Source of the DNA: a virus
DNA: 43,045 nucleotides
Strand: one strand, 5' to 3'
Virus record (IMG/VR): IMGVR_UViG_3300046780_000143
Location: 1-43,045 of that record
The position numbers and the translations under genes are program-made. Position 1 is the first letter of the stretch; the number at the start of each line of letters is the position of its first letter. A model generated the notes under the pieces. It was not told where the DNA came from. It searched no databases and saw only the letters and a list, made by a program, of their open reading frames with translations. Of the stretch, positions 1-43,045 are shown piece by piece.

Positions 1-127
1 CTTCTGCTGCATGTCCTGACCGTGCGCCTCGCGCTGCATCTGAAGTTCGGCGCGGGTCGATTGGACGCCAGCGACGGCCTTGACGCCCTCCATTTGCAGC
101 TTCGCAGGGGCGGTCTGGGCCTCGGCG
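1..127. repeat. Terminal direct repeat (left copy), assembly overlap of a circular genome
   Basis: These 127 bases are identical to 42919-43045. The repeat lies inside one continuous coding frame (the portal gene), which reads through the join. An exact odd length of 127 is what a de Bruijn graph assembler leaves at the ends of a circular contig when k is 127. I read it as a sign of circularity, not as a biological terminal repeat. Confidence 0.9.
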
Positions 128-2034
128 GCGGCCTTGGCCGCCTGCGCCCGCTTGTGGGCGGTGTCGGCGTCCTTGTTGTCCATTTCCTTGCTGAAAGCGA
201 TCTTCTGGGCCTGCTCTATCTGCTGCTGCTGCGGCGACGGCTGCTGGGCGGCCTGCGCCCGCTGGCGGATGGCCTGACCCAGGGCGTCGGCGACGCTGGC
301 CGGGATATCCATGAACGGCAGCATGTCGGCGATCTGCTCGGCCCCGATGATCCCCGAAGCGAACATTTCCGGCAGCAGCGGCCCCAGCACCGCCATGACC
401 TTCGCCTTCTGGTTCGGCCCGGCCGGGGCTTCATCGACCACCACGTCATATTCGAAGTCTTGCAGCGCGCGGACCACCGGAATGTAGATGGCGGTCCCCT
501 TGTCCACGATCCGAACCAGGGTGTCGTCCGGCAGGAAGGCCTTGATCTGGGCCAGCAGCAGGCGGCCCTGCTCGCGCTGGTAGCGGCGCTTGGCGTCGAA
601 GAAGGCCGACAGAATGCCGTAAGCGGCCTGTTTGCGCTGCTGCTCTAGGACCCCCGGCTGCTCGCGGCCGACGATCCCAAGGATTTCCTCATTTACGCCG
701 GTACAGGCCTTCACCATGTCCCGCGCAAATTCCATGATCTGAAACAGGCTCGGATTGATGCTGACCGTGGGCTTCGGCAGCACCTTCGACCCCTGCGCGT
801 TCGACAGGGCGCCGGGCTTCATCCAAGTGATCTTGTCGGCCGCCGCCCAGGTGGATTCGAACTTGCGGATATCGGCGACCGCATCTTCTTCCAGCATCAG
901 GCCGCCGTTCGCGTTGGTGCGGACGATATGCAGGATTTCCGAGTAGAGCTTGTTCATGAACCGCTGCGGGTCGAGCATCGGCCGGACCAGCCCGAACCAC
1001 GTCCCGGCGTTGCGGTCGCGCTTGCCGGTGATCGCCCGGTAGCGGAACATTTTCTCGGGCAGTTCTTCTTCGAACAGCACCGTGTCATCGGCGGTGAACG
1101 CCCGGTAGAAGACCTTTTCGGTGGTCGGCTGCGACGGGAGGTCAGGCTTCAACTTGAGCGCTTGGGCGTGCTGGTCTGGGCTCAGCTTCGCCAGTTGCAC
1201 GACGCCGGGCTGGGTCGGGTGCGGCAGGGCCGCCAGGAACCGTGGGGCCTTCTCCCACCACTGCCATTCGCAGACCACGACCTCATCGGCGCCATTGCCC
1301 GGCCCGAGCATCCCATGTGTGTAGCGAAGCTGCGGGTTGACGATTGTCACCCGCTTGCCGGAATCGAGGTCGGAAAAGCCATCCGGCGAAGCGTCAGGGC
1401 GACCGATGCTGGCGGCGAAGTCCTCGAAATCGTCGCGGCTCATCGGCCATTCGCGTTTCAGGTAACGACCATCATCGAAGTTCGGCTTGCGAGCGCTGGC
1501 GTCGGCCATGATTTCGAGCGGATCGACCCGGCCTTTGAAGATCGACAGCCGGTCACCGTCGATTTCCGGCCCGGTGTAGGTCCAGCCGACACCGCAGATC
1601 AGGCAGTCGTAGAAGGCCTCGGAATCCTCCTGATCGCCGTCGCACTCATCGTTGATGTAGTCGGCGGCCTGTGACAGCACGTCGGCGACGCCGGTCTTGT
1701 CCTGGGTCCTCGGGTAGTAGCGGACCTCCTGCCGGTTCTGAATCTCAGCCCCGGCGACCGCATCGAGGGTCGGCGCGGTGATGTTGAAGACCACCGGAAT
1801 CTTCTGGTTTTCCTCCATGGCGGCCCGGTCCTTCGGGTCCCACTGGTGGCCTGCGGCGAAGTCGTAGGCCTGCTTGGTTTCCTCGCGCCACTGCGACCAC
1901 TTCGACAGCAGGTGCTTGTCCCACTCGGCGAAGCGGCTCAGCAGTTCTTCTTCGCGGGCGCTATCGACGCCGGGCTTATAGCCTTCGGACGGCGACGCCT
2001 GCGCGTCGAACTGGGGGCCGTGGGCCTCGCTCAC
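1..2034 (-). CDS. Portal protein, P22 type (5' part; continues at 42709-42918)
   Basis: This is the dodecameric head vertex channel through which DNA is packaged and ejected, and it docks terminase. My translation from a GTG at 2034 gives an N-terminus rich in acidic and aromatic residues, including EWDKHLLSKWSQWREETKQA, then GHQWDPKDRAA, IPVVFNITAPTLDAVAGAE and GVGWTYTGPEID. This arrangement is typical of P22-gp1-like portals. Joined across the circle the gene is 2,244 nt, 747 aa, close to P22 gp1 (725 aa). The GTG start overlaps the stop of the upstream gene as GTGA. The gene is in frame across the contig join (position 93 and its duplicate 43011 share phase), so it is interrupted only by the linear presentation. 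Confidence 0.88.
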   Translation of the reverse strand, partial: MSEAHGPQFDAQASPSEGYKPGVDSAREEELLSRFAEWDKHLLSKWSQWREETKQAYDFAAGHQWDPKDRAAMEENQKIPVVFNITAPTLDAVAGAEIQNRQEVRYYPRTQDKTGVADVLSQAADYINDECDGDQEDSEAFYDCLICGVGWTYTGPEIDGDRLSIFKGRVDPLEIMADASARKPNFDDGRYLKREWPMSRDDFEDFAASIGRPDASPDGFSDLDSGKRVTIVNPQLRYTHGMLGPGNGADEVVVCEWQWWEKAPRFLAALPHPTQPGVVQLAKLSPDQHAQALKLKPDLPSQPTTEKVFYRAFTADDTVLFEEELPEKMFRYRAITGKRDRNAGTWFGLVRPMLDPQRFMNKLYSEILHIVRTNANGGLMLEEDAVADIRKFESTWAAADKITWMKPGALSNAQGSKVLPKPTVSINPSLFQIMEFARDMVKACTGVNEEILGIVGREQPGVLEQQRKQAAYGILSAFFDAKRRYQREQGRLLLAQIKAFLPDDTLVRIVDKGTAIYIPVVRALQDFEYDVVVDEAPAGPNQKAKVMAVLGPLLPEMFASGIIGAEQIADMLPFMDIPASVADALGQAIRQRAQAAQQPSPQQQQIEQAQKIAFSKEMDNKDADTAHKRAQAAKAAAEAQTAPAKLQMEGVKAVAGVQSTRAELQMQREAHGQDMQQK

Positions 2035-2270
2035 GCGACGACCTCATACATGCGCTGAAACCAGTCGGCGGTCGCCTCCCCGGTCGAGCAACGGACGGTG
2101 TATTTCGCCGCCTGATCGGCAAGCTGGAACGACACCGCGATCTTCCGGCCGCCCTCCGTCCCCGTCGCGCCGATCACCGGCAGGCCGCGCGCCTTCAACT
2201 CGTCAAAAATCACCCAGGCCTTGTCGTCGGCGGCGATCAGCGGGGCGCGGGCTTCCGACGACTCGATCAT
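2031..2270 (-). CDS. Small protein of unknown function upstream of portal
   Basis: 79 aa, not recognised. It is a compact alpha/beta-looking protein with no Cys cluster or membrane segment. Its start overlaps the upstream gene (2267) and its stop overlaps the portal start as GTGA, so it is translationally coupled into the structural operon. It shares a general length and layout with the 67-aa protein before it. The codon use and tight overlaps support it as a real gene. Confidence 0.7.
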   Translation of the reverse strand: MIESSEARAPLIAADDKAWVIFDELKARGLPVIGATGTEGGRKIAVSFQLADQAAKYTVRCSTGEATADWFQRMYEVVA

Positions 2271-2470
2271 GGCGGGGCCTTGTCGTAAGCCTCGGCGAAC
2301 CCCTCGAATGAGGCGGTCCCCGCGTCGGCGTGAACGTCCTGCGCGCGCGGCCCTTGGAACCGAATGGTCATCATCCCATCGACCACTTCGAAGTTCCGCA
2401 CCGGGTAGCCCCGGCTCAGCAGCAGATCGGCGATATCGGCCGCCTTCTGATACTGGTCATGCGCGTTCAT
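2267..2470 (-). CDS. Small protein of unknown function in structural operon
   Basis: 67 aa, not recognised. The N-terminal half is helical (DQYQKAADIADLLLSRGYPV) and followed by a short beta-like stretch (VVDGMMTIRFQG). It overlaps the 3' end of the preceding gene by 14 nt and the next gene by 4 nt (ATGA), which argues for co-translation with its neighbours. No function can be assigned. Confidence 0.65.
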   Translation of the reverse strand: MNAHDQYQKAADIADLLLSRGYPVRNFEVVDGMMTIRFQGPRAQDVHADAGTASFEGFAEAYDKAPP

Positions 2471-3023
2471 GGCGCCCGGCTTTCTTGGCCTCGGCGTCGT
2501 CTTCGGCCGCGCTGGTCGAGCGGCCGGAAAGCTGCTTCTGCTGCTCGGCCCAAATGTCCCGGTGCGCGCGCTCGACGGTCCCGGCCATGCCTTCGATCAG
2601 CGCAATAAGCTGATGCTCGCCTTCGGCGCTCGGCAGCCGGTCGAGCGGCAAGGCGCCTTCCGCCAGCCAGTAGCCGCCGATGCTGACGGTGATGACCAAC
2701 TGCCAGCAGTCGTTGACCGCCTCGCGGCGCATGTTCCACAACCGCCCAACCGCGTCGTGGCGGGTCCGCTGGCCGAACATATAGGCTTCGAGCCCTTCGG
2801 CGCAGAGGCCGCCGATCTGACCCTTGGTGAGCTTGTGCGGCTCGTTGACGGTGAACACAGCCGGGACCGGTATTTCCCGCTGGGCTGGAGTCGGCGGGGG
2901 CTCGTCCGGTCCCGGCTGCGCCAAGGCCGCCGTCTCCTGGGGAGGGGCCTCAACCACAATCGGTTCAGCTTTCGGGGAGTCCCGATGATGCGGCTCAGAC
3001 TTTTCAGGCGGCGCTTTCGCCAT
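2457..3023 (-). CDS. Proline-rich phage protein of unknown function, first gene before portal group
   Basis: 188 aa. Residues 1-60 are a Pro/Glu/Ala-rich, probably disordered tail. Residues 65-160 form a helical domain with a hydrophobic stretch around VITVSIGGYWLAEGALPL, and the C-terminus is charged. I chose the ATG at 3023 because a GAGGG Shine-Dalgarno lies 7 nt upstream; a GTG one codon earlier is less well placed. It opens the cluster that leads into the portal gene and is preceded by a structured, gene-free leader with two copies of the 27-nt motif. The function is unknown. Confidence 0.7.
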   Translation of the reverse strand: MAKAPPEKSEPHHRDSPKAEPIVVEAPPQETAALAQPGPDEPPPTPAQREIPVPAVFTVNEPHKLTKGQIGGLCAEGLEAYMFGQRTRHDAVGRLWNMRREAVNDCWQLVITVSIGGYWLAEGALPLDRLPSAEGEHQLIALIEGMAGTVERAHRDIWAEQQKQLSGRSTSAAEDDAEAKKAGRHERA

Positions 3024-3056
3024 CACACGTCCCTCTGGCGGCGATGGCGAGGGACG

Positions 3057-3083
3057 CGAAGCCTGTTGCGGGCCTCAGTCAAG
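3057..3083 (-). promoter_or_regulatory. 27-nt structural-strand motif, copy 1 (possible late promoter)
   Basis: On the minus strand it reads CTTGACTGAGGCCCGCAACA and then GGCTTCG. It matches copies at 3222-3248 and 41234-41260 over the full 27 nt, and partly 15528-15554. TTGAC resembles a -35 box, and GGCT 13 nt further on could begin a Caulobacter-type -10 (GCTANAWC). It lies 34 nt before the start of the 188-aa gene. Confidence 0.45.
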
Positions 3084-3144
3084 TCGAGGCTTGGCGGGTC
3101 CTACTTTCGAGGGGTTCGACCTGGGATTTGCACCCGTATTCGAG

Positions 3145-3205
3145 GGGAGCCGGACTCGCGTCCTGCTCGGGTGCGTTTGTCGGCGGGAAGCCGTCAATCG
3201 CTCCC
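3145..3205 (-). ncRNA. Possible three-way-junction RNA in the leader of the portal operon
   Basis: The outer stem pairs 3145-3150 with 3200-3205 (GGGAGC/GCTCCC). Inside are two hairpins, 3152-3155 with 3160-3163 (a GCGA tetraloop on the minus strand) and 3181-3184 with 3190-3193. There is no open frame here. The folding is inferred by eye; no known RNA family was recognised. Confidence 0.3.
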
Positions 3206-3221
3206 GGGCGGTCGCGAGCCG

Positions 3222-3248
3222 GTGAGCCCGTTTCGGGTTGCAGTCAAG
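3222..3248 (-). promoter_or_regulatory. 27-nt structural-strand motif, copy 2 (possible late promoter)
   Basis: Minus strand CTTGACTGCAACCCGAAACG then GGCTCAC. It shares CTTGACTG, CCCG, AAC and GGCT at the same spacing as the other copies. Here the centre can form a stronger hairpin (CCCG AAA CGGG). It lies in the gene-free leader between the 105-aa and 188-aa genes. Confidence 0.4.
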
Positions 3249-3330
3249 GGCTGGGGATCAAAAAGCTGGTGGTTATTGGCAGAACTGATCTGCTGGTGTC
3301 GGGTTGTGTCTGGAACAGTCTGAGCGCCGG

Positions 3331-3375
3331 CAGTCAGGATATGTCGGGAACAGCCAGGCACAGTCCGGTTATGTC
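3331..3375. repeat. Short direct repeat with 30-bp period
   Basis: CAGTCAGGATATGTC at 3331-3345 recurs as CAGTCCGGTTATGTC at 3361-3375 (13 of 15 identical). TGTCNGGAACAG also occurs twice, at 3306 and 3342. The array sits at the 3' end of the 105-aa minus-strand gene and in the leader beyond it. Confidence 0.5.
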
Positions 3376-3691
3376 AGTCTTCCATGGCGCCCTTGTCCCA
3401 ATGGGTCTGTGGCGCGGGGCCGTCGCTCTCCGGGTCGTAGCCCAGTGCGCGCCAGATCACCGACTGGTAGCCCTGCATCCGGGTCAGCGCCTTCGCCACC
3501 ATGGACTGCGCGTGACGGTGCGCCTGCTGGTCGGCCGGTATCCAGGCGGCGACCTGTCGCCAGCGCCAGACCTCAAGGTGATACTTCAGCAGTTGGTCGA
3601 GCGCCTTCAGCGCCCGCCTGCGGTCGGCGGTCTTGTAGTAAAGCTCGCTGCGGCTGGGGTCGGTCTTGGGTCCTACTCTCGGCTTGGTCAT
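3374..3691 (-). CDS. Small tryptophan-rich helical protein of unknown function
   Basis: 105 aa with a basic N-terminus and a long helical centre (DRRRALKALDQLLKYHLEVW). An aromatic segment, YQSVIWRALGYDP, lies near the C-terminus. The ATG is preceded by GTAGGA about 10 nt upstream. It is the first minus-strand gene after the regulatory region at 3692-4189, so it may begin the late operon that runs on to the portal. It is not recognised. It could be a small packaging or head accessory protein, but nothing in the sequence proves this. Confidence 0.6.
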   Translation of the reverse strand: MTKPRVGPKTDPSRSELYYKTADRRRALKALDQLLKYHLEVWRWRQVAAWIPADQQAHRHAQSMVAKALTRMQGYQSVIWRALGYDPESDGPAPQTHWDKGAMED

Positions 3692-4112
3692 CGCGTGGGT
3701 CCTACGCTATCGCGGGGGTGCATCCCGCGTAGTGGCATTGTAGCTGCTGCCGCACGGAACGGGACTCCGGCGCGGGAAGGACACCCCCTCCCCCTGCCCC
3801 CGGCCGAGGGGGGGACCCCCGCCCTAGTAGACGCAAGGTGAGCGCCCCTTAGACACTAGCCCACTAACTAGGGTTGGCGAACCTAGCCCGATAACTACTA
3901 CATTCGCATGTATTGGGCTAGGTAATGGGCCAGCCGCGCTAGTATAGGGGTTGTGGGCTAGGCTGGCGACGCGCCTTGCGCTGCCCGGCAGCGTCGGCCG
4001 CCGCTGGCGCGCGCGACGGGTCACGGGGTGAAAGCGTCGATCTAAGCCGCGCGTATGCGCGAAGGCGCACGCGAGGCCGCGACCCTGCGACAGCCTGCCG
4101 CAACCATGCCGC
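3692..4112. promoter_or_regulatory. Gene-free control region between late (minus) and early (plus) blocks, with CTAGCCC sites
   Basis: No convincing gene lies here. From 3770 to 3840 there is a C/G-rich tract. From 3840 to 3965 the composition turns AT-richer and holds four CTAGCCC/GGGCTAG sites: 3856-3862 (forward), 3882-3889 (forward), 3915-3922 (reverse) and 3955-3962 (reverse). The middle two form a 13-bp-arm inverted repeat (3881-3893 with 3911-3923, one mismatch). CCCTTAGACA at 3846-3855 recurs at the start points of downstream early promoters. It is probably an operator cluster; an origin role is possible but unsupported. Confidence 0.5.
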
Positions 4113-4141
4113 TTGACCATAGCCCGTAATCCCCTTAGACA
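4113..4141 (+). promoter_or_regulatory. Early promoter with TAGCCC site
   Basis: TTGACC at 4113-4118 is followed by TAGCCCGTAAT and CCCCTTAGACA. A -10 with 17-bp spacing would be TAGACA, which is weak. The TAGCCC box and the CCTTAGACA start-region string match the better promoters at 4932 and 6866. It precedes the first gene of the early block. Confidence 0.45.
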
Positions 4142-4189
4142 TTGTGGACCGAAACGAAACGCGGCGCCGCCGCACAAGGGATGCTCAAG

Positions 4190-4573
4190 ATGACTAAGCT
4201 CGAAACCGCCAAGGCTGAAATCCGCGCCATTTTCGCCAATGAGGTCTATTGCTTCGATGAAGTCGAAGGCCGCCCCGAACGTTCGACCCTGGTCATTTTC
4301 ACCCGCACGGTTCGCCTTGCCGGGATGAACGCCGCCGAGGGCAAAACCTGCGTTTCCACCATCACTTACGCAATCCACCGCGACGGCTACTGGGAACAAA
4401 TGGGCGCCTATAACGGCCCCTGGGAAGCTCCGGCGCGTGAGGCCCGCAACTGCGTCAGCGTTCCGGCCGGTTGGCAGTCTGCCGACGCTGAGGGCGCGCT
4501 TTTCGGCCCGGCTTTCAACGATATCGGCGACCTGTGGCAGTGGCAGCGCCACTATGCCGGACGCTGTAACTAA
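4190..4573 (+). CDS. Early protein of unknown function (first gene of early block)
   Basis: 127 aa, not recognised. It looks like a soluble alpha/beta protein. It starts with a charged helix (LETAKAEIRAIFANE), then a strand-rich section (RSTLVIFTRTVRLAG), and ends with a Trp-rich tail (LWQWQRHYAGRC). I chose the ATG at 4190 over the in-frame ATG at 4181 because AAGGG lies 9 nt before 4190 and directly abuts 4181. The start carries the shared GGATGCTCA leader. It is followed by an 87-nt spacer rather than an overlap. Confidence 0.65.
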   Translation: MTKLETAKAEIRAIFANEVYCFDEVEGRPERSTLVIFTRTVRLAGMNAAEGKTCVSTITYAIHRDGYWEQMGAYNGPWEAPAREARNCVSVPAGWQSADAEGALFGPAFNDIGDLWQWQRHYAGRCN

Positions 4574-4660
4574 CCTAACCCCGGTCTGCGAGCGGTCGCG
4601 CCTGCGGCCGTTCGCTTCATCCGCTCGCAACGCTCCAACCCATAACAAGGTTCCCTGACC

Positions 4661-4912
4661 ATGACTCAAGAAATCATCGCCGCGTCCGCTTACTGGGCGT
4701 CTTACCTTTGTAATAACGACGCATCGGGCCTGACCGATGCCGAGCTTGCGACGGCCGACGCTTGGCTAGTCGCGCATGGCCTAGAGCGCGCCGATTTCTG
4801 GTTTGACTCCGAGCCCTACTTTTCATGGTCCTATGGCTTCCACACGGGCGCCGACTGCCGGGGCGGCGATCTGCTGGATTACATCGTTACGCGACGCCGT
4901 GAGGTCGCCTAG
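4661..4912 (+). CDS. Small acidic early protein of unknown function
   Basis: 83 aa, acidic and aromatic. A helical N-terminal half (LTDAELATADAWLVAHGLER) is followed by FHTGADCRGGDLLDYIVTRR. The latter resembles the C-terminal pattern of small phage and plasmid proteins of unknown function, but I cannot name a family. AAGG lies 10 nt before the ATG. This leader (AAGGTTCCCTGACC) differs from the GGATGCTCA class. Small size and acidity would suit an anti-defence or mimic protein, which is speculation. Confidence 0.6.
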   Translation: MTQEIIAASAYWASYLCNNDASGLTDAELATADAWLVAHGLERADFWFDSEPYFSWSYGFHTGADCRGGDLLDYIVTRRREVA

Positions 4913-4931
4913 GCCTGCGGCAATCTGACCA

Positions 4932-4960
4932 TTGACCGGCTGCCCGGCATAGCCCATATT
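4932..4960 (+). promoter_or_regulatory. Early promoter with CATAGCCC site between -35 and -10
   Basis: TTGACC (4932-4937), 17-bp spacer, CATATT (4955-4960). The spacer ends in CATAGCC, so the repeated site runs into the -10. The 25 bases ending at the -35 (4913-4937) match 5849-5873 at 22 of 25 positions. It drives the gene at 4996. Confidence 0.65.
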
Positions 4961-4995
4961 CCCTTTAGTGAAATCGACCTAAGGAACCCAGACCG

Positions 4996-5244
4996 ATGAA
5001 ATTTGAAGTGATCGAGTCGCGCCAGTGGCGCCACGCGTCCGGCCGCACCGCCTCAATCTATGGCGCCTGCCCCTGGGTCGCCGAGGCTGACCGGCCGAAC
5101 TGGGAAATTGTCTCGCGCGGTTGGACCGTACGGAATCCCTACACCGGGCAAGTTGGCGCCTGCCGCCAACCCTTCGCGACGCGCGCCGAGGCTGAAGCCT
5201 TCGCCGAACGCGTCATGCCTTCGCGCATCGGTTACGGCGACTGA
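4996..5244 (+). CDS. Small early protein of unknown function
   Basis: 82 aa, not recognised. It has a mixed beta-like body with Trp residues (WEIVSRGWTVRNPYTG) and ends with a helix (TRAEAEAFAERVM). It has AAGGAAC upstream and sits just downstream of a good promoter. The next gene starts 2 nt after the stop. The pattern of a beta hairpin followed by an AEAFAE helix is common in small phage proteins with an ATPase-independent fold. No function is assigned. Confidence 0.6.
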   Translation: MKFEVIESRQWRHASGRTASIYGACPWVAEADRPNWEIVSRGWTVRNPYTGQVGACRQPFATRAEAEAFAERVMPSRIGYGD

Positions 5245-5246
5245 CC

Positions 5247-5510
5247 ATGGCGCCCCCGCTCAGCCTGACTCAGGCCTTAGTCCGCTATGACCGACTCCAA
5301 TCCGCGAAACGCGGATATAACCCGCACGCGCTCGGAATCTACCTACAGCGCGCCGAAGAAATTGAAGCGGCCGTTGCGCGCGGCGCCGAGCTTCGCGCCG
5401 AAATCTGCCGAGGCTTCACTGACCGATTGCGCGACTCCGTTCTGCGAAACATGGGCCTCGCGCCCCTGGGCGAGCGCAGCACGGCCGCGACCTATCGGCC
5501 GGGCGCCTAG
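5247..5510 (+). CDS. Small helical early protein of unknown function
   Basis: 87 aa, almost entirely helical, with an Arg/Glu/Ala-rich middle (LQRAEEIEAAVARGAELRAE). Its ATG comes two bases after the previous stop, and its stop TAG touches the ATG of the next small gene, so three genes (4996, 5247, 5511) are chained. A 258-nt frame on the same strand, starting at 5287, overlaps it. I prefer this frame because of the spacing with both neighbours. Confidence 0.5.
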   Translation: MAPPLSLTQALVRYDRLQSAKRGYNPHALGIYLQRAEEIEAAVARGAELRAEICRGFTDRLRDSVLRNMGLAPLGERSTAATYRPGA

Positions 5511-5642
5511 ATGCGCGCCCTGCTCGCCGCTCTGGCTGACCTGATTGACCCGCCCGGCCGTGCGCGCCGCGCGCGCCAGCGGCGCCGCATCGCCCACCTT
5601 CAGGCGCGGTACGCCGCGCGCCTTCGCCGACTCACGCGATAA
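5511..5642 (+). CDS. Very small arginine-rich protein
   Basis: 43 aa, with about a third of residues Arg. It starts directly after the stop of the previous gene (TAGATG) and ends 6 nt before the next ATG. An amphipathic hydrophobic start (ALLAALADLIDP) is followed by a run of Arg-rich helix. It may bind nucleic acid, but composition in GC-rich DNA can produce Arg-rich frames by chance, so its reality rests on the gene chaining. Confidence 0.4.
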   Translation: MRALLAALADLIDPPGRARRARQRRRIAHLQARYAARLRRLTR

Positions 5643-5648
5643 CGCAAC

Positions 5649-5840
5649 ATGCGCTACACTGAAACCCGCCTGCTAAGGGCTAGGATCGAAGAACTGGAAT
5701 CGGCGAACATGCGTCACCAACAAGAGATTCGCCTTGCCCCTTGGCAAACTGTCGCGGCAGCCGCGACAGCCTTTGCTGGAGTCTTCGCGGCGGGCGCCGC
5801 TGTCGGCGCCTTTTTCCTCGCCTACTTCACCCACCACTGA
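5649..5840 (+). CDS. Small membrane protein with coiled-coil N-terminus
   Basis: 63 aa. Residues 5-30 form a charged helix with heptad spacing (RLLRARIEELESANMRHQQE). Residues 34-60 form one membrane segment rich in Ala/Gly/Phe (VAAAATAFAGVFAAGAAVGA). The shape is that of an N-in cytoplasmic coiled coil plus a single anchor. It could be a single-span holin or spanin-like helper, or a superinfection-exclusion protein. The ribosome site is weak (ACGCAAC). No family was recognised. Confidence 0.55.
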   Translation: MRYTETRLLRARIEELESANMRHQQEIRLAPWQTVAAAATAFAGVFAAGAAVGAFFLAYFTHH

Positions 5841-5867
5841 AATCTGAGGCCTGCGACAATCTGACCG

Positions 5868-5896
5868 TTGACTCAGGCCTCAGATAGCTCGATAAC
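5868..5896 (+). promoter_or_regulatory. Early promoter for the ArdC-like gene
   Basis: TTGACT (5868-5873), 17-bp spacer, GATAAC (5891-5896). The spacer ends ATAGCTC, a variant of the TAGCCC site. The upstream 25 bases are a near copy of those before the 4932 promoter. Confidence 0.6.
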
Positions 5897-5939
5897 CCTA
5901 TAGTCATTTGTAACCCACCGACCCGACAGGATGCTCACC

Positions 5940-6833
5940 GTGAAAAACGACGTTTTCCAGCAGATCACCGACTCGATTATCGCCCAAATGGAGGACGGCG
6001 TTCTCCCCTGGACTCAGCCATGGCGCGAGGGCGCCAGCGCTGTCGGTTCGGCGACCATGCCGCACAATATCCGAGGGCGGCCCTATCGCGGCGCGAACGC
6101 CTTTTGGCTTGACCTGATTGGCAAGAGCCGGGGTTACGCTCGCCCGGTCTGGCTGACCTTTAATCAGGCGAAAGAGGCGGGCGGTAGCGTTCGCAAAGGC
6201 GAAAAGGGAACGCCGGTCTTTTTCTGGAAATTCGATAAGAAACTGAACACCGTTACGCAGAAATTCGAGCAAACGGTGTTCGTCAAGGGCTACACGGTTT
6301 TCAACCTTGACCAGTGTGAAGGCGTCGCCTGCCCTGAGCCGCGCGCAAGGCCCTTGCAAGAGCGTGTGGAGGCTGCCGAAGCGCTCGCCGCTGCGACTGG
6401 CGCCCAGATCACCTACACCGGCGCCCGCGCCTTCTACAGCCCGCATTTCGACTCCGTGCAAATGCCGGAACGCGGGTCGTTCAAATCGGCCGACGGCCTT
6501 TACGGAACGCTGTTCCATGAACTCGGGCATTGGACCGGCCACGAGTCGCGGCTGGCGCGCGAATTCGGCCGCCGCTTCGGCGATCAGGCTTACGCCTTTG
6601 AGGAATTGGTTGCCGAATTGACGGCCGCCTTCATCTGCGGCTCGCAAGGCTTCACGGCGCCCGCGAGGCCCGATCACGCATCCTATATCGCCAATTGGCT
6701 TAAGGTGCTGAAGGGTGACCCGCGCGCCTTCATTACGGCCGCCAGCGCAGCCCAGAAAGCGGCCGATTTCATCCTCGCGACCCAGAGCGCCGAGGATGAG
6801 CTTGAGCCTGCCGAGGTCGCCGAGGCGGCCTAA
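5940..6833 (+). CDS. ArdC-like antirestriction protein (ssDNA-binding domain plus zincin-like peptidase)
   Basis: 297 aa. The N-terminal third matches the ArdC/TraC1-type DNA-binding domain: DVFQQITDSIIAQMEDGVLP, then PWREG and GRPYRGANAFWL, and KGEKGTPVFFWK. The C-terminal half is a zinc metallopeptidase-like domain with HELGH at about residues 193-197 and a downstream acidic helix (AFEELVAELTAAFICG) that would supply the third ligand. Family members protect incoming phage or plasmid DNA from host restriction, so early expression fits. I chose the GTG at 5940 because it sits after the shared AGGATGCTCACC leader exactly where other genes start; ATG 5931 would leave no room for a ribosome site. 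Confidence 0.88.
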   Translation: MKNDVFQQITDSIIAQMEDGVLPWTQPWREGASAVGSATMPHNIRGRPYRGANAFWLDLIGKSRGYARPVWLTFNQAKEAGGSVRKGEKGTPVFFWKFDKKLNTVTQKFEQTVFVKGYTVFNLDQCEGVACPEPRARPLQERVEAAEALAAATGAQITYTGARAFYSPHFDSVQMPERGSFKSADGLYGTLFHELGHWTGHESRLAREFGRRFGDQAYAFEELVAELTAAFICGSQGFTAPARPDHASYIANWLKVLKGDPRAFITAASAAQKAADFILATQSAEDELEPAEVAEAA

Positions 6834-6865
6834 GCCGGTGCGGCGCCCTGTCGCAGCTTTCGAGC

Positions 6866-6894
6866 TTGACGGGGCGCCCTACCTAGCCCAATAT
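6866..6894 (+). promoter_or_regulatory. Early promoter with CCTAGCCC site
   Basis: TTGACG (6866-6871), 17-bp spacer, CAATAT (6889-6894), then CCTTTAGACA as the likely start region. CCTAGCCC at 6882-6889 bridges spacer and -10. It drives the pair of small genes at 6928 and 7092. Confidence 0.65.
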
Positions 6895-6927
6895 GCCTTT
6901 AGACAAAACGAACCGAGGACAACCCGA

Positions 6928-7095
6928 ATGAACCGCCCCGAAATCGCCCGCGCCCTCGCGAAAGCCATGGCGCACAAACAGGCCGGAAACGACGCCCTGG
7001 CCGCCCAGTGGGCAGGCTACCTGCTCTGCCTGCTTGAGGTGCAGGATATCGTCGCCGCCTCCGATTTCCACCAGACGACGGCGCCCGCGCGGTGA
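6928..7095 (+). CDS. Small helical early protein of unknown function
   Basis: 55 aa, mostly one or two helices (EIARALAKAMAHKQAGNDAL then WAGYLLCLLEVQDIVAASD), with the look of a TPR-like helical hairpin. GAGGAC lies 10 nt before the ATG. It is overlapped by the next gene as GTGA, so the two are probably co-translated. Confidence 0.55.
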   Translation: MNRPEIARALAKAMAHKQAGNDALAAQWAGYLLCLLEVQDIVAASDFHQTTAPAR

Positions 7096-7208
7096 GCGCT
7101 CAGCCGCTTCGCCGCTGCCTCGAATGCGAGGAGCTTTTCGCCGATCACGACGACAGCCGGGGGGATTGTCCCTTCTGCGACTCGCCGAACACCGAACGCT
7201 TCGAATAA
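7092..7208 (+). CDS. 38-aa zinc-ribbon mini-protein
   Basis: 38 aa starting at a GTG that overlaps the previous stop (GTGA). Two CxxC knuckles are visible: CLEC at residues 9-12 and CPFC at 26-29. This is the ligand set and spacing of a minimal zinc ribbon or rubredoxin-like fold. Such mini-ribbons often bind a partner protein or nucleic acid. The paired knuckles and coupled start make a real gene likely despite the size. Confidence 0.6.
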   Translation: MSAQPLRRCLECEELFADHDDSRGDCPFCDSPNTERFE

Positions 7209-7239
7209 CCCCGTTCACCGACCTAAGGATGCTCACCCT

Positions 7240-7482
7240 ATGGCCTCTCGCCCGTTCCAACTCCTGCCGCTTTACCTGCGTCACGAACCTACGACCGACC
7301 GCGTTGTCATCGAACGCGACCCGGAAATGGCGAAGCGCTGCCTAGACGTTGTGGCCTATCGTGACCCGGAAATGACCACAGTCGCCGCGCGCTGGGCGTG
7401 GTGGCAGACCCGGCCGCGCCGCAACGCGAAGTCGGTTACGTTCAACTGCTACCGCTGGCGCGCTGTCTGGGCCGCCGAATAA
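7240..7482 (+). CDS. Small basic early protein of unknown function
   Basis: 80 aa, basic and Trp/Arg-rich at the C-terminus (RWAWWQTRPRRNAKSVTFNC). It is preceded by a full form of the shared leader: CCCGTTCACCG, then CTAAGGATGCTCA, then 4 nt to the ATG. Charge and aromatic content would suit nucleic-acid binding, but no known domain was recognised. Confidence 0.6.
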   Translation: MASRPFQLLPLYLRHEPTTDRVVIERDPEMAKRCLDVVAYRDPEMTTVAARWAWWQTRPRRNAKSVTFNCYRWRAVWAAE

Positions 7483-7510
7483 CAACCCTCACCGAACAAG
7501 GATGCTCAAA

Positions 7511-8053
7511 ATGTCTGCCAACCAATGTTCGACGACCCACATTCGCGCGCTGGTTTCCGCCGCGATGCGATGGGACACCTACAACACCGTTCCGCGACCG
7601 CCGGTCGCCATGATGGAGCGCCACCCTGAGGCCTTTAAGCATCTGCTCCGCGCTGGGCCTTCGCCGCTCAATTCGAACTGGGTCAAGACCTACCCCGACG
7701 AGTTCGGCCGCGCGCTTGTGCTGGCGAACCTCGACTCGCTGAACGCACGCTACCCGGCGCACGCCGACCCGGAATCCGATGCGGCGTGGGTCGCCGATTT
7801 CCGCCACGCGCACACCGATCACGAGCCGCTGGCGATGATCAAGAACGCCGATTATTTCGCCTATCAGTCCTGCGAGGTTTCCGACTGGGAATCGTGTTGG
7901 GCGAACGCGGCCTATAAGGCGCTTCGCGAATGTGCGATCAGCGCCGCGACCAGCCGCGAGCCCTGGGGGATCGCAGACCCGGCTGGCGGCCCGCTTGAGC
8001 CGGGCAAGGCGGGCGCCCCGGTGTCCCTTCTGGCCCTGTCACGCAAGGCCTAG
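7511..8053 (+). CDS. Conserved-looking early protein of unknown function
   Basis: 180 aa. The middle contains NADYFAYQSCEVSDWESCWA followed by a helix (YKALRECAISAA). This resembles a pattern common in small uncharacterised phage and plasmid proteins (Y-x-Y-Q-S-C-E...W), though I cannot name the family with confidence. I chose the ATG at 7511, which follows the AAGGATGCTCAAA leader with normal spacing, over the ATG inside the leader at 7502. It is followed by a 115-nt gap with two hairpins. No function is assigned. Confidence 0.65.
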   Translation: MSANQCSTTHIRALVSAAMRWDTYNTVPRPPVAMMERHPEAFKHLLRAGPSPLNSNWVKTYPDEFGRALVLANLDSLNARYPAHADPESDAAWVADFRHAHTDHEPLAMIKNADYFAYQSCEVSDWESCWANAAYKALRECAISAATSREPWGIADPAGGPLEPGKAGAPVSLLALSRKA

Positions 8054-8071
8054 CCTGACAGTTTGTCGCAT

Positions 8072-8144
8072 GGCCCGCAGCACTTTAGAGGTTGCGGGCC
8101 TAGGCAAGGCGCGTTAGAACAGTCTCACACCGGGGCGACGCCCC
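8072..8144. other. Two hairpins in the gap between early genes
   Basis: 8072-8079 pairs with 8093-8100 (GGCCCGCA/TGCGGGCC). 8132-8137 pairs with 8139-8144 (GGGGCG/CGCCCC). Neither is followed by a T-run, so these are not classical terminators. They could be RNA-processing or pausing sites. CTTTAG and CCTAGG occur in the same gap, but no good -35/-10 pair was found. Confidence 0.4.
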
Positions 8145-8168
8145 AAGCTCAAACAGGATGCTCAACAG

Positions 8169-8447
8169 ATGCCCGACGCCCTCGAAACCGCCCGCCTCGC
8201 GCTGGCCACCAACCTGCCGCAAGGCGACTCCAAGGTGGGCCGCTACACAGTCAGCCTGACCGCCGAATGCGACCCGAACGACCCGCAGCGCGGAGCTTGG
8301 GTTGACTGTTGGGTCACGTCACCGGGCGGCGGCCATACGAACTCGCTCGCCTGCCTTGAAGGCGAAGGCCGGTTCGATGACGGCCCGACAATCAGCGAGG
8401 CCGCTATCGACCAGATCACGGCGTTCGCCCAGAAGCACGGCTACTGA
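8169..8447 (+). CDS. Small acidic early protein of unknown function
   Basis: 92 aa, acidic, apparently beta-rich in the middle (SKVGRYTVSLTAECD, WVDCWVTSPGGGH) with a closing helix (AAIDQITAFAQKHG). It has the shared leader (AGGATGCTCAACAG before the ATG). It is not recognised. An acidic beta protein made early could be a DNA mimic or inhibitor, but nothing specific supports that. Confidence 0.6.
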   Translation: MPDALETARLALATNLPQGDSKVGRYTVSLTAECDPNDPQRGAWVDCWVTSPGGGHTNSLACLEGEGRFDDGPTISEAAIDQITAFAQKHGY

Positions 8448-8463
8448 GAAAGGATCGCAGACC

Positions 8464-8688
8464 ATGGTTATCTCAGACTCGAAGACCGGCGAGGCCTTCC
8501 GCGCCGAAGTGCTGGCCGAAATCGACCGGCGCCTGACCTACATTGCATCGGACGCCAAGCACGCGCGGACGCAGCGCGACCAGAAGGCCGCGACAGCGCG
8601 CGGCGGGGAGCTTCGCGACTTGCGGGCCTTCCTGGCGTCGATCACCTTTGCCGATCTGCCGAAGGGCGGCGAACCGGCGTTCTCCTAA
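8464..8688 (+). CDS. Small helical early protein of unknown function
   Basis: 74 aa and highly helical. A long charged region (IDRRLTYIASDAKHARTQRD) suggests a helical hairpin or coiled-coil dimer. It has AAAGGA about 9 nt before the ATG and starts 17 nt after the previous stop. It is not recognised. Confidence 0.55.
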   Translation: MVISDSKTGEAFRAEVLAEIDRRLTYIASDAKHARTQRDQKAATARGGELRDLRAFLASITFADLPKGGEPAFS

Positions 8689-8715
8689 CCACCGTCACCG
8701 AAAGGGATGCTCACC

Positions 8716-8895
8716 ATGTCGCTAGATCAATTCAGCAAAGGCCAGCGCGTGACCTACACCGGCGCCGCCCACGGTCGCACTGGCCAATCGGGGACCGTCA
8801 TTCGCCCGGTCAAGTCGCGTAACGTCGTTACGCTGCGCTGGGATAACGACGGTAGCTGGTTCGACGCCAGACCCGCCAACCTGCAACCCGCCTAA
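8716..8895 (+). CDS. Small SH3/KOW-like beta-barrel protein
   Basis: 59 aa. The pattern F-S-K-G-Q-R-V-T-Y followed by GRTGQSGTVI, then VVTLRWDNDGSWFDARPANL, is that of a five-strand SH3-like or KOW barrel, as in many small phage proteins. It starts at the second ATG after the shared leader (AAAGGGATGCTCACC). Such barrels bind nucleic acid or protein tails; the target is unknown. Confidence 0.6.
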   Translation: MSLDQFSKGQRVTYTGAAHGRTGQSGTVIRPVKSRNVVTLRWDNDGSWFDARPANLQPA

Positions 8896-8923
8896 CCCCG
8901 TTCACCGAACAAGGATGCTCAGT

Positions 8924-9337
8924 ATGCAAACGATCACAGCCGAACAATTCGAGTCGATGCGCGAAATCTGGCGGGCCGACATGCTCTATCAGATGGACCG
9001 CATAATGGAGCGGCTAGACCGCCGCGCCCACCCGCTGAACTTCGGCGACGACCCGCCCGGCGCTACCGATGGCGATCTGCCCGGCCTGTTCAGGGTCCTC
9101 GACGCTCAGCTAGTGCGGAACCTTGCGCGGGCTGGCGTCACCGTCGAAGACGCCGAGCGCCGCGACGATCCGCTGGACACCCTGGCGGCCCTCTATCGCG
9201 ACTTCACCGGCCCGAACACCGACGAGTCGATCCGGCGCGGCCCGCACGTCGCCCTGATCGCCCGCACGCTTACCGAGAACGGCCGCAGCCTCACCGAGCT
9301 TCAGGAGGCGGCCGACCAGCGCTGGAAAAGCCAATGA
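8924..9337 (+). CDS. Helical early protein of unknown function
   Basis: 137 aa, helical throughout and acidic. The N-terminus has AEQFESMREIWRADMLYQMD and the C-terminus RTLTENGRSLTELQEAADQR. It carries the full shared leader (CCCGTTCACCGAACAAGGATGCTCA, split here as CCCGTTCACCGAAC plus AAGGATGCTCA). The next gene overlaps its stop by ATGA. It is not recognised. Confidence 0.6.
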   Translation: MQTITAEQFESMREIWRADMLYQMDRIMERLDRRAHPLNFGDDPPGATDGDLPGLFRVLDAQLVRNLARAGVTVEDAERRDDPLDTLAALYRDFTGPNTDESIRRGPHVALIARTLTENGRSLTELQEAADQRWKSQ

Positions 9338-9588
9338 GCCGCCAGCCGCCCAGCCTCGCGCCTGACCTCAGCCGCAAGCCCGCTGCGGTCTACAGGGTGA
9401 GCCGCGAACTGCCCTATTCCGTTCGCGTGTTGGAAGTCGAGAAGAACGGCCGCCCGCTCTGCGTCATCACCGAACCGACCCTAGAGCTAGTCGCGCTGCC
9501 CGGCTCGCTGAGCGGCGAGGATGGCGAAGGAGTCGCCGAGGCGGTCTTCGCCTACCTGATCGCCGAGGAACAGGCCTCGTTCGAATAA
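9334..9588 (+). CDS. Small early protein of unknown function
   Basis: 84 aa with a beta-rich middle (ELPYSVRVLEVEKNGRPLCV) and an acidic helical end (EAVFAYLIAEEQASFE). It is coupled to the previous gene by ATGA. It is the last gene before the strong operator-flanked promoter at 9633. Confidence 0.55.
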   Translation: MSRQPPSLAPDLSRKPAAVYRVSRELPYSVRVLEVEKNGRPLCVITEPTLELVALPGSLSGEDGEGVAEAVFAYLIAEEQASFE

Positions 9589-9612
9589 CACCGTTCGCGC
9601 ACAATGTCGCAT

Positions 9613-9661
9613 CCTAGCCCATAATTCGCCGATTGACGTGGTTATGGGCTAGGCCTATAAA
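9613..9661 (+). promoter_or_regulatory. Strong early promoter flanked by a perfect 12-bp inverted repeat operator
   Basis: TTGACG (9633-9638), 17-bp spacer, TATAAA (9656-9661). A perfect inverted repeat, CCTAGCCCATAA (9613-9624) with TTATGGGCTAGG (9642-9653), places one arm upstream of -35 and the other inside the spacer against the -10. This is a classical arrangement for repression by a dimer that bridges the two sites. Confidence 0.75.
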
Positions 9662-9710
9662 GGGGATGCGTTCGGCGATGGGCCGGGCGACGAAAAGGAT
9701 GCTCTTTCTC

Positions 9711-10175
9711 ATGACCGAATTTTCAATCGAGGCCTCGCCCGGCCAACGCTTGCGCGTCGGCTGGTCCGACGAAAACGGAAACTCCTACTGGTTTCAAGCC
9801 AAGGTTAACGGCGACCAGATCACCGAGGTTGGCGGTTCGACCTACCGGAATCGACCGACGATCTTTCAGCGCGGCGCGACGATCCGGCGCGGCCCCGGTG
9901 CGGGCATGTCCTACCACGACGCCAACGCCGAGCCGTGGGCTTCGCTGGTCGCCGAGGCCAGCGCCAAGGTCGCAGCGGGCAAGCTCGCCACGGCCGCGTT
10001 CGCCGCCAAAGCCGCCCACGACGCCGACCGCACCGCTGAGACGATCAGGGGCAAGGCTCAGGCCGTTCGCGCGGCCCTGCTGTCCGTCAAGGTGGCGGCC
10101 GTGGAAGCCCTCGCCGACGTGCCCGACGCGGCCCTGGCCGAGGTCTACGACCGCATTCAGAACGGCGCGATCTAA
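9711..10175 (+). CDS. Early protein of unknown function with alanine-rich helical C-terminus
   Basis: 154 aa. Residues 1-70 look like a beta domain (QRLRVGWSDENGNSYWFQAK). Residues 80-154 are a long Ala/Lys/Glu helix (AAGKLATAAFAAKAAHDADR and onward). The start at 9711 follows AAAAGGATGCTCTTTCTC, a variant of the shared leader. It heads a run of six tightly overlapping genes (9711-12645) driven by the operator-flanked promoter. It is not recognised. Confidence 0.6.
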   Translation: MTEFSIEASPGQRLRVGWSDENGNSYWFQAKVNGDQITEVGGSTYRNRPTIFQRGATIRRGPGAGMSYHDANAEPWASLVAEASAKVAAGKLATAAFAAKAAHDADRTAETIRGKAQAVRAALLSVKVAAVEALADVPDAALAEVYDRIQNGAI

Positions 10176-10438
10176 TGACCTTCAAGAGCCCAACCCAGCC
10201 CTACTGCCGCTGCTGCGGCGGCCCGATCCGCGCGCCACAAGGAACCCAGCCAATGAGCGAGGAACAGCGCGAGCGCCACGCCGCTGCCGCCGAGGCCATA
10301 ATCGAGGCGATCTACTGCAACGCCATGTCGCTGAGCGCCGACGTTCGCAGCGGGTCAAAGCTGACGCCTGACCAGCGCCGCAAGCTGAATCAGGCGCGGC
10401 GCGAAATCGAGTTTATCGTTGAGGAAACCGCCCGATGA
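10175..10438 (+). CDS. Small zinc-knuckle and helical protein
   Basis: 87 aa. It begins with a short Cys cluster, YCRCCGGPI at residues 9-17, then has a helical body (ERHAAAAEAIIEAIYCNAMS, RRKLNQARREIEFIVEETAR). Its start overlaps the previous stop (TAATG) and its stop overlaps the recombinase start (ATGA). Only one CxxC-type knuckle is seen, so metal binding would need a partner or dimer. Confidence 0.55.
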   Translation: MTFKSPTQPYCRCCGGPIRAPQGTQPMSEEQRERHAAAAEAIIEAIYCNAMSLSADVRSGSKLTPDQRRKLNQARREIEFIVEETAR

Positions 10439-11037
10439 GATTCGCCTATTACCGGGTCAGCAGCGCTGACCAATCCATCGAAGCCCAGCGCGCCGAGCTT
10501 GGCTTTGTCCTGGGCAAGGACGCCTTGGAGTTCCATGATGAGAACGTCTCAGGCGTGATCCCGATGCTCAAGCGGCCGGGCTTCGGCGCCATGGCTGCGA
10601 AGGCCCGCGACGGCGACACGATCTGCGTTGCGGCCGTTGACCGGCTGGGGCGGGACGCCATCGACATTCAGACCACCGTCCGCGCCCTCATCGACTCGGG
10701 CGTGATCGTTGACGTGAAAGGCCTTGGCCCCATCGGCCGGGGCGCTGGCGAAATCGTCCTGGCGGTGCTGGCCCAGGTCGCCGACATGGAACGCCGCCGC
10801 ATCTGGGAACGGTCGCAATATGGGATCAAGGTCGCGAAGGCCTCGCTACTGGCGACCGGCAAGACGCACAACGGCAAGGCCGGGTTTGGCCGCCCGGTGT
10901 CGGCCGACGCTCAGACCGTCGCCCAGTGGCGGCGCGAGCATGACGCCTCTATCAGCGCCACGGCCCGGCAGTTCGGAATCGGGGTTTCGACCGTCAAGCG
11001 CTACTGCGCCGAAGCCGCCGATCTGAAGGCTGCCTGA
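10435..11037 (+). CDS. Serine recombinase (resolvase/invertase family)
   Basis: 200 aa, the usual length for small serine recombinases. The catalytic N-terminus reads FAYYRVSSADQSIEAQ with the nucleophile Ser at about residue 9. It is followed by VDRLGRDAIDI and a long E helix (EIVLAVLAQVADMERRRIWE). The C-terminal 45 residues form a Hin-type helix-turn-helix (ISATARQFGIGVSTVKRYC). It may resolve multimers, invert a segment or act as a regulator. The genome also has a tyrosine integrase, so it is unlikely to be the integrase. No pair of inverted crossover sites was found. Confidence 0.9.
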   Translation: MRFAYYRVSSADQSIEAQRAELGFVLGKDALEFHDENVSGVIPMLKRPGFGAMAAKARDGDTICVAAVDRLGRDAIDIQTTVRALIDSGVIVDVKGLGPIGRGAGEIVLAVLAQVADMERRRIWERSQYGIKVAKASLLATGKTHNGKAGFGRPVSADAQTVAQWRREHDASISATARQFGIGVSTVKRYCAEAADLKAA

Positions 11038-11948
11038 TGCTGGCCGATCAACTGCTAGAGCCGAACCCCGAGCTTTCCGAAATGACCTTCGGCAGGCTCG
11101 GGGCCTATCAGGCGCGGCTGAGGGAAGCGCACAAGTTCACCCTTGATCGCTCAATCGGCGAGGTCGCGGGCGACATGCCGCGAGCCGCCGTGCGCGACAC
11201 CCTGCCGTTCTGCCGCCTGCCTTATCCGATCTGCTGGCTAGAGATTGCCCAGCAGGATCGGCCGTTTTTCGCCGACGCCTTCACCCATGGCCCGAACCAC
11301 TCGGGCGGGCGCACCTTTCAGCCGGTGCGGGTCGGCATCCTCTGTGAACAGCAGGGCGACAACCCGCAGCGGTTCTGGGCGACCTTGGCTTGGAGCTACA
11401 GCACCGCCGACCAGTTGACCCAGGGCCTCGATAGCCCGCTTTCGATCTGTCCGGCTGGCGTGTCGATCTGGTGTGACGAACCGGACCCTGAGCTTAACGA
11501 ACCCTTCCTGCTGACCATGACCATTGCGCCCTACTGGCGCGAGACGATGCTGAAGATCGCCGCCACGGCTCCTGAACTTGCCGAGGAGCTAGGCCGCAAC
11601 GCGAACCACGACTGGGCTGGCGAGCCGTGGTTCTGGCTGGCGGTGATGGCCCTGCTCAACGCGAAGAACGGCGCAAGCTCCGAATTTCGCCCGGCGCCCG
11701 CCAAGCTCAATAAGAGCCGCGCAGAGCGGGGGAAGCCGCCGCTGGTAGACTACCACCAGCTAACCCTTCGCATCGGCCCCAGGGCGCGCGCTGAGGCCGG
11801 GGCGGGGCATTCCAGATCAGGGCACCGGGCGCATACCGTTCGCGGCCACTTCAAGATCAGGAAGACCGGGATTTACTGGTGGCGGCCGTTCATCCGGGGC
11901 GAGGTCGCCGAGGGCTTCGCGAACAAACGCTACAAGGTGAAGCTGTGA
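11037..11948 (+). CDS. Conserved phage/prophage protein of unknown function
   Basis: 303 aa. The C-terminal third carries the pattern LNKSRAERGKPPLVDYHQLT, then SGHRAHTVRGHFKIRKTGIY, then WWRPFIRGE. This is familiar from uncharacterised proteins of alphaproteobacterial and pseudomonad prophages. The His/Arg-rich RGHF-type motif looks like a nucleic-acid-binding or catalytic patch, but the family has no established function that I know of. It is one nt from the recombinase and overlapped by the HTH gene (GTGA). Confidence 0.75.
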   Translation: MLADQLLEPNPELSEMTFGRLGAYQARLREAHKFTLDRSIGEVAGDMPRAAVRDTLPFCRLPYPICWLEIAQQDRPFFADAFTHGPNHSGGRTFQPVRVGILCEQQGDNPQRFWATLAWSYSTADQLTQGLDSPLSICPAGVSIWCDEPDPELNEPFLLTMTIAPYWRETMLKIAATAPELAEELGRNANHDWAGEPWFWLAVMALLNAKNGASSEFRPAPAKLNKSRAERGKPPLVDYHQLTLRIGPRARAEAGAGHSRSGHRAHTVRGHFKIRKTGIYWWRPFIRGEVAEGFANKRYKVKL

Positions 11949-12376
11949 TCGACCTGTCGCTCGCAGACCGGCTGCATCAGGCGCGGATCAACGCCGGATA
12001 TGAGACGGCGAAGGATTTCGCCCTCGCCCACGGCTTCAAGATTTCGACCTATACCCAGTGGGAGAAGACCGGCTCGATGACCATTAAGGCCTGCAAGTTA
12101 TGTGCGGCGGCCCTGAAGGTGTCACGCTGCTGGCTGACGTTCGGCGACGAATCCGACCCGCCGTGGTTTAAGGAGGTTCGGACGCTGACCCAGGAAATTG
12201 CTGACCGGGCTGGTGGCGTCGGCGAGCTTGCCGAGGCTTTGGGCGTCGATTATGGCACGGCGAAGTCCTGGGTCCGGCGTGACGCGATCCCGGCCGACTA
12301 CTGGCTGGCCTGCGACAGGCTCAAGCTCGCGACCCTCAAGCAACTGGCGACCCACCGGGCCAAGGTGAAGCCATGA
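11945..12376 (+). CDS. Two-domain helix-turn-helix regulator (XRE-like plus YdaS/Cro-like)
   Basis: 143 aa from a GTG that overlaps the previous stop. Residues 5-60 form an XRE-type HTH (LADRLHQARINAGYETAKDF, then ISTYTQWEKTGSMTIKACKL). Residues 85-130 form a second HTH of YdaS/Cro type (AGGVGELAEALGVDYGTAKS, then WVRRDAIPADYW). The second half is clearly related to the 70-aa protein at 21547. One chain thus carries two different DNA-binding folds. A role in repressing the early block or the control region is inferred. Confidence 0.75.
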   Translation: MIDLSLADRLHQARINAGYETAKDFALAHGFKISTYTQWEKTGSMTIKACKLCAAALKVSRCWLTFGDESDPPWFKEVRTLTQEIADRAGGVGELAEALGVDYGTAKSWVRRDAIPADYWLACDRLKLATLKQLATHRAKVKP

Positions 12377-12645
12377 AGGATTCCGAGCTTATGGCCGTGA
12401 TCTTCACCACCGAGGAAGCGCCCGGCGCGTGGCCAAACGGGACGCCGGTCTGCAAGGTCAACAGTCAGCCGGGCGACGCCACGCCAGACGGGACGATAGG
12501 CCTTGTCCTGGGCAGCATCGCCGCGCCGCCGCTGCCGGGCTTCGGCTATTTCGTGATCTGGGCGACCCGCCCAGGCGTCCCGGTGTTCTGCGCCGACACC
12601 AACCGGGACGGCACGCCCAGGCTGCGCCTTGACAACCTTCAGTAG
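12373..12645 (+). CDS. Small protein of unknown function ending the early operon
   Basis: 90 aa, apparently a compact beta protein (GTPVCKVNSQPGDATPDGTI, GFGYFVIWATRPGVPVFCAD). It is coupled to the HTH gene by ATGA and followed after 53 nt by a strong terminator. Its fold resembles small SH3-like phage proteins, but the family is not certain. Confidence 0.6.
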   Translation: MKDSELMAVIFTTEEAPGAWPNGTPVCKVNSQPGDATPDGTIGLVLGSIAAPPLPGFGYFVIWATRPGVPVFCADTNRDGTPRLRLDNLQ

Positions 12646-12698
12646 AGGGCACAACCTCCCGACCTTCTGCCGACCTCTCAGTCTGCGGAGCCCCTTGA

Positions 12699-12742
12699 AG
12701 CCCCCTCAGCATCATCCCCCCGATGCGCTGAGGGGGCTTTTT
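12699..12742 (+). terminator. Rho-independent terminator of the early operon
   Basis: A 12-bp perfect stem (12699-12710 with 12727-12738, AGCCCCCTCAGC/GCTGAGGGGGCT) is followed by TTTTT. Confidence 0.92.
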
Positions 12743-12817
12743 GTTGCCTGTCTCAGAACGTCGTTCGGTGAACCCGGTGTCACCGTTACGCATCGAGCAA
12801 CGATAACAATGAGCATA

Positions 12818-12846
12818 TTGAAGTAGTTATCGAAGTGTGCTATAAT
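12818..12846 (+). promoter_or_regulatory. Near-consensus sigma-70 promoter of the lone gene at 12903
   Basis: TTGAAG (12818-12823), 17-bp spacer, TATAAT (12841-12846). The surrounding 60 bp are distinctly AT-rich compared with the genome. There is no CCTAGCCC site, so this gene appears to escape the control placed on the other early promoters. Confidence 0.85.
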
Positions 12847-12902
12847 AGTCGCATGGGCGGGATTGGCCCGACCCAGGTCTTTGACAAGTTAGGATGCTCT
12901 AC

Positions 12903-13139
12903 ATGAAGTCCAACAGGACTATCGCGGTTAGCCGTGACTACTACACGGTCAACGTTGCTTATTCGATCAAGGGCAAAAAGCGGAAAGAGTTTCACGAACT
13001 CATGAAGCGGATTGAACCTGATCTGTATAAGCGGACGCAATCGCGTATGACAAAGCCGCAGGCCGAAGCCCTGGCCGATCTGCTGCGGCGCTGGGATATC
13101 CCGGTTGAGGTCAACCAGACCGCAGACCTGAGCTTCTAA
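12903..13139 (+). CDS. Lone small basic protein with its own promoter and terminator
   Basis: 78 aa, basic. The first half is strand-like with Tyr residues (VSRDYYTVNVAYSIKGKKRK). The second half is helical (MTKPQAEALADLLRRWDIPV). It starts after the shared leader (AGGATGCTCTAC before the ATG). It stands alone between the early terminator and the end of the terminase gene, with a consensus promoter in front and a terminator behind. This layout is typical of a moron or of a lysogeny-expressed gene. It is not recognised. Confidence 0.7.
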   Translation: MKSNRTIAVSRDYYTVNVAYSIKGKKRKEFHELMKRIEPDLYKRTQSRMTKPQAEALADLLRRWDIPVEVNQTADLSF

Positions 13140-13147
13140 CTCCCTTC

Positions 13148-13176
13148 GGCCCTCGCCTCGCGGCGGGGGCCTTTTT
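13148..13176 (+). terminator. Rho-independent terminator between the lone gene and terL
   Basis: A 10-bp stem with one G-T pair (13148-13157 with 13162-13171), loop TCGC, then TTTTT. The plus-strand side ends the 12903 gene. The minus strand has no comparable T-run. Confidence 0.85.
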
Positions 13177-13229
13177 CTTGCCCCCAGGAAGCCCGCTGGG
13201 GCCGCTTGTCGCCCTGCCCGGCTACCACC

Positions 13230-14807
13230 CTACAGCGCCCAGACCGAAGGCCCCCCAGCCTGCCGCCGTCGCCGCCAGTCGCGGTCTGACTCAGTGATCG
13301 ACCCGCGCGCCGCGACCGGCGAGGCAAAGGTCAAGGCGATGGCGTCGCCGGAGTCGGGCGAGCGGAGCCCACGTTTGCGAATGTCTTCCTTCGATTCAAG
13401 GACAAGGTACTGGCGCATGTCGAAGCGGTAGCCGGGGGCGCAAAGGTCCGCGTGAACGCTGTTGTCGTCGGGCAGATCGGCCCCGCCCTCATCCTCTAGC
13501 CAGTCTCGCAGCCGCGACCACATTTCCGCGCGCCGGTTCTTAGAACCAGGCACAAGCTCGCCGCGTTCGTTGGTCTTCTGAAGGTCTTGCGGCGCCCCGC
13601 CGAAGTTCACTTCGACCACCAGCGTTGAGTAGGGCTCGCCGAAGTCGCGCAGGATATCGACCACGCCCGAGCCCTGGCCGCCCACGTCTATGAACACCCG
13701 CACCGGCTGGTCTTGGTCGATGATCGACTTGACCCAGTTCGCCCCGGCTACGTTGTCGATCCGGTGCTTGCGGCCGATCTTGTGAACCTTCCGGCCGGTG
13801 CGCCACGCGATGCAGAACGAGTCGTCGCCGAAGCGCGCCGGGTCCACGCCGATGACCAGCGAGCCGATGGCCTCGCATTGCCGCTTGCGGGCGTCCTGAA
13901 CCAGCCGCGACGGGATGAAGGACTCGTGGCCGGTGGCCTGAAACGCTTCTTGGGCCGAACTCGGGTACTCTTGCTTGAACCTCGCGGGGTCCTTCAGTTC
14001 GGCGATCTTCGCGCGCCGCCACGCCAGCTTCGGCAGGCTCAGGTCGTAGAGCTTGGCCTCATGTTCTTCCTCGGCCGTGGGCTCGAAACTTCGGGGCGGC
14101 GCGCGCTCATATTCGTCCGACCAGAACCAGGGAACAAAGATCGGGATGTAGTCGCCGTCTGAAGCCTCGGCTTGAGTCCATCTTTCGTGGAACTCCCCTC
14201 CGATCCCGTTGGCTGTGGACTCTAAGATAACCTCCGTATCCGGCAGATCGGGGACGGCCTGAACGACGCCCGCGAAGTGGTCGGCCGCACCCGGCCAGAA
14301 CCCGACTTCGGAGCCGTGGAAGCATTGCAGGGTCTTCGACCGGCCGACCGCCTTGGCGCCCGCCGTGCCGACCCCATAGCCGCTGTCCAGGCTGGGGAAG
14401 TTCATTTCTTTGGCGTTGGCCGCCCCGGTCTTCAACCGGCCTTCCTGGGGGCTGTTGCGCCAGAAACGTTCGACCATGGAAAACAGCGTGTCGGTGGCGG
14501 GCTGTTCGTGGGTCAGGATGAACACCGACGTTCCCTGAAAGAACTGGGTCCGGTGGTAGAACCGGCCGCCGACGTAGGTTGAGACGCCCTGCTGCCGGGC
14601 CTTCAGGATCAGCGCACGGACCTTGCCGGTGTCGGCCTTCTGCCGCTCAAGCCGGTCATGAATGAACTGCTGGGCGCTGTTGAACTTGAACGGTTCGATC
14701 AGGCCCGCCTTGGTCTTCACCTTCAGACAGCCTGAGGCGAAATGCGGGTAGCTGACCTTCCACGTCTGAAGCTGTTCGCGCTGCTCTGGCGACAGGGGCC
14801 GCTGCAT
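13230..14807 (-). CDS. terL: Terminase large subunit (packaging ATPase and nuclease)
   Basis: 525 aa. The N-terminal ATPase has a Walker-A-like loop at residues 69-77 (KARQQGVST) and a downstream LESTANG coupling motif. The C-terminal RNase-H-type nuclease shows VIGVDPARFGDDS, VRVFIDVGGQGSGVVDI and DSGDAIAL, giving three acidic metal ligands. It cuts concatemers and pumps DNA through the portal. With a P22-type portal and a circularly assembling genome, headful packaging is the likely mode. The ATG at 14807 overlaps the small-subunit stop (TGATG); a GTG one codon earlier is also possible. It is the last gene of the minus-strand replication/packaging block. Confidence 0.94.
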   Translation of the reverse strand: MQRPLSPEQREQLQTWKVSYPHFASGCLKVKTKAGLIEPFKFNSAQQFIHDRLERQKADTGKVRALILKARQQGVSTYVGGRFYHRTQFFQGTSVFILTHEQPATDTLFSMVERFWRNSPQEGRLKTGAANAKEMNFPSLDSGYGVGTAGAKAVGRSKTLQCFHGSEVGFWPGAADHFAGVVQAVPDLPDTEVILESTANGIGGEFHERWTQAEASDGDYIPIFVPWFWSDEYERAPPRSFEPTAEEEHEAKLYDLSLPKLAWRRAKIAELKDPARFKQEYPSSAQEAFQATGHESFIPSRLVQDARKRQCEAIGSLVIGVDPARFGDDSFCIAWRTGRKVHKIGRKHRIDNVAGANWVKSIIDQDQPVRVFIDVGGQGSGVVDILRDFGEPYSTLVVEVNFGGAPQDLQKTNERGELVPGSKNRRAEMWSRLRDWLEDEGGADLPDDNSVHADLCAPGYRFDMRQYLVLESKEDIRKRGLRSPDSGDAIALTFASPVAARGSITESDRDWRRRRQAGGPSVWAL

Positions 14808-15298
14808 CACTTCAACTGGTGAATCGCCTCATCGAGCGGGATGAAGCCAACGCGAATGTTCTGCTCTACGCGGTCGCCGAACCGCTGCGGATCGAAGCGT
14901 GCGGCCGTCTTCAGGCGTGTCTCAATCCGCAGCCGGTCGCGGGTGACGGCGGTGTTATTCCCGAAGCTCTTGCCGTCGCTTTCGATCAGGTCGCGGCTGT
15001 CATCGTCGGCGATTTCGACACACTGATGCATGAACCGGCTGGCCCGCATCGCCTCGGCCTGAGCGAAGGCCTCATCGAACGCCCGGTGACGGTAGCGCCA
15101 TTCATAAAGGGTCTTCACCGTAGGCCAGCGGTCGGCGTGCTGGCGGCAGAGGCTTTCAATGCTGAGGTCCGACGCGCCGATGGTTTCGCAGACCTCGGCC
15201 GCCAGCGATTGCGTGTAGGTCGGGCCGACACCAGGGCGCCGCTGCTTCACCCTGGCCGGGTCAAGTACGACCAGGGAGTCATCCTCGCCGTCCTTCAC
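14807..15298 (-). CDS. terS: Terminase small subunit
   Basis: 163 aa. An N-terminal HTH-like region (YTQSLAAEVCETIGASDLSI, then WPTVKTLYEWRYRHRAFDEA) is followed by helices and a basic end (TRLKTAARFDPQRFGDRVEQ). This is the usual build of small terminase subunits that recognise the pac site and recruit TerL. It starts at a GTG (15298) 3 nt after the stop of the previous gene and is directly upstream of terL. A pac site is often inside this gene, but none was identified. Confidence 0.9.
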   Translation of the reverse strand: MKDGEDDSLVVLDPARVKQRRPGVGPTYTQSLAAEVCETIGASDLSIESLCRQHADRWPTVKTLYEWRYRHRAFDEAFAQAEAMRASRFMHQCVEIADDDSRDLIESDGKSFGNNTAVTRDRLRIETRLKTAARFDPQRFGDRVEQNIRVGFIPLDEAIHQLK

Positions 15299-15301
15299 GG
15301 A

Positions 15302-15493
15302 TCACCGATAGGGGTTGTTCGGTGGCGGGGCTGAGTTGTCCTTCGGGCTCACGCTCGAAAAGTTGGCCTTCTGGCTGCCAAGGCTCTTGGTCTTCGGCGA
15401 TCCGTTCAGGGTGTCTGACCGCTTCGGTGACGTGCTGCCGCCGAACGCCTTGGTGGTGATCGGGTCACGCTGGGTCTTGCTGGGGTTGTCCAT
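15302..15493 (-). CDS. Small disordered protein of unknown function before terS
   Basis: 63 aa, rich in Ser, Pro, Lys and Asn (TLNGSPKTKSLGSQKANFSS), so probably unstructured. I chose the ATG at 15493 because GGAGG lies 7 nt upstream; the longer frame from 15553 lacks a site and overlaps the gene before. It overlaps the 3' end of the 96-aa gene. It is not recognised. Confidence 0.6.
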   Translation of the reverse strand: MDNPSKTQRDPITTKAFGGSTSPKRSDTLNGSPKTKSLGSQKANFSSVSPKDNSAPPPNNPYR

Positions 15494-15755
15494 AGCTGGC
15501 CTCCGGGACAAGCGATGGCACCGGACCCGAAGCCTGTTGCGCTCGGAGCGCAAGGGCCTCTGGCGCCTTCAGCCGGTGGCCGACATGCCAGCCGTCGCAG
15601 TGGGCGCAGCGATAGGCGACCAGGGACTCGCGGCAGCGCTGCGACATGCGCCGCGCGTGCTTCAGGGCTTGGGCGTGCTGATAGGCTTCGAACCGCGTCT
15701 TGCCGAAGCAGGCCGCCGCTTGTTCGCCGTAGCTCTGAAGCTCAAGCCGCCGCAT
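15465..15755 (-). CDS. Small Cys/His protein (possible zinc finger)
   Basis: 96 aa. A helical N-terminus (FEAYQHAQALKHARRMSQRC) is followed by YRCAHCDGWHVGH, giving a C-x2-C-x3-H-x3-H zinc-finger-like set. Similar short proteins that place a CxxCxxxH motif after an Arg/Ala helix are common in prophages. The function is unknown. It overlaps the GcrA-like gene upstream by 14 nt. Confidence 0.65.
   Translation of the reverse strand: MRRLELQSYGEQAAACFGKTRFEAYQHAQALKHARRMSQRCRESLVAYRCAHCDGWHVGHRLKAPEALALRAQQASGPVPSLVPEASYGQPQQDPA
15528..15554 (-). promoter_or_regulatory. 27-nt structural-strand motif, copy 4 (partial)
   Basis: Minus strand CTTGCGCTCCGAGCGCAACA then GGCTTCG. It is identical to copy 1 over the last 14 nt and has the same CTTG-to-GGCTTCG spacing, but the middle differs and it lies in coding sequence of the 96-aa gene. 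It is 35 nt before the ATG of the gene that precedes terS. Confidence 0.3.
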
Positions 15756-16152
15756 GAGCCGCCCCTGTCAGGTCCAGGTGGAATCCGCAGTAAGGGCGCG
15801 GCGAGCCCGGCCGCACCGGGCCGCAGCAGGCCCGCATTCCGTCGCGGTCTTCGGCGACGATGAAGGCGCATTCCCACCGGCCGCGATCCGCGAAGGGCTT
15901 GGGGTCCGACTGTGGCCCCGGCCGGTCTACGACCTGGGGCGCGGCCTTCACCGGCTGGCGGTAGGCCGACTTGAACTGCCCGGCCAGAACCAACGTCGCC
16001 GTGTCGCGTGGCGGCAGGCCAAGATCGACCCGCCGACTGCGTACCGCTGAGGCGGTGATCGGCGACCCGATCCGGGCCGCGATTTCAAAGCTCGACAGGC
16101 CAGCTTCGCGACCCGCAACCAGCATTGCGTCCATGTCGGTTGTCCAGATCAT
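15742..16152 (-). CDS. GcrA-family cell-cycle regulator
   Basis: 136 aa. The N-terminus matches the GcrA DNA-binding domain: WTTDMDAMLVAGREAGLSSF, then EIAARIGSPITASAVRSRRV and LGLPPR. The C-terminus has WECAFIV, then CCGPVRPGSPRPYCGFHLDL, which parallels the CRWP...CG...YC..H end of GcrA. GcrA is an alphaproteobacterial regulator that acts with sigma-70 on methylated promoters. A phage copy could redirect host S-phase transcription or help late phage promoters. It overlaps both neighbours by 4-14 nt in the replication operon. Confidence 0.82.
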   Translation of the reverse strand: MIWTTDMDAMLVAGREAGLSSFEIAARIGSPITASAVRSRRVDLGLPPRDTATLVLAGQFKSAYRQPVKAAPQVVDRPGPQSDPKPFADRGRWECAFIVAEDRDGMRACCGPVRPGSPRPYCGFHLDLTGAAHAAA

Positions 16153-16730
16153 GCGACTGCCTCAAGGCCAAAGGGGATGGGGTCATCGAAGGGGATTTCG
16201 TCGCCGCTGCTGATGAAGCGCGGCAGCTTCGAAGTCAGGCGTCGGCCGGGGACCTCGGCGGCGGGCTGAAGCAGCGCGGCCGGTATGGCGTCGATCAGGT
16301 TGGCGACCTCGGCCAGCGTGAAGACCTTCAGGTAGCGGCCGTCCACGATCACCTTCGACTGCTCGGCGTTGGTCTGAACGAACGCCGCAACCGACCCGTC
16401 GCCCAGGCGCGCTTCCCAGACCCAGGGCGCGACCTCGCGATGGCCCGCCTCGGCCGCCGCGACCTCTAGGGCTGCCCAGCCCCGGATCATGGCCTGCGTC
16501 TTCTGCTCGACCAGGGCCAGCGCGTCGGCGCTCACCACCGGGGCTTCCCAGGCCGCCTGTAGGGCTTGGCGCCATGTCGCCTGTTGGCGCCGGAACCGGG
16601 CCAGCAGGATCGGACCAGCCAGCAGTTCCAGCCGTCCGCAGCCCCAGCGCCGTTCGGCTTCGCCACGCGCGTTGTCGGCCGCGTCGAAGAACCCTTTAAG
16701 GGTTGCGCTGTCTTCCGGCGACGGCATCAA
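16149..16730 (-). CDS. Phage protein of unknown function in the replication operon
   Basis: 193 aa. The N-terminal two thirds are helical with W/R-rich segments (RWGCGRLELLAGPILLARFR). A beta part follows (VAAFVQTNAEQSKVIVDGRY), then a helix (LAEVANLIDAIPAALLQP). Similar uncharacterised proteins sit beside primases in alphaproteobacterial prophages, from memory. It is coupled to both neighbours by 4-nt overlaps. No catalytic motif is seen. Confidence 0.65.
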   Translation of the reverse strand: MMPSPEDSATLKGFFDAADNARGEAERRWGCGRLELLAGPILLARFRRQQATWRQALQAAWEAPVVSADALALVEQKTQAMIRGWAALEVAAAEAGHREVAPWVWEARLGDGSVAAFVQTNAEQSKVIVDGRYLKVFTLAEVANLIDAIPAALLQPAAEVPGRRLTSKLPRFISSGDEIPFDDPIPFGLEAVA

Positions 16731-17041
16731 AAATCATCCTCAGGATCAGGGCCGTTCCAGCGCGCTTCAGCGGCCGTGCGGGCGATTTCGGTTCGGCGCT
16801 CAGGGGCCTTAGCGGCGATGCGGGCAAGGCCGCCTGCGGCTTGCGGCGACAGGGTGTCGCTGACTTTTGAGTCAACCGGCCGGGCCTCGTGCTGGGCGCA
16901 CCACCAGTCGGGATGCACCACCGGGAACGGGGTCCACATATCGTTCCGCACATCGCGAAATTGCGATGGCGGCATGAAGTGGCAATGGCCCATCGTGTCT
17001 TCAAATTCGTAGAACCGGCAGGCGTCACAGCGGAGCTTCAT
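16727..17041 (-). CDS. Small Cys-rich phage protein
   Basis: 104 aa from the ATG at 17041, inside the 3' end of the primase-helicase gene (17-nt overlap). Residues 1-52 carry CDACRFYEF, GHCHFMPPSQF, then VVHPDWWCAQHE. This C-x2-C...C-x-H...W-x-C spacing belongs to a widespread small phage family of unknown role and probably binds metal. The C-terminal half is helical and variable (GGLARIAAKAPERRTEIART). Confidence 0.7.
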   Translation of the reverse strand: MKLRCDACRFYEFEDTMGHCHFMPPSQFRDVRNDMWTPFPVVHPDWWCAQHEARPVDSKVSDTLSPQAAGGLARIAAKAPERRTEIARTAAEARWNGPDPEDDF

Positions 17042-19436
17042 GTTCGGCCCCCTTGGTCTTGAACCGGCTGGTGATCCTGGCCTTGCGCTCAAGCTCTGCG
17101 GCGCGCTTGTCGGCGAACTTCTCGCGGACCCCGGCCGCCATGTTCCAGGCCCGCTGGCCGTCTTCGATCAGCCAGCCGCCGCTGACGAACCCGGCCAGCT
17201 TGGCGCGCATTTCCCACTGAGTTTCGACCCGCCCCAGGGCGCGCACGTTCGATTGCAAGTCGCTGATCGTGTAGCGCTCGCGGTCGTCGGTCAGGATGAA
17301 GCTGGCGACCGCCTCGGCGTTGTTGTCGAGGTCGCCCAGCACGTCCTGATAGAAGGCCCGGCCGTGGGGGATGAAGAAGTCCGTCAGCAGCCGCCGTGCG
17401 CGTTCAACTGTCGCCTTCCCGACGTGCAGCGAATAGGCGTCGTCCCTGTTTTCAAGGACATGGAGCAATGTGCTGAGACTGCCATGGTAGCCGGGCAGCT
17501 TGCCGACCCAGGAACAGAAGGCCTGCGATATCCCCTCAGACAGGTCTTCCAACTCGTTGATTTCGCGATTGAACTCGTCGGCCGTTACCAGGGCGTCGTC
17601 GGTCATGTAGAAGGTCTGCGGCGGCCGGGCGATCAGGCCTCGGATCAGGTCGGCGTAGCGCAGCACAACCACGTCGTTATCGAGGTCGCCGGGCGCTGAG
17701 CCGCGTTCGATCAGCACCGGCAGGAAGCGCTGCGTCAGGCCGTCCGACATGAGGTCTTCAAGCTCGCGGAACCGGCCGGGCTGTGTCCCGCCCAGGAAGG
17801 CGACGCAGAGGTTTTCGATCATCTTCGACTTGCCGACCCGATCAACGGCCATCGGCCCGCCGTTGTGCGCCATCAGCCAGAAGGCGCGGTCGCCGCCCGA
17901 CCCACTGTTGCTGTAGCGGTCCAGGCTGCCGACGAAGCTCGACAGTTCGTCGTGAACCACCAGCAGCCCGCGCGCCTGCCGGGTGAGGATTTCGCTGACC
18001 GCTTCGACCGTCGTGTCATTGACGATGAAGCGGGTTGGCGGTGGCGGCTTGGCGCCCCGGTCGCCCTTCTCAAGCTCATTCCAGGCTGCCGTATCCTGGG
18101 CCTGTTTCGCCCAGAACTCATATTCGATCCGGCGCAGCGGCTTCAGCGCCGCCGTCATGATCGGGGTCTTCTTGGTGGCGCTTTCGCCGACCAGCACGGC
18201 CCAGAGCCGAGGCGGCTGATACCACTCCCCGGTGCGCCGCATCTTCAGGACGAACCGCTGGTCTAGCGTGCCGCTGATCGTGGTCAGCGCCGCGACGGCG
18301 ATCCCGGCCGGATCGGCGCCCAGGGTCTTCGCCTGATGCTCGACGTAGGCCGCGAGGATCGGCGGCAGGAGGTCCAGCGGGAACGGCGGCACCGACACCT
18401 TGGCGAACGGATCGAACCAGATCGGCACGCCCTCAGCCGGGGCGACCGGGAAAGGGTCTGGCTTGGCCTCCCCCGCCGCTTCCAACAGCTTGCCGTCCCA
18501 CTGGCCCAGGGCGCGGTCCCAGCGCTCTATGAAGGCCGCCCGGCCGCGCCCCTCGCGCTCAAGGCCTTGTTCGTTGCTGAGCGTCGGATCGGCAATCCGG
18601 GTCTTCACTTCGAACAGGTAGCGCTGCCAGACCCGTTCGCGCTCGGCCGCCACGCGGGCCGGGTCGGGCTTGCCGGGGAACTCGCGCCGCAGATCGCAGG
18701 CGACGCCCCAGATCAGGTCGCGCATCCGTTCTTCGCGGCCATCGACCCGCAGGCCGAAGACGTTCAGTTCTTCGCCGCTGGGCGTGCGTTCGACGTGTTG
18801 ACCGGCGTTCGCAGCGAACTCGGCGCGCAGCTTGTCGATGGCCTCGATCAGCCACGGCGGCGCCAGCAGGACCGGCACGGCCCAGGGCTCAGAGCCGGGT
18901 TCCCAGGTGTAGTCACGGCCGCTCTGGTGGCGGCTGGGGGGCAGCATGGCGAACCCGCCCTGCCCGCGAATATCAATGCCGCCCGGCGTCCTGATCGTCG
19001 GCGCGACCCAGCCCGCAGGCGCCCTGAAGAAGAACTGGTGACCGCCGCCGCCTGTCCGCTGGTGCGGCGTCTCGGGCATCATGTTTGAGTTGTGAACGGC
19101 GATCAGCCCGAAGAACCATTCGATCCCATCGGGCCTGCCGTCCAGGCGGCTATCCAGATCAAGGCAGAAGACCTGATCGCTGGCCGCCCCGGTGATCGTC
19201 CCCATGTTCGCCCGCGCCCGGTGCTGGCCGTCAGGCCCATACCAGCGGTCGAAGGTGGCGTCGGGAACCTGCCGGTCTTCGAACTCACGCCAACGGTGGA
19301 CAGGGCGCTTCCAATCTTCTTCCTCAGTCGGCAGGTAGGCAGGGACCGGGTTCCAGCCCAGGCCACGGTACATCGCCGCCCAGTCGGGCGGTCGCGCGAA
19401 ATCGGGGTCAAAGTCGAACGCCTTGAACGGCACCAC
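17025..19436 (-). CDS. Primase-polymerase / DUF3987 helicase fusion (replication protein)
   Basis: 803 aa. The N-terminal prim-pol (AEP-type) domain has the metal-binding DLDS at residues 93-96, GGGGHQFFF at 129-137, and IDIRGQGGF plus PPS at 154-168. After a linker, a DUF3987-type helicase/ATPase part has VGESATKKTP near residue 420 as a degenerate Walker A and LLVVHDELSSFVGS as the probable Walker B. It primes and unwinds phage DNA. It starts at a GTG (19436; a second GTG follows at once). A hairpin separates it from the SSB-like gene upstream. It is the main replication gene of the genome. Confidence 0.88.
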   Translation of the reverse strand: MVPFKAFDFDPDFARPPDWAAMYRGLGWNPVPAYLPTEEEDWKRPVHRWREFEDRQVPDATFDRWYGPDGQHRARANMGTITGAASDQVFCLDLDSRLDGRPDGIEWFFGLIAVHNSNMMPETPHQRTGGGGHQFFFRAPAGWVAPTIRTPGGIDIRGQGGFAMLPPSRHQSGRDYTWEPGSEPWAVPVLLAPPWLIEAIDKLRAEFAANAGQHVERTPSGEELNVFGLRVDGREERMRDLIWGVACDLRREFPGKPDPARVAAERERVWQRYLFEVKTRIADPTLSNEQGLEREGRGRAAFIERWDRALGQWDGKLLEAAGEAKPDPFPVAPAEGVPIWFDPFAKVSVPPFPLDLLPPILAAYVEHQAKTLGADPAGIAVAALTTISGTLDQRFVLKMRRTGEWYQPPRLWAVLVGESATKKTPIMTAALKPLRRIEYEFWAKQAQDTAAWNELEKGDRGAKPPPPTRFIVNDTTVEAVSEILTRQARGLLVVHDELSSFVGSLDRYSNSGSGGDRAFWLMAHNGGPMAVDRVGKSKMIENLCVAFLGGTQPGRFRELEDLMSDGLTQRFLPVLIERGSAPGDLDNDVVVLRYADLIRGLIARPPQTFYMTDDALVTADEFNREINELEDLSEGISQAFCSWVGKLPGYHGSLSTLLHVLENRDDAYSLHVGKATVERARRLLTDFFIPHGRAFYQDVLGDLDNNAEAVASFILTDDRERYTISDLQSNVRALGRVETQWEMRAKLAGFVSGGWLIEDGQRAWNMAAGVREKFADKRAAELERKARITSRFKTKGAEHEAPL

Positions 19437-19454
19437 TGGAACGCCCCAGACACA

Positions 19455-19482
19455 GCAGCCCGACGCCTATTCGCCGGGCTGC
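19455..19482 (-). other. Intercistronic hairpin before the primase-helicase gene
   Basis: An 8-bp perfect stem (GCAGCCCG at 19455-19462 with CGGGCTGC at 19475-19482) and a 12-nt loop. There is no T-run. It may be an RNA-processing or attenuation site that sets the ratio of SSB-like protein to primase. Confidence 0.45.
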
Positions 19483-19487
19483 ATTGG

Positions 19488-20213
19488 TCAGAAGTCGTCC
19501 TCAACCGAAGCCAGTTCGCGCGCGGGCTGCTGAGGCGGCGGCGGTGGCGCGAGCGCCAGCGGAGCCTGCGGCGACGGGGGCGGTGGCGAGGCGGCTGGGG
19601 CAGGCTGTTGGGCCTGCTGAGCCGCCGCGCCGCCGACCAGCGCCGCGATAGCCTCGGGCATAAGCTCAGGCGGCCGGGGGACCCACTTCACGATCTGCCA
19701 GATCGGCTGATAGTTGGTGGAACTCACGGGTTGGCCGTTCGCCTTGCCCTGCGTCGTGATGGCGGTGGTCCCCGCCAGACGAACGACCGGCAGCAGCCCA
19801 GGGTTCGCCACCCGGCCTGCCTTGAAGTCGTCGTCTAGCTTGTCCATGCCGTTCTTCGACACTTGCGCGTTGGACGCCATTTCACGCACGTCTCCCCCCG
19901 ACTGGCGGCCCAGCAGGAGCATCAGGCGGAAGCCGCCCCGGTGCTTGCTGTCGGGCCTGTCGGGTAGCGGTTGGCCTGCCGGGACAGTGCGGATGCTCGG
20001 CGCAGCGCCGGTCGGGAAATGCAGCCAGCCGGTTTCGATATTGTCGAGGTCAAAGATGGCCTGAAATACCTGCGTAATTTCGACTGGCTTGCTTTCCCAT
20101 CCGTCAGCCTGTTCCGAGCGGTCCACCCTGAAGATGCGACCAGCGCGAGAGTCGTATTTGATAATCGGCACCCTATGACTGTTGTCGGATGAGGCCGGTA
20201 AATTAAGAGCCAT
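19488..20213 (-). CDS. Probable single-stranded DNA-binding protein
   Basis: 241 aa. The N-terminal 170 residues are beta-rich with aromatic positions (IKYDSRAGRIFRVDR, TGWLHFPTGAAPSIRTVPAG, GFRLMLLLGRQSGGDVREMA). A Pro/Ala/Gln linker (residues 195-232) and an acidic, aromatic tip, VEDDF, follow. Folded domain, flexible linker and acidic Phe-ended tip is the plan of SSB proteins. The tip normally recruits replication partners. Its place directly before the primase-helicase fits. The assignment rests on architecture and context, not on a recognised OB signature. Confidence 0.65.
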   Translation of the reverse strand: MALNLPASSDNSHRVPIIKYDSRAGRIFRVDRSEQADGWESKPVEITQVFQAIFDLDNIETGWLHFPTGAAPSIRTVPAGQPLPDRPDSKHRGGFRLMLLLGRQSGGDVREMASNAQVSKNGMDKLDDDFKAGRVANPGLLPVVRLAGTTAITTQGKANGQPVSSTNYQPIWQIVKWVPRPPELMPEAIAALVGGAAAQQAQQPAPAASPPPPSPQAPLALAPPPPPQQPARELASVEDDF

Positions 20214-20274
20214 GACTTACGTCCTTCACATCACACATTCGCAGCATAAGGCCGCTGCTACACCACCGCTTGAC

Positions 20275-20541
20275 CTAAAAGTCGAAGCGATCCCTCAAAA
20301 TGAGGCCAATGTCTTCTTCCCTCAGCGCCTCGCGCTTCTGGTCGATTAGGTCTTGTGCTTCCAGATACCAGCCAAACGGCATATCCAGCGGCCGGGCTTC
20401 GAACTCGGCTTCGATTTCGTCTAGCTGGGCGGGCAGCAGGGCGCCGTTGATCCGGTCAGTCAGATCGGCCCAGAGGTTCGGATTGTCCTTCTTCACCCGG
20501 TAGGCGGACGGCGCTCCCAAGGTGTCGGCGATAATGCCCAT
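20275..20541 (-). CDS. Small acidic protein of unknown function in the replication operon
   Basis: 88 aa, helical and acidic (LLPAQLDEIEAEFEARPLDM; DLIDQKREALREEDIGLILR). The ATG at 20541 overlaps the previous stop (TGATG). It is separated from the SSB-like gene by 61 nt with no clear element. It is not recognised. Confidence 0.6.
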   Translation of the reverse strand: MGIIADTLGAPSAYRVKKDNPNLWADLTDRINGALLPAQLDEIEAEFEARPLDMPFGWYLEAQDLIDQKREALREEDIGLILRDRFDF

Positions 20542-20744
20542 CACGCGGCCTCATGCGCTTTGGCGGCGACCAGAACGCGCGCAAAGATAGTGCCCACCTT
20601 CAGCAGGCGATTGCGGCTGCTCCAAACCAGCACGTCACGGTACGGCCCGCGCCCATAGCGCCTGTAGATGACCGTATGCGTCGGCTTCTCGACGACCCGG
20701 TAGACGCCTTCATCGACCGTGATCCAGCGGGTGGCCCTAAACAT
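20541..20744 (-). CDS. Small basic protein of unknown function in the replication operon
   Basis: 67 aa with a beta-rich first half (WITVDEGVYRVVEKPTHTVI) and a basic middle (YRRYGRGPYRDVLVWSSRNR). It overlaps the upstream gene by 8 nt and the downstream gene by 1 nt. It could bind nucleic acid, given the charge, but no family is recognised. Confidence 0.55.
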   Translation of the reverse strand: MFRATRWITVDEGVYRVVEKPTHTVIYRRYGRGPYRDVLVWSSRNRLLKVGTIFARVLVAAKAHEAA

Positions 20745-21030
20745 GGGCGACCTCCTGACAGCGGGCGACGGCGACGGCCCAAATATCCTTCAGGAAGTGG
20801 TTGTCGGCGCGGTGGCGGTCGCCCTCCTGAATCCAGGCTGGCGGCTTGTCGCCGTCGATCACGGTGTTGATCGCCCGGTCGATCATTTCCAGCTTGCGGC
20901 GGATCGGCAGCGCCGGGGACCTGGGGTCGGCGTCGATGGCCGGAAGCGCCGCCTCATGGAACGGGCGCACGTCGTAGCGCTTGCACGGCGGCGGCAGCAG
21001 CTTGAGCGTGACCGGATCGCGCGGGCGCAT
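20737..21030 (-). CDS. Small protein of unknown function downstream of the RuvC-like gene
   Basis: 97 aa. The middle is helical (LPIRRKLEMIDRAINTVIDG) with a Trp-containing loop (PPAWIQEGDRHRADNHFLKD). It overlaps the RuvC-like gene by 1 nt. It is not recognised. Confidence 0.6.
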   Translation of the reverse strand: MRPRDPVTLKLLPPPCKRYDVRPFHEAALPAIDADPRSPALPIRRKLEMIDRAINTVIDGDKPPAWIQEGDRHRADNHFLKDIWAVAVARCQEVAHV

Positions 21031-21518
21031 CAGGCGGCCTCGGCGACGATAGGGTGTTGCTGGCCGTAGAGGGCGATCAGCGCCGCCTCAGCCCGGCCGT
21101 CGTCCTTCTTCCGCGCCCATTGGTGGGCGTCCTTCGGGAGCAACTGAGAGGCGAGGGACCGGCTGCAATCCTTGTCGCCGCTGAGCTTCATGAAGCGCTT
21201 CCAGGCGGCAGGCGTCACCGTCGCGTAAGGAATGAAATTCGACGCCAACAGCATTCGCAGCAGGCCGTAGTTGACGCCCAGCTTGAAACCTTGCGGACCA
21301 CCATCGGTCGGCCGCGCCCATTGCTGCTCAAGGAAGGCGAAATCTATTTCGCGGGCTCTGGCGTCGATGATCCGCGATAGGGCGTGTTCATCGAGCGCGG
21401 TTTTCTTCCCAAGTAAAAACGTCGGCATGTCCAAGACCTCGACGCCGACGTTTCGGGTCAGAAAAGCGAGCGCGCCGTGTAGCCCGGGATCAATCCCAAG
21501 GATGATGCGTCCTGACAC
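21030..21518 (-). CDS. RuvC-like Holliday junction resolvase
   Basis: 162 aa from the GTG at 21518. The RNase-H-fold motifs are ILGIDPGLHGALAFL at the N-terminus, FLEQQ in the centre and DDGRAEAALIALYG near the end, giving the D-E-D(D) catalytic set. It would resolve branched intermediates before packaging. I chose the GTG because family members begin a few residues before the first catalytic Asp. An ATG at 21590 in the same frame gives 186 aa but would overlap the regulator gene by 44 nt and adds an unlikely N-terminus. Confidence 0.82.
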   Translation of the reverse strand: MSGRIILGIDPGLHGALAFLTRNVGVEVLDMPTFLLGKKTALDEHALSRIIDARAREIDFAFLEQQWARPTDGGPQGFKLGVNYGLLRMLLASNFIPYATVTPAAWKRFMKLSGDKDCSRSLASQLLPKDAHQWARKKDDGRAEAALIALYGQQHPIVAEAA

Positions 21519-21546
21519 GACATTAAACTTCGTTTTTTGACATAGC

Positions 21547-21759
21547 TTAGGCGGCCCTACTATGTCTGCGACCCGACGGAGCGGCTGCAACCAGTTCAGC
21601 TAGTGGAGCAATTTCCAGAAGCGATATGCGAATCCAGTAGTCGTGCGGGATCGAATTGCGGGTGAACCACGACCGCACCGTGGGCGTCGCCAGCGACAGC
21701 TTGTGCGCGCAGGCCGCGACCCCACCCCCGGCTCGAATGATATCCCGATGTGTCCGCAT
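21547..21759 (-). CDS. YdaS/Cro-like helix-turn-helix regulator
   Basis: 70 aa. The whole first half is one HTH: DIIRAGGGVAACAHKLSLAT, then PTVRSWFTRNSIPHDYW. The GG-x2-A-x3-L...V-x2-W...IP..YW pattern is that of small Cro/YdaS-type phage regulators, and it is related to the second domain of the 143-aa protein at 11945. It is the first gene leftward from the control region, the usual place of Cro, and leads the replication operon. Confidence 0.78.
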   Translation of the reverse strand: MRTHRDIIRAGGGVAACAHKLSLATPTVRSWFTRNSIPHDYWIRISLLEIAPLAELVAAAPSGRRHSRAA

Positions 21760-21811
21760 GACAAATCAGCGTAAGCCCCAAAAATTTAACTTGGCAAGAT
21801 CAAAACGCCGT

Positions 21812-21919
21812 GCATTCAAATTGAATAGGGGCGGTTAACTTCCACGCGCCGCCGGATACCTATTTTCCGGCCTCAGCGTGACTGATGCATTCAAGTTGGA
21901 TTGAGTGCAACGTGAATGC
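21812..21919. promoter_or_regulatory. Operator half-sites O1-O3 in the divergent control region
   Basis: The 12-bp site GCATTCAAGTTG occurs at 21887-21898 and, on the other strand with one change, at 21908-21919 (GCATTCACGTTG). Together they make an inverted repeat with a 9-bp spacer. A third copy with one change (GCATTCAAATTG) is at 21812-21823 and extends into the palindrome ATTCAAATTGAAT. These lie between the leftward Cro-like gene and the rightward regulator operon. No -35/-10 pair could be fixed with confidence. The remainder of 21760-22087 has no gene. Confidence 0.7.
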
Positions 21920-22045
21920 GTTTCTTTGGTTCGACTAGGGAATTAACCTTAGGCCGGTGCTCATGTCGAACCCTGACGAAGACTGCGGGAAATACCCCAT
22001 GGACAGAGACGCGCCATCAGCGGCGCATAGCGCTAGACAACTCAA

Positions 22046-22071
22046 CCTGAGTGGGACACCCTCCACTCAGG
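22046..22071 (+). promoter_or_regulatory. Hairpin in the leader of the rightward operon
   Basis: A 9-bp perfect stem, CCTGAGTGG (22046-22054) with CCACTCAGG (22063-22071), 8-nt loop, ends 16 nt before the ATG at 22088. No T-run follows. It may control translation or be a protein-binding site. Confidence 0.5.
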
Positions 22072-22087
22072 ATTGTTGGGGTCCCAG

Positions 22088-22774
22088 ATGAGCAATGTCA
22101 GGTTCCCAGAGGCGCCACCGCAGATCGCCAGTCTTCAGACTGACCGGCGAGGATTTCCTGTCCCCTGGTTCGTGTCTTACGTCGATGGCGAGCCAGAGTT
22201 TCGGGCCGTCGATCCCCGCAAAATCTTCAAGGCCCACGAGAAGCATACTTGCTGGGTTTGCGGCCGACGCCTTGGACCTTGCAAGGCCTTTGTCATCGGC
22301 CCTATGTGTGCAGTAAACCGCGTCTCGGCCGAACCGCCGTCGTGCCTGTCCTGCGCCCGATTTTCGGTGACAGCCTGCCCCTTCCTTTCGAAGCCGCTCG
22401 CCAAGCGCGCGGCGATTGACGATCTGCCGCATCAGTCGCCCGCTGGCCTGATGATCGACCGGAACCCCGGCGTCGCCCTGATCTGGGAAACCTCGACCTA
22501 CCGTGCCGAGCGCCAGCCGAACGGCGGCCTGTTGTTCTTCATCGGCTCGCCGACACGGGTAAGCTGGTGGCGTGAAGGCCGCCCGGCCAACCGTGAAGAA
22601 GTGATCGAGTCAGTCCGTACCGGGCTGCCCGCCTTGAAACGTGTAGCCGAGGCTGACGGCCACGGCGCCGTGGAGCATCTGAACGCGCTAACCCTGCGCG
22701 CCGTGCGACTTTTCCCAGGAGAGGATCAACCTAATGTCGAAGGCAGCCGCGAATATGAACCAGCCGCGAAGTAG
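22088..22774 (+). CDS. Cys-rich phage/prophage protein of unknown function
   Basis: 228 aa. Residues 50-105 carry CWVCGRRLGPCKAFVIGPMC, EPPSCLSCARF and ACPFLSKP. This motif set is known from uncharacterised proteins in actinobacterial and proteobacterial phages and probably binds metal. The C-terminal half is an alpha/beta region with Trp (IDRNPGVALIWETSTYRAER). I chose the ATG at 22088 behind GGGG. A TTG at 22073 is possible but less likely. It is the first gene of the rightward operon from the control region, so it may be lysogeny related. Confidence 0.75.
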   Translation: MSNVRFPEAPPQIASLQTDRRGFPVPWFVSYVDGEPEFRAVDPRKIFKAHEKHTCWVCGRRLGPCKAFVIGPMCAVNRVSAEPPSCLSCARFSVTACPFLSKPLAKRAAIDDLPHQSPAGLMIDRNPGVALIWETSTYRAERQPNGGLLFFIGSPTRVSWWREGRPANREEVIESVRTGLPALKRVAEADGHGAVEHLNALTLRAVRLFPGEDQPNVEGSREYEPAAK

Positions 22775-23105
22775 CTACCCGCCGTTCCAGCCTAGCCAGT
22801 CCCACGCGCAATGGGCTCAGCCCATGCCGCAGAAACGGAAGAACTTCATTCCGGCGCAGAGTTACCTTGCCTACAACTGGAAAGACGAACGCGACCCAGA
22901 CATGGAATTTGCCTTGTTCGCGATTGAACAGAGCGGCTGGTCTATCGAAAAAATCGAGTACGAGACTGAGCGCGCGGGTCACAAAGTCAGCCGGTATTGC
23001 CTCTTGGGTTGGTTCTATAAGGGCGTCCGCAGGCCTCAGAACGCGACCCTCAGCATCGTCATGTCGGTGCTGGGCTGGGAACGGCCTTGGACCCGTTCAG
23101 CATGA
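22734..23105 (+). CDS. Helix-turn-helix phage regulator
   Basis: 123 aa. The N-terminal 40 residues are a Pro/Gln-rich tail. Residues 58-118 form an HTH: FALFAIEQSGWSIEKIEYET, AGHKVSRYCLLGWFYKGVRR, then PQNATLSIVMSVLGWERPW. The SGWS...VS...W..G..RRPQN..L..V...LG pattern is typical of phage XRE-like regulators. It has GGAG 11 nt before the ATG and overlaps the previous gene by 41 nt. It may be the CI- or CII-type partner of the Cro-like protein at 21547. Confidence 0.75.
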   Translation: MSKAAANMNQPRSSYPPFQPSQSHAQWAQPMPQKRKNFIPAQSYLAYNWKDERDPDMEFALFAIEQSGWSIEKIEYETERAGHKVSRYCLLGWFYKGVRRPQNATLSIVMSVLGWERPWTRSA

Positions 23106-23317
23106 CACCAGCCGCCCTGAACTTTGAGGTCTTCAACGACCGGCTGGTGAGCCTCAAGGAAGACAGCGAAGCTCACGGTACGCTGGTTGCAGACGCTTCC
23201 CTGGGGGTCGGCTTCCTGTTGGGCGCCGGGCTCCCCCAGACCGCCGCCGCCTTCGCGCATATGGCCGAGCGCTGGGGCGGTGAAGACACCGAATGGCCGT
23301 GGAGAGGATCACGCTGA
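23102..23317 (+). CDS. Small protein of unknown function
   Basis: 71 aa, helical with a hydrophobic Gly/Ala-rich middle (ADASLGVGFLLGAGLPQTAA) that is too short and mixed to be a certain membrane span. The start overlaps the regulator stop as ATGA. The next gene begins 1 nt after its stop. It is not recognised. Confidence 0.6.
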   Translation: MTPAALNFEVFNDRLVSLKEDSEAHGTLVADASLGVGFLLGAGLPQTAAAFAHMAERWGGEDTEWPWRGSR

Positions 23318-23318
23318 A

Positions 23319-24374
23319 ATGTCAAAGACCCCTGAACCCTCGGGCTACATCGACCCGCTGGAAATGGCCCGCTTCCTTGTGCTGCCGGGCGCCGACCAAC
23401 TCTTGCGGGCCTTCGCCGCCATCCCACCCGGCAAGCTGCGCGACACCATCATAGATCACGCTCAGGCGCTCGCTGAGGCCCATGGGGCGGTCCCGGCGCA
23501 GCATCGTCACCCGGACCCGCTGGCGGGCTTCCTGGGGGCTCCTGGGCGTCCGCCCGCCCTGCCGCGTCGCACCGAAGCCGAACCACCGACCAGCGACCCC
23601 AAGACCAAGGCCGTTCAGATGCGGCTCGACGGCAAGCTGCCCTACGAAATCGCCGAGGCGACCGGCCTGAAGATCAGCACCGTCTACGGTGCGATCACCG
23701 ACGCCCGCAAGGCCGGGATGAAGTTCCCGACCACCCCCCGAGCCCCGGCCGGGAAGGGCAACCGTGCGTCGCGATTTCCGCTGACTGTCGAACAGCTTGG
23801 CGACGGCGCCAAAGTGGCGACCAGCGCCAGGGCCGCCGAGGCTCGCGGGATCACCCTTCAGGAATATATGGACCGGCGAAAGCTGGCGGTCGAAATGGCG
23901 CTCGACGGTCGGCATATCCGCGCGATCATGGAGCAGACCAAGGAATCCAAGTCGGTGCTGACGACGTGGTTCAGCGCCGCCCGTTCGGCGGGCTACCCGG
24001 TCCCCTACATGCTCGACGCGGCGATAGGCCGGTTCGAAGACGCCAACGTCACGCCCCCGGAAAAGGTGGTCGATATCGGCAGCGAACGCCAACGGCGGGA
24101 GAGCAAGAGAAAGCCCGGTAAGACTGGCCTGCAAAAAAACTTCATCCTCTCCGAGGCCGAAGCCAACCCCAAGAACCTCTACATGGTGGACAAGGCGGCG
24201 GCGGCACTGGGGCTCAGCCGGGAAGCCTACTTCAATCTGCGCCGCAAGGCCTTGATCCTGTTCCACGACGGCGAGACGGCTTCGACGGTCGCAACGCGGC
24301 TCGGGATCGACAAGAAACAAGCCCAGAACTGGCGCGAGCGGGCCATCAGTTCCGGCCTCCTGAAACGCGCTTAG
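23319..24374 (+). CDS. Triple helix-turn-helix protein, possible regulator or replication initiator
   Basis: 351 aa. Three homologous HTH-like units are visible. The first reads AVQMRLDGKLPYEIAEATGL then ISTVYGAITDARKAG (about residues 90-135). The second reads AVEMALDGRHIRAIMEQTKE then LTTWFSAARSAGY (about 185-225). The third reads ALILFHDGETASTVATRLGI then AQNWRERAISSGLL (about 310-350). Each has the L-x-D-G ... W/Y ... A-x-x-x-G frame. Such repeats suit binding to iterated DNA sites. It is not assignable to a known family by eye. Start at the ATG at 23319 behind GAGAGGA; the longer frame upstream is an overlap with the previous gene. Confidence 0.65.
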   Translation: MSKTPEPSGYIDPLEMARFLVLPGADQLLRAFAAIPPGKLRDTIIDHAQALAEAHGAVPAQHRHPDPLAGFLGAPGRPPALPRRTEAEPPTSDPKTKAVQMRLDGKLPYEIAEATGLKISTVYGAITDARKAGMKFPTTPRAPAGKGNRASRFPLTVEQLGDGAKVATSARAAEARGITLQEYMDRRKLAVEMALDGRHIRAIMEQTKESKSVLTTWFSAARSAGYPVPYMLDAAIGRFEDANVTPPEKVVDIGSERQRRESKRKPGKTGLQKNFILSEAEANPKNLYMVDKAAAALGLSREAYFNLRRKALILFHDGETASTVATRLGIDKKQAQNWRERAISSGLLKRA

Positions 24375-24440
24375 CCTGCATGGACCGGCCCCGGAGAACG
24401 GAGGAACGCTCTGACGTAGAAGCTTAATCGGGAGGCCGAC

Positions 24441-24875
24441 ATGCGCGACCGGCAACGTGTCGCTGAACTGGAGTCGGGCTTGGTCGCCCTCGCGCTGGCG
24501 ATAGCGGCGCTGGAAACCAAGCTCGACACCTTCGACCGCGAGAACGCGCATCTGCGCGTCGTCGCCCAGGGCGTCGATTGCCCCTACGGGTTCCGCGCTC
24601 AGAACGGCGGCTGCCTCCTGGGCTATCCAGGCTGCGCGTGCATGGACGACCTGATCGTCTGCACGGCCTTTTCGCCCTACGACCAATCGACCGCCCAGGA
24701 ACGACTTGAGGCCCGCAACGCGGCCCTGCACCGGCGCCTGCTGACGGCGCGCAAAAGGATCACACTGGCGGTCAAGTCGTTCCGGTCGATGGCCGATGGC
24801 TTCCACCTGAACCACGAGCCGTCGAAGGCCGCAGGCGCGGCCAGCATGGCGGACCTGTTGGAAGACCCATTATGA
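24441..24875 (+). CDS. Coiled-coil protein with a central Cys cluster
   Basis: 144 aa. Residues 3-38 form a leucine-rich coiled coil (VAELESGLVALALAIAALET). Residues 48-74 carry five Cys (CPYGFRAQNGGCLLGYPGCA, then CMDDLIVC). The rest is helical. It has GGGAGG before the ATG. It is probably a metal-binding dimer; the role is unknown. It is coupled to the next gene by ATGA. Confidence 0.6.
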   Translation: MRDRQRVAELESGLVALALAIAALETKLDTFDRENAHLRVVAQGVDCPYGFRAQNGGCLLGYPGCACMDDLIVCTAFSPYDQSTAQERLEARNAALHRRLLTARKRITLAVKSFRSMADGFHLNHEPSKAAGAASMADLLEDPL

Positions 24876-25072
24876 AGAAACCCTGCGCCTTCAAGCCGGG
24901 GCAGCGCGTCCGCTGCATCGACCCGATCCCCGGCAGGCTGACCAAGGGCGCCATCTACACAGTGACCGACACGGCCGACCTGGGGCCGCCGACCGCGCTG
25001 CTGACGCTGGCTGAGATTCCAGAAGTGCTGTTCCACCCCAGGCGCTTTGAGAAGGCGCACAGCGATGACTGA
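24872..25072 (+). CDS. Small SH3-like phage protein
   Basis: 66 aa. FKPGQRVRCIDPIPGRLTKG, then AIYTVTDTADLG and RRFEKAHSDD, matches the small beta-barrel pattern (G-x-x-V-x-C...G-x-x-Y-x-V...R-F) found in many phage accessory proteins. No role is established. Confidence 0.65.
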   Translation: MKKPCAFKPGQRVRCIDPIPGRLTKGAIYTVTDTADLGPPTALLTLAEIPEVLFHPRRFEKAHSDD

Positions 25073-25093
25073 TCCCGACGAAAGGATGAACTG

Positions 25094-25387
25094 ATGGCGA
25101 AGCTCCCGACCCGCTGGAAACTGGCCGCCGCCCTGATCGCGGCCGGGCTCTACGACATGGCCGACAAGGCGGTCAGCGGCTACTACGACGACTTCATGTC
25201 GCCGCTCGATGCACCGATTTCCGCTCTGGTGGCGGACCTCAAAAAGATTGGTACGCCGGACGCCCTGCTGGTCGCCGAACAGGCCATAGAGGGCGACTTC
25301 GACGGAACGGCCGCAGAAGGTGAGGCGTGGGCCGCCAGCCCCGAAGGCGTCGCCGCGTTCAAAATGCTGCACCAGGGCAAGACATGA
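25094..25387 (+). CDS. Small protein of unknown function
   Basis: 97 aa. A hydrophobic N-terminus (LAAALIAAGLYDMADKAVSG) is followed by an acidic region. AAGGA lies 8 nt upstream. It is overlapped by the next gene (ATGA). It is not recognised. Confidence 0.6.
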   Translation: MAKLPTRWKLAAALIAAGLYDMADKAVSGYYDDFMSPLDAPISALVADLKKIGTPDALLVAEQAIEGDFDGTAAEGEAWAASPEGVAAFKMLHQGKT

Positions 25388-25695
25388 CCGTCACCGCCGC
25401 CCCTGCGAAAGCCCAGCCGACCCCTGAGGATCGCGCCAAGGCCCACCGGGATTACCTGTGGCGAACGCCGAAGGTGCGCCAATCCATGATCCTGATTGTC
25501 CCGCTCGCCAGCGACCCGAACAAAACCGGTCAGGTGGCGGTCTGCGAAAACAAGGACACCGTGACCCTGACCATCGAAGACAGCAACGGGGTCAACCGCT
25601 CCGTCAAGCTCACCCTGCCGGAGGCGCGCACCGTCGCGACCCACCTCAATATGATCTGCAACCGCATCGCAAAACGACCGGCACACAAGCCATGA
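25384..25695 (+). CDS. Small beta-rich protein of unknown function
   Basis: 103 aa. After a disordered start come strands (MILIVPLASDPNKTGQVAVC; DTVTLTIEDSNGVNRSVKLT) and a final helix (ARTVATHLNMICNRIAKR). Both ends overlap neighbours as ATGA, so it belongs to a coupled run 24872-25859. It is not recognised. Confidence 0.6.
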   Translation: MTVTAAPAKAQPTPEDRAKAHRDYLWRTPKVRQSMILIVPLASDPNKTGQVAVCENKDTVTLTIEDSNGVNRSVKLTLPEARTVATHLNMICNRIAKRPAHKP

Positions 25696-25859
25696 GCAGC
25701 CCCCAGGAACCCCCTCAATTACGGCCGGTGGACGTGATCTGCGGTCGCCTTCAGGCCCAGATCAACGGCCTTGAAAAACCCCAGCAGACCGCCTTCGCGA
25801 TCATCGGCGCGCTTGAACAAAATGGCTGGGTCGTTGTCCGCAAACGCCACCACCGCTGA
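25692..25859 (+). CDS. Very small helical protein
   Basis: 55 aa, coupled to the previous gene by ATGA. It has a helix pair, VDVICGRLQAQINGLEKPQQ then AFAIIGALEQNGWVVVRKR, with a wing-like end, similar in outline to small winged-helix proteins but too short to be sure. Confidence 0.55.
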   Translation: MSSPQEPPQLRPVDVICGRLQAQINGLEKPQQTAFAIIGALEQNGWVVVRKRHHR

Positions 25860-25899
25860 AGGAGGCCCGATCTGACGTAGACCACCCGGATTCAAGGCC

Positions 25900-26172
25900 A
25901 TGGAAACCACCGCCCCTGAACGGCAACGGCGCCAAGCTGAGCCTCGCGGACTACAGCGACAGCAGGCGGCAAACTACGTCGGGATCAGCCCCACCAAGTT
26001 CGACCAGTTGGTAGCTGAAGGCCGAATGCCCGGCCCGCGACGAATTGACGGCCGAAAGGTCTGGGACCGCTTTGAGCTTGACCTTTACTTCGACGCCCTT
26101 CCTGTTGAAGCCGAATCAGAGGCCAGCGAAAGCGTCGGCGTCTGGGACAGGATGCTCGGAGTTACACGATGA
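25900..26172 (+). CDS. Excisionase-like MerR/AlpA-type DNA-binding protein
   Basis: 90 aa. QAANYVGISPTKFDQLVAEG, then RMPGPRRIDGRKVWDRFELD, is the winged HTH seen in excisionases and AlpA-type regulators. It sits directly before the integrase and overlaps it by ATGA. It would bend attachment-site DNA and set the direction of recombination. A GGATGCTC string just before its stop resembles the early leader but is inside coding sequence. Confidence 0.78.
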   Translation: METTAPERQRRQAEPRGLQRQQAANYVGISPTKFDQLVAEGRMPGPRRIDGRKVWDRFELDLYFDALPVEAESEASESVGVWDRMLGVTR

Positions 26173-27293
26173 AAACTGACCTCCCGTTCGTGCAGCGGTG
26201 CGCGAACTCGTATGGCAAGCTCTACTACTATTTCAGGCGCCCCGGCTTTCCGAGGGTGAAGCTGCCGGATCGGTCTAACCGAGCGGCCTTCATGATCGCT
26301 TACAATGAAGCCCTTGCCGCCAGCCAAACGCTCATCAATGAGCCGAAGGCAGGGGCCACGATCACGCTGAGCGATTGCGTCGCGGCCTACTACAAGTCCA
26401 GCACCTACACCGGCCTTGGCAGCGACACGACCAAACGGAACTACCGCCGCCTGCTAGACCGCTTCTGCCTCATGGTCGGCGAGGATAAGACGACCTACGG
26501 CAGCGCCCCGGCCGATGGCCTGCGGGCTGAACACCTACGGCTGATCCTAGACCCGATCTATGCGAAGACCCCTTCCGAGGCCGGGAACCTGCTGAAGCGT
26601 CTGCGGGCGGTCTTCAGGAACGCCGTCGAACGCGGGCTGGTGAAGCAGGACCCGACGCTGAGCGTGAAGCTGCGGAAGGTGAAGACGGACGGCCACCGGG
26701 CTTGGACCGACGCCGACATTGACCAGTACCGCGCCCACTGGCCTTCAGGGTCGAAACCGCGCCTCGCGCTGGAACTCCTGATCTACTCGGGTCAGCGCCG
26801 GTCTGACGTGGTGAAGATGGGCCGCCAGCACGTTCGCGACGGCGCGATCAATCTGCGCCAACAGAAGCAGGGCAAGGGCGAGGTCGTTGAACTGAGCCTG
26901 CCTATCCACCAGAACCTTCAGGCCGAGCTAGATCAGATCGACCCAGGCCAGATGATTTTCGTCCTGACTGAGTACGGCAAGCCCAGGTCGGACGCAGGCT
27001 TCAGCGGATGGGTCAGCGATTGCGCCAAGGCGGCTGGCCTGCCGTCCCAGTCGAGCCCCCACGGCCTACGGAAGGCCGCCGCGCGCTGGCTGGCGGAAGC
27101 CGGATGCTCGGCCTCGGAAATCGCCGCGATCACCGGCCACGCGAGCCTGAAGGACGTTGAGCATTACACGAAATCCGCCGACCAGAAGCGGCTCGCTAAG
27201 GCGGCTGCGGCGCGGCTGAGGGGGTTCGACTCCGTTCGGGACTCTAACCCCCCAGGCGACCAAAAAGAGAACGGAACTGTCCGATCACTGTAA
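26169..27293 (+). CDS. int: Tyrosine integrase
   Basis: 374 aa, a normal length. The N-terminal arm-binding part (residues 1-55) and a SAM-like core (65-165) precede the catalytic domain: Arg in SGQRRSDV near 212, HGLRK near 297, GHAS near 324 and the Tyr nucleophile in DVEHYTKS near 331. It inserts the phage into the host chromosome. The stop codon lies inside the first of the CTGTAAAC repeats, so attP follows at once. The position beside the excisionase-like gene is typical. Confidence 0.94.
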   Translation: MKTDLPFVQRCANSYGKLYYYFRRPGFPRVKLPDRSNRAAFMIAYNEALAASQTLINEPKAGATITLSDCVAAYYKSSTYTGLGSDTTKRNYRRLLDRFCLMVGEDKTTYGSAPADGLRAEHLRLILDPIYAKTPSEAGNLLKRLRAVFRNAVERGLVKQDPTLSVKLRKVKTDGHRAWTDADIDQYRAHWPSGSKPRLALELLIYSGQRRSDVVKMGRQHVRDGAINLRQQKQGKGEVVELSLPIHQNLQAELDQIDPGQMIFVLTEYGKPRSDAGFSGWVSDCAKAAGLPSQSSPHGLRKAAARWLAEAGCSASEIAAITGHASLKDVEHYTKSADQKRLAKAAAARLRGFDSVRDSNPPGDQKENGTVRSL

Positions 27294-27461
27294 ACTTTTC
27301 CTGTAAACTTTTGCAGGAAGCTTGATTTTGTTGGGGAAAAGTCGCGGGGTGGCAGTCCCTAGGGGACTAGACGAAGTGAGTAAATTCAACGACTTGTGCT
27401 GTAAACACCTACAAATCGGAGCCGTTAGATTTCAATGGGTTAGTTCCCGCCTGTAAACTTT
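27288..27461. other. Candidate attP region with arm-type repeats
   Basis: CTGTAAAC occurs at 27288, 27301, 27399 and 27451; three copies extend to CTGTAAACTTT. The first two are 13 bp apart. Between them lies AGTCCC-TAG-GGGACT (27354-27368), a short inverted repeat that could be the crossover core. Repeats flanking a dyad next to int are the usual make-up of attP. The core is not proven. Confidence 0.5.
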
Positions 27462-27666
27462 CAATCAGCTTGAACGACCACGGAACGACAATCGCGGCGA
27501 CAACCAGCGTCGGCAGGATCGAAGCGCCGCCCTGAACCAGAACCTCTGACCAGACACCCAACCGTGCGCCGACCAGATGGCGGACCCCGGCCCACCACGC
27601 AATGTTGAACACGATCTGCCAACCGGCGTTGACCCAGGTCAGCCAGAGGATGAAGCGCGGGCTCAT
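27409..27666 (-). CDS. Two-helix membrane protein, last gene of the accessory operon
   Basis: 85 aa. Segment 1 is at residues 4-26 (FILWLTWVNAGWQIVFNIAW). Segment 2 is at about 44-66 (VQGGASILPTLVVAAIVVPW). The C-terminus is polar. It is coupled to the SLOG gene by ATGA, and its 3' end overlaps the candidate attP arm. It could be the membrane effector of a SLOG sensor pair, a superinfection-exclusion protein or a holin. No family was recognised. Confidence 0.6.
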   Translation of the reverse strand: MSPRFILWLTWVNAGWQIVFNIAWWAGVRHLVGARLGVWSEVLVQGGASILPTLVVAAIVVPWSFKLIESLQAGTNPLKSNGSDL

Positions 27667-28046
27667 TGGCCGCTCCCGTACCAGTCGCCGCCGACGCCGG
27701 TTACGACAATGGTCACGACGCGCCGCTGGCGAGCCCGGCGAACCATGTCGGCCGTTCCGTTCCCACCTGGGAACGCGATCACCACGTCAGGCTTGCCCAC
27801 GTCGAGCATCGCCTGATTGCGGAGCGGCCCGGCCGCCGACCTGTAGCGGTCCCAGTCGGCCGGGTAAGGTTCGACCTGGGCGCCGTGCGCCTTGCCCCAG
27901 GCCGCCGCCATACGGTCGGCCCCGCGTGCGTCGCCGTGGATAATGTAGGCGTCTTCGGGATGCAGGATCAGCGCCGCCAGGGCCTTGTCCATGAGCGCAT
28001 CGTCGGCGAAGTCGCGCCCGCCGCAGATCAGGTAGCGCGTGGTCAT
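27663..28046 (-). CDS. SLOG-superfamily protein (DUF2493/YspA-type)
   Basis: 127 aa. Near the N-terminus is LICGGRDF, then IIHGDARGADRMAAAWG, then PADWDRYRSAAGPLRNQAML and VIAFPGGNGTADMVRRAR. These are the conserved Rossmann-like motifs of the DUF2493 branch of the SLOG superfamily. The superfamily binds nucleotides or their derivatives, and some members sense signals in defence systems. DUF2493 proteins are also common in phages with no known role. Gene overlaps (4 nt on both sides) place it in the four-gene operon 28617-27409. Confidence 0.85.
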   Translation of the reverse strand: MTTRYLICGGRDFADDALMDKALAALILHPEDAYIIHGDARGADRMAAAWGKAHGAQVEPYPADWDRYRSAAGPLRNQAMLDVGKPDVVIAFPGGNGTADMVRRARQRRVVTIVVTGVGGDWYGSGQ

Positions 28047-28390
28047 CCGGCCGCCTCCTGATGGGCCGCCAGCAGTTCCTTCATGACCTCGGCGTGCATC
28101 GCCTCAGCCTGTTCCCAGGTCGAACAGCGGCCCTGAAAGTCCTTCAGCGGCCCGTCAAGCGCCGGGTGTGCGAAGACCATAGTTTCGAAGATCAGCGGCG
28201 GCCGGTCATTGAACCAGCCGTGATCGAGGCCCAGGAACACGGTCGAAACCGTCGCCAGCGGCAGGCGGTCGATGGCGACCTGTCGGTCGGCCGTCGCGTA
28301 CCACTGCGCCCAGACCATGAAATCCGGCTCATCGTACCGAGCGACCAGCACGGCCTTGTGGCCCTCTAGGACGTAGTAGCGAAGCGTCAC
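28043..28390 (-). CDS. Conserved-looking accessory protein of unknown function
   Basis: 115 aa from a GTG that overlaps the upstream stop (GTGA). VSTVFLGLDHGWFNDRPPLI, then FETMVFAHP, is a motif I recognise from uncharacterised phage proteins that often lie beside the protein type encoded upstream. The function is not known. It is the second gene of the accessory operon. Confidence 0.7.
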   Translation of the reverse strand: MTLRYYVLEGHKAVLVARYDEPDFMVWAQWYATADRQVAIDRLPLATVSTVFLGLDHGWFNDRPPLIFETMVFAHPALDGPLKDFQGRCSTWEQAEAMHAEVMKELLAAHQEAAG

Positions 28391-28617
28391 CAGTCCTGAT
28401 CCTTGACCAGCCGGTTGAACCGCCATTGGCCGGGCGCTCGCCAGTCGGCGTCAGCGTAAACCCTCGGGTTGGCCTTCAGGGCCTTCGCCAGCCATCCCGG
28501 CAAGTCTCTGGGGGCGACCATGCCGATGTGTTTCCGGCCTTCGCTGTAGACCAGAATTTCCGGCGTCGATGGCTGCGAAAGCGGGCCAGCGACCGGACGC
28601 TGAACCTTGACGATCAT
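28387..28617 (-). CDS. Accessory protein of unknown function, first gene of the SLOG operon
   Basis: 76 aa. MIVKVQRPVAGP is followed by EILVYSEGRKHIGMVAPRDL and PGWLAKALKANPRVYADADW. The combination of an I-V-K-x-Q-R-P start with a Y-x-E...M-V...L-P-x-W-L centre is familiar from uncharacterised phage proteins. It starts 14 nt after the operator half-site at 28631. A possible -10 (TATGAT) lies between, but the -35 is poor. Confidence 0.7.
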   Translation of the reverse strand: MIVKVQRPVAGPLSQPSTPEILVYSEGRKHIGMVAPRDLPGWLAKALKANPRVYADADWRAPGQWRFNRLVKDQDW

Positions 28618-28630
28618 GCCGCATCATAAC

Positions 28631-28642
28631 GCAACTTGAATG
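28631..28642 (-). promoter_or_regulatory. Operator half-site O4 in front of the SLOG operon
   Basis: On the minus strand this reads GCATTCAAGTTG, identical over 12 bp to the site at 21887-21898 in the control region. It is 14 nt upstream of the ATG at 28617, where a bound repressor would block the promoter. It links the accessory operon to the lysogeny regulator. Confidence 0.6.
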
Positions 28643-28652
28643 CGACCGCGAG

Positions 28653-28823
28653 CTAGGCGACGCCCATCTTCTGCGCGAGGATCACCAGCGCAATCAGCAG
28701 GGCGACGCAGGGGATGACCCACTTCAGCCAAGCCAGCGGCGGCGGGAACGGAATGTAGTAGGCGATAGCGCAGACCACGCCGACCACGATCAGCACGAAC
28801 AGCGCGAAGATCAGCAGGCTCAT
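28653..28823 (-). CDS. Thivi_2564-like small membrane protein, holin candidate
   Basis: 56 aa with two membrane segments: LLIFALFVLIVVGVVCAIAY at residues 3-22 and VIPCVALLIALVILA at 36-50. A YIPFPPPLAW loop joins them. The I-P-x-P-P loop between two short hydrophobic helices is typical of the Thivi_2564 family of small membrane proteins. It has a strong ribosome site (GGAGGG before the ATG). It is placed at the end of the virion block, where a class II holin would be expected, but no endolysin gene accompanies it. Confidence 0.7.
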   Translation of the reverse strand: MSLLIFALFVLIVVGVVCAIAYYIPFPPPLAWLKWVIPCVALLIALVILAQKMGVA

Positions 28824-28904
28824 AAGACCCTCCGATTTTCCGGCCCTACAACGCCCCAGGACGGGTTTGGGGTACTAGGGTAGCGGCCGGGTCCGTTGAG
28901 GGGC

Positions 28905-30614
28905 CTACTGCACGCTCTGAACGGCCCAGGGATCGTCCTGGGCGTCAACGAACCCACCTTGGGCTAGGACGTGGGTCCGCTGGGCCTGACTGAGCGCGCC
29001 AAGCGCCGCCGCGCCCTTGCCCGTCGCGCTCAGCATTTTCTGAACCTGCGGCGTCAGCGCGCCGCGCCGCTGAAGCTCTGCCAACGACGCAACGGCTTCC
29101 TTGGTCCCACCCGCCGTGATCGTGTTCATGAGAGTGCGGACATTCGCCCTGGTCATGGCGTTCGACGCGAGCGCCGCCGCTGAAGTCGCCGCCATCCCAC
29201 CTGTCGCCGCCGCAGCCGCCCCCTCATGACCCGTCATCGCGGCCGTAAGGGTAGGGCCGACCTCAAGCAACGTCGCCAACCCCCCGGTCAGCGGCGAAAC
29301 ACGCCCGACGTGCCGCAGCGCGTCATGCACCGCCCCAGGCTTGATGATCTTCGCTGCCGCAGCGGCTTCATCCGGCGTGAAGTTGCTGATGGCCTTGGGG
29401 CTGGTCGGGTCGAGGAACGGGCGGACAGCCTGCCGCGTCGCATTGTCGATGTTGAACCCCGCGTAGGTCGAGCCGGTCTTCAGGTCGGCGCTGGTCAGGG
29501 CGTCGGTCAACGCCTCAGCCTTGCTGAACCGGGTGTGCATGTCGCGGGCGACAGCAAGCTTCTGCTGAAGGTCGGCCGGGCTGACCGGGTTCGACTTGAA
29601 GCCAGGGATGGCCGTCCCCTCCATATGCTGCGGCCCGAGCTTCTGAATGAAGTCGTCAATCGTGTTCTTGATCGCCTGACCGGGCGCCGAAGCGATCAGG
29701 TCTTTCGGGTTGAAGGTGTTCGCCGCCGCCGTCCTGATCTGGCCCAGCGTGGTCATCGACAACGGCTGGCCCGAGTTGAGCTTCGACCGTGCGAAATCCA
29801 CGACACCCTGAACGCCCTTCATGTCGGGATTGTTCGGATCGAACGGCGGGGCCTCAGCCAGATCGTGCTGCATGTTGATCCAGAGCGACTTCGCCGAAGT
29901 CGGCTTGAAGTAAGCCCCCAGGTTGTCAACCGCCTCGTAGGCCTTGTCCCGCATCTTCCCGAGCCCGGCCGTGGCCGCCTGAATCGCCTCAAGCGAGTTA
30001 CCCTTCGCGGCGTTCTGGGTCGGCCCCAACGCCCCGCCCGCCGCGCCCAGGACGGCGGCCACCGGGTTATGTGCGCCTTCCCCGGCCGCCTTCAACCGCT
30101 CCTGCGGCGTCCCGGCGTCCACCAGCCCGTAACCGGCCGCGCCGGTCAGGCCCGTCACCGCGCCGCGCACAGCGTTCATGGCCCGCGACCCAACCTGAGC
30201 CGTAGGCGCGATCACGCTCCGCAGGGTGTTCAGCAGGCCGGGTGCTTCCGGCGCCACCGTCGCCCCATCGGTCAGCAACGCCGCCGCGACTGGGGCGAGG
30301 AAGCCAACGTCTTTGGCGGCGCCTGCGACATACGGATGCGCCTGCTGTAGCCCGGCCTCAGACTGGCGCTGGTAGCTCAGGTTTTCGTTGAAGCCCTGTT
30401 TGAGGCGGTCCCAGAGGTTGCCACTGCCCTTGCCGGTCGCCGCGTCGATACCGGCGTTGATCGGGGCGGCTATGCCCGCGTTCAGTTCGTCGCCGATCCC
30501 GGTCCCCCGGTAGAGCGAGGCCATGACCCCGCCAACGTCATCCATAATGCCGCGCTTCGGCGGCGGCTGGGCGGCCGGATCGGGGGCGACGCTGGCAACG
30601 TCCCAATCGCTCAT
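28905..30614 (-). CDS. Ejection / internal virion protein (large, Ala/Gly-rich helical)
   Basis: 569 aa, long helical and Ala-rich, with hydrophobic stretches such as GLLNTLRSVIAPTAQVGSRA and AATSAAALASNAMTRANVRT. It begins with a disordered region (PDPAAQPPPKRGIMDDVGG). It is the last gene of the virion block and follows the transglycosylase protein with a 4-nt overlap. This is the position and composition of the P22-like DNA-transfer proteins that leave the capsid to form the periplasmic conduit. Assignment is by context; no catalytic motif is seen. Confidence 0.65.
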   Translation of the reverse strand: MSDWDVASVAPDPAAQPPPKRGIMDDVGGVMASLYRGTGIGDELNAGIAAPINAGIDAATGKGSGNLWDRLKQGFNENLSYQRQSEAGLQQAHPYVAGAAKDVGFLAPVAAALLTDGATVAPEAPGLLNTLRSVIAPTAQVGSRAMNAVRGAVTGLTGAAGYGLVDAGTPQERLKAAGEGAHNPVAAVLGAAGGALGPTQNAAKGNSLEAIQAATAGLGKMRDKAYEAVDNLGAYFKPTSAKSLWINMQHDLAEAPPFDPNNPDMKGVQGVVDFARSKLNSGQPLSMTTLGQIRTAAANTFNPKDLIASAPGQAIKNTIDDFIQKLGPQHMEGTAIPGFKSNPVSPADLQQKLAVARDMHTRFSKAEALTDALTSADLKTGSTYAGFNIDNATRQAVRPFLDPTSPKAISNFTPDEAAAAAKIIKPGAVHDALRHVGRVSPLTGGLATLLEVGPTLTAAMTGHEGAAAAATGGMAATSAAALASNAMTRANVRTLMNTITAGGTKEAVASLAELQRRGALTPQVQKMLSATGKGAAALGALSQAQRTHVLAQGGFVDAQDDPWAVQSVQ

Positions 30615-32833
30615 TTCAGCCTCACCTGCTTACCGCCCCGCAACGTCCACTGCTGGTTGTTCTTGAACGTCGTGACCTTGCCTTCCTGAAGCGCCGAAGC
30701 TGGCGGCGTAGACGCTGGCGGCGCGGCAGGAGCGGCAGGCGCGGCAGGAGCCGCAGGCTCAGCAGCCGGGGCAGACCCGACCCCACCCCGAATGTGCGAC
30801 CGCAAGCCTTCGTTCACGTCCTCCATGGAACTCGTGCGGTTCCGCATTTCCTGCTTCATGGTGGCAATGCCGCCCGCCAACTGGCCCTGAGAGGCGTACT
30901 TGCTGAGCCGGTCGTAGGATTCCTTCCGCGCCGCATCGGTGGTTCCCTGACCGCCATTCGAGCCGACGACGACCTTCGTATACTCGTCAAGGAAGGTCCC
31001 CAGGGCCACGTCGAAGCTGGTGACGTTCGGATCGCCAGCTATGGCGCGACGGCCGGTCTGAACCCACCGATTCAGCACGTTATTGTTGAACTGGGCAGCG
31101 CCAGCCGGGGCAAGCTTCAGAGCCAGATCGGCGTTCTTTCCGGCAGTGTCCTCATACCCCTTGATAGCCGCCAGATTCGTCGTGTTCTTGGTCAACGCCG
31201 CAGCGGTCGCCTTAATGTCGGCCACCCCCGAAACCAGATCAGCGGCGGTCAGGCCAAGCGACTTCATCATGTCAGAGGCCTTGTTGAGAATCTTCGTCTT
31301 GGCGAGGCCCTTGTTATCCCGCATCTGCGGCAGCGTGCCGTCCTTAATGTAGCGCCCGGCCAACATAGTCGCGGCGTCGTCGGTTAGCTCGATATCCTTC
31401 TCCTCCTCGCCAGCCCCCGGCTTGAACCAGTGCTTGCCCTTCGGCGCCGGTCCCAGTTGCTTAAGCTCCTCAGCCGTCAGGCCGTTCTGCATCGGCTCCG
31501 TCGCCGCCGCTGGCTGAGCCGCCCCGGCCGCCGCTGGTGCGCCGCCACCCGCAAACTGCTGCTGAAACTGCGCCGCAACCTGCCCAGCCGTCTTTCCGGC
31601 CACGCGGTTAATCAACGCCGTGTGCGCCCCGACCAGCGACTCCATCGGCGTGTCCGGTGCGCTCTGGGCGGCCTTGATGATCTTCACCGCCCCAACCGGG
31701 CCGTAGCCATGCGCCATCCCCAGCGAGGCCGCATCCGGCGTAATTCCGGCCGCCTGTAGGATCGGGGCGTTCATCGCCGCGTAGGACGCAATCGCCCGGT
31801 TGGCGATTTCCGGGTTCGCGCGCATGGCGAGGATTTCGGCGTCCGACTTCCCAGCGATATCCTGGGCGAACTGCGGATCGTTCCGCATCACGTCGAACCA
31901 CGTCCCCTTGCCCTTGCCCTGGGCGTCCAGCCTGCCGAGGAACTGACCGACCCCCGCTGCGCTCGAATTAGGGTTCTGGGCGGTCCCCTCGCGCTTGCCG
32001 ACCGCCGCCTGATAAGCGGCTGGCTGCGCCCCGGTCGGCGCGGTCGGCGCGGCTCCCCCAGCCGGGGCGGGCGCAGCGCCCCCAGCCGGTGCGGTCTGAT
32101 CGCCACCGCCGCCGCCCTCAGCGTCGTCCATCAGGTAGATTTTGTCCTTGGTGTCGAACTCCTGCGGCTTGCCCGCCTTGACCTCTAGCGACTTCTCGCC
32201 GGTCGCCTTGTTCACCCGCCAAATGTTGCCCAGATCATCCTTCTGGAACGACCAGTTGGCGCTGTCGGCGAACGCCTTGATCGTCTGGGCCGCGCCCATC
32301 GGGCTCAGCGACAGCTTGGCCTGCGCCGCAAGCTGCTGCCGCAAGGTCAGATACTTGTCCTGATTGAAAGTGCGCCGCCCGGTCTTGGGGTCCGTATCCC
32401 AGGCCCCATTGAACGCCTGACTGTCGATCTGCTGGCCAAGCTGCTGCTGCTTCACAAGCGCCTGTTTCTGAGTACGGTCAGTAATCCCTTGGAAGTAGGT
32501 CCCCTCGCCGCCGATATCGCCCTTCAGGCCCATCGACGCGCCAATCAGCCGGTCGGCGAACGTCGCCCCGCCGCTGTCCGTCCCGAATAGTCCGCTCCCT
32601 ATGCGGGACAGCAGCCCGCGCTTCGGTTTTTCCCCGGCCGCCGCCGTCGCCTCTGGGGCGGCTTCCACTGCCGACGCAGCCGGGAACGACCCGGGCGGCT
32701 CATCGCCGGGCGTCGGCTCCTCGGGCTGGTCAGGCTGGTCGCCCTGAAGGCCGTTCAGCAGCCCGTCGCCGACCTGAGTGTCAAAGAACCCGGGGTCTTC
32801 CTGATCGTCTTCAATCGGCTTCAGAAGACCCAT
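30611..32833 (-). CDS. Virion protein with lytic transglycosylase-like domain (ejection protein)
   Basis: 740 aa. Residues about 275-420 form a transglycosylase-like domain: AAVGKREGTAQNPNSSAAGV then GQFLG, AQDIAGKSDAEILAMRANPE and LGMAHGYGPVGAVKIIKAAQ. The Glu in KREG is the candidate catalytic acid. Flanks are Ala/Gly/Pro linkers and a long helical C-terminal part. It would open the peptidoglycan during DNA entry. It is one of the three large ejection-type genes. It is also the only muralytic domain seen in the genome, so it might serve lysis too, which is speculation. Confidence 0.78.
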   Translation of the reverse strand: MGLLKPIEDDQEDPGFFDTQVGDGLLNGLQGDQPDQPEEPTPGDEPPGSFPAASAVEAAPEATAAAGEKPKRGLLSRIGSGLFGTDSGGATFADRLIGASMGLKGDIGGEGTYFQGITDRTQKQALVKQQQLGQQIDSQAFNGAWDTDPKTGRRTFNQDKYLTLRQQLAAQAKLSLSPMGAAQTIKAFADSANWSFQKDDLGNIWRVNKATGEKSLEVKAGKPQEFDTKDKIYLMDDAEGGGGGDQTAPAGGAAPAPAGGAAPTAPTGAQPAAYQAAVGKREGTAQNPNSSAAGVGQFLGRLDAQGKGKGTWFDVMRNDPQFAQDIAGKSDAEILAMRANPEIANRAIASYAAMNAPILQAAGITPDAASLGMAHGYGPVGAVKIIKAAQSAPDTPMESLVGAHTALINRVAGKTAGQVAAQFQQQFAGGGAPAAAGAAQPAAATEPMQNGLTAEELKQLGPAPKGKHWFKPGAGEEEKDIELTDDAATMLAGRYIKDGTLPQMRDNKGLAKTKILNKASDMMKSLGLTAADLVSGVADIKATAAALTKNTTNLAAIKGYEDTAGKNADLALKLAPAGAAQFNNNVLNRWVQTGRRAIAGDPNVTSFDVALGTFLDEYTKVVVGSNGGQGTTDAARKESYDRLSKYASQGQLAGGIATMKQEMRNRTSSMEDVNEGLRSHIRGGVGSAPAAEPAAPAAPAAPAAPPASTPPASALQEGKVTTFKNNQQWTLRGGKQVRLK

Positions 32834-32836
32834 CTA

Positions 32837-33748
32837 CTAACCCCCTGGAATGCCGCCAAGGCCCTTGAACAGTCCGCCCACCCCGGCCATCAGGTTCGCG
32901 GCCTGACCGATGGGATCGCTGACGACGGTCGTTCCCGTCGAATGCCCCGTCGTCGTGCCGCTGGTGGTGCTGCCGGTGTAGAGCGCCGGATTGAGGCCGG
33001 ACAGCAGCCCTTCGGTCTGGGCCGCGAAAGTCAGCGGATACTGCTGCTGTATCTGCTGTTCTTCGGTCGCCCGCTGGGCTATCGCAGCCTGCGCGGCCTG
33101 CTCCTGAAGCTGCTGGGCGTTCTTCGCCGTGTCGATCCCGGCGAGGCCCTGAGCCTTGGCGACCCCGGCGCCCTGGTTGGCTTCCATAGCCGCCTGCCGT
33201 CGCGCCGCGTCCTGACTGCTGAGCCCGGTAGACTCCGTGAACATATTCGACAGCAGGCCACCTTCCGTCGCCGCCCGAGCCCGCGCTAGGGCGCCTTCCG
33301 TCTCACCCTCTTGGATACCGTAGCGCGACCCCTGAAACGCCTTCCCCTGGGCCGCCTGCGCGGCCTGCGCGGCGCGGGTCTGACCGGCTTGAAAGTCGAA
33401 GTCGTTCATCACCGGGTTGGTGATCTGTTCCTTGAACGGGTTGTAGTAGTCCGACAGGTTGGTCAGTAGGCTTTGCCCCTCAACCTGGGGAATGTTGTTG
33501 AAGGCCCCCGTCGCATCGGAATAGTTGGAACTCGGCGTGAAATTCGCCGCCCCCGCCGTCACCTGATTTTCAAGGCTGCTGGTGGTCGGCGTGAACGCGC
33601 TTGGCCCCTGCGCCTGAAGCTTGCCGACCTGACCCGCCATCGCCTGCGCCGGATCGCTAATCCACGTCGGCACATTCGGCGTCGAGGTCTGGCTGAAGGT
33701 CCCCGACGAGTCCTGGGTCGATTTGGTCTTCTTGTCGGTGAAGCTCAT
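32837..33748 (-). CDS. Ejection / internal virion protein (Gln-rich helical)
   Basis: 303 aa. The first third is Ser/Thr-rich (STQDSSGTFSQTSTPNVPTW). Then comes a long Ala/Gln helix (FDFQAGQTRAAQAAQAAQGK; QLQEQAAQAAIAQRATEEQQ). A Gly-rich, Thr-rich C-terminus follows. Composition and place between the 151-aa protein and the transglycosylase protein match the P22 gp7/gp20 type of small ejection protein. Homology is not visible by eye beyond that. Confidence 0.6.
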   Translation of the reverse strand: MSFTDKKTKSTQDSSGTFSQTSTPNVPTWISDPAQAMAGQVGKLQAQGPSAFTPTTSSLENQVTAGAANFTPSSNYSDATGAFNNIPQVEGQSLLTNLSDYYNPFKEQITNPVMNDFDFQAGQTRAAQAAQAAQGKAFQGSRYGIQEGETEGALARARAATEGGLLSNMFTESTGLSSQDAARRQAAMEANQGAGVAKAQGLAGIDTAKNAQQLQEQAAQAAIAQRATEEQQIQQQYPLTFAAQTEGLLSGLNPALYTGSTTSGTTTGHSTGTTVVSDPIGQAANLMAGVGGLFKGLGGIPGG

Positions 33749-33750
33749 GA

Positions 33751-34206
33751 CTACAGAGCCTTCCGCAGGGTGACGCTGAAGGGCTCATAGCCCAGCGGCT
33801 TCAGCAGCTTCGCCCAGGCTGCACGGCCCTCAATCAGCATTTCCGTGCAACCCATCATGCGGCCCATGGACTCAACGCCGGGCGCCATCTGAAGAAGCTC
33901 GGCCACGTCGCCGCAGGCCCAGAGAACCTGAAACGCCCGCGTTCCCCCCGGATAGACCGCAATTTCGGCGACCATCGCCGCATCGCGGCCGGGGAAGAAG
34001 AACGCCCGCTTGTCGCCGACCTTCTGTTCAAGGTCTTCAAGCGTCCAAAAGCCGTCGCGCATCCCCTCAGCGAACTGGTCGCGGAACCGCGCCCACTGGG
34101 CCAGCACCGGATCGACCGGCTCTGGGTCGTAGAGCTTGATCCGGGTCGGGTTGAACGCCGCGCTGTCGTTCAGTTCCTCGCCCCAGGTGTTCTTCGCGTC
34201 GTCCAT
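33751..34206 (-). CDS. Conserved-looking phage protein of unknown function in the tail/ejection block
   Basis: 151 aa, alpha/beta. FRDQFAEGMRDGFWTLEDLE, then EIAVYPGGTRAFQVLWACGD and GCTEMLIEGRAAWAKLLKPL, resembles the outline of GNAT-like proteins found next to internal virion genes in podoviruses. The acetyl-CoA loop is not clear, so I leave it unassigned. It starts one nt after the previous stop. Confidence 0.65.
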   Translation of the reverse strand: MDDAKNTWGEELNDSAAFNPTRIKLYDPEPVDPVLAQWARFRDQFAEGMRDGFWTLEDLEQKVGDKRAFFFPGRDAAMVAEIAVYPGGTRAFQVLWACGDVAELLQMAPGVESMGRMMGCTEMLIEGRAAWAKLLKPLGYEPFSVTLRKAL

Positions 34207-34207
34207 G

Positions 34208-34348
34208 TCAGCGCTTCCGGCCCGAGTGAGCTTTTCGCTGGGTCGCGTAAGCGATGGCGACCGCCTGTTTGACGGGCTTCCCGGCCTTGACCTCCTGTCG
34301 GATATTCGACTTGAAGGCGCCCTTGGAACCTGACTTTTTGAGCGGCAT
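34208..34348 (-). CDS. Small basic phage protein (DUF6496-like)
   Basis: 46 aa, strongly basic: MPLKKSGSKGAFKSNIRQEV, then AGKPVKQAVAIAYATQRKA. The pattern PLKKG-S...N-I...GKP-x-KQAVAIA is that of a small family common in phages (I recall DUF6496) with no known role. The ATG overlaps the previous stop (TGATG). It could neutralise DNA charge or bind the ejection complex. Confidence 0.75.
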   Translation of the reverse strand: MPLKKSGSKGAFKSNIRQEVKAGKPVKQAVAIAYATQRKAHSGRKR

Positions 34349-35856
34349 CACCGGCCTCCTATCGGATCGACGGCGAACTCCATTTTTCCACCCCGCCCGT
34401 AGGCAGGGGCCGACGCCCAATCCCAGCGAACGCGACCGATGCGGCCCGAAAGGCGTAAGCTGCGCTTTGACTGACCGGGGGTCAGCAGCCACGGACCATG
34501 AGCCCGTTCCGTCGATTGAGGAAACTGTCTTGTGAACAGGGTCAGCCTGAAGGTTCCCTGCTGGTCCTTCAGGTCGGGCCACATGCCGGTGACGAACATT
34601 TCCTGCTCGGCCTCGCCGAGGTAGAAAGCGGCCGACTCGATGAAGCCAGACAGCACGGCGCCATCTGCCGAGTTGCCCTTTTCGTGCCAGTAGATTTCGC
34701 CGGTCGGCGCGACGCCGATAGGGTAGGTCTGAGGCCCTGCGTCACAGAACGCCGAGCGCGGCAGGATATCCCGCGACCAGCCCCCAGGGTTGACCACCAG
34801 CGCCCGCGAACAGTCAAAGCCGTCGCGGTCATCTGGCCAGAACCACGTCAATTCCCCGAATTTGCCGACCGACGAACCGACGATCTTGTCATCCTGCCCG
34901 GCTGTGATGTGATCCATGAACATCAGCCGGATATCGCAGTGAAGCGGGGCCGGTTGACTGCCAAGGGTGTATTGCCAGAAGTCGAGGCTGGGCGTGATCC
35001 AGGCGACGTTCTGAGCCGACACGGCCGGGCAACCAGGGCTGATCGAGCCGCAGTGCGCGCCCTGCCGTTCGAACTTCCATGTCTGGCCGGGCGCCCCGAT
35101 ATAGGTCCCCAGGAACAGCCCATCGGTCGTCCAAACCAGCGCGTAGTCACCGATCACCCGGCCGCAGACGATCCGGCCGCCACTCTCAAGAATCCACTCC
35201 CCAGCGTTGTTCTGGGCGGTCGAGGTCCAGTCGGTGTAATCCTCGATATCGGACCAGCGGATGCAGAGCGGGTTGAAAACACCGCTAACCTCCTCATTGC
35301 AGCCCAGCGCCATAACCTGACGCTGCGGCATCGACAGCATGTAGGTCACTTGAGCGGGTGCGCCGGGGATCAGCGTCGCTATGCCGGGCGCCGTGCCGTC
35401 CCAGACGAAAATCCCCTGGTGGCGCGGGTTCGCCAGGAGAAAGCCGCCCCAGTTCCCTAGGCTCCATGTCATCGGGAAGTAGTCGGCGACTGAGGGCGTG
35501 CCGTAGGTCCCGATCCCATATTCGCCGGTCCCGTAGCCCGCGCCTCCGGTCCCGTCGATTGAGCCCGCGACGAACTCGGCCGGGGTCACGTCGTAGAGAA
35601 CATTGTCACGCCAGACCGACAGGCCGTTGTGGCGGCCAAAAGCAATGTTGAGGTCGTTCGTGCTGTCGGTCCACGACAGCACCGACCGGCAGACGCCGCC
35701 CAGGTTGTCGAGAATCAGCCGCTCCCAGCCGCCCTTAACCTGCCAACTGTCGCCGTAGAAGCGCGCCAGCGAGCCATTCAGCCAACGGCCCTGCTCGGCG
35801 AACTGGGTATCATCGTTCACAAGGCCGGTCGGCGGGAAAAAGGGGAGATTGGCCAT
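34348..35856 (-). CDS. Packaged-DNA stabilisation / tail nozzle protein (P22 gp10-like)
   Basis: 502 aa. It opens ANLPFFPPTGLVNDDTQFAE. Repeated beta strands follow with aromatic-rich blades such as DLNIAFGRHNGLSVWRDNVL, GDYALVWTTDGLFLGTY and AWITPSLDFWQYTLGSQP. Length and blade pattern fit the gp10 family (P22 gp10 is 472 aa), which plugs the portal after packaging and forms the tail hub. I chose the ATG at 35856; a longer frame upstream is not coding. It lies between the fibre genes and the ejection genes. Confidence 0.82.
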   Translation of the reverse strand: MANLPFFPPTGLVNDDTQFAEQGRWLNGSLARFYGDSWQVKGGWERLILDNLGGVCRSVLSWTDSTNDLNIAFGRHNGLSVWRDNVLYDVTPAEFVAGSIDGTGGAGYGTGEYGIGTYGTPSVADYFPMTWSLGNWGGFLLANPRHQGIFVWDGTAPGIATLIPGAPAQVTYMLSMPQRQVMALGCNEEVSGVFNPLCIRWSDIEDYTDWTSTAQNNAGEWILESGGRIVCGRVIGDYALVWTTDGLFLGTYIGAPGQTWKFERQGAHCGSISPGCPAVSAQNVAWITPSLDFWQYTLGSQPAPLHCDIRLMFMDHITAGQDDKIVGSSVGKFGELTWFWPDDRDGFDCSRALVVNPGGWSRDILPRSAFCDAGPQTYPIGVAPTGEIYWHEKGNSADGAVLSGFIESAAFYLGEAEQEMFVTGMWPDLKDQQGTFRLTLFTRQFPQSTERAHGPWLLTPGQSKRSLRLSGRIGRVRWDWASAPAYGRGGKMEFAVDPIGGR

Positions 35857-35867
35857 CGCCGGGCGCC

Positions 35868-36527
35868 CTAATTGACGTACAGGACGATGACGAGGGCAGG
35901 CCCGGCCTGAACACCGACCACGCTGCCACCCGCCGCGCCGCAGCCCGCACCCACACCCGCTGGTGAAGTCACCCCGCCGCCGCCCAAGCCGCCGCGCCCG
36001 CCGATGAACGGCAGGTTGGCCGGAGCGCCCGAGCCACCGGAATTGCCCGCTTGATGCAGGCCGCCGGGGCCGCCACCGGTGCCGCCGCCGGGCAGGCCGT
36101 CGAAGGCGCCCGCCCCAGGAGCCGCCGAACCGTTGAGGTTCACGTCGCCGCCAGTGGCCACGCCCGGCGTCGGCGCCGCGCCGCCCTGCGCCGATCCGGC
36201 GCTGGCCACAGAACCATCTGGGAAGGTGATCGTGGTCGCCCCCGGAACGCCTGTGTAGACCGGCACCACCAGCGTCACTATCTGGCCAACCGCCAGGAAC
36301 CGGGTCACCTCGACATAGCCCGCGCTGGCCTGTCCGGGGTCCGTCAGGCCCCCGCAACTGCCGCCGACCCCCCAGGCCACGAATTTCCAGAAACCGTCGC
36401 GCGGCACCGTCAGCGCATAAGTTCCGGCAGAGTAGTTGGCGACAAAATTGAACGCCCCGGCCACAGGCTTTTTGCCGCCGAGCGATTGGCCCAGGAAACC
36501 GGCCAGATGATCGCCGCCGTTCAGCAT
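35868..36527 (-). CDS. Glycine-rich tail fibre / adhesin tip protein
   Basis: 219 aa. The first third holds a beta domain (AGTYALTVPRDGFWKFVAWG). The remainder is Gly-rich (PGGGTGGGPGGLHQAGNSGG; IGGRGGLGGGGVTSPAGVGA) and ends LVIVLYVN. Poly-Gly sandwiches at fibre tips, as in T-even gp38-type adhesins, bind receptors. It follows the duplicated 281-aa protein with one base between. Receptor binding is inferred. Confidence 0.7.
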   Translation of the reverse strand: MLNGGDHLAGFLGQSLGGKKPVAGAFNFVANYSAGTYALTVPRDGFWKFVAWGVGGSCGGLTDPGQASAGYVEVTRFLAVGQIVTLVVPVYTGVPGATTITFPDGSVASAGSAQGGAAPTPGVATGGDVNLNGSAAPGAGAFDGLPGGGTGGGPGGLHQAGNSGGSGAPANLPFIGGRGGLGGGGVTSPAGVGAGCGAAGGSVVGVQAGPALVIVLYVN

Positions 36528-36528
36528 C

Positions 36529-37374
36529 TCAGTAGGCGCCGCCTTCGCAGCGCACCACCAGCGCCGTCTGCGCCTTCGACACCGCGACGTTCAGGCCCTC
36601 GTTCGGGCCAAGGTAGAGCGGGTTTGCTTCGCTGAAGCCGAAGTCCAGCGGCGGGATCGCCGCGAGGTTCCCAGCGGCAATCGCCACCACCGGCACGGCG
36701 ATGGAGCGGATATGCCGGTTGTTCACCCCGTCGAAGGCGTAAAGCTCGCAATCCGAAGTCACCGTGGTCGCCGCCGGGACCGCCTGAATTTTCGTGATCC
36801 GCGCCCCGTTCGGCTGGCCCGCCAGCAGAGCCACGGTGTTACCCGGCGTGGTGTAGTCGCCCACCCCAGCGGCGCCGAGCTTGCAGGCCCCAGTGATCGG
36901 GGCCTGCGGCGTGATGATCGAGTTGGACTGAGCGGGCGTGGGCATGGTCGCATCCCAATAGGCGCCGCCTTCGGCGCGGACGAGCAGGGCGGCCTGCGCC
37001 ACCGAAACCGCCATCGCCAGCGCCTCGCCGGGGGCCAGGAACAGCGGGAAGGAATCGCTGAAGCCGAAGTCCAGCGGGTCAATCGCCAGGACGTTGTTCG
37101 CGGGCACGTTCAGCAGCGGCACGGCCAGCACCCGCAGCAGCCGGAACACCCCGGCCTTGACCCCGTAAAGCTGGCAGTCGGAAGCCACCCGCGCGCCGCT
37201 CCCCAGGCACGCCCACACCCGCGTCAGCCGCGCGCCCCCAGCGCGGGCCGCCAGCACCGGCGCCGTGGAGGTGGGCACGTCGTAATTGGCGTTCGCCGGG
37301 ATCGGCCCGAACGTGGTCCCGGTGCCGGTGATGATCGCCTGAGGCGTGACGATTTTGTTCGGTGCGACCGCCAT
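36529..37374 (-). CDS. Virion protein made of two tandem homologous domains
   Basis: 281 aa consisting of two repeats of about 130 residues. Repeat 1 has IVTPQAIITG, ASDCQLYGV, LDFGFSDSFPLFLAPGEAL and ALLVRAEGGAYWD. Repeat 2 has IITPQAPITG, TSDCELYAFD, LDFGFSEANPLYLGPNEGL and ALVVRCEGGAY. Its place among fibre genes suggests a surface or fibre structural protein. I chose the ATG at 37374 because of AGGAGGG upstream. No homology to a named family is recognised. Confidence 0.75.
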   Translation of the reverse strand: MAVAPNKIVTPQAIITGTGTTFGPIPANANYDVPTSTAPVLAARAGGARLTRVWACLGSGARVASDCQLYGVKAGVFRLLRVLAVPLLNVPANNVLAIDPLDFGFSDSFPLFLAPGEALAMAVSVAQAALLVRAEGGAYWDATMPTPAQSNSIITPQAPITGACKLGAAGVGDYTTPGNTVALLAGQPNGARITKIQAVPAATTVTSDCELYAFDGVNNRHIRSIAVPVVAIAAGNLAAIPPLDFGFSEANPLYLGPNEGLNVAVSKAQTALVVRCEGGAY

Positions 37375-37384
37375 CCCCGCCCTC

Positions 37385-38035
37385 CTAGAGCGACACTGCA
37401 AAGGCGATGGCTTGCCCCAGGGTGTTAACCAGGGCCGCCGACAGCCCGATCACGTCCGCCGTGCCGATGAAATCCGGTTGCCACGCCTCAACAGGCGGCG
37501 CTCCGATCATGCGGACCATGAGCGCCTTCCCGTTCTGACCGGCAGACGGCGGCAAAAGCGCCGTCCCGGCCGAAATCGCGGCGTTGATGTAGTCGATAGC
37601 CGCCTGATCGCCGTCCGCGATGAACTGGCGAAGCGTCTTGTTCGACAAGTAGATTTGGAACACCGATCCGGCGCCATCCGCAAACACCGGCCCCATGTCG
37701 CCAGTCTGAAAAACCCCAGTGATCGCGCCGCCCTGCGAAATCGACACCTGACCAGCGGCGTTATTGCGGACGAAGTAACCCTTGGGCACCGGGGGAATAG
37801 TCACCGTCCCGCCCGTCCCACCGGTCACGTCGAGGAAGGCCATACGCGCCTCATCCGGGGCGCCGTTGGCGGTGGTCAGAACCTTGATCCCCGACAGCAC
37901 GAACGGCAGGCGGCCGTTGATGTTGTCGTCTATCAGTTGGAAAGCGCCCTGGTTGAGGATCACGCCCCAGGTGTTGTTGTTTTCGCCGGTCGCCTGAAGG
38001 ACGAACCGGGCTGAAGCAGTCCAGTTCGAAGGCAT
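37385..38035 (-). CDS. Tail fibre protein
   Basis: 216 aa. The N-terminus has FVLQATGENNNTWGVILNQG then AFQLIDDNINGRL. This is the standard phage tail-fibre head motif (T-G-x-N-x-N-T-W-G-x-x-L-N...LID). A central beta region and a helical C-terminus follow. It probably attaches to the neck/hub below the gp4-like adaptor and carries the next two proteins. The start overlaps the previous stop (TGATG). Confidence 0.82.
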   Translation of the reverse strand: MPSNWTASARFVLQATGENNNTWGVILNQGAFQLIDDNINGRLPFVLSGIKVLTTANGAPDEARMAFLDVTGGTGGTVTIPPVPKGYFVRNNAAGQVSISQGGAITGVFQTGDMGPVFADGAGSVFQIYLSNKTLRQFIADGDQAAIDYINAAISAGTALLPPSAGQNGKALMVRMIGAPPVEAWQPDFIGTADVIGLSAALVNTLGQAIAFAVSL

Positions 38036-38295
38036 CAGACAGGCCCTCCCAGCGGGATCGTCAGCCAGTTCACCCCGTCCGAAACCACCAGCGCGTGCTG
38101 ATCCGGCACGACGGCGAAACAGCCGCGCCAGTCGGCGGGCGACGGAAGCTCGGCCTTGTTCGCCGCGAAAATCTCGGCAGGCTCAATCGGATGCACCAGC
38201 TTGAAATAAGCCTGTATCCGCAGCGAGAACCGATGCGCCCAGGACGGCGCGTCAGGCTCTAAAAGGTTCTGCGACGGGGCGCGGCGGATCACCAT
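38035..38295 (-). CDS. Small virion-block protein of unknown function
   Basis: 86 aa. It has PSWAHRFSLRIQAYFKLVHP, then DWRGCFAVVPDQHALVVSDG and VNWLTIPLGGPV. The C-terminal beta motif (V-S-D-G-x-N-W) is frequent at the end of small phage structural proteins next to fibres. It overlaps the adaptor gene by 7 nt. The role is not known. Confidence 0.7.
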   Translation of the reverse strand: MVIRRAPSQNLLEPDAPSWAHRFSLRIQAYFKLVHPIEPAEIFAANKAELPSPADWRGCFAVVPDQHALVVSDGVNWLTIPLGGPV

Positions 38296-38924
38296 GCGGG
38301 TTGCAGCCTTCCCGTCGCAGTGCGGCGCGTGCTTTCGGCGCGAAGGCGCGAATAGGCGGCCTGCTCCTGCATCTGGGTTCCCAGCAGCCGAGGATCGGTC
38401 GCCACGGCCGACAAGTAGTCGCGATAGAGCCTGATCTTAGATTGGGCGACGATGAGGTCTTGGCCCTGGTTCGTCCAAAAGTTCTGGTCGGTGTCCGCCA
38501 GCAGCGGCGGGGCCACGTCGATTAGAAGGTCCCAAGCCAGCGAGTAGGCCGCGTTGGGCGTTGGGAACAGGTAGACCAGCAGACCTTTGACCAAGTAATC
38601 CGTGGGCTGCCCCCGGACGTTCGGCTGCATGAACCGTTCGAACTCGTCTATTGACCGGGCGGTGAGCGGCCATCGCGTGTTTCCGTTGTTTTGCTCAAGG
38701 TAAAGGCCGTCGATGATGCGGGCTCCGGTCGGCCATGGTATTGTCGGTTGACCCGGCGTCGTCAGAACCAACTGGCGACTTTCATTGAACCACCAGCGTT
38801 CGGCCGCATACTGGTCTATGGCCTGCGCGATGACGTTTTGAAATTGTGCAGCCAGATCATCGGCGAGGTCGTCGCGCGTCGTCTCGCTGATGATCCTTGC
38901 TTTCAAGTCGCCAAGCGTCGCCAT
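38289..38924 (-). CDS. Head completion / tail adaptor protein (P22 gp4-like)
   Basis: 211 aa. The N-terminus has ATLGDLKARIISETTRDDLA and a helix with AIDQYAAERWWFNESRQLVL. A beta insert (PTGARIIDGLYLEQNNGNTR) and C-terminal helices (QDLIVAQSKIRLYRDYLSAV) follow. The R/D-rich helix, W-F-N-E and later L-Y-R-D-Y are familiar from gp4-type adaptors in podoviruses. Such adaptors extend the portal and join it to the gp10 hub. P22 gp4 is somewhat shorter (166 aa). Confidence 0.78.
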   Translation of the reverse strand: MATLGDLKARIISETTRDDLADDLAAQFQNVIAQAIDQYAAERWWFNESRQLVLTTPGQPTIPWPTGARIIDGLYLEQNNGNTRWPLTARSIDEFERFMQPNVRGQPTDYLVKGLLVYLFPTPNAAYSLAWDLLIDVAPPLLADTDQNFWTNQGQDLIVAQSKIRLYRDYLSAVATDPRLLGTQMQEQAAYSRLRAESTRRTATGRLQPAW

Positions 38925-38934
38925 ACGCCACCGC

Positions 38935-39255
38935 CTAGTAGAGCCCGGCCAAGTCGTCGGGGTTCGGCTGGCCCATCCCAGGCGGCAGCAGATTGTTCAG
39001 GAAGCCCTGCCTGCCGCCGAGGCCCATAGGCGCCTGTGACACCGGCGCCCCATAGCCGGGGGCCATCACGTCGGCGGGCGACGGCATAGGGGCGGGCGCG
39101 GGTCGCTGCGGCGCCGGAGCGCCAGCGCCACCACCCGCAAGATGGGAAATGTCGTAGGCCTCAGCGGGCATGATCGACTTCTGCCCCTGCGCGATCAGGG
39201 ACGTGAGCAACGGGCTCAGAAGACCCTGCTGACCGGGCTGCTGGGGATAGGCCAC
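38935..39255 (-). CDS. Proline/glycine-rich virion-block protein of unknown function
   Basis: 106 aa from the GTG at 39255, with AGGGG 5 nt upstream. The N-terminus is amphipathic (GLLSPLLTSLIAQGQKSIMP). A Pro/Ala/Gly linker follows (GAGAPAPQRPAPAPMPSPAD). The ending is QGFLNNLLPPGMGQPN. It is probably a flexible connector or capsid-associated protein. It is not recognised. A longer frame upstream overlaps the 124-aa gene and is rejected. Confidence 0.6.
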   Translation of the reverse strand: MAYPQQPGQQGLLSPLLTSLIAQGQKSIMPAEAYDISHLAGGGAGAPAPQRPAPAPMPSPADVMAPGYGAPVSQAPMGLGGRQGFLNNLLPPGMGQPNPDDLAGLY

Positions 39256-39262
39256 AACGCCC

Positions 39263-39637
39263 CTATCCAGGCCCCGGCAGGTAATCCAGCCAGACAGTCG
39301 CCACGCCCTGCGTCGGGGCCGGGCCAGTCCCCGCAATGGTCCCGTAGATCGGCGTATCCACCCCGAACGGCCCCATCGCCGCGATGGGCGCAGCCGTATC
39401 GGTGCGCGCCAGCGTCTTGAGGTCGGTCGCAGCCAGTAGTTGCGCGCCGCCCGGCGTGGTCCCAACCGCTATCGTGTTGGTGGTTCCGTTCCAGGCCTGC
39501 GAAACCAGCAGGTGCGTGAGGTTCAGGATCGCCCCGGCCGGAAGGACGCCGACGACGCCCGCGACCTGTCCAAAGCCGAACTGCTGGCTGATTTCGTGAA
39601 TGACTTGAAGGTGAGTTTTACGGCCGCCTGTCGGCAT
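39263..39637 (-). CDS. Capsid-associated protein, second copy of a tandem pair
   Basis: 124 aa. It is clearly related to the 126-aa protein before it: both start MP(x)GRKTH, have HEIS near residue 15, VGVLPAGAIL, SQAWNGTTNT, PFGVDTPIY and TGPAPTQGV, and end WLDYLPGPG. The pair follows the major capsid gene, a usual place for decoration or head-fibre proteins. The role is inferred from position. It may have diverged to bind a different site on the capsid. Confidence 0.75.
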   Translation of the reverse strand: MPTGGRKTHLQVIHEISQQFGFGQVAGVVGVLPAGAILNLTHLLVSQAWNGTTNTIAVGTTPGGAQLLAATDLKTLARTDTAAPIAAMGPFGVDTPIYGTIAGTGPAPTQGVATVWLDYLPGPG

Positions 39638-39649
39638 GGGTTTTCTCCG

Positions 39650-40030
39650 CTATCCAGCGCCGGGCAGGAAGTCGATCCAGACCGTCCAGACACCCTGGGT
39701 CGGCGCTGGGCCGGTGAAAGCCGCCGTCCAATAAATCGGCGTATCGACGCCGAGCGGGCCGCACACCCCGGCAGGCATGAGGTTGTCCGAACGGATGGGC
39801 ACCGTGAGGTCGATCCCGCCCTGAAGATTGGCGCCACTGGGCGGCGGCAGTGTCCCCACGCCCCCGGTGTTCGTGGTCGAGTTGAACGCCTGCGAAATGA
39901 CGTTGTGGATATTCCCCATGATCGACCCGGCCGGGAGAACCCCGATCAGACCACCGGCCCCAGAGTTCGGCCCGATCTGCACTGAGATTTCGTGCAGGAA
40001 AGGAAAATGTGTTTTCCGCCCAGCAGGCAT
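39650..40030 (-). CDS. Capsid-associated protein, first copy of a tandem pair
   Basis: 126 aa. Shared motifs with the copy at 39263: GRKTHFPFLHEIS, GVLPAGSIMGN, ISQAFNSTTNT, PLGVDTPIY, TGPAPTQGVWTVWIDFLPGAG-type ending (written here in parts). It is beta-rich and compact, starting 11 nt after the capsid stop. It is probably a decoration protein. I know of proteins of this type beside N4-gp56 capsid genes but of no proven function. Confidence 0.75.
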   Translation of the reverse strand: MPAGRKTHFPFLHEISVQIGPNSGAGGLIGVLPAGSIMGNIHNVISQAFNSTTNTGGVGTLPPPSGANLQGGIDLTVPIRSDNLMPAGVCGPLGVDTPIYWTAAFTGPAPTQGVWTVWIDFLPGAG

Positions 40031-40041
40031 AGGAACGCCCC

Positions 40042-41097
40042 TTACGGCGTGAACGTCGGGGCGACCAGCGTCCCGAAGTCCGCGTTATTGAAGCGAAGCT
40101 TCTTCAGACCATGGATAAGCCCGGCCTCGACGCCAAGTTTGTTTCCATAGTCGAATAACTCCTCATTCCAGTCGAAGTTGTTGAACGACTGTCCTTTGCC
40201 GAAGGCAATGACCCCGGCCTGCGCGCCCAGCAAGACAGCGCGGCGAACGCCCGCGACAGTCGCACCGGTCCCCGCGTTGACCCCGGCCGTGATGCGCGTG
40301 CTTTCGTGCAGGACAACGCCGTTATACATGCCGAGCGCGCCGGTCATGATCGGGTTGCCACTAGACCCGTCGCCGGTCATCGCGGCCTTCTGGATATCAA
40401 GCCATTGGCCCGTCCCGACATTGGTCCGAAGCTGCGTCACTTGGTTCGTGTGCAGCACCATCGCGTAGCGGTCGTCGCCGTCGATCTTGATAGGCCGGAT
40501 GACCGGGGTCATCAGCTTGGCCTGCGCCACCAGCGAGTCGATGATCGCTAGGGTGAACTCGTCACCCGCCGCCAAGGTCTGATCGTTCGCCTTGGCGTTC
40601 GGCCGGAAGACGTGTGCGGCGTCGGTGGCAATCGGCGGGTTCATGCCGGTGTAGCGCGGGTCCACGACCACCGTGTAGCCGCACATTTGGTTGAAGAAGG
40701 CCGTATCCATGCGGCCCGCCCACCAATCCTTCAGGCCGAGCATCGCTTCTTCGCGGATCGACCACGGAATGCGCTGCTCGGTCATCTTGCCCGCCGACTT
40801 CACGGCATGGCGTAGCTGGTCGATGAACAGGTCATCGGTGTAGGTCGCGAGGGCTTCTTCATTGCCCTCAAGCGTGGCGTCGCCAGACACCCCATCGCCG
40901 GTCAACTGCATCCGCAGGGTGACACGAACGCGGTCCCCGCTGTCCTTCTTCGTGTCATCGAAGGTTTGCAGAATGTCGTCGGACGAGTCGCCGATAAAGC
41001 GCTGAATCCACGTCGCTTTGAGGGCTTCGCGAGCGAGTTGTGACGACCAGAGCTTCTTCGCTTCGGGTGCGTTCACGCCATAGGCGGTTTCGGCCAT
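40042..41097 (-). CDS. Major capsid protein, N4-gp56 family
   Basis: 351 aa. The N-terminus has KKLWSSQLAREALKATWIQR then FIGDSSDDILQTFDDTKKDS. The middle has QLTGDGVSGDATLEGNEEAL and HAVKSAGKMTEQRIPWSIRE. The end has NEELFDYGNKLGVEAGLIHG then LKKLRFN. This is the HK97-fold N4-gp56 family signature. The start lies after a leader with five hairpins. The order scaffold, capsid and decoration-type genes is canonical. Confidence 0.92.
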   Translation of the reverse strand: MAETAYGVNAPEAKKLWSSQLAREALKATWIQRFIGDSSDDILQTFDDTKKDSGDRVRVTLRMQLTGDGVSGDATLEGNEEALATYTDDLFIDQLRHAVKSAGKMTEQRIPWSIREEAMLGLKDWWAGRMDTAFFNQMCGYTVVVDPRYTGMNPPIATDAAHVFRPNAKANDQTLAAGDEFTLAIIDSLVAQAKLMTPVIRPIKIDGDDRYAMVLHTNQVTQLRTNVGTGQWLDIQKAAMTGDGSSGNPIMTGALGMYNGVVLHESTRITAGVNAGTGATVAGVRRAVLLGAQAGVIAFGKGQSFNNFDWNEELFDYGNKLGVEAGLIHGLKKLRFNNADFGTLVAPTFTP

Positions 41098-41131
41098 TTG
41101 AGGGGTCCACGGCTGAGCGGATGGGGGTTCC

Positions 41132-41266
41132 GCTTCCGTGCCGTGGAAGCTGCCGGGGCGCCCTTGGGCGCTGGTCCGTTACCGGGGACCGGCCGAAGCG
41201 TGGTTAAGAGCCCACGCGGGCTTAGTTCGCGTCGGAAGCCTGTTGCGGGCTCCCGTCAAGAGCCCG
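41132..41266 (-). promoter_or_regulatory. Five-hairpin leader of the capsid gene
   Basis: Five stems lie between 41132 and 41266: 41132-41137/41145-41150, 41158-41163/41166-41171, 41173-41177/41186-41190, 41209-41213/41218-41222 and 41246-41252/41260-41266 (7 bp). The last one lies on the 27-nt motif. The leader could protect the most abundant late mRNA from decay or control its translation. It overlaps the end of the 60-aa gene. Confidence 0.55.
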
Positions 41267-41404
41267 CGTGCATTCCTCTACTGTTTCAGTCTGGAATCGG
41301 AAGGTCGCGAAAGCATCGCAGTAGCCAAGCGGCCGGGCCGCCTGATCCTGGGTTTCGACAGGGCCTCGCCAGAAGGCGCAGTGGCCGCAGGGGATCGTGT
41401 TCAT
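41222..41404 (-). CDS. Small Cys-rich protein before the capsid gene
   Basis: 60 aa. MNTIPCGHCAFWRGPVET is followed by GYCDAF and EECTRALDG. The C-x2-C-x-F-W...G-x-C...C spacing is close to the Cys-rich protein at 16727, so it is probably the same broad phage family and metal-binding. No good ribosome site is visible. The end of the gene overlaps the hairpin leader of the capsid gene. The function is unknown. Confidence 0.5.
   Translation of the reverse strand: MNTIPCGHCAFWRGPVETQDQAARPLGYCDAFATFRFQTETVEECTRALDGSPQQASDAN
41234..41260 (-). promoter_or_regulatory. 27-nt structural-strand motif, copy 3 (possible capsid promoter)
   Basis: Minus strand CTTGACGGGAGCCCGCAACA then GGCTTCC. TTGACGG matches the Caulobacter -35 consensus TTGACGS exactly. 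GCTTCCGA at 13-bp spacing resembles a weak -10. It is 137 nt upstream of the capsid ATG. Confidence 0.5.
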
Positions 41405-41538
41405 GGGGCGACCGGATCGGCCCGCCAGCCGGAACGCTGCTACCCACGGGAGGGAGACGCGCTCGGCTGACGGGCTCTGTCAGGATGCTCAAGTCACCGA
41501 CAGCGCCGATATAGCGGCGTTCCCGGCCTCGGCCAAGG
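41405..41538. other. Gap between scaffold and the small Cys-rich gene
   Basis: 134 nt with no gene I can support. On the plus strand it contains AGGATGCTCAAG (about 41482-41493), like the early leader, but no frame follows, so I take it as chance or a relic. The capsid ATG is thus 441 nt after the scaffold stop (TGA at 41539). Confidence 0.4.
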
Positions 41539-42408
41539 TCAGTGACCCCGTTCACGTTGCCGCAGCTTCGCGAACGCCGCGTCCCGCGCCGCGCCCTTAA
41601 GCTTGGCGACCGCCCCCCAGGTGAGGCCGTTGTCAGGCCCCTTGCCGCGCGCCGTGGCCGTGCCGTTCGACGCAGCGGCCCCGGCCGCCAGCTTCTTCAG
41701 CTTGTCGGTGGTGGCCTTCTCCCCGGCCTTGAACCCCCGGCGCTTCGCCAGCGCGTAGACCCGTTCAGCCGGGTCCTGCCCGGCCGCGATCATGTCGCGG
41801 GTCATGCCGAACAGTTCGTCGGCAAGCTTTTCTTCCAACTTCCGGCCGACGTAGCCCAGGTCTTCAAGCTCGGCCCGCCGCTGGTCGCGAACGTAGTCAG
41901 CGGCCTTGTAGTAGTCGGGGGCCTCGGCGACGAAATCCTTCTCGTAGGCGTCCATGGTCGATAGCAGGACATTGGTCTGCTTGACATGCTGCTGGCGCTG
42001 GCCCGACGCCTTGGCGTCGTCGGCCTGCTGCTTCATGAAGGTCTTCAGGACGCGCTTGATCTGGTTGAGGTCGGTGATCGGTTCGTCGTCATCGTCGCGA
42101 AGGCTGGCGATCAGATCGGACAGTTCGTCACGCTCGCCGCCGCTGACCTTGGATTCGAGCGCTTCGAAGCGCTGCTGAAGCTCGCTGAACTGGCGTTCGG
42201 CGGCGCGGCGCTTCGACCGTTCCTTGGCGGCGAGCCCGGCCTTGTCGTGGGCCTGAGCCTCGGCGCGTTTGACCCGCGCCGCCGCCTCATCCTCGCCGTC
42301 TTCCTCGCCTTCCTCGCCCTCGGATTCCTGTTCTTCGGCCTCGGTTTCGGCGTCCTCGCCTTCCGGGGTTTCGGTTTCGGGGTCCGGTCTGACTTCGGCT
42401 TCACTCAT
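41539..42408 (-). CDS. Capsid scaffolding protein
   Basis: 289 aa. A strongly acidic N-terminal region (TEEQE/EDGE-rich runs) is followed by a basic helix (AKERSKRRAAERQFSELQQR). A long helical centre (YEKDFVAEAPDYYKAADYVR) and a basic C-terminus (GAARDAAFAKLRQRERGH) complete it. Acidic plus coiled coil with a basic, capsid-binding end is the usual scaffold build, and it is immediately upstream of the capsid gene in transcription order. No protease is seen nearby, as in P22. Confidence 0.78.
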   Translation of the reverse strand: MSEAEVRPDPETETPEGEDAETEAEEQESEGEEGEEDGEDEAAARVKRAEAQAHDKAGLAAKERSKRRAAERQFSELQQRFEALESKVSGGERDELSDLIASLRDDDDEPITDLNQIKRVLKTFMKQQADDAKASGQRQQHVKQTNVLLSTMDAYEKDFVAEAPDYYKAADYVRDQRRAELEDLGYVGRKLEEKLADELFGMTRDMIAAGQDPAERVYALAKRRGFKAGEKATTDKLKKLAAGAAASNGTATARGKGPDNGLTWGAVAKLKGAARDAAFAKLRQRERGH

Positions 42409-42712
42409 GATGCGTCACTCCTGTTTCCAGGGCGCCGGGTTCGCCAGCGGGTGCTTCAGCCCCCACCGTCGCCGCGCCCACTGGTAGAGCTTCTGTCGCC
42501 GTCTGGCCTCGCTGGGGGTCACGGCCCTCAAGCCTCCGTATGCCCTCGGCGAGTTCGCCGAGCTTGCCCTTGAGAATGTCGCGGCGCAGCAGCAGCGCCC
42601 GATAGGGGTCGGTCCCCGGCGTCGCCTTCTCAAGGCGCCGGTCGGTGATGCGGACCTCGGCCGACACAAGATCGGCCTGCCGCCGCAGGGTCGTCAGCGC
42701 TTCAACGATCAT
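42401..42712 (-). CDS. Small coiled-coil protein between portal and scaffold
   Basis: 103 aa. The first 65 residues are helical with heptad spacing (LTTLRRQADLVSAEVRITDR; RRDILKGKLGELAEGIRRLE). The rest is disordered. The ATG overlaps the portal stop as ATGA and the stop overlaps the scaffold start. It is probably a portal- or scaffold-associated assembly factor by position. It is not recognised. Confidence 0.65.
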   Translation of the reverse strand: MIVEALTTLRRQADLVSAEVRITDRRLEKATPGTDPYRALLLRRDILKGKLGELAEGIRRLEGRDPQRGQTATEALPVGAATVGAEAPAGEPGALETGVTHHE

Positions 42713-43045
42713 TCGCCAGCCTCGCTGTCGGTGTCGCCCGGCTGCTCAGCCTCATCGGCGAGGCCGCGCTGAACCTGCTCCTGCTGCATCCGGCTCAGCT
42801 TGGCGGCGTGAACCTGCTGCGCCTGCTGGGCCTGCTGATCGTGCTGGTCGGCCGACTGGGCGAGCTTCAACCGGTGCGCCTGCTGGCCCTGAACCAGCTT
42901 GGCGACGGCGGCGGCGCCCTTCTGCTGCATGTCCTGACCGTGCGCCTCGCGCTGCATCTGAAGTTCGGCGCGGGTCGATTGGACGCCAGCGACGGCCTTG
43001 ACGCCCTCCATTTGCAGCTTCGCAGGGGCGGTCTGGGCCTCGGCG
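42709..43045 (-). CDS. Portal protein (3' part; 42919-43045 duplicates 1-127)
   Basis: This is the C-terminal end of the portal gene begun at 2034, running through the contig join. It encodes a Gln/Ala-rich helix (KLVQGQQAHRLKLAQSADQH, DQQAQQAQQVHAAKLS) and an acidic tail ending DTDSEAGE. The long C-terminal helix matches the barrel of P22-like portals, which projects into the capsid. The stop overlaps the next start (ATGA). Confidence 0.85.
   Translation of the reverse strand, partial: AEAQTAPAKLQMEGVKAVAGVQSTRAELQMQREAHGQDMQQKGAAAVAKLVQGQQAHRLKLAQSADQHDQQAQQAQQVHAAKLSRMQQEQVQRGLADEAEQPGDTDSEAGE
42919..43045. repeat. Terminal direct repeat (right copy)
   Basis: Identical to 1-127 over 127 bases. 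See the left copy for the interpretation. Confidence 0.9.

What the first reader, a model, noticed from the sequence alone, without database searches (positions are those of the whole stretch)
4179..12900. One translational leader, GGATGCTCA, is repeated before at least nine early genes
GGATGCTCA (or GGATGCTCT) occurs at 4179, 5929, 7227, 7500, 8156, 8705, 8913, 9697 and 12892, each time a few bases before a start codon. Four copies also share an upstream arm, CCGTTCACCGAAC or close variants. The string contains its own ATG, so ribosomes could also start in frame at ATGCTC. The conservation extends well past the Shine-Dalgarno. It may be a binding site for an RNA-binding protein, a small RNA or an altered ribosome, giving coordinated translation of the early block including the lone gene at 12903.
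Basis: seen in the sequence. Interest (0 to 1): 0.7.

Follow-up and report, generated by a model that had tools for sequence, protein, structure and literature searches.

The report
Phage RNA hairpin matching early-gene leaders
This phage puts the same short ribosome landing site in front of at least nine early genes, and elsewhere in its genome it encodes a conserved RNA hairpin whose loop region is antisense to that site, so one RNA could switch off all those genes together.

Summary
GGATGCTC stands before nine early genes; 0.6 copies of GGATGCTCW are expected in the window. The motif's own ATG is not the start: two copies are out of frame, and spacing to the start varies 10-15 nt across phages.

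Six related phages share the leader; 43 leader genes fall into 33 unrelated protein families. It is all-or-none: exact copies sit at starts, one-mismatch copies stay at background. More distant relatives and about 370 sampled bacterial genomes lack it.

The key part was not reported. Just after the scaffold-like gene, on the late strand, every leader phage encodes one RNA hairpin (window 41477-41503, minus) whose core GAYUUGAGCAUCC is antisense to the leader. In 12 distinct phages the core is 89% identical, its flanks 30-33%, yet stem arms pair best with their own partner (0 of 20,000 arm swaps as good).

Best explanation: a late-transcribed antisense RNA covers the Shine-Dalgarno of the early genes. 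No expression data exist for this phage.

Mycobacteriophage SAS leaders, unexplained since 2011, show the same layout in subcluster K1, with counter-examples elsewhere in cluster K.

The parts
4179..4187 (+). leader GGATGCTCA before ATG 4190 (127 aa gene, unknown function)
5929..5937 (+). leader GGATGCTCA before GTG 5940 (297 aa, ArdC-like antirestriction / DUF1738 relative)
7227..7235 (+). leader GGATGCTCA before ATG 7240 (80 aa); internal ATG out of frame
7500..7508 (+). leader GGATGCTCA before ATG 7511 (180 aa; relatives in G010 and G009 also have the leader)
8156..8164 (+). leader GGATGCTCA before ATG 8169 (92 aa); internal ATG out of frame
8705..8713 (+). leader GGATGCTCA before ATG 8716 (59 aa)
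8913..8921 (+). leader GGATGCTCA before ATG 8924 (137 aa)
9697..9705 (+). leader GGATGCTCT before ATG 9711 (154 aa)
12892..12900 (+). leader GGATGCTCT before ATG 12903 (78 aa, lone gene)
41483..41495 (-). antisense core 5'-GACTTGAGCATCC-3', complementary to the leader
   Evidence: 12 phages
41477..41503 (-). hairpin 1 (CTGTCGG U GACTTGAGCATCC TGACAG), antisense core in the loop and inner stem
41419..41475 (-). hairpin 2, long G+C-rich stem
41508..41536 (-). conserved promoter-like block TTGGCC-17 nt-TATATC upstream of hairpin 1 (tentative)
   Evidence: CTTGG-19 nt-TA invariant and gap-free in 12 phages; not called by the strict scan
41539..42408 (-). scaffold-like late gene just upstream of the element (no family match; name inferred from position before the capsid gene)
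40042..41097 (-). major head protein gene downstream of the element (phrog_334)

Best explanation
The leader GGATGCTC(A) is the shared target site of a phage-encoded antisense RNA. SHOWN by sequence: (1) the leader stands exactly, with variable spacing to the start, before early non-structural genes of many unrelated families in six related phages; (2) each of these phages encodes, on the late-gene strand just after the scaffold-like gene, one RNA hairpin whose conserved core is complementary to the leader (8-13 contiguous pairs with individual leaders); (3) stems vary but stay paired, and the structure suits the late strand rather than its complement. INFERRED: the hairpin is transcribed when late transcription starts (from its own promoter or within late mRNA); its UUGAGC loop nucleates on GCUCA(A) of the leader and zips into GGAU, covering the GGA Shine-Dalgarno; this blocks 30S binding and shuts off all leader-bearing early genes together at the early-to-late switch. 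The 'extra' TGCTCA conservation is then the seed-pairing site of the RNA, not part of the ribosome site.
For: Leader set: 43 genes, 33 unrelated families, 6 phages; exact or absent, with one-mismatch copies at background; found blind in all six and no comparable word in the other relatives tested. Antisense element at the same place in 12 distinct phages, found once per phage and in none of the tested relatives without leaders. Core 89% identical, flanks 30-33%; arms of hairpin 1 and hairpin 2 pair with their own partner better than in any of 20,000 permutations. Late strand folds better than its complement in 11 of 12 (z-score) and has 66 against 33 G-U pairs. The two phages with GAGCGTCC still pair with the leader through G-U. 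Independent parallel: in K1 mycobacteriophages the lone reverse SAS lies in a hairpin loop, in the gap where published RNA-seq places the start of late transcription (PMC11373665).
Against: No RNA or protein data for this phage. The promoter is not called by a strict scan and no terminator follows, so a separate small RNA is not shown. The G011 element has a shorter match (GACGAGCATCC, 8-10 pairs). Exchanging RNAs between phages lowers leader pairing only slightly (48 of 720 assignments as good), so leader and RNA flanks do not clearly co-evolve. Early regions of the two variant phages are missing. In cluster K some phages (Pixie, SirPhilip) keep SAS without an exact anti-SAS.
Confidence: 0.7

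Rival explanations
1. Ordinary ribosome-binding site: the leader is only this phage group's or its host's preferred Shine-Dalgarno plus spacer, spread by shuffling of leader-gene cassettes.
For: It contains (A)GGA at normal spacing; parts of the upstream arm also travel between genes. The host is unknown, so the host test is incomplete.
Against: TGCTC is invariant while the base before GGA varies between A, G, C and T; no graded variants; not enriched in about 370 genomes; does not explain the conserved antisense hairpin.
Confidence: 0.1
2. Protein-binding site: a phage or host RNA-binding protein recognises the leader, and the element near the capsid gene is a decoy or a second site.
For: Short fixed motif at many starts, as for known translational repressors (general knowledge). 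The + strand of the element reads GGATGCTCAAATC.
Against: The element folds better, and with more G-U pairs, on the strand that is antisense to the leader; it lies between late-strand genes with a conserved block upstream. No candidate protein was identified.
Confidence: 0.1
3. The pairing is real but runs the other way: the element is a cis-acting part of the late mRNA, and abundant early leaders or the early mRNAs control late expression (sponge or timing device), or pairing activates rather than represses.
For: The element lies in the late operon upstream of a small gene and the capsid gene, with no terminator.
Against: The pairing covers the Shine-Dalgarno of the leaders but lies away from any late-gene start: the next ORF start is ATG 41404, about 80 nt downstream.
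Confidence: 0.08
4. Coincidence or coding: the 13-nt core is conserved for another reason, such as a tiny conserved peptide.
For: One frame reads D-L-S-I/V in 11 of 12 phages, and GAT/GAC is synonymous.
Against: Only four codons are conserved, with stops and unrelated residues around them; the stem arms co-vary as RNA; a 13-mer holds the complement of a given 8-mer by chance about once in 10,000 (simple count).
Confidence: 0.02

Closest known systems
Start-Associated Sequences (SAS/ESAS) of cluster K mycobacteriophages (Pope et al. 2011, PMC3203893)
   Same: Short asymmetric leader with a Shine-Dalgarno part plus conserved bases that cannot pair with 16S rRNA; many copies before non-structural genes of different families; one strand; in K1 phages one lone reverse copy, which I find in a hairpin loop.
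   Different: Different sequence (GGGATAGGAGCCC) and a different phage group and host; SAS function is unassigned in the literature; the anti-SAS hairpin is not present in exact form in every cluster K phage.
Phage-encoded base-pairing RNAs: lambda OOP and aQ, P22 sar and sas, phi24B 24B_1, VP882 VpdS (review PMC12197685)
   Same: A phage RNA that pairs with mRNA of the phage; sar interferes with translation initiation of ant.
   Different: Of those in the parts of the review I read, most are cis-antisense to one gene; here one RNA faces nine or more unlinked leaders that share a purpose-built site.
Bacterial anti-Shine-Dalgarno loop small RNAs (CU-rich loop type; from memory, not tested)
   Same: Hairpin loop that pairs with the Shine-Dalgarno region of several mRNAs.
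   Different: Those rely on the general CCUCC motif; here loop and leader share a specific extra sequence (TGAGCA / TGCTCA) that makes the set private to the phage.

Membership tests
Cluster K SAS | 13-bp consensus GGGATAGGAGCCC | tested here: not met
   The leader is GGATGCTC(A)
Cluster K SAS | many copies just before start codons of non-structural genes, one orientation, many unrelated gene families | tested here: met
Cluster K SAS | absent from host genomes | tested here: inconclusive
   Not enriched in about 370 genomes, host unknown
Cluster K SAS | ESAS 17-bp inverted repeats upstream of about half the copies | tested here: not met
   Only a shared TCACCGAAC-type arm before 8 of 43 leaders
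Phage trans-acting antisense RNA | complementarity to several target ribosome sites | tested here: met
   8-13 contiguous pairs with 43 leaders
Phage trans-acting antisense RNA | conserved RNA structure | tested here: met
   Arm-swap tests, 0 of 20,000 for each hairpin
Phage trans-acting antisense RNA | separate small transcript with own promoter and terminator | tested here: inconclusive
   Conserved promoter-like block but no strict promoter or terminator call
Phage trans-acting antisense RNA | changes expression of its targets; chaperone dependence | not testable with these tools
   Needs experiments
Known Rfam RNA family | match to any Rfam 15 model | tested here: not met

The most novel reading that the evidence does not exclude
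Unrelated phages have independently built an RNA version of an operator/repressor regulon: one private leader before each early gene, and one antisense hairpin at the head of late transcription that silences them all, so that the early-to-late switch is made at translation by RNA. The same scheme would explain the mycobacteriophage SAS leaders, at least in subcluster K1.
Probability: 0.35. Interest if true: 0.95.

Novelty: new variant of a known kind. Interest (0 to 1): 0.84.

Why it matters
SAS-type leaders have been known since 2011 without a function; papers from 2024 and 2025 still call their role ill-defined or in need of verification (PMC11373665, PMC12699233). A paired antisense hairpin gives them a concrete, testable job. 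If right, some phages switch off whole sets of early genes with one RNA, and new genes can join the regulon just by acquiring a short leader. It also gives a simple way to find such RNAs: look for a lone reverse copy of a repeated start leader in a hairpin loop.

Tried and rejected
Internal ATG as start: rejected (out of frame at 7227 and 8156; spacing 10-15 nt). Leader as host ribosome site: no enrichment in about 370 genomes, host unknown. Leader in phages with related ArdC genes (L005-L022, L159-L184): not found before starts. Brevundimonas Domovoi and Caulobacter phiCbK: no match to GGATGCTC with 11-nt spacing. DNA search for the arm plus leader in all viral contigs: only this phage, its sister and single hits in two very large contigs. 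Column-based consensus fold and covariance model: no pairs found because stem registers differ; replaced by the arm-swap tests. Exchange of RNAs between phages: weak signal only. Second reverse copy in G011 at 19334: no good hairpin, unexplained. Coding explanation of the core: rejected. Cluster K: the anti-SAS is not universal; pair counting on nine hairpins gives 97% paired cells but only two pairs changed on both sides. Literature searches for a phage small RNA with many shared leaders found none in the held library.

Full report
OBSERVATION. The distance from GG to the start codon is 11, 13 or 14 nt. The internal ATG is in frame in seven copies and out of frame in two, so it cannot be the general start.

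WHAT THE WINDOW IS. G000 is a virus record with a 127-bp terminal repeat, consistent with a complete circular map; by coordinates, contig L003 joins the two ends. Terminase and head proteins are on the minus strand; the early block is on the plus strand. An integrase lies at 26169. The closest capsids among cultured phages are from Rhizobium and Paracoccus phages at 46-48% identity. The host is not known.

LEADER IN RELATIVES. Close relatives (by capsid or ArdC) carry the same 8-mer before early genes: G002 8, G010 8, G011 5, G009 8, G005 5. Starts lie 10-15 nt downstream. The 43 leader genes form 33 unrelated protein families, while some orthologues (ArdC in the window, G002 and G009) keep the leader. 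Counting every ORF start, exact copies are many and one-mismatch copies stay near the background of about 2.6 per genome: the leader is all-or-none. A blind search for start-associated words finds GGATGCTC in all six and no comparable word in the other relatives tested. The whole-record search demanded exact 11-nt spacing and so under-counts; one search gives the full lists.

THE ANTISENSE ELEMENT. The tenth copy (41483) looked meaningless until the relatives showed the same reverse copy at the same place. On the late strand it reads GA(C/T)TTGAGCATCC, just after the stop of the gene at 41539-42408 and before the capsid gene. In 12 distinct phages the element folds mostly as two hairpins (L046 and L037 fold less clearly in hairpin 1). 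The core is 89% identical between phages, the flanks 30-33%. Permuting 5' and 3' stem arms between phages never reaches the pairing energy of the true combination: 0 of 20,000 for hairpin 1 and 0 of 20,000 for hairpin 2. The late strand folds better than its complement in 11 of 12 phages by z-score and has twice the G-U pairs, so the RNA is antisense to the leaders, not a copy of them. Two phages carry GAGCGTCC instead of GAGCATCC; the new G can still pair with the leader U. A block CTTGG-19 nt-TA is invariant and gap-free in all 12; in the window it lies beyond the stop codon, so coding does not explain it there. It would place a transcript start at the foot of hairpin 1 (inference). A strict scan calls neither promoter nor terminator. 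The element occurs once per phage and in none of the tested relatives that lack the leader. It matches no Rfam family.

MECHANISM. Pairing would cover GGA of the Shine-Dalgarno and run to the bases before the start codon; 8-13 contiguous pairs with each leader. The loop UUGAGC gives a six-base seed against GCUCA(A). This explains why TGCTC is invariant while the base before GGA is free. Because the element sits in the late operon, the simplest programme is shut-off of early genes at the late switch. Shown: leader set, antisense hairpin, conservation, strand. Inferred: timing, repression, any chaperone.

A SECOND CASE. Cluster K mycobacteriophages have SAS leaders of unknown function; Pope et al. 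noted that four phages have one SAS in reverse, not at a gene start (PMC3203893). In all four it lies in the 10-nt loop CCTCCTATCC of a long hairpin. blastn finds the hairpin region in 128 phage records. Nine representatives keep 97% of stem cells paired, with two pairs changed on both sides. Published RNA-seq of Adephagia places the start of late transcription between genes 92 and 93 (PMC11373665), the gap that holds this hairpin on the same strand (gene positions; match at 58644-58732). Counter-examples: Pixie has SAS but no exact anti-SAS in the stretch examined, SirPhilip has the same hairpin with another loop, Amohnition's loop has lost one base. So the parallel is a strong lead, not proof.

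VERDICT. The leader is real and not well explained as an ordinary ribosome site. The best-supported partner is a phage-encoded antisense hairpin RNA. It works like a phage small RNA and is laid out like an SAS system, but it is not an SAS by sequence. No experiment has been done.

Noticed in passing
window 12818-12846: TTGAAG-17 nt-TATAAT, a near-consensus promoter about 45 nt upstream of the leader of the lone gene at 12903.
   Followed up: no
window 12690-12750: Strong terminator-like hairpin (CCCCCTCAGCATC...GATGCGCTGAGGGGGCTTTTTG) closing the early block before the lone gene.
   Followed up: no
window 4100-4145, 4930-4990, 6885-6910, 9600-9660: A TAGCCCATA-type string recurs in early intergenic regions next to TTGAC-like hexamers; possibly early promoters or a repressor site.
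   Followed up: no
window 5940-6833: ArdC-like protein whose closest relatives in cultured phages are in Brevundimonas jumbo phages, where it is annotated as DNA primase.
   Followed up: partly
G011 (L117), position 19334 + strand: A second reverse copy (GATTGAGCATCC) without a convincing hairpin.
   Followed up: partly
G012 (L124/L125), position 11427 - strand: GGATGCTCCGATG: a leader-like copy directly before a tyrosine-integrase-like gene of 415 aa, although the contig shows no other leader.
   Followed up: no
L308 (Mycobacterium phage Pixie), about 30800-30850: Near-perfect long hairpin whose loop reads GGATAGGT on the gene strand, i.e. the SAS sense rather than antisense.
   Followed up: partly
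L306 (Adephagia) 1345-1743, gene 39: The paper's fold comparison gives this product an Hfq-like match (DALI z 8.8, PMC11373665), and the gene itself has an SAS: a possible RNA chaperone partner.
   Followed up: no
window 1-127 and 42919-43045: Exact 127-bp terminal direct repeat, so the record is probably a complete circular map.
   Followed up: yes
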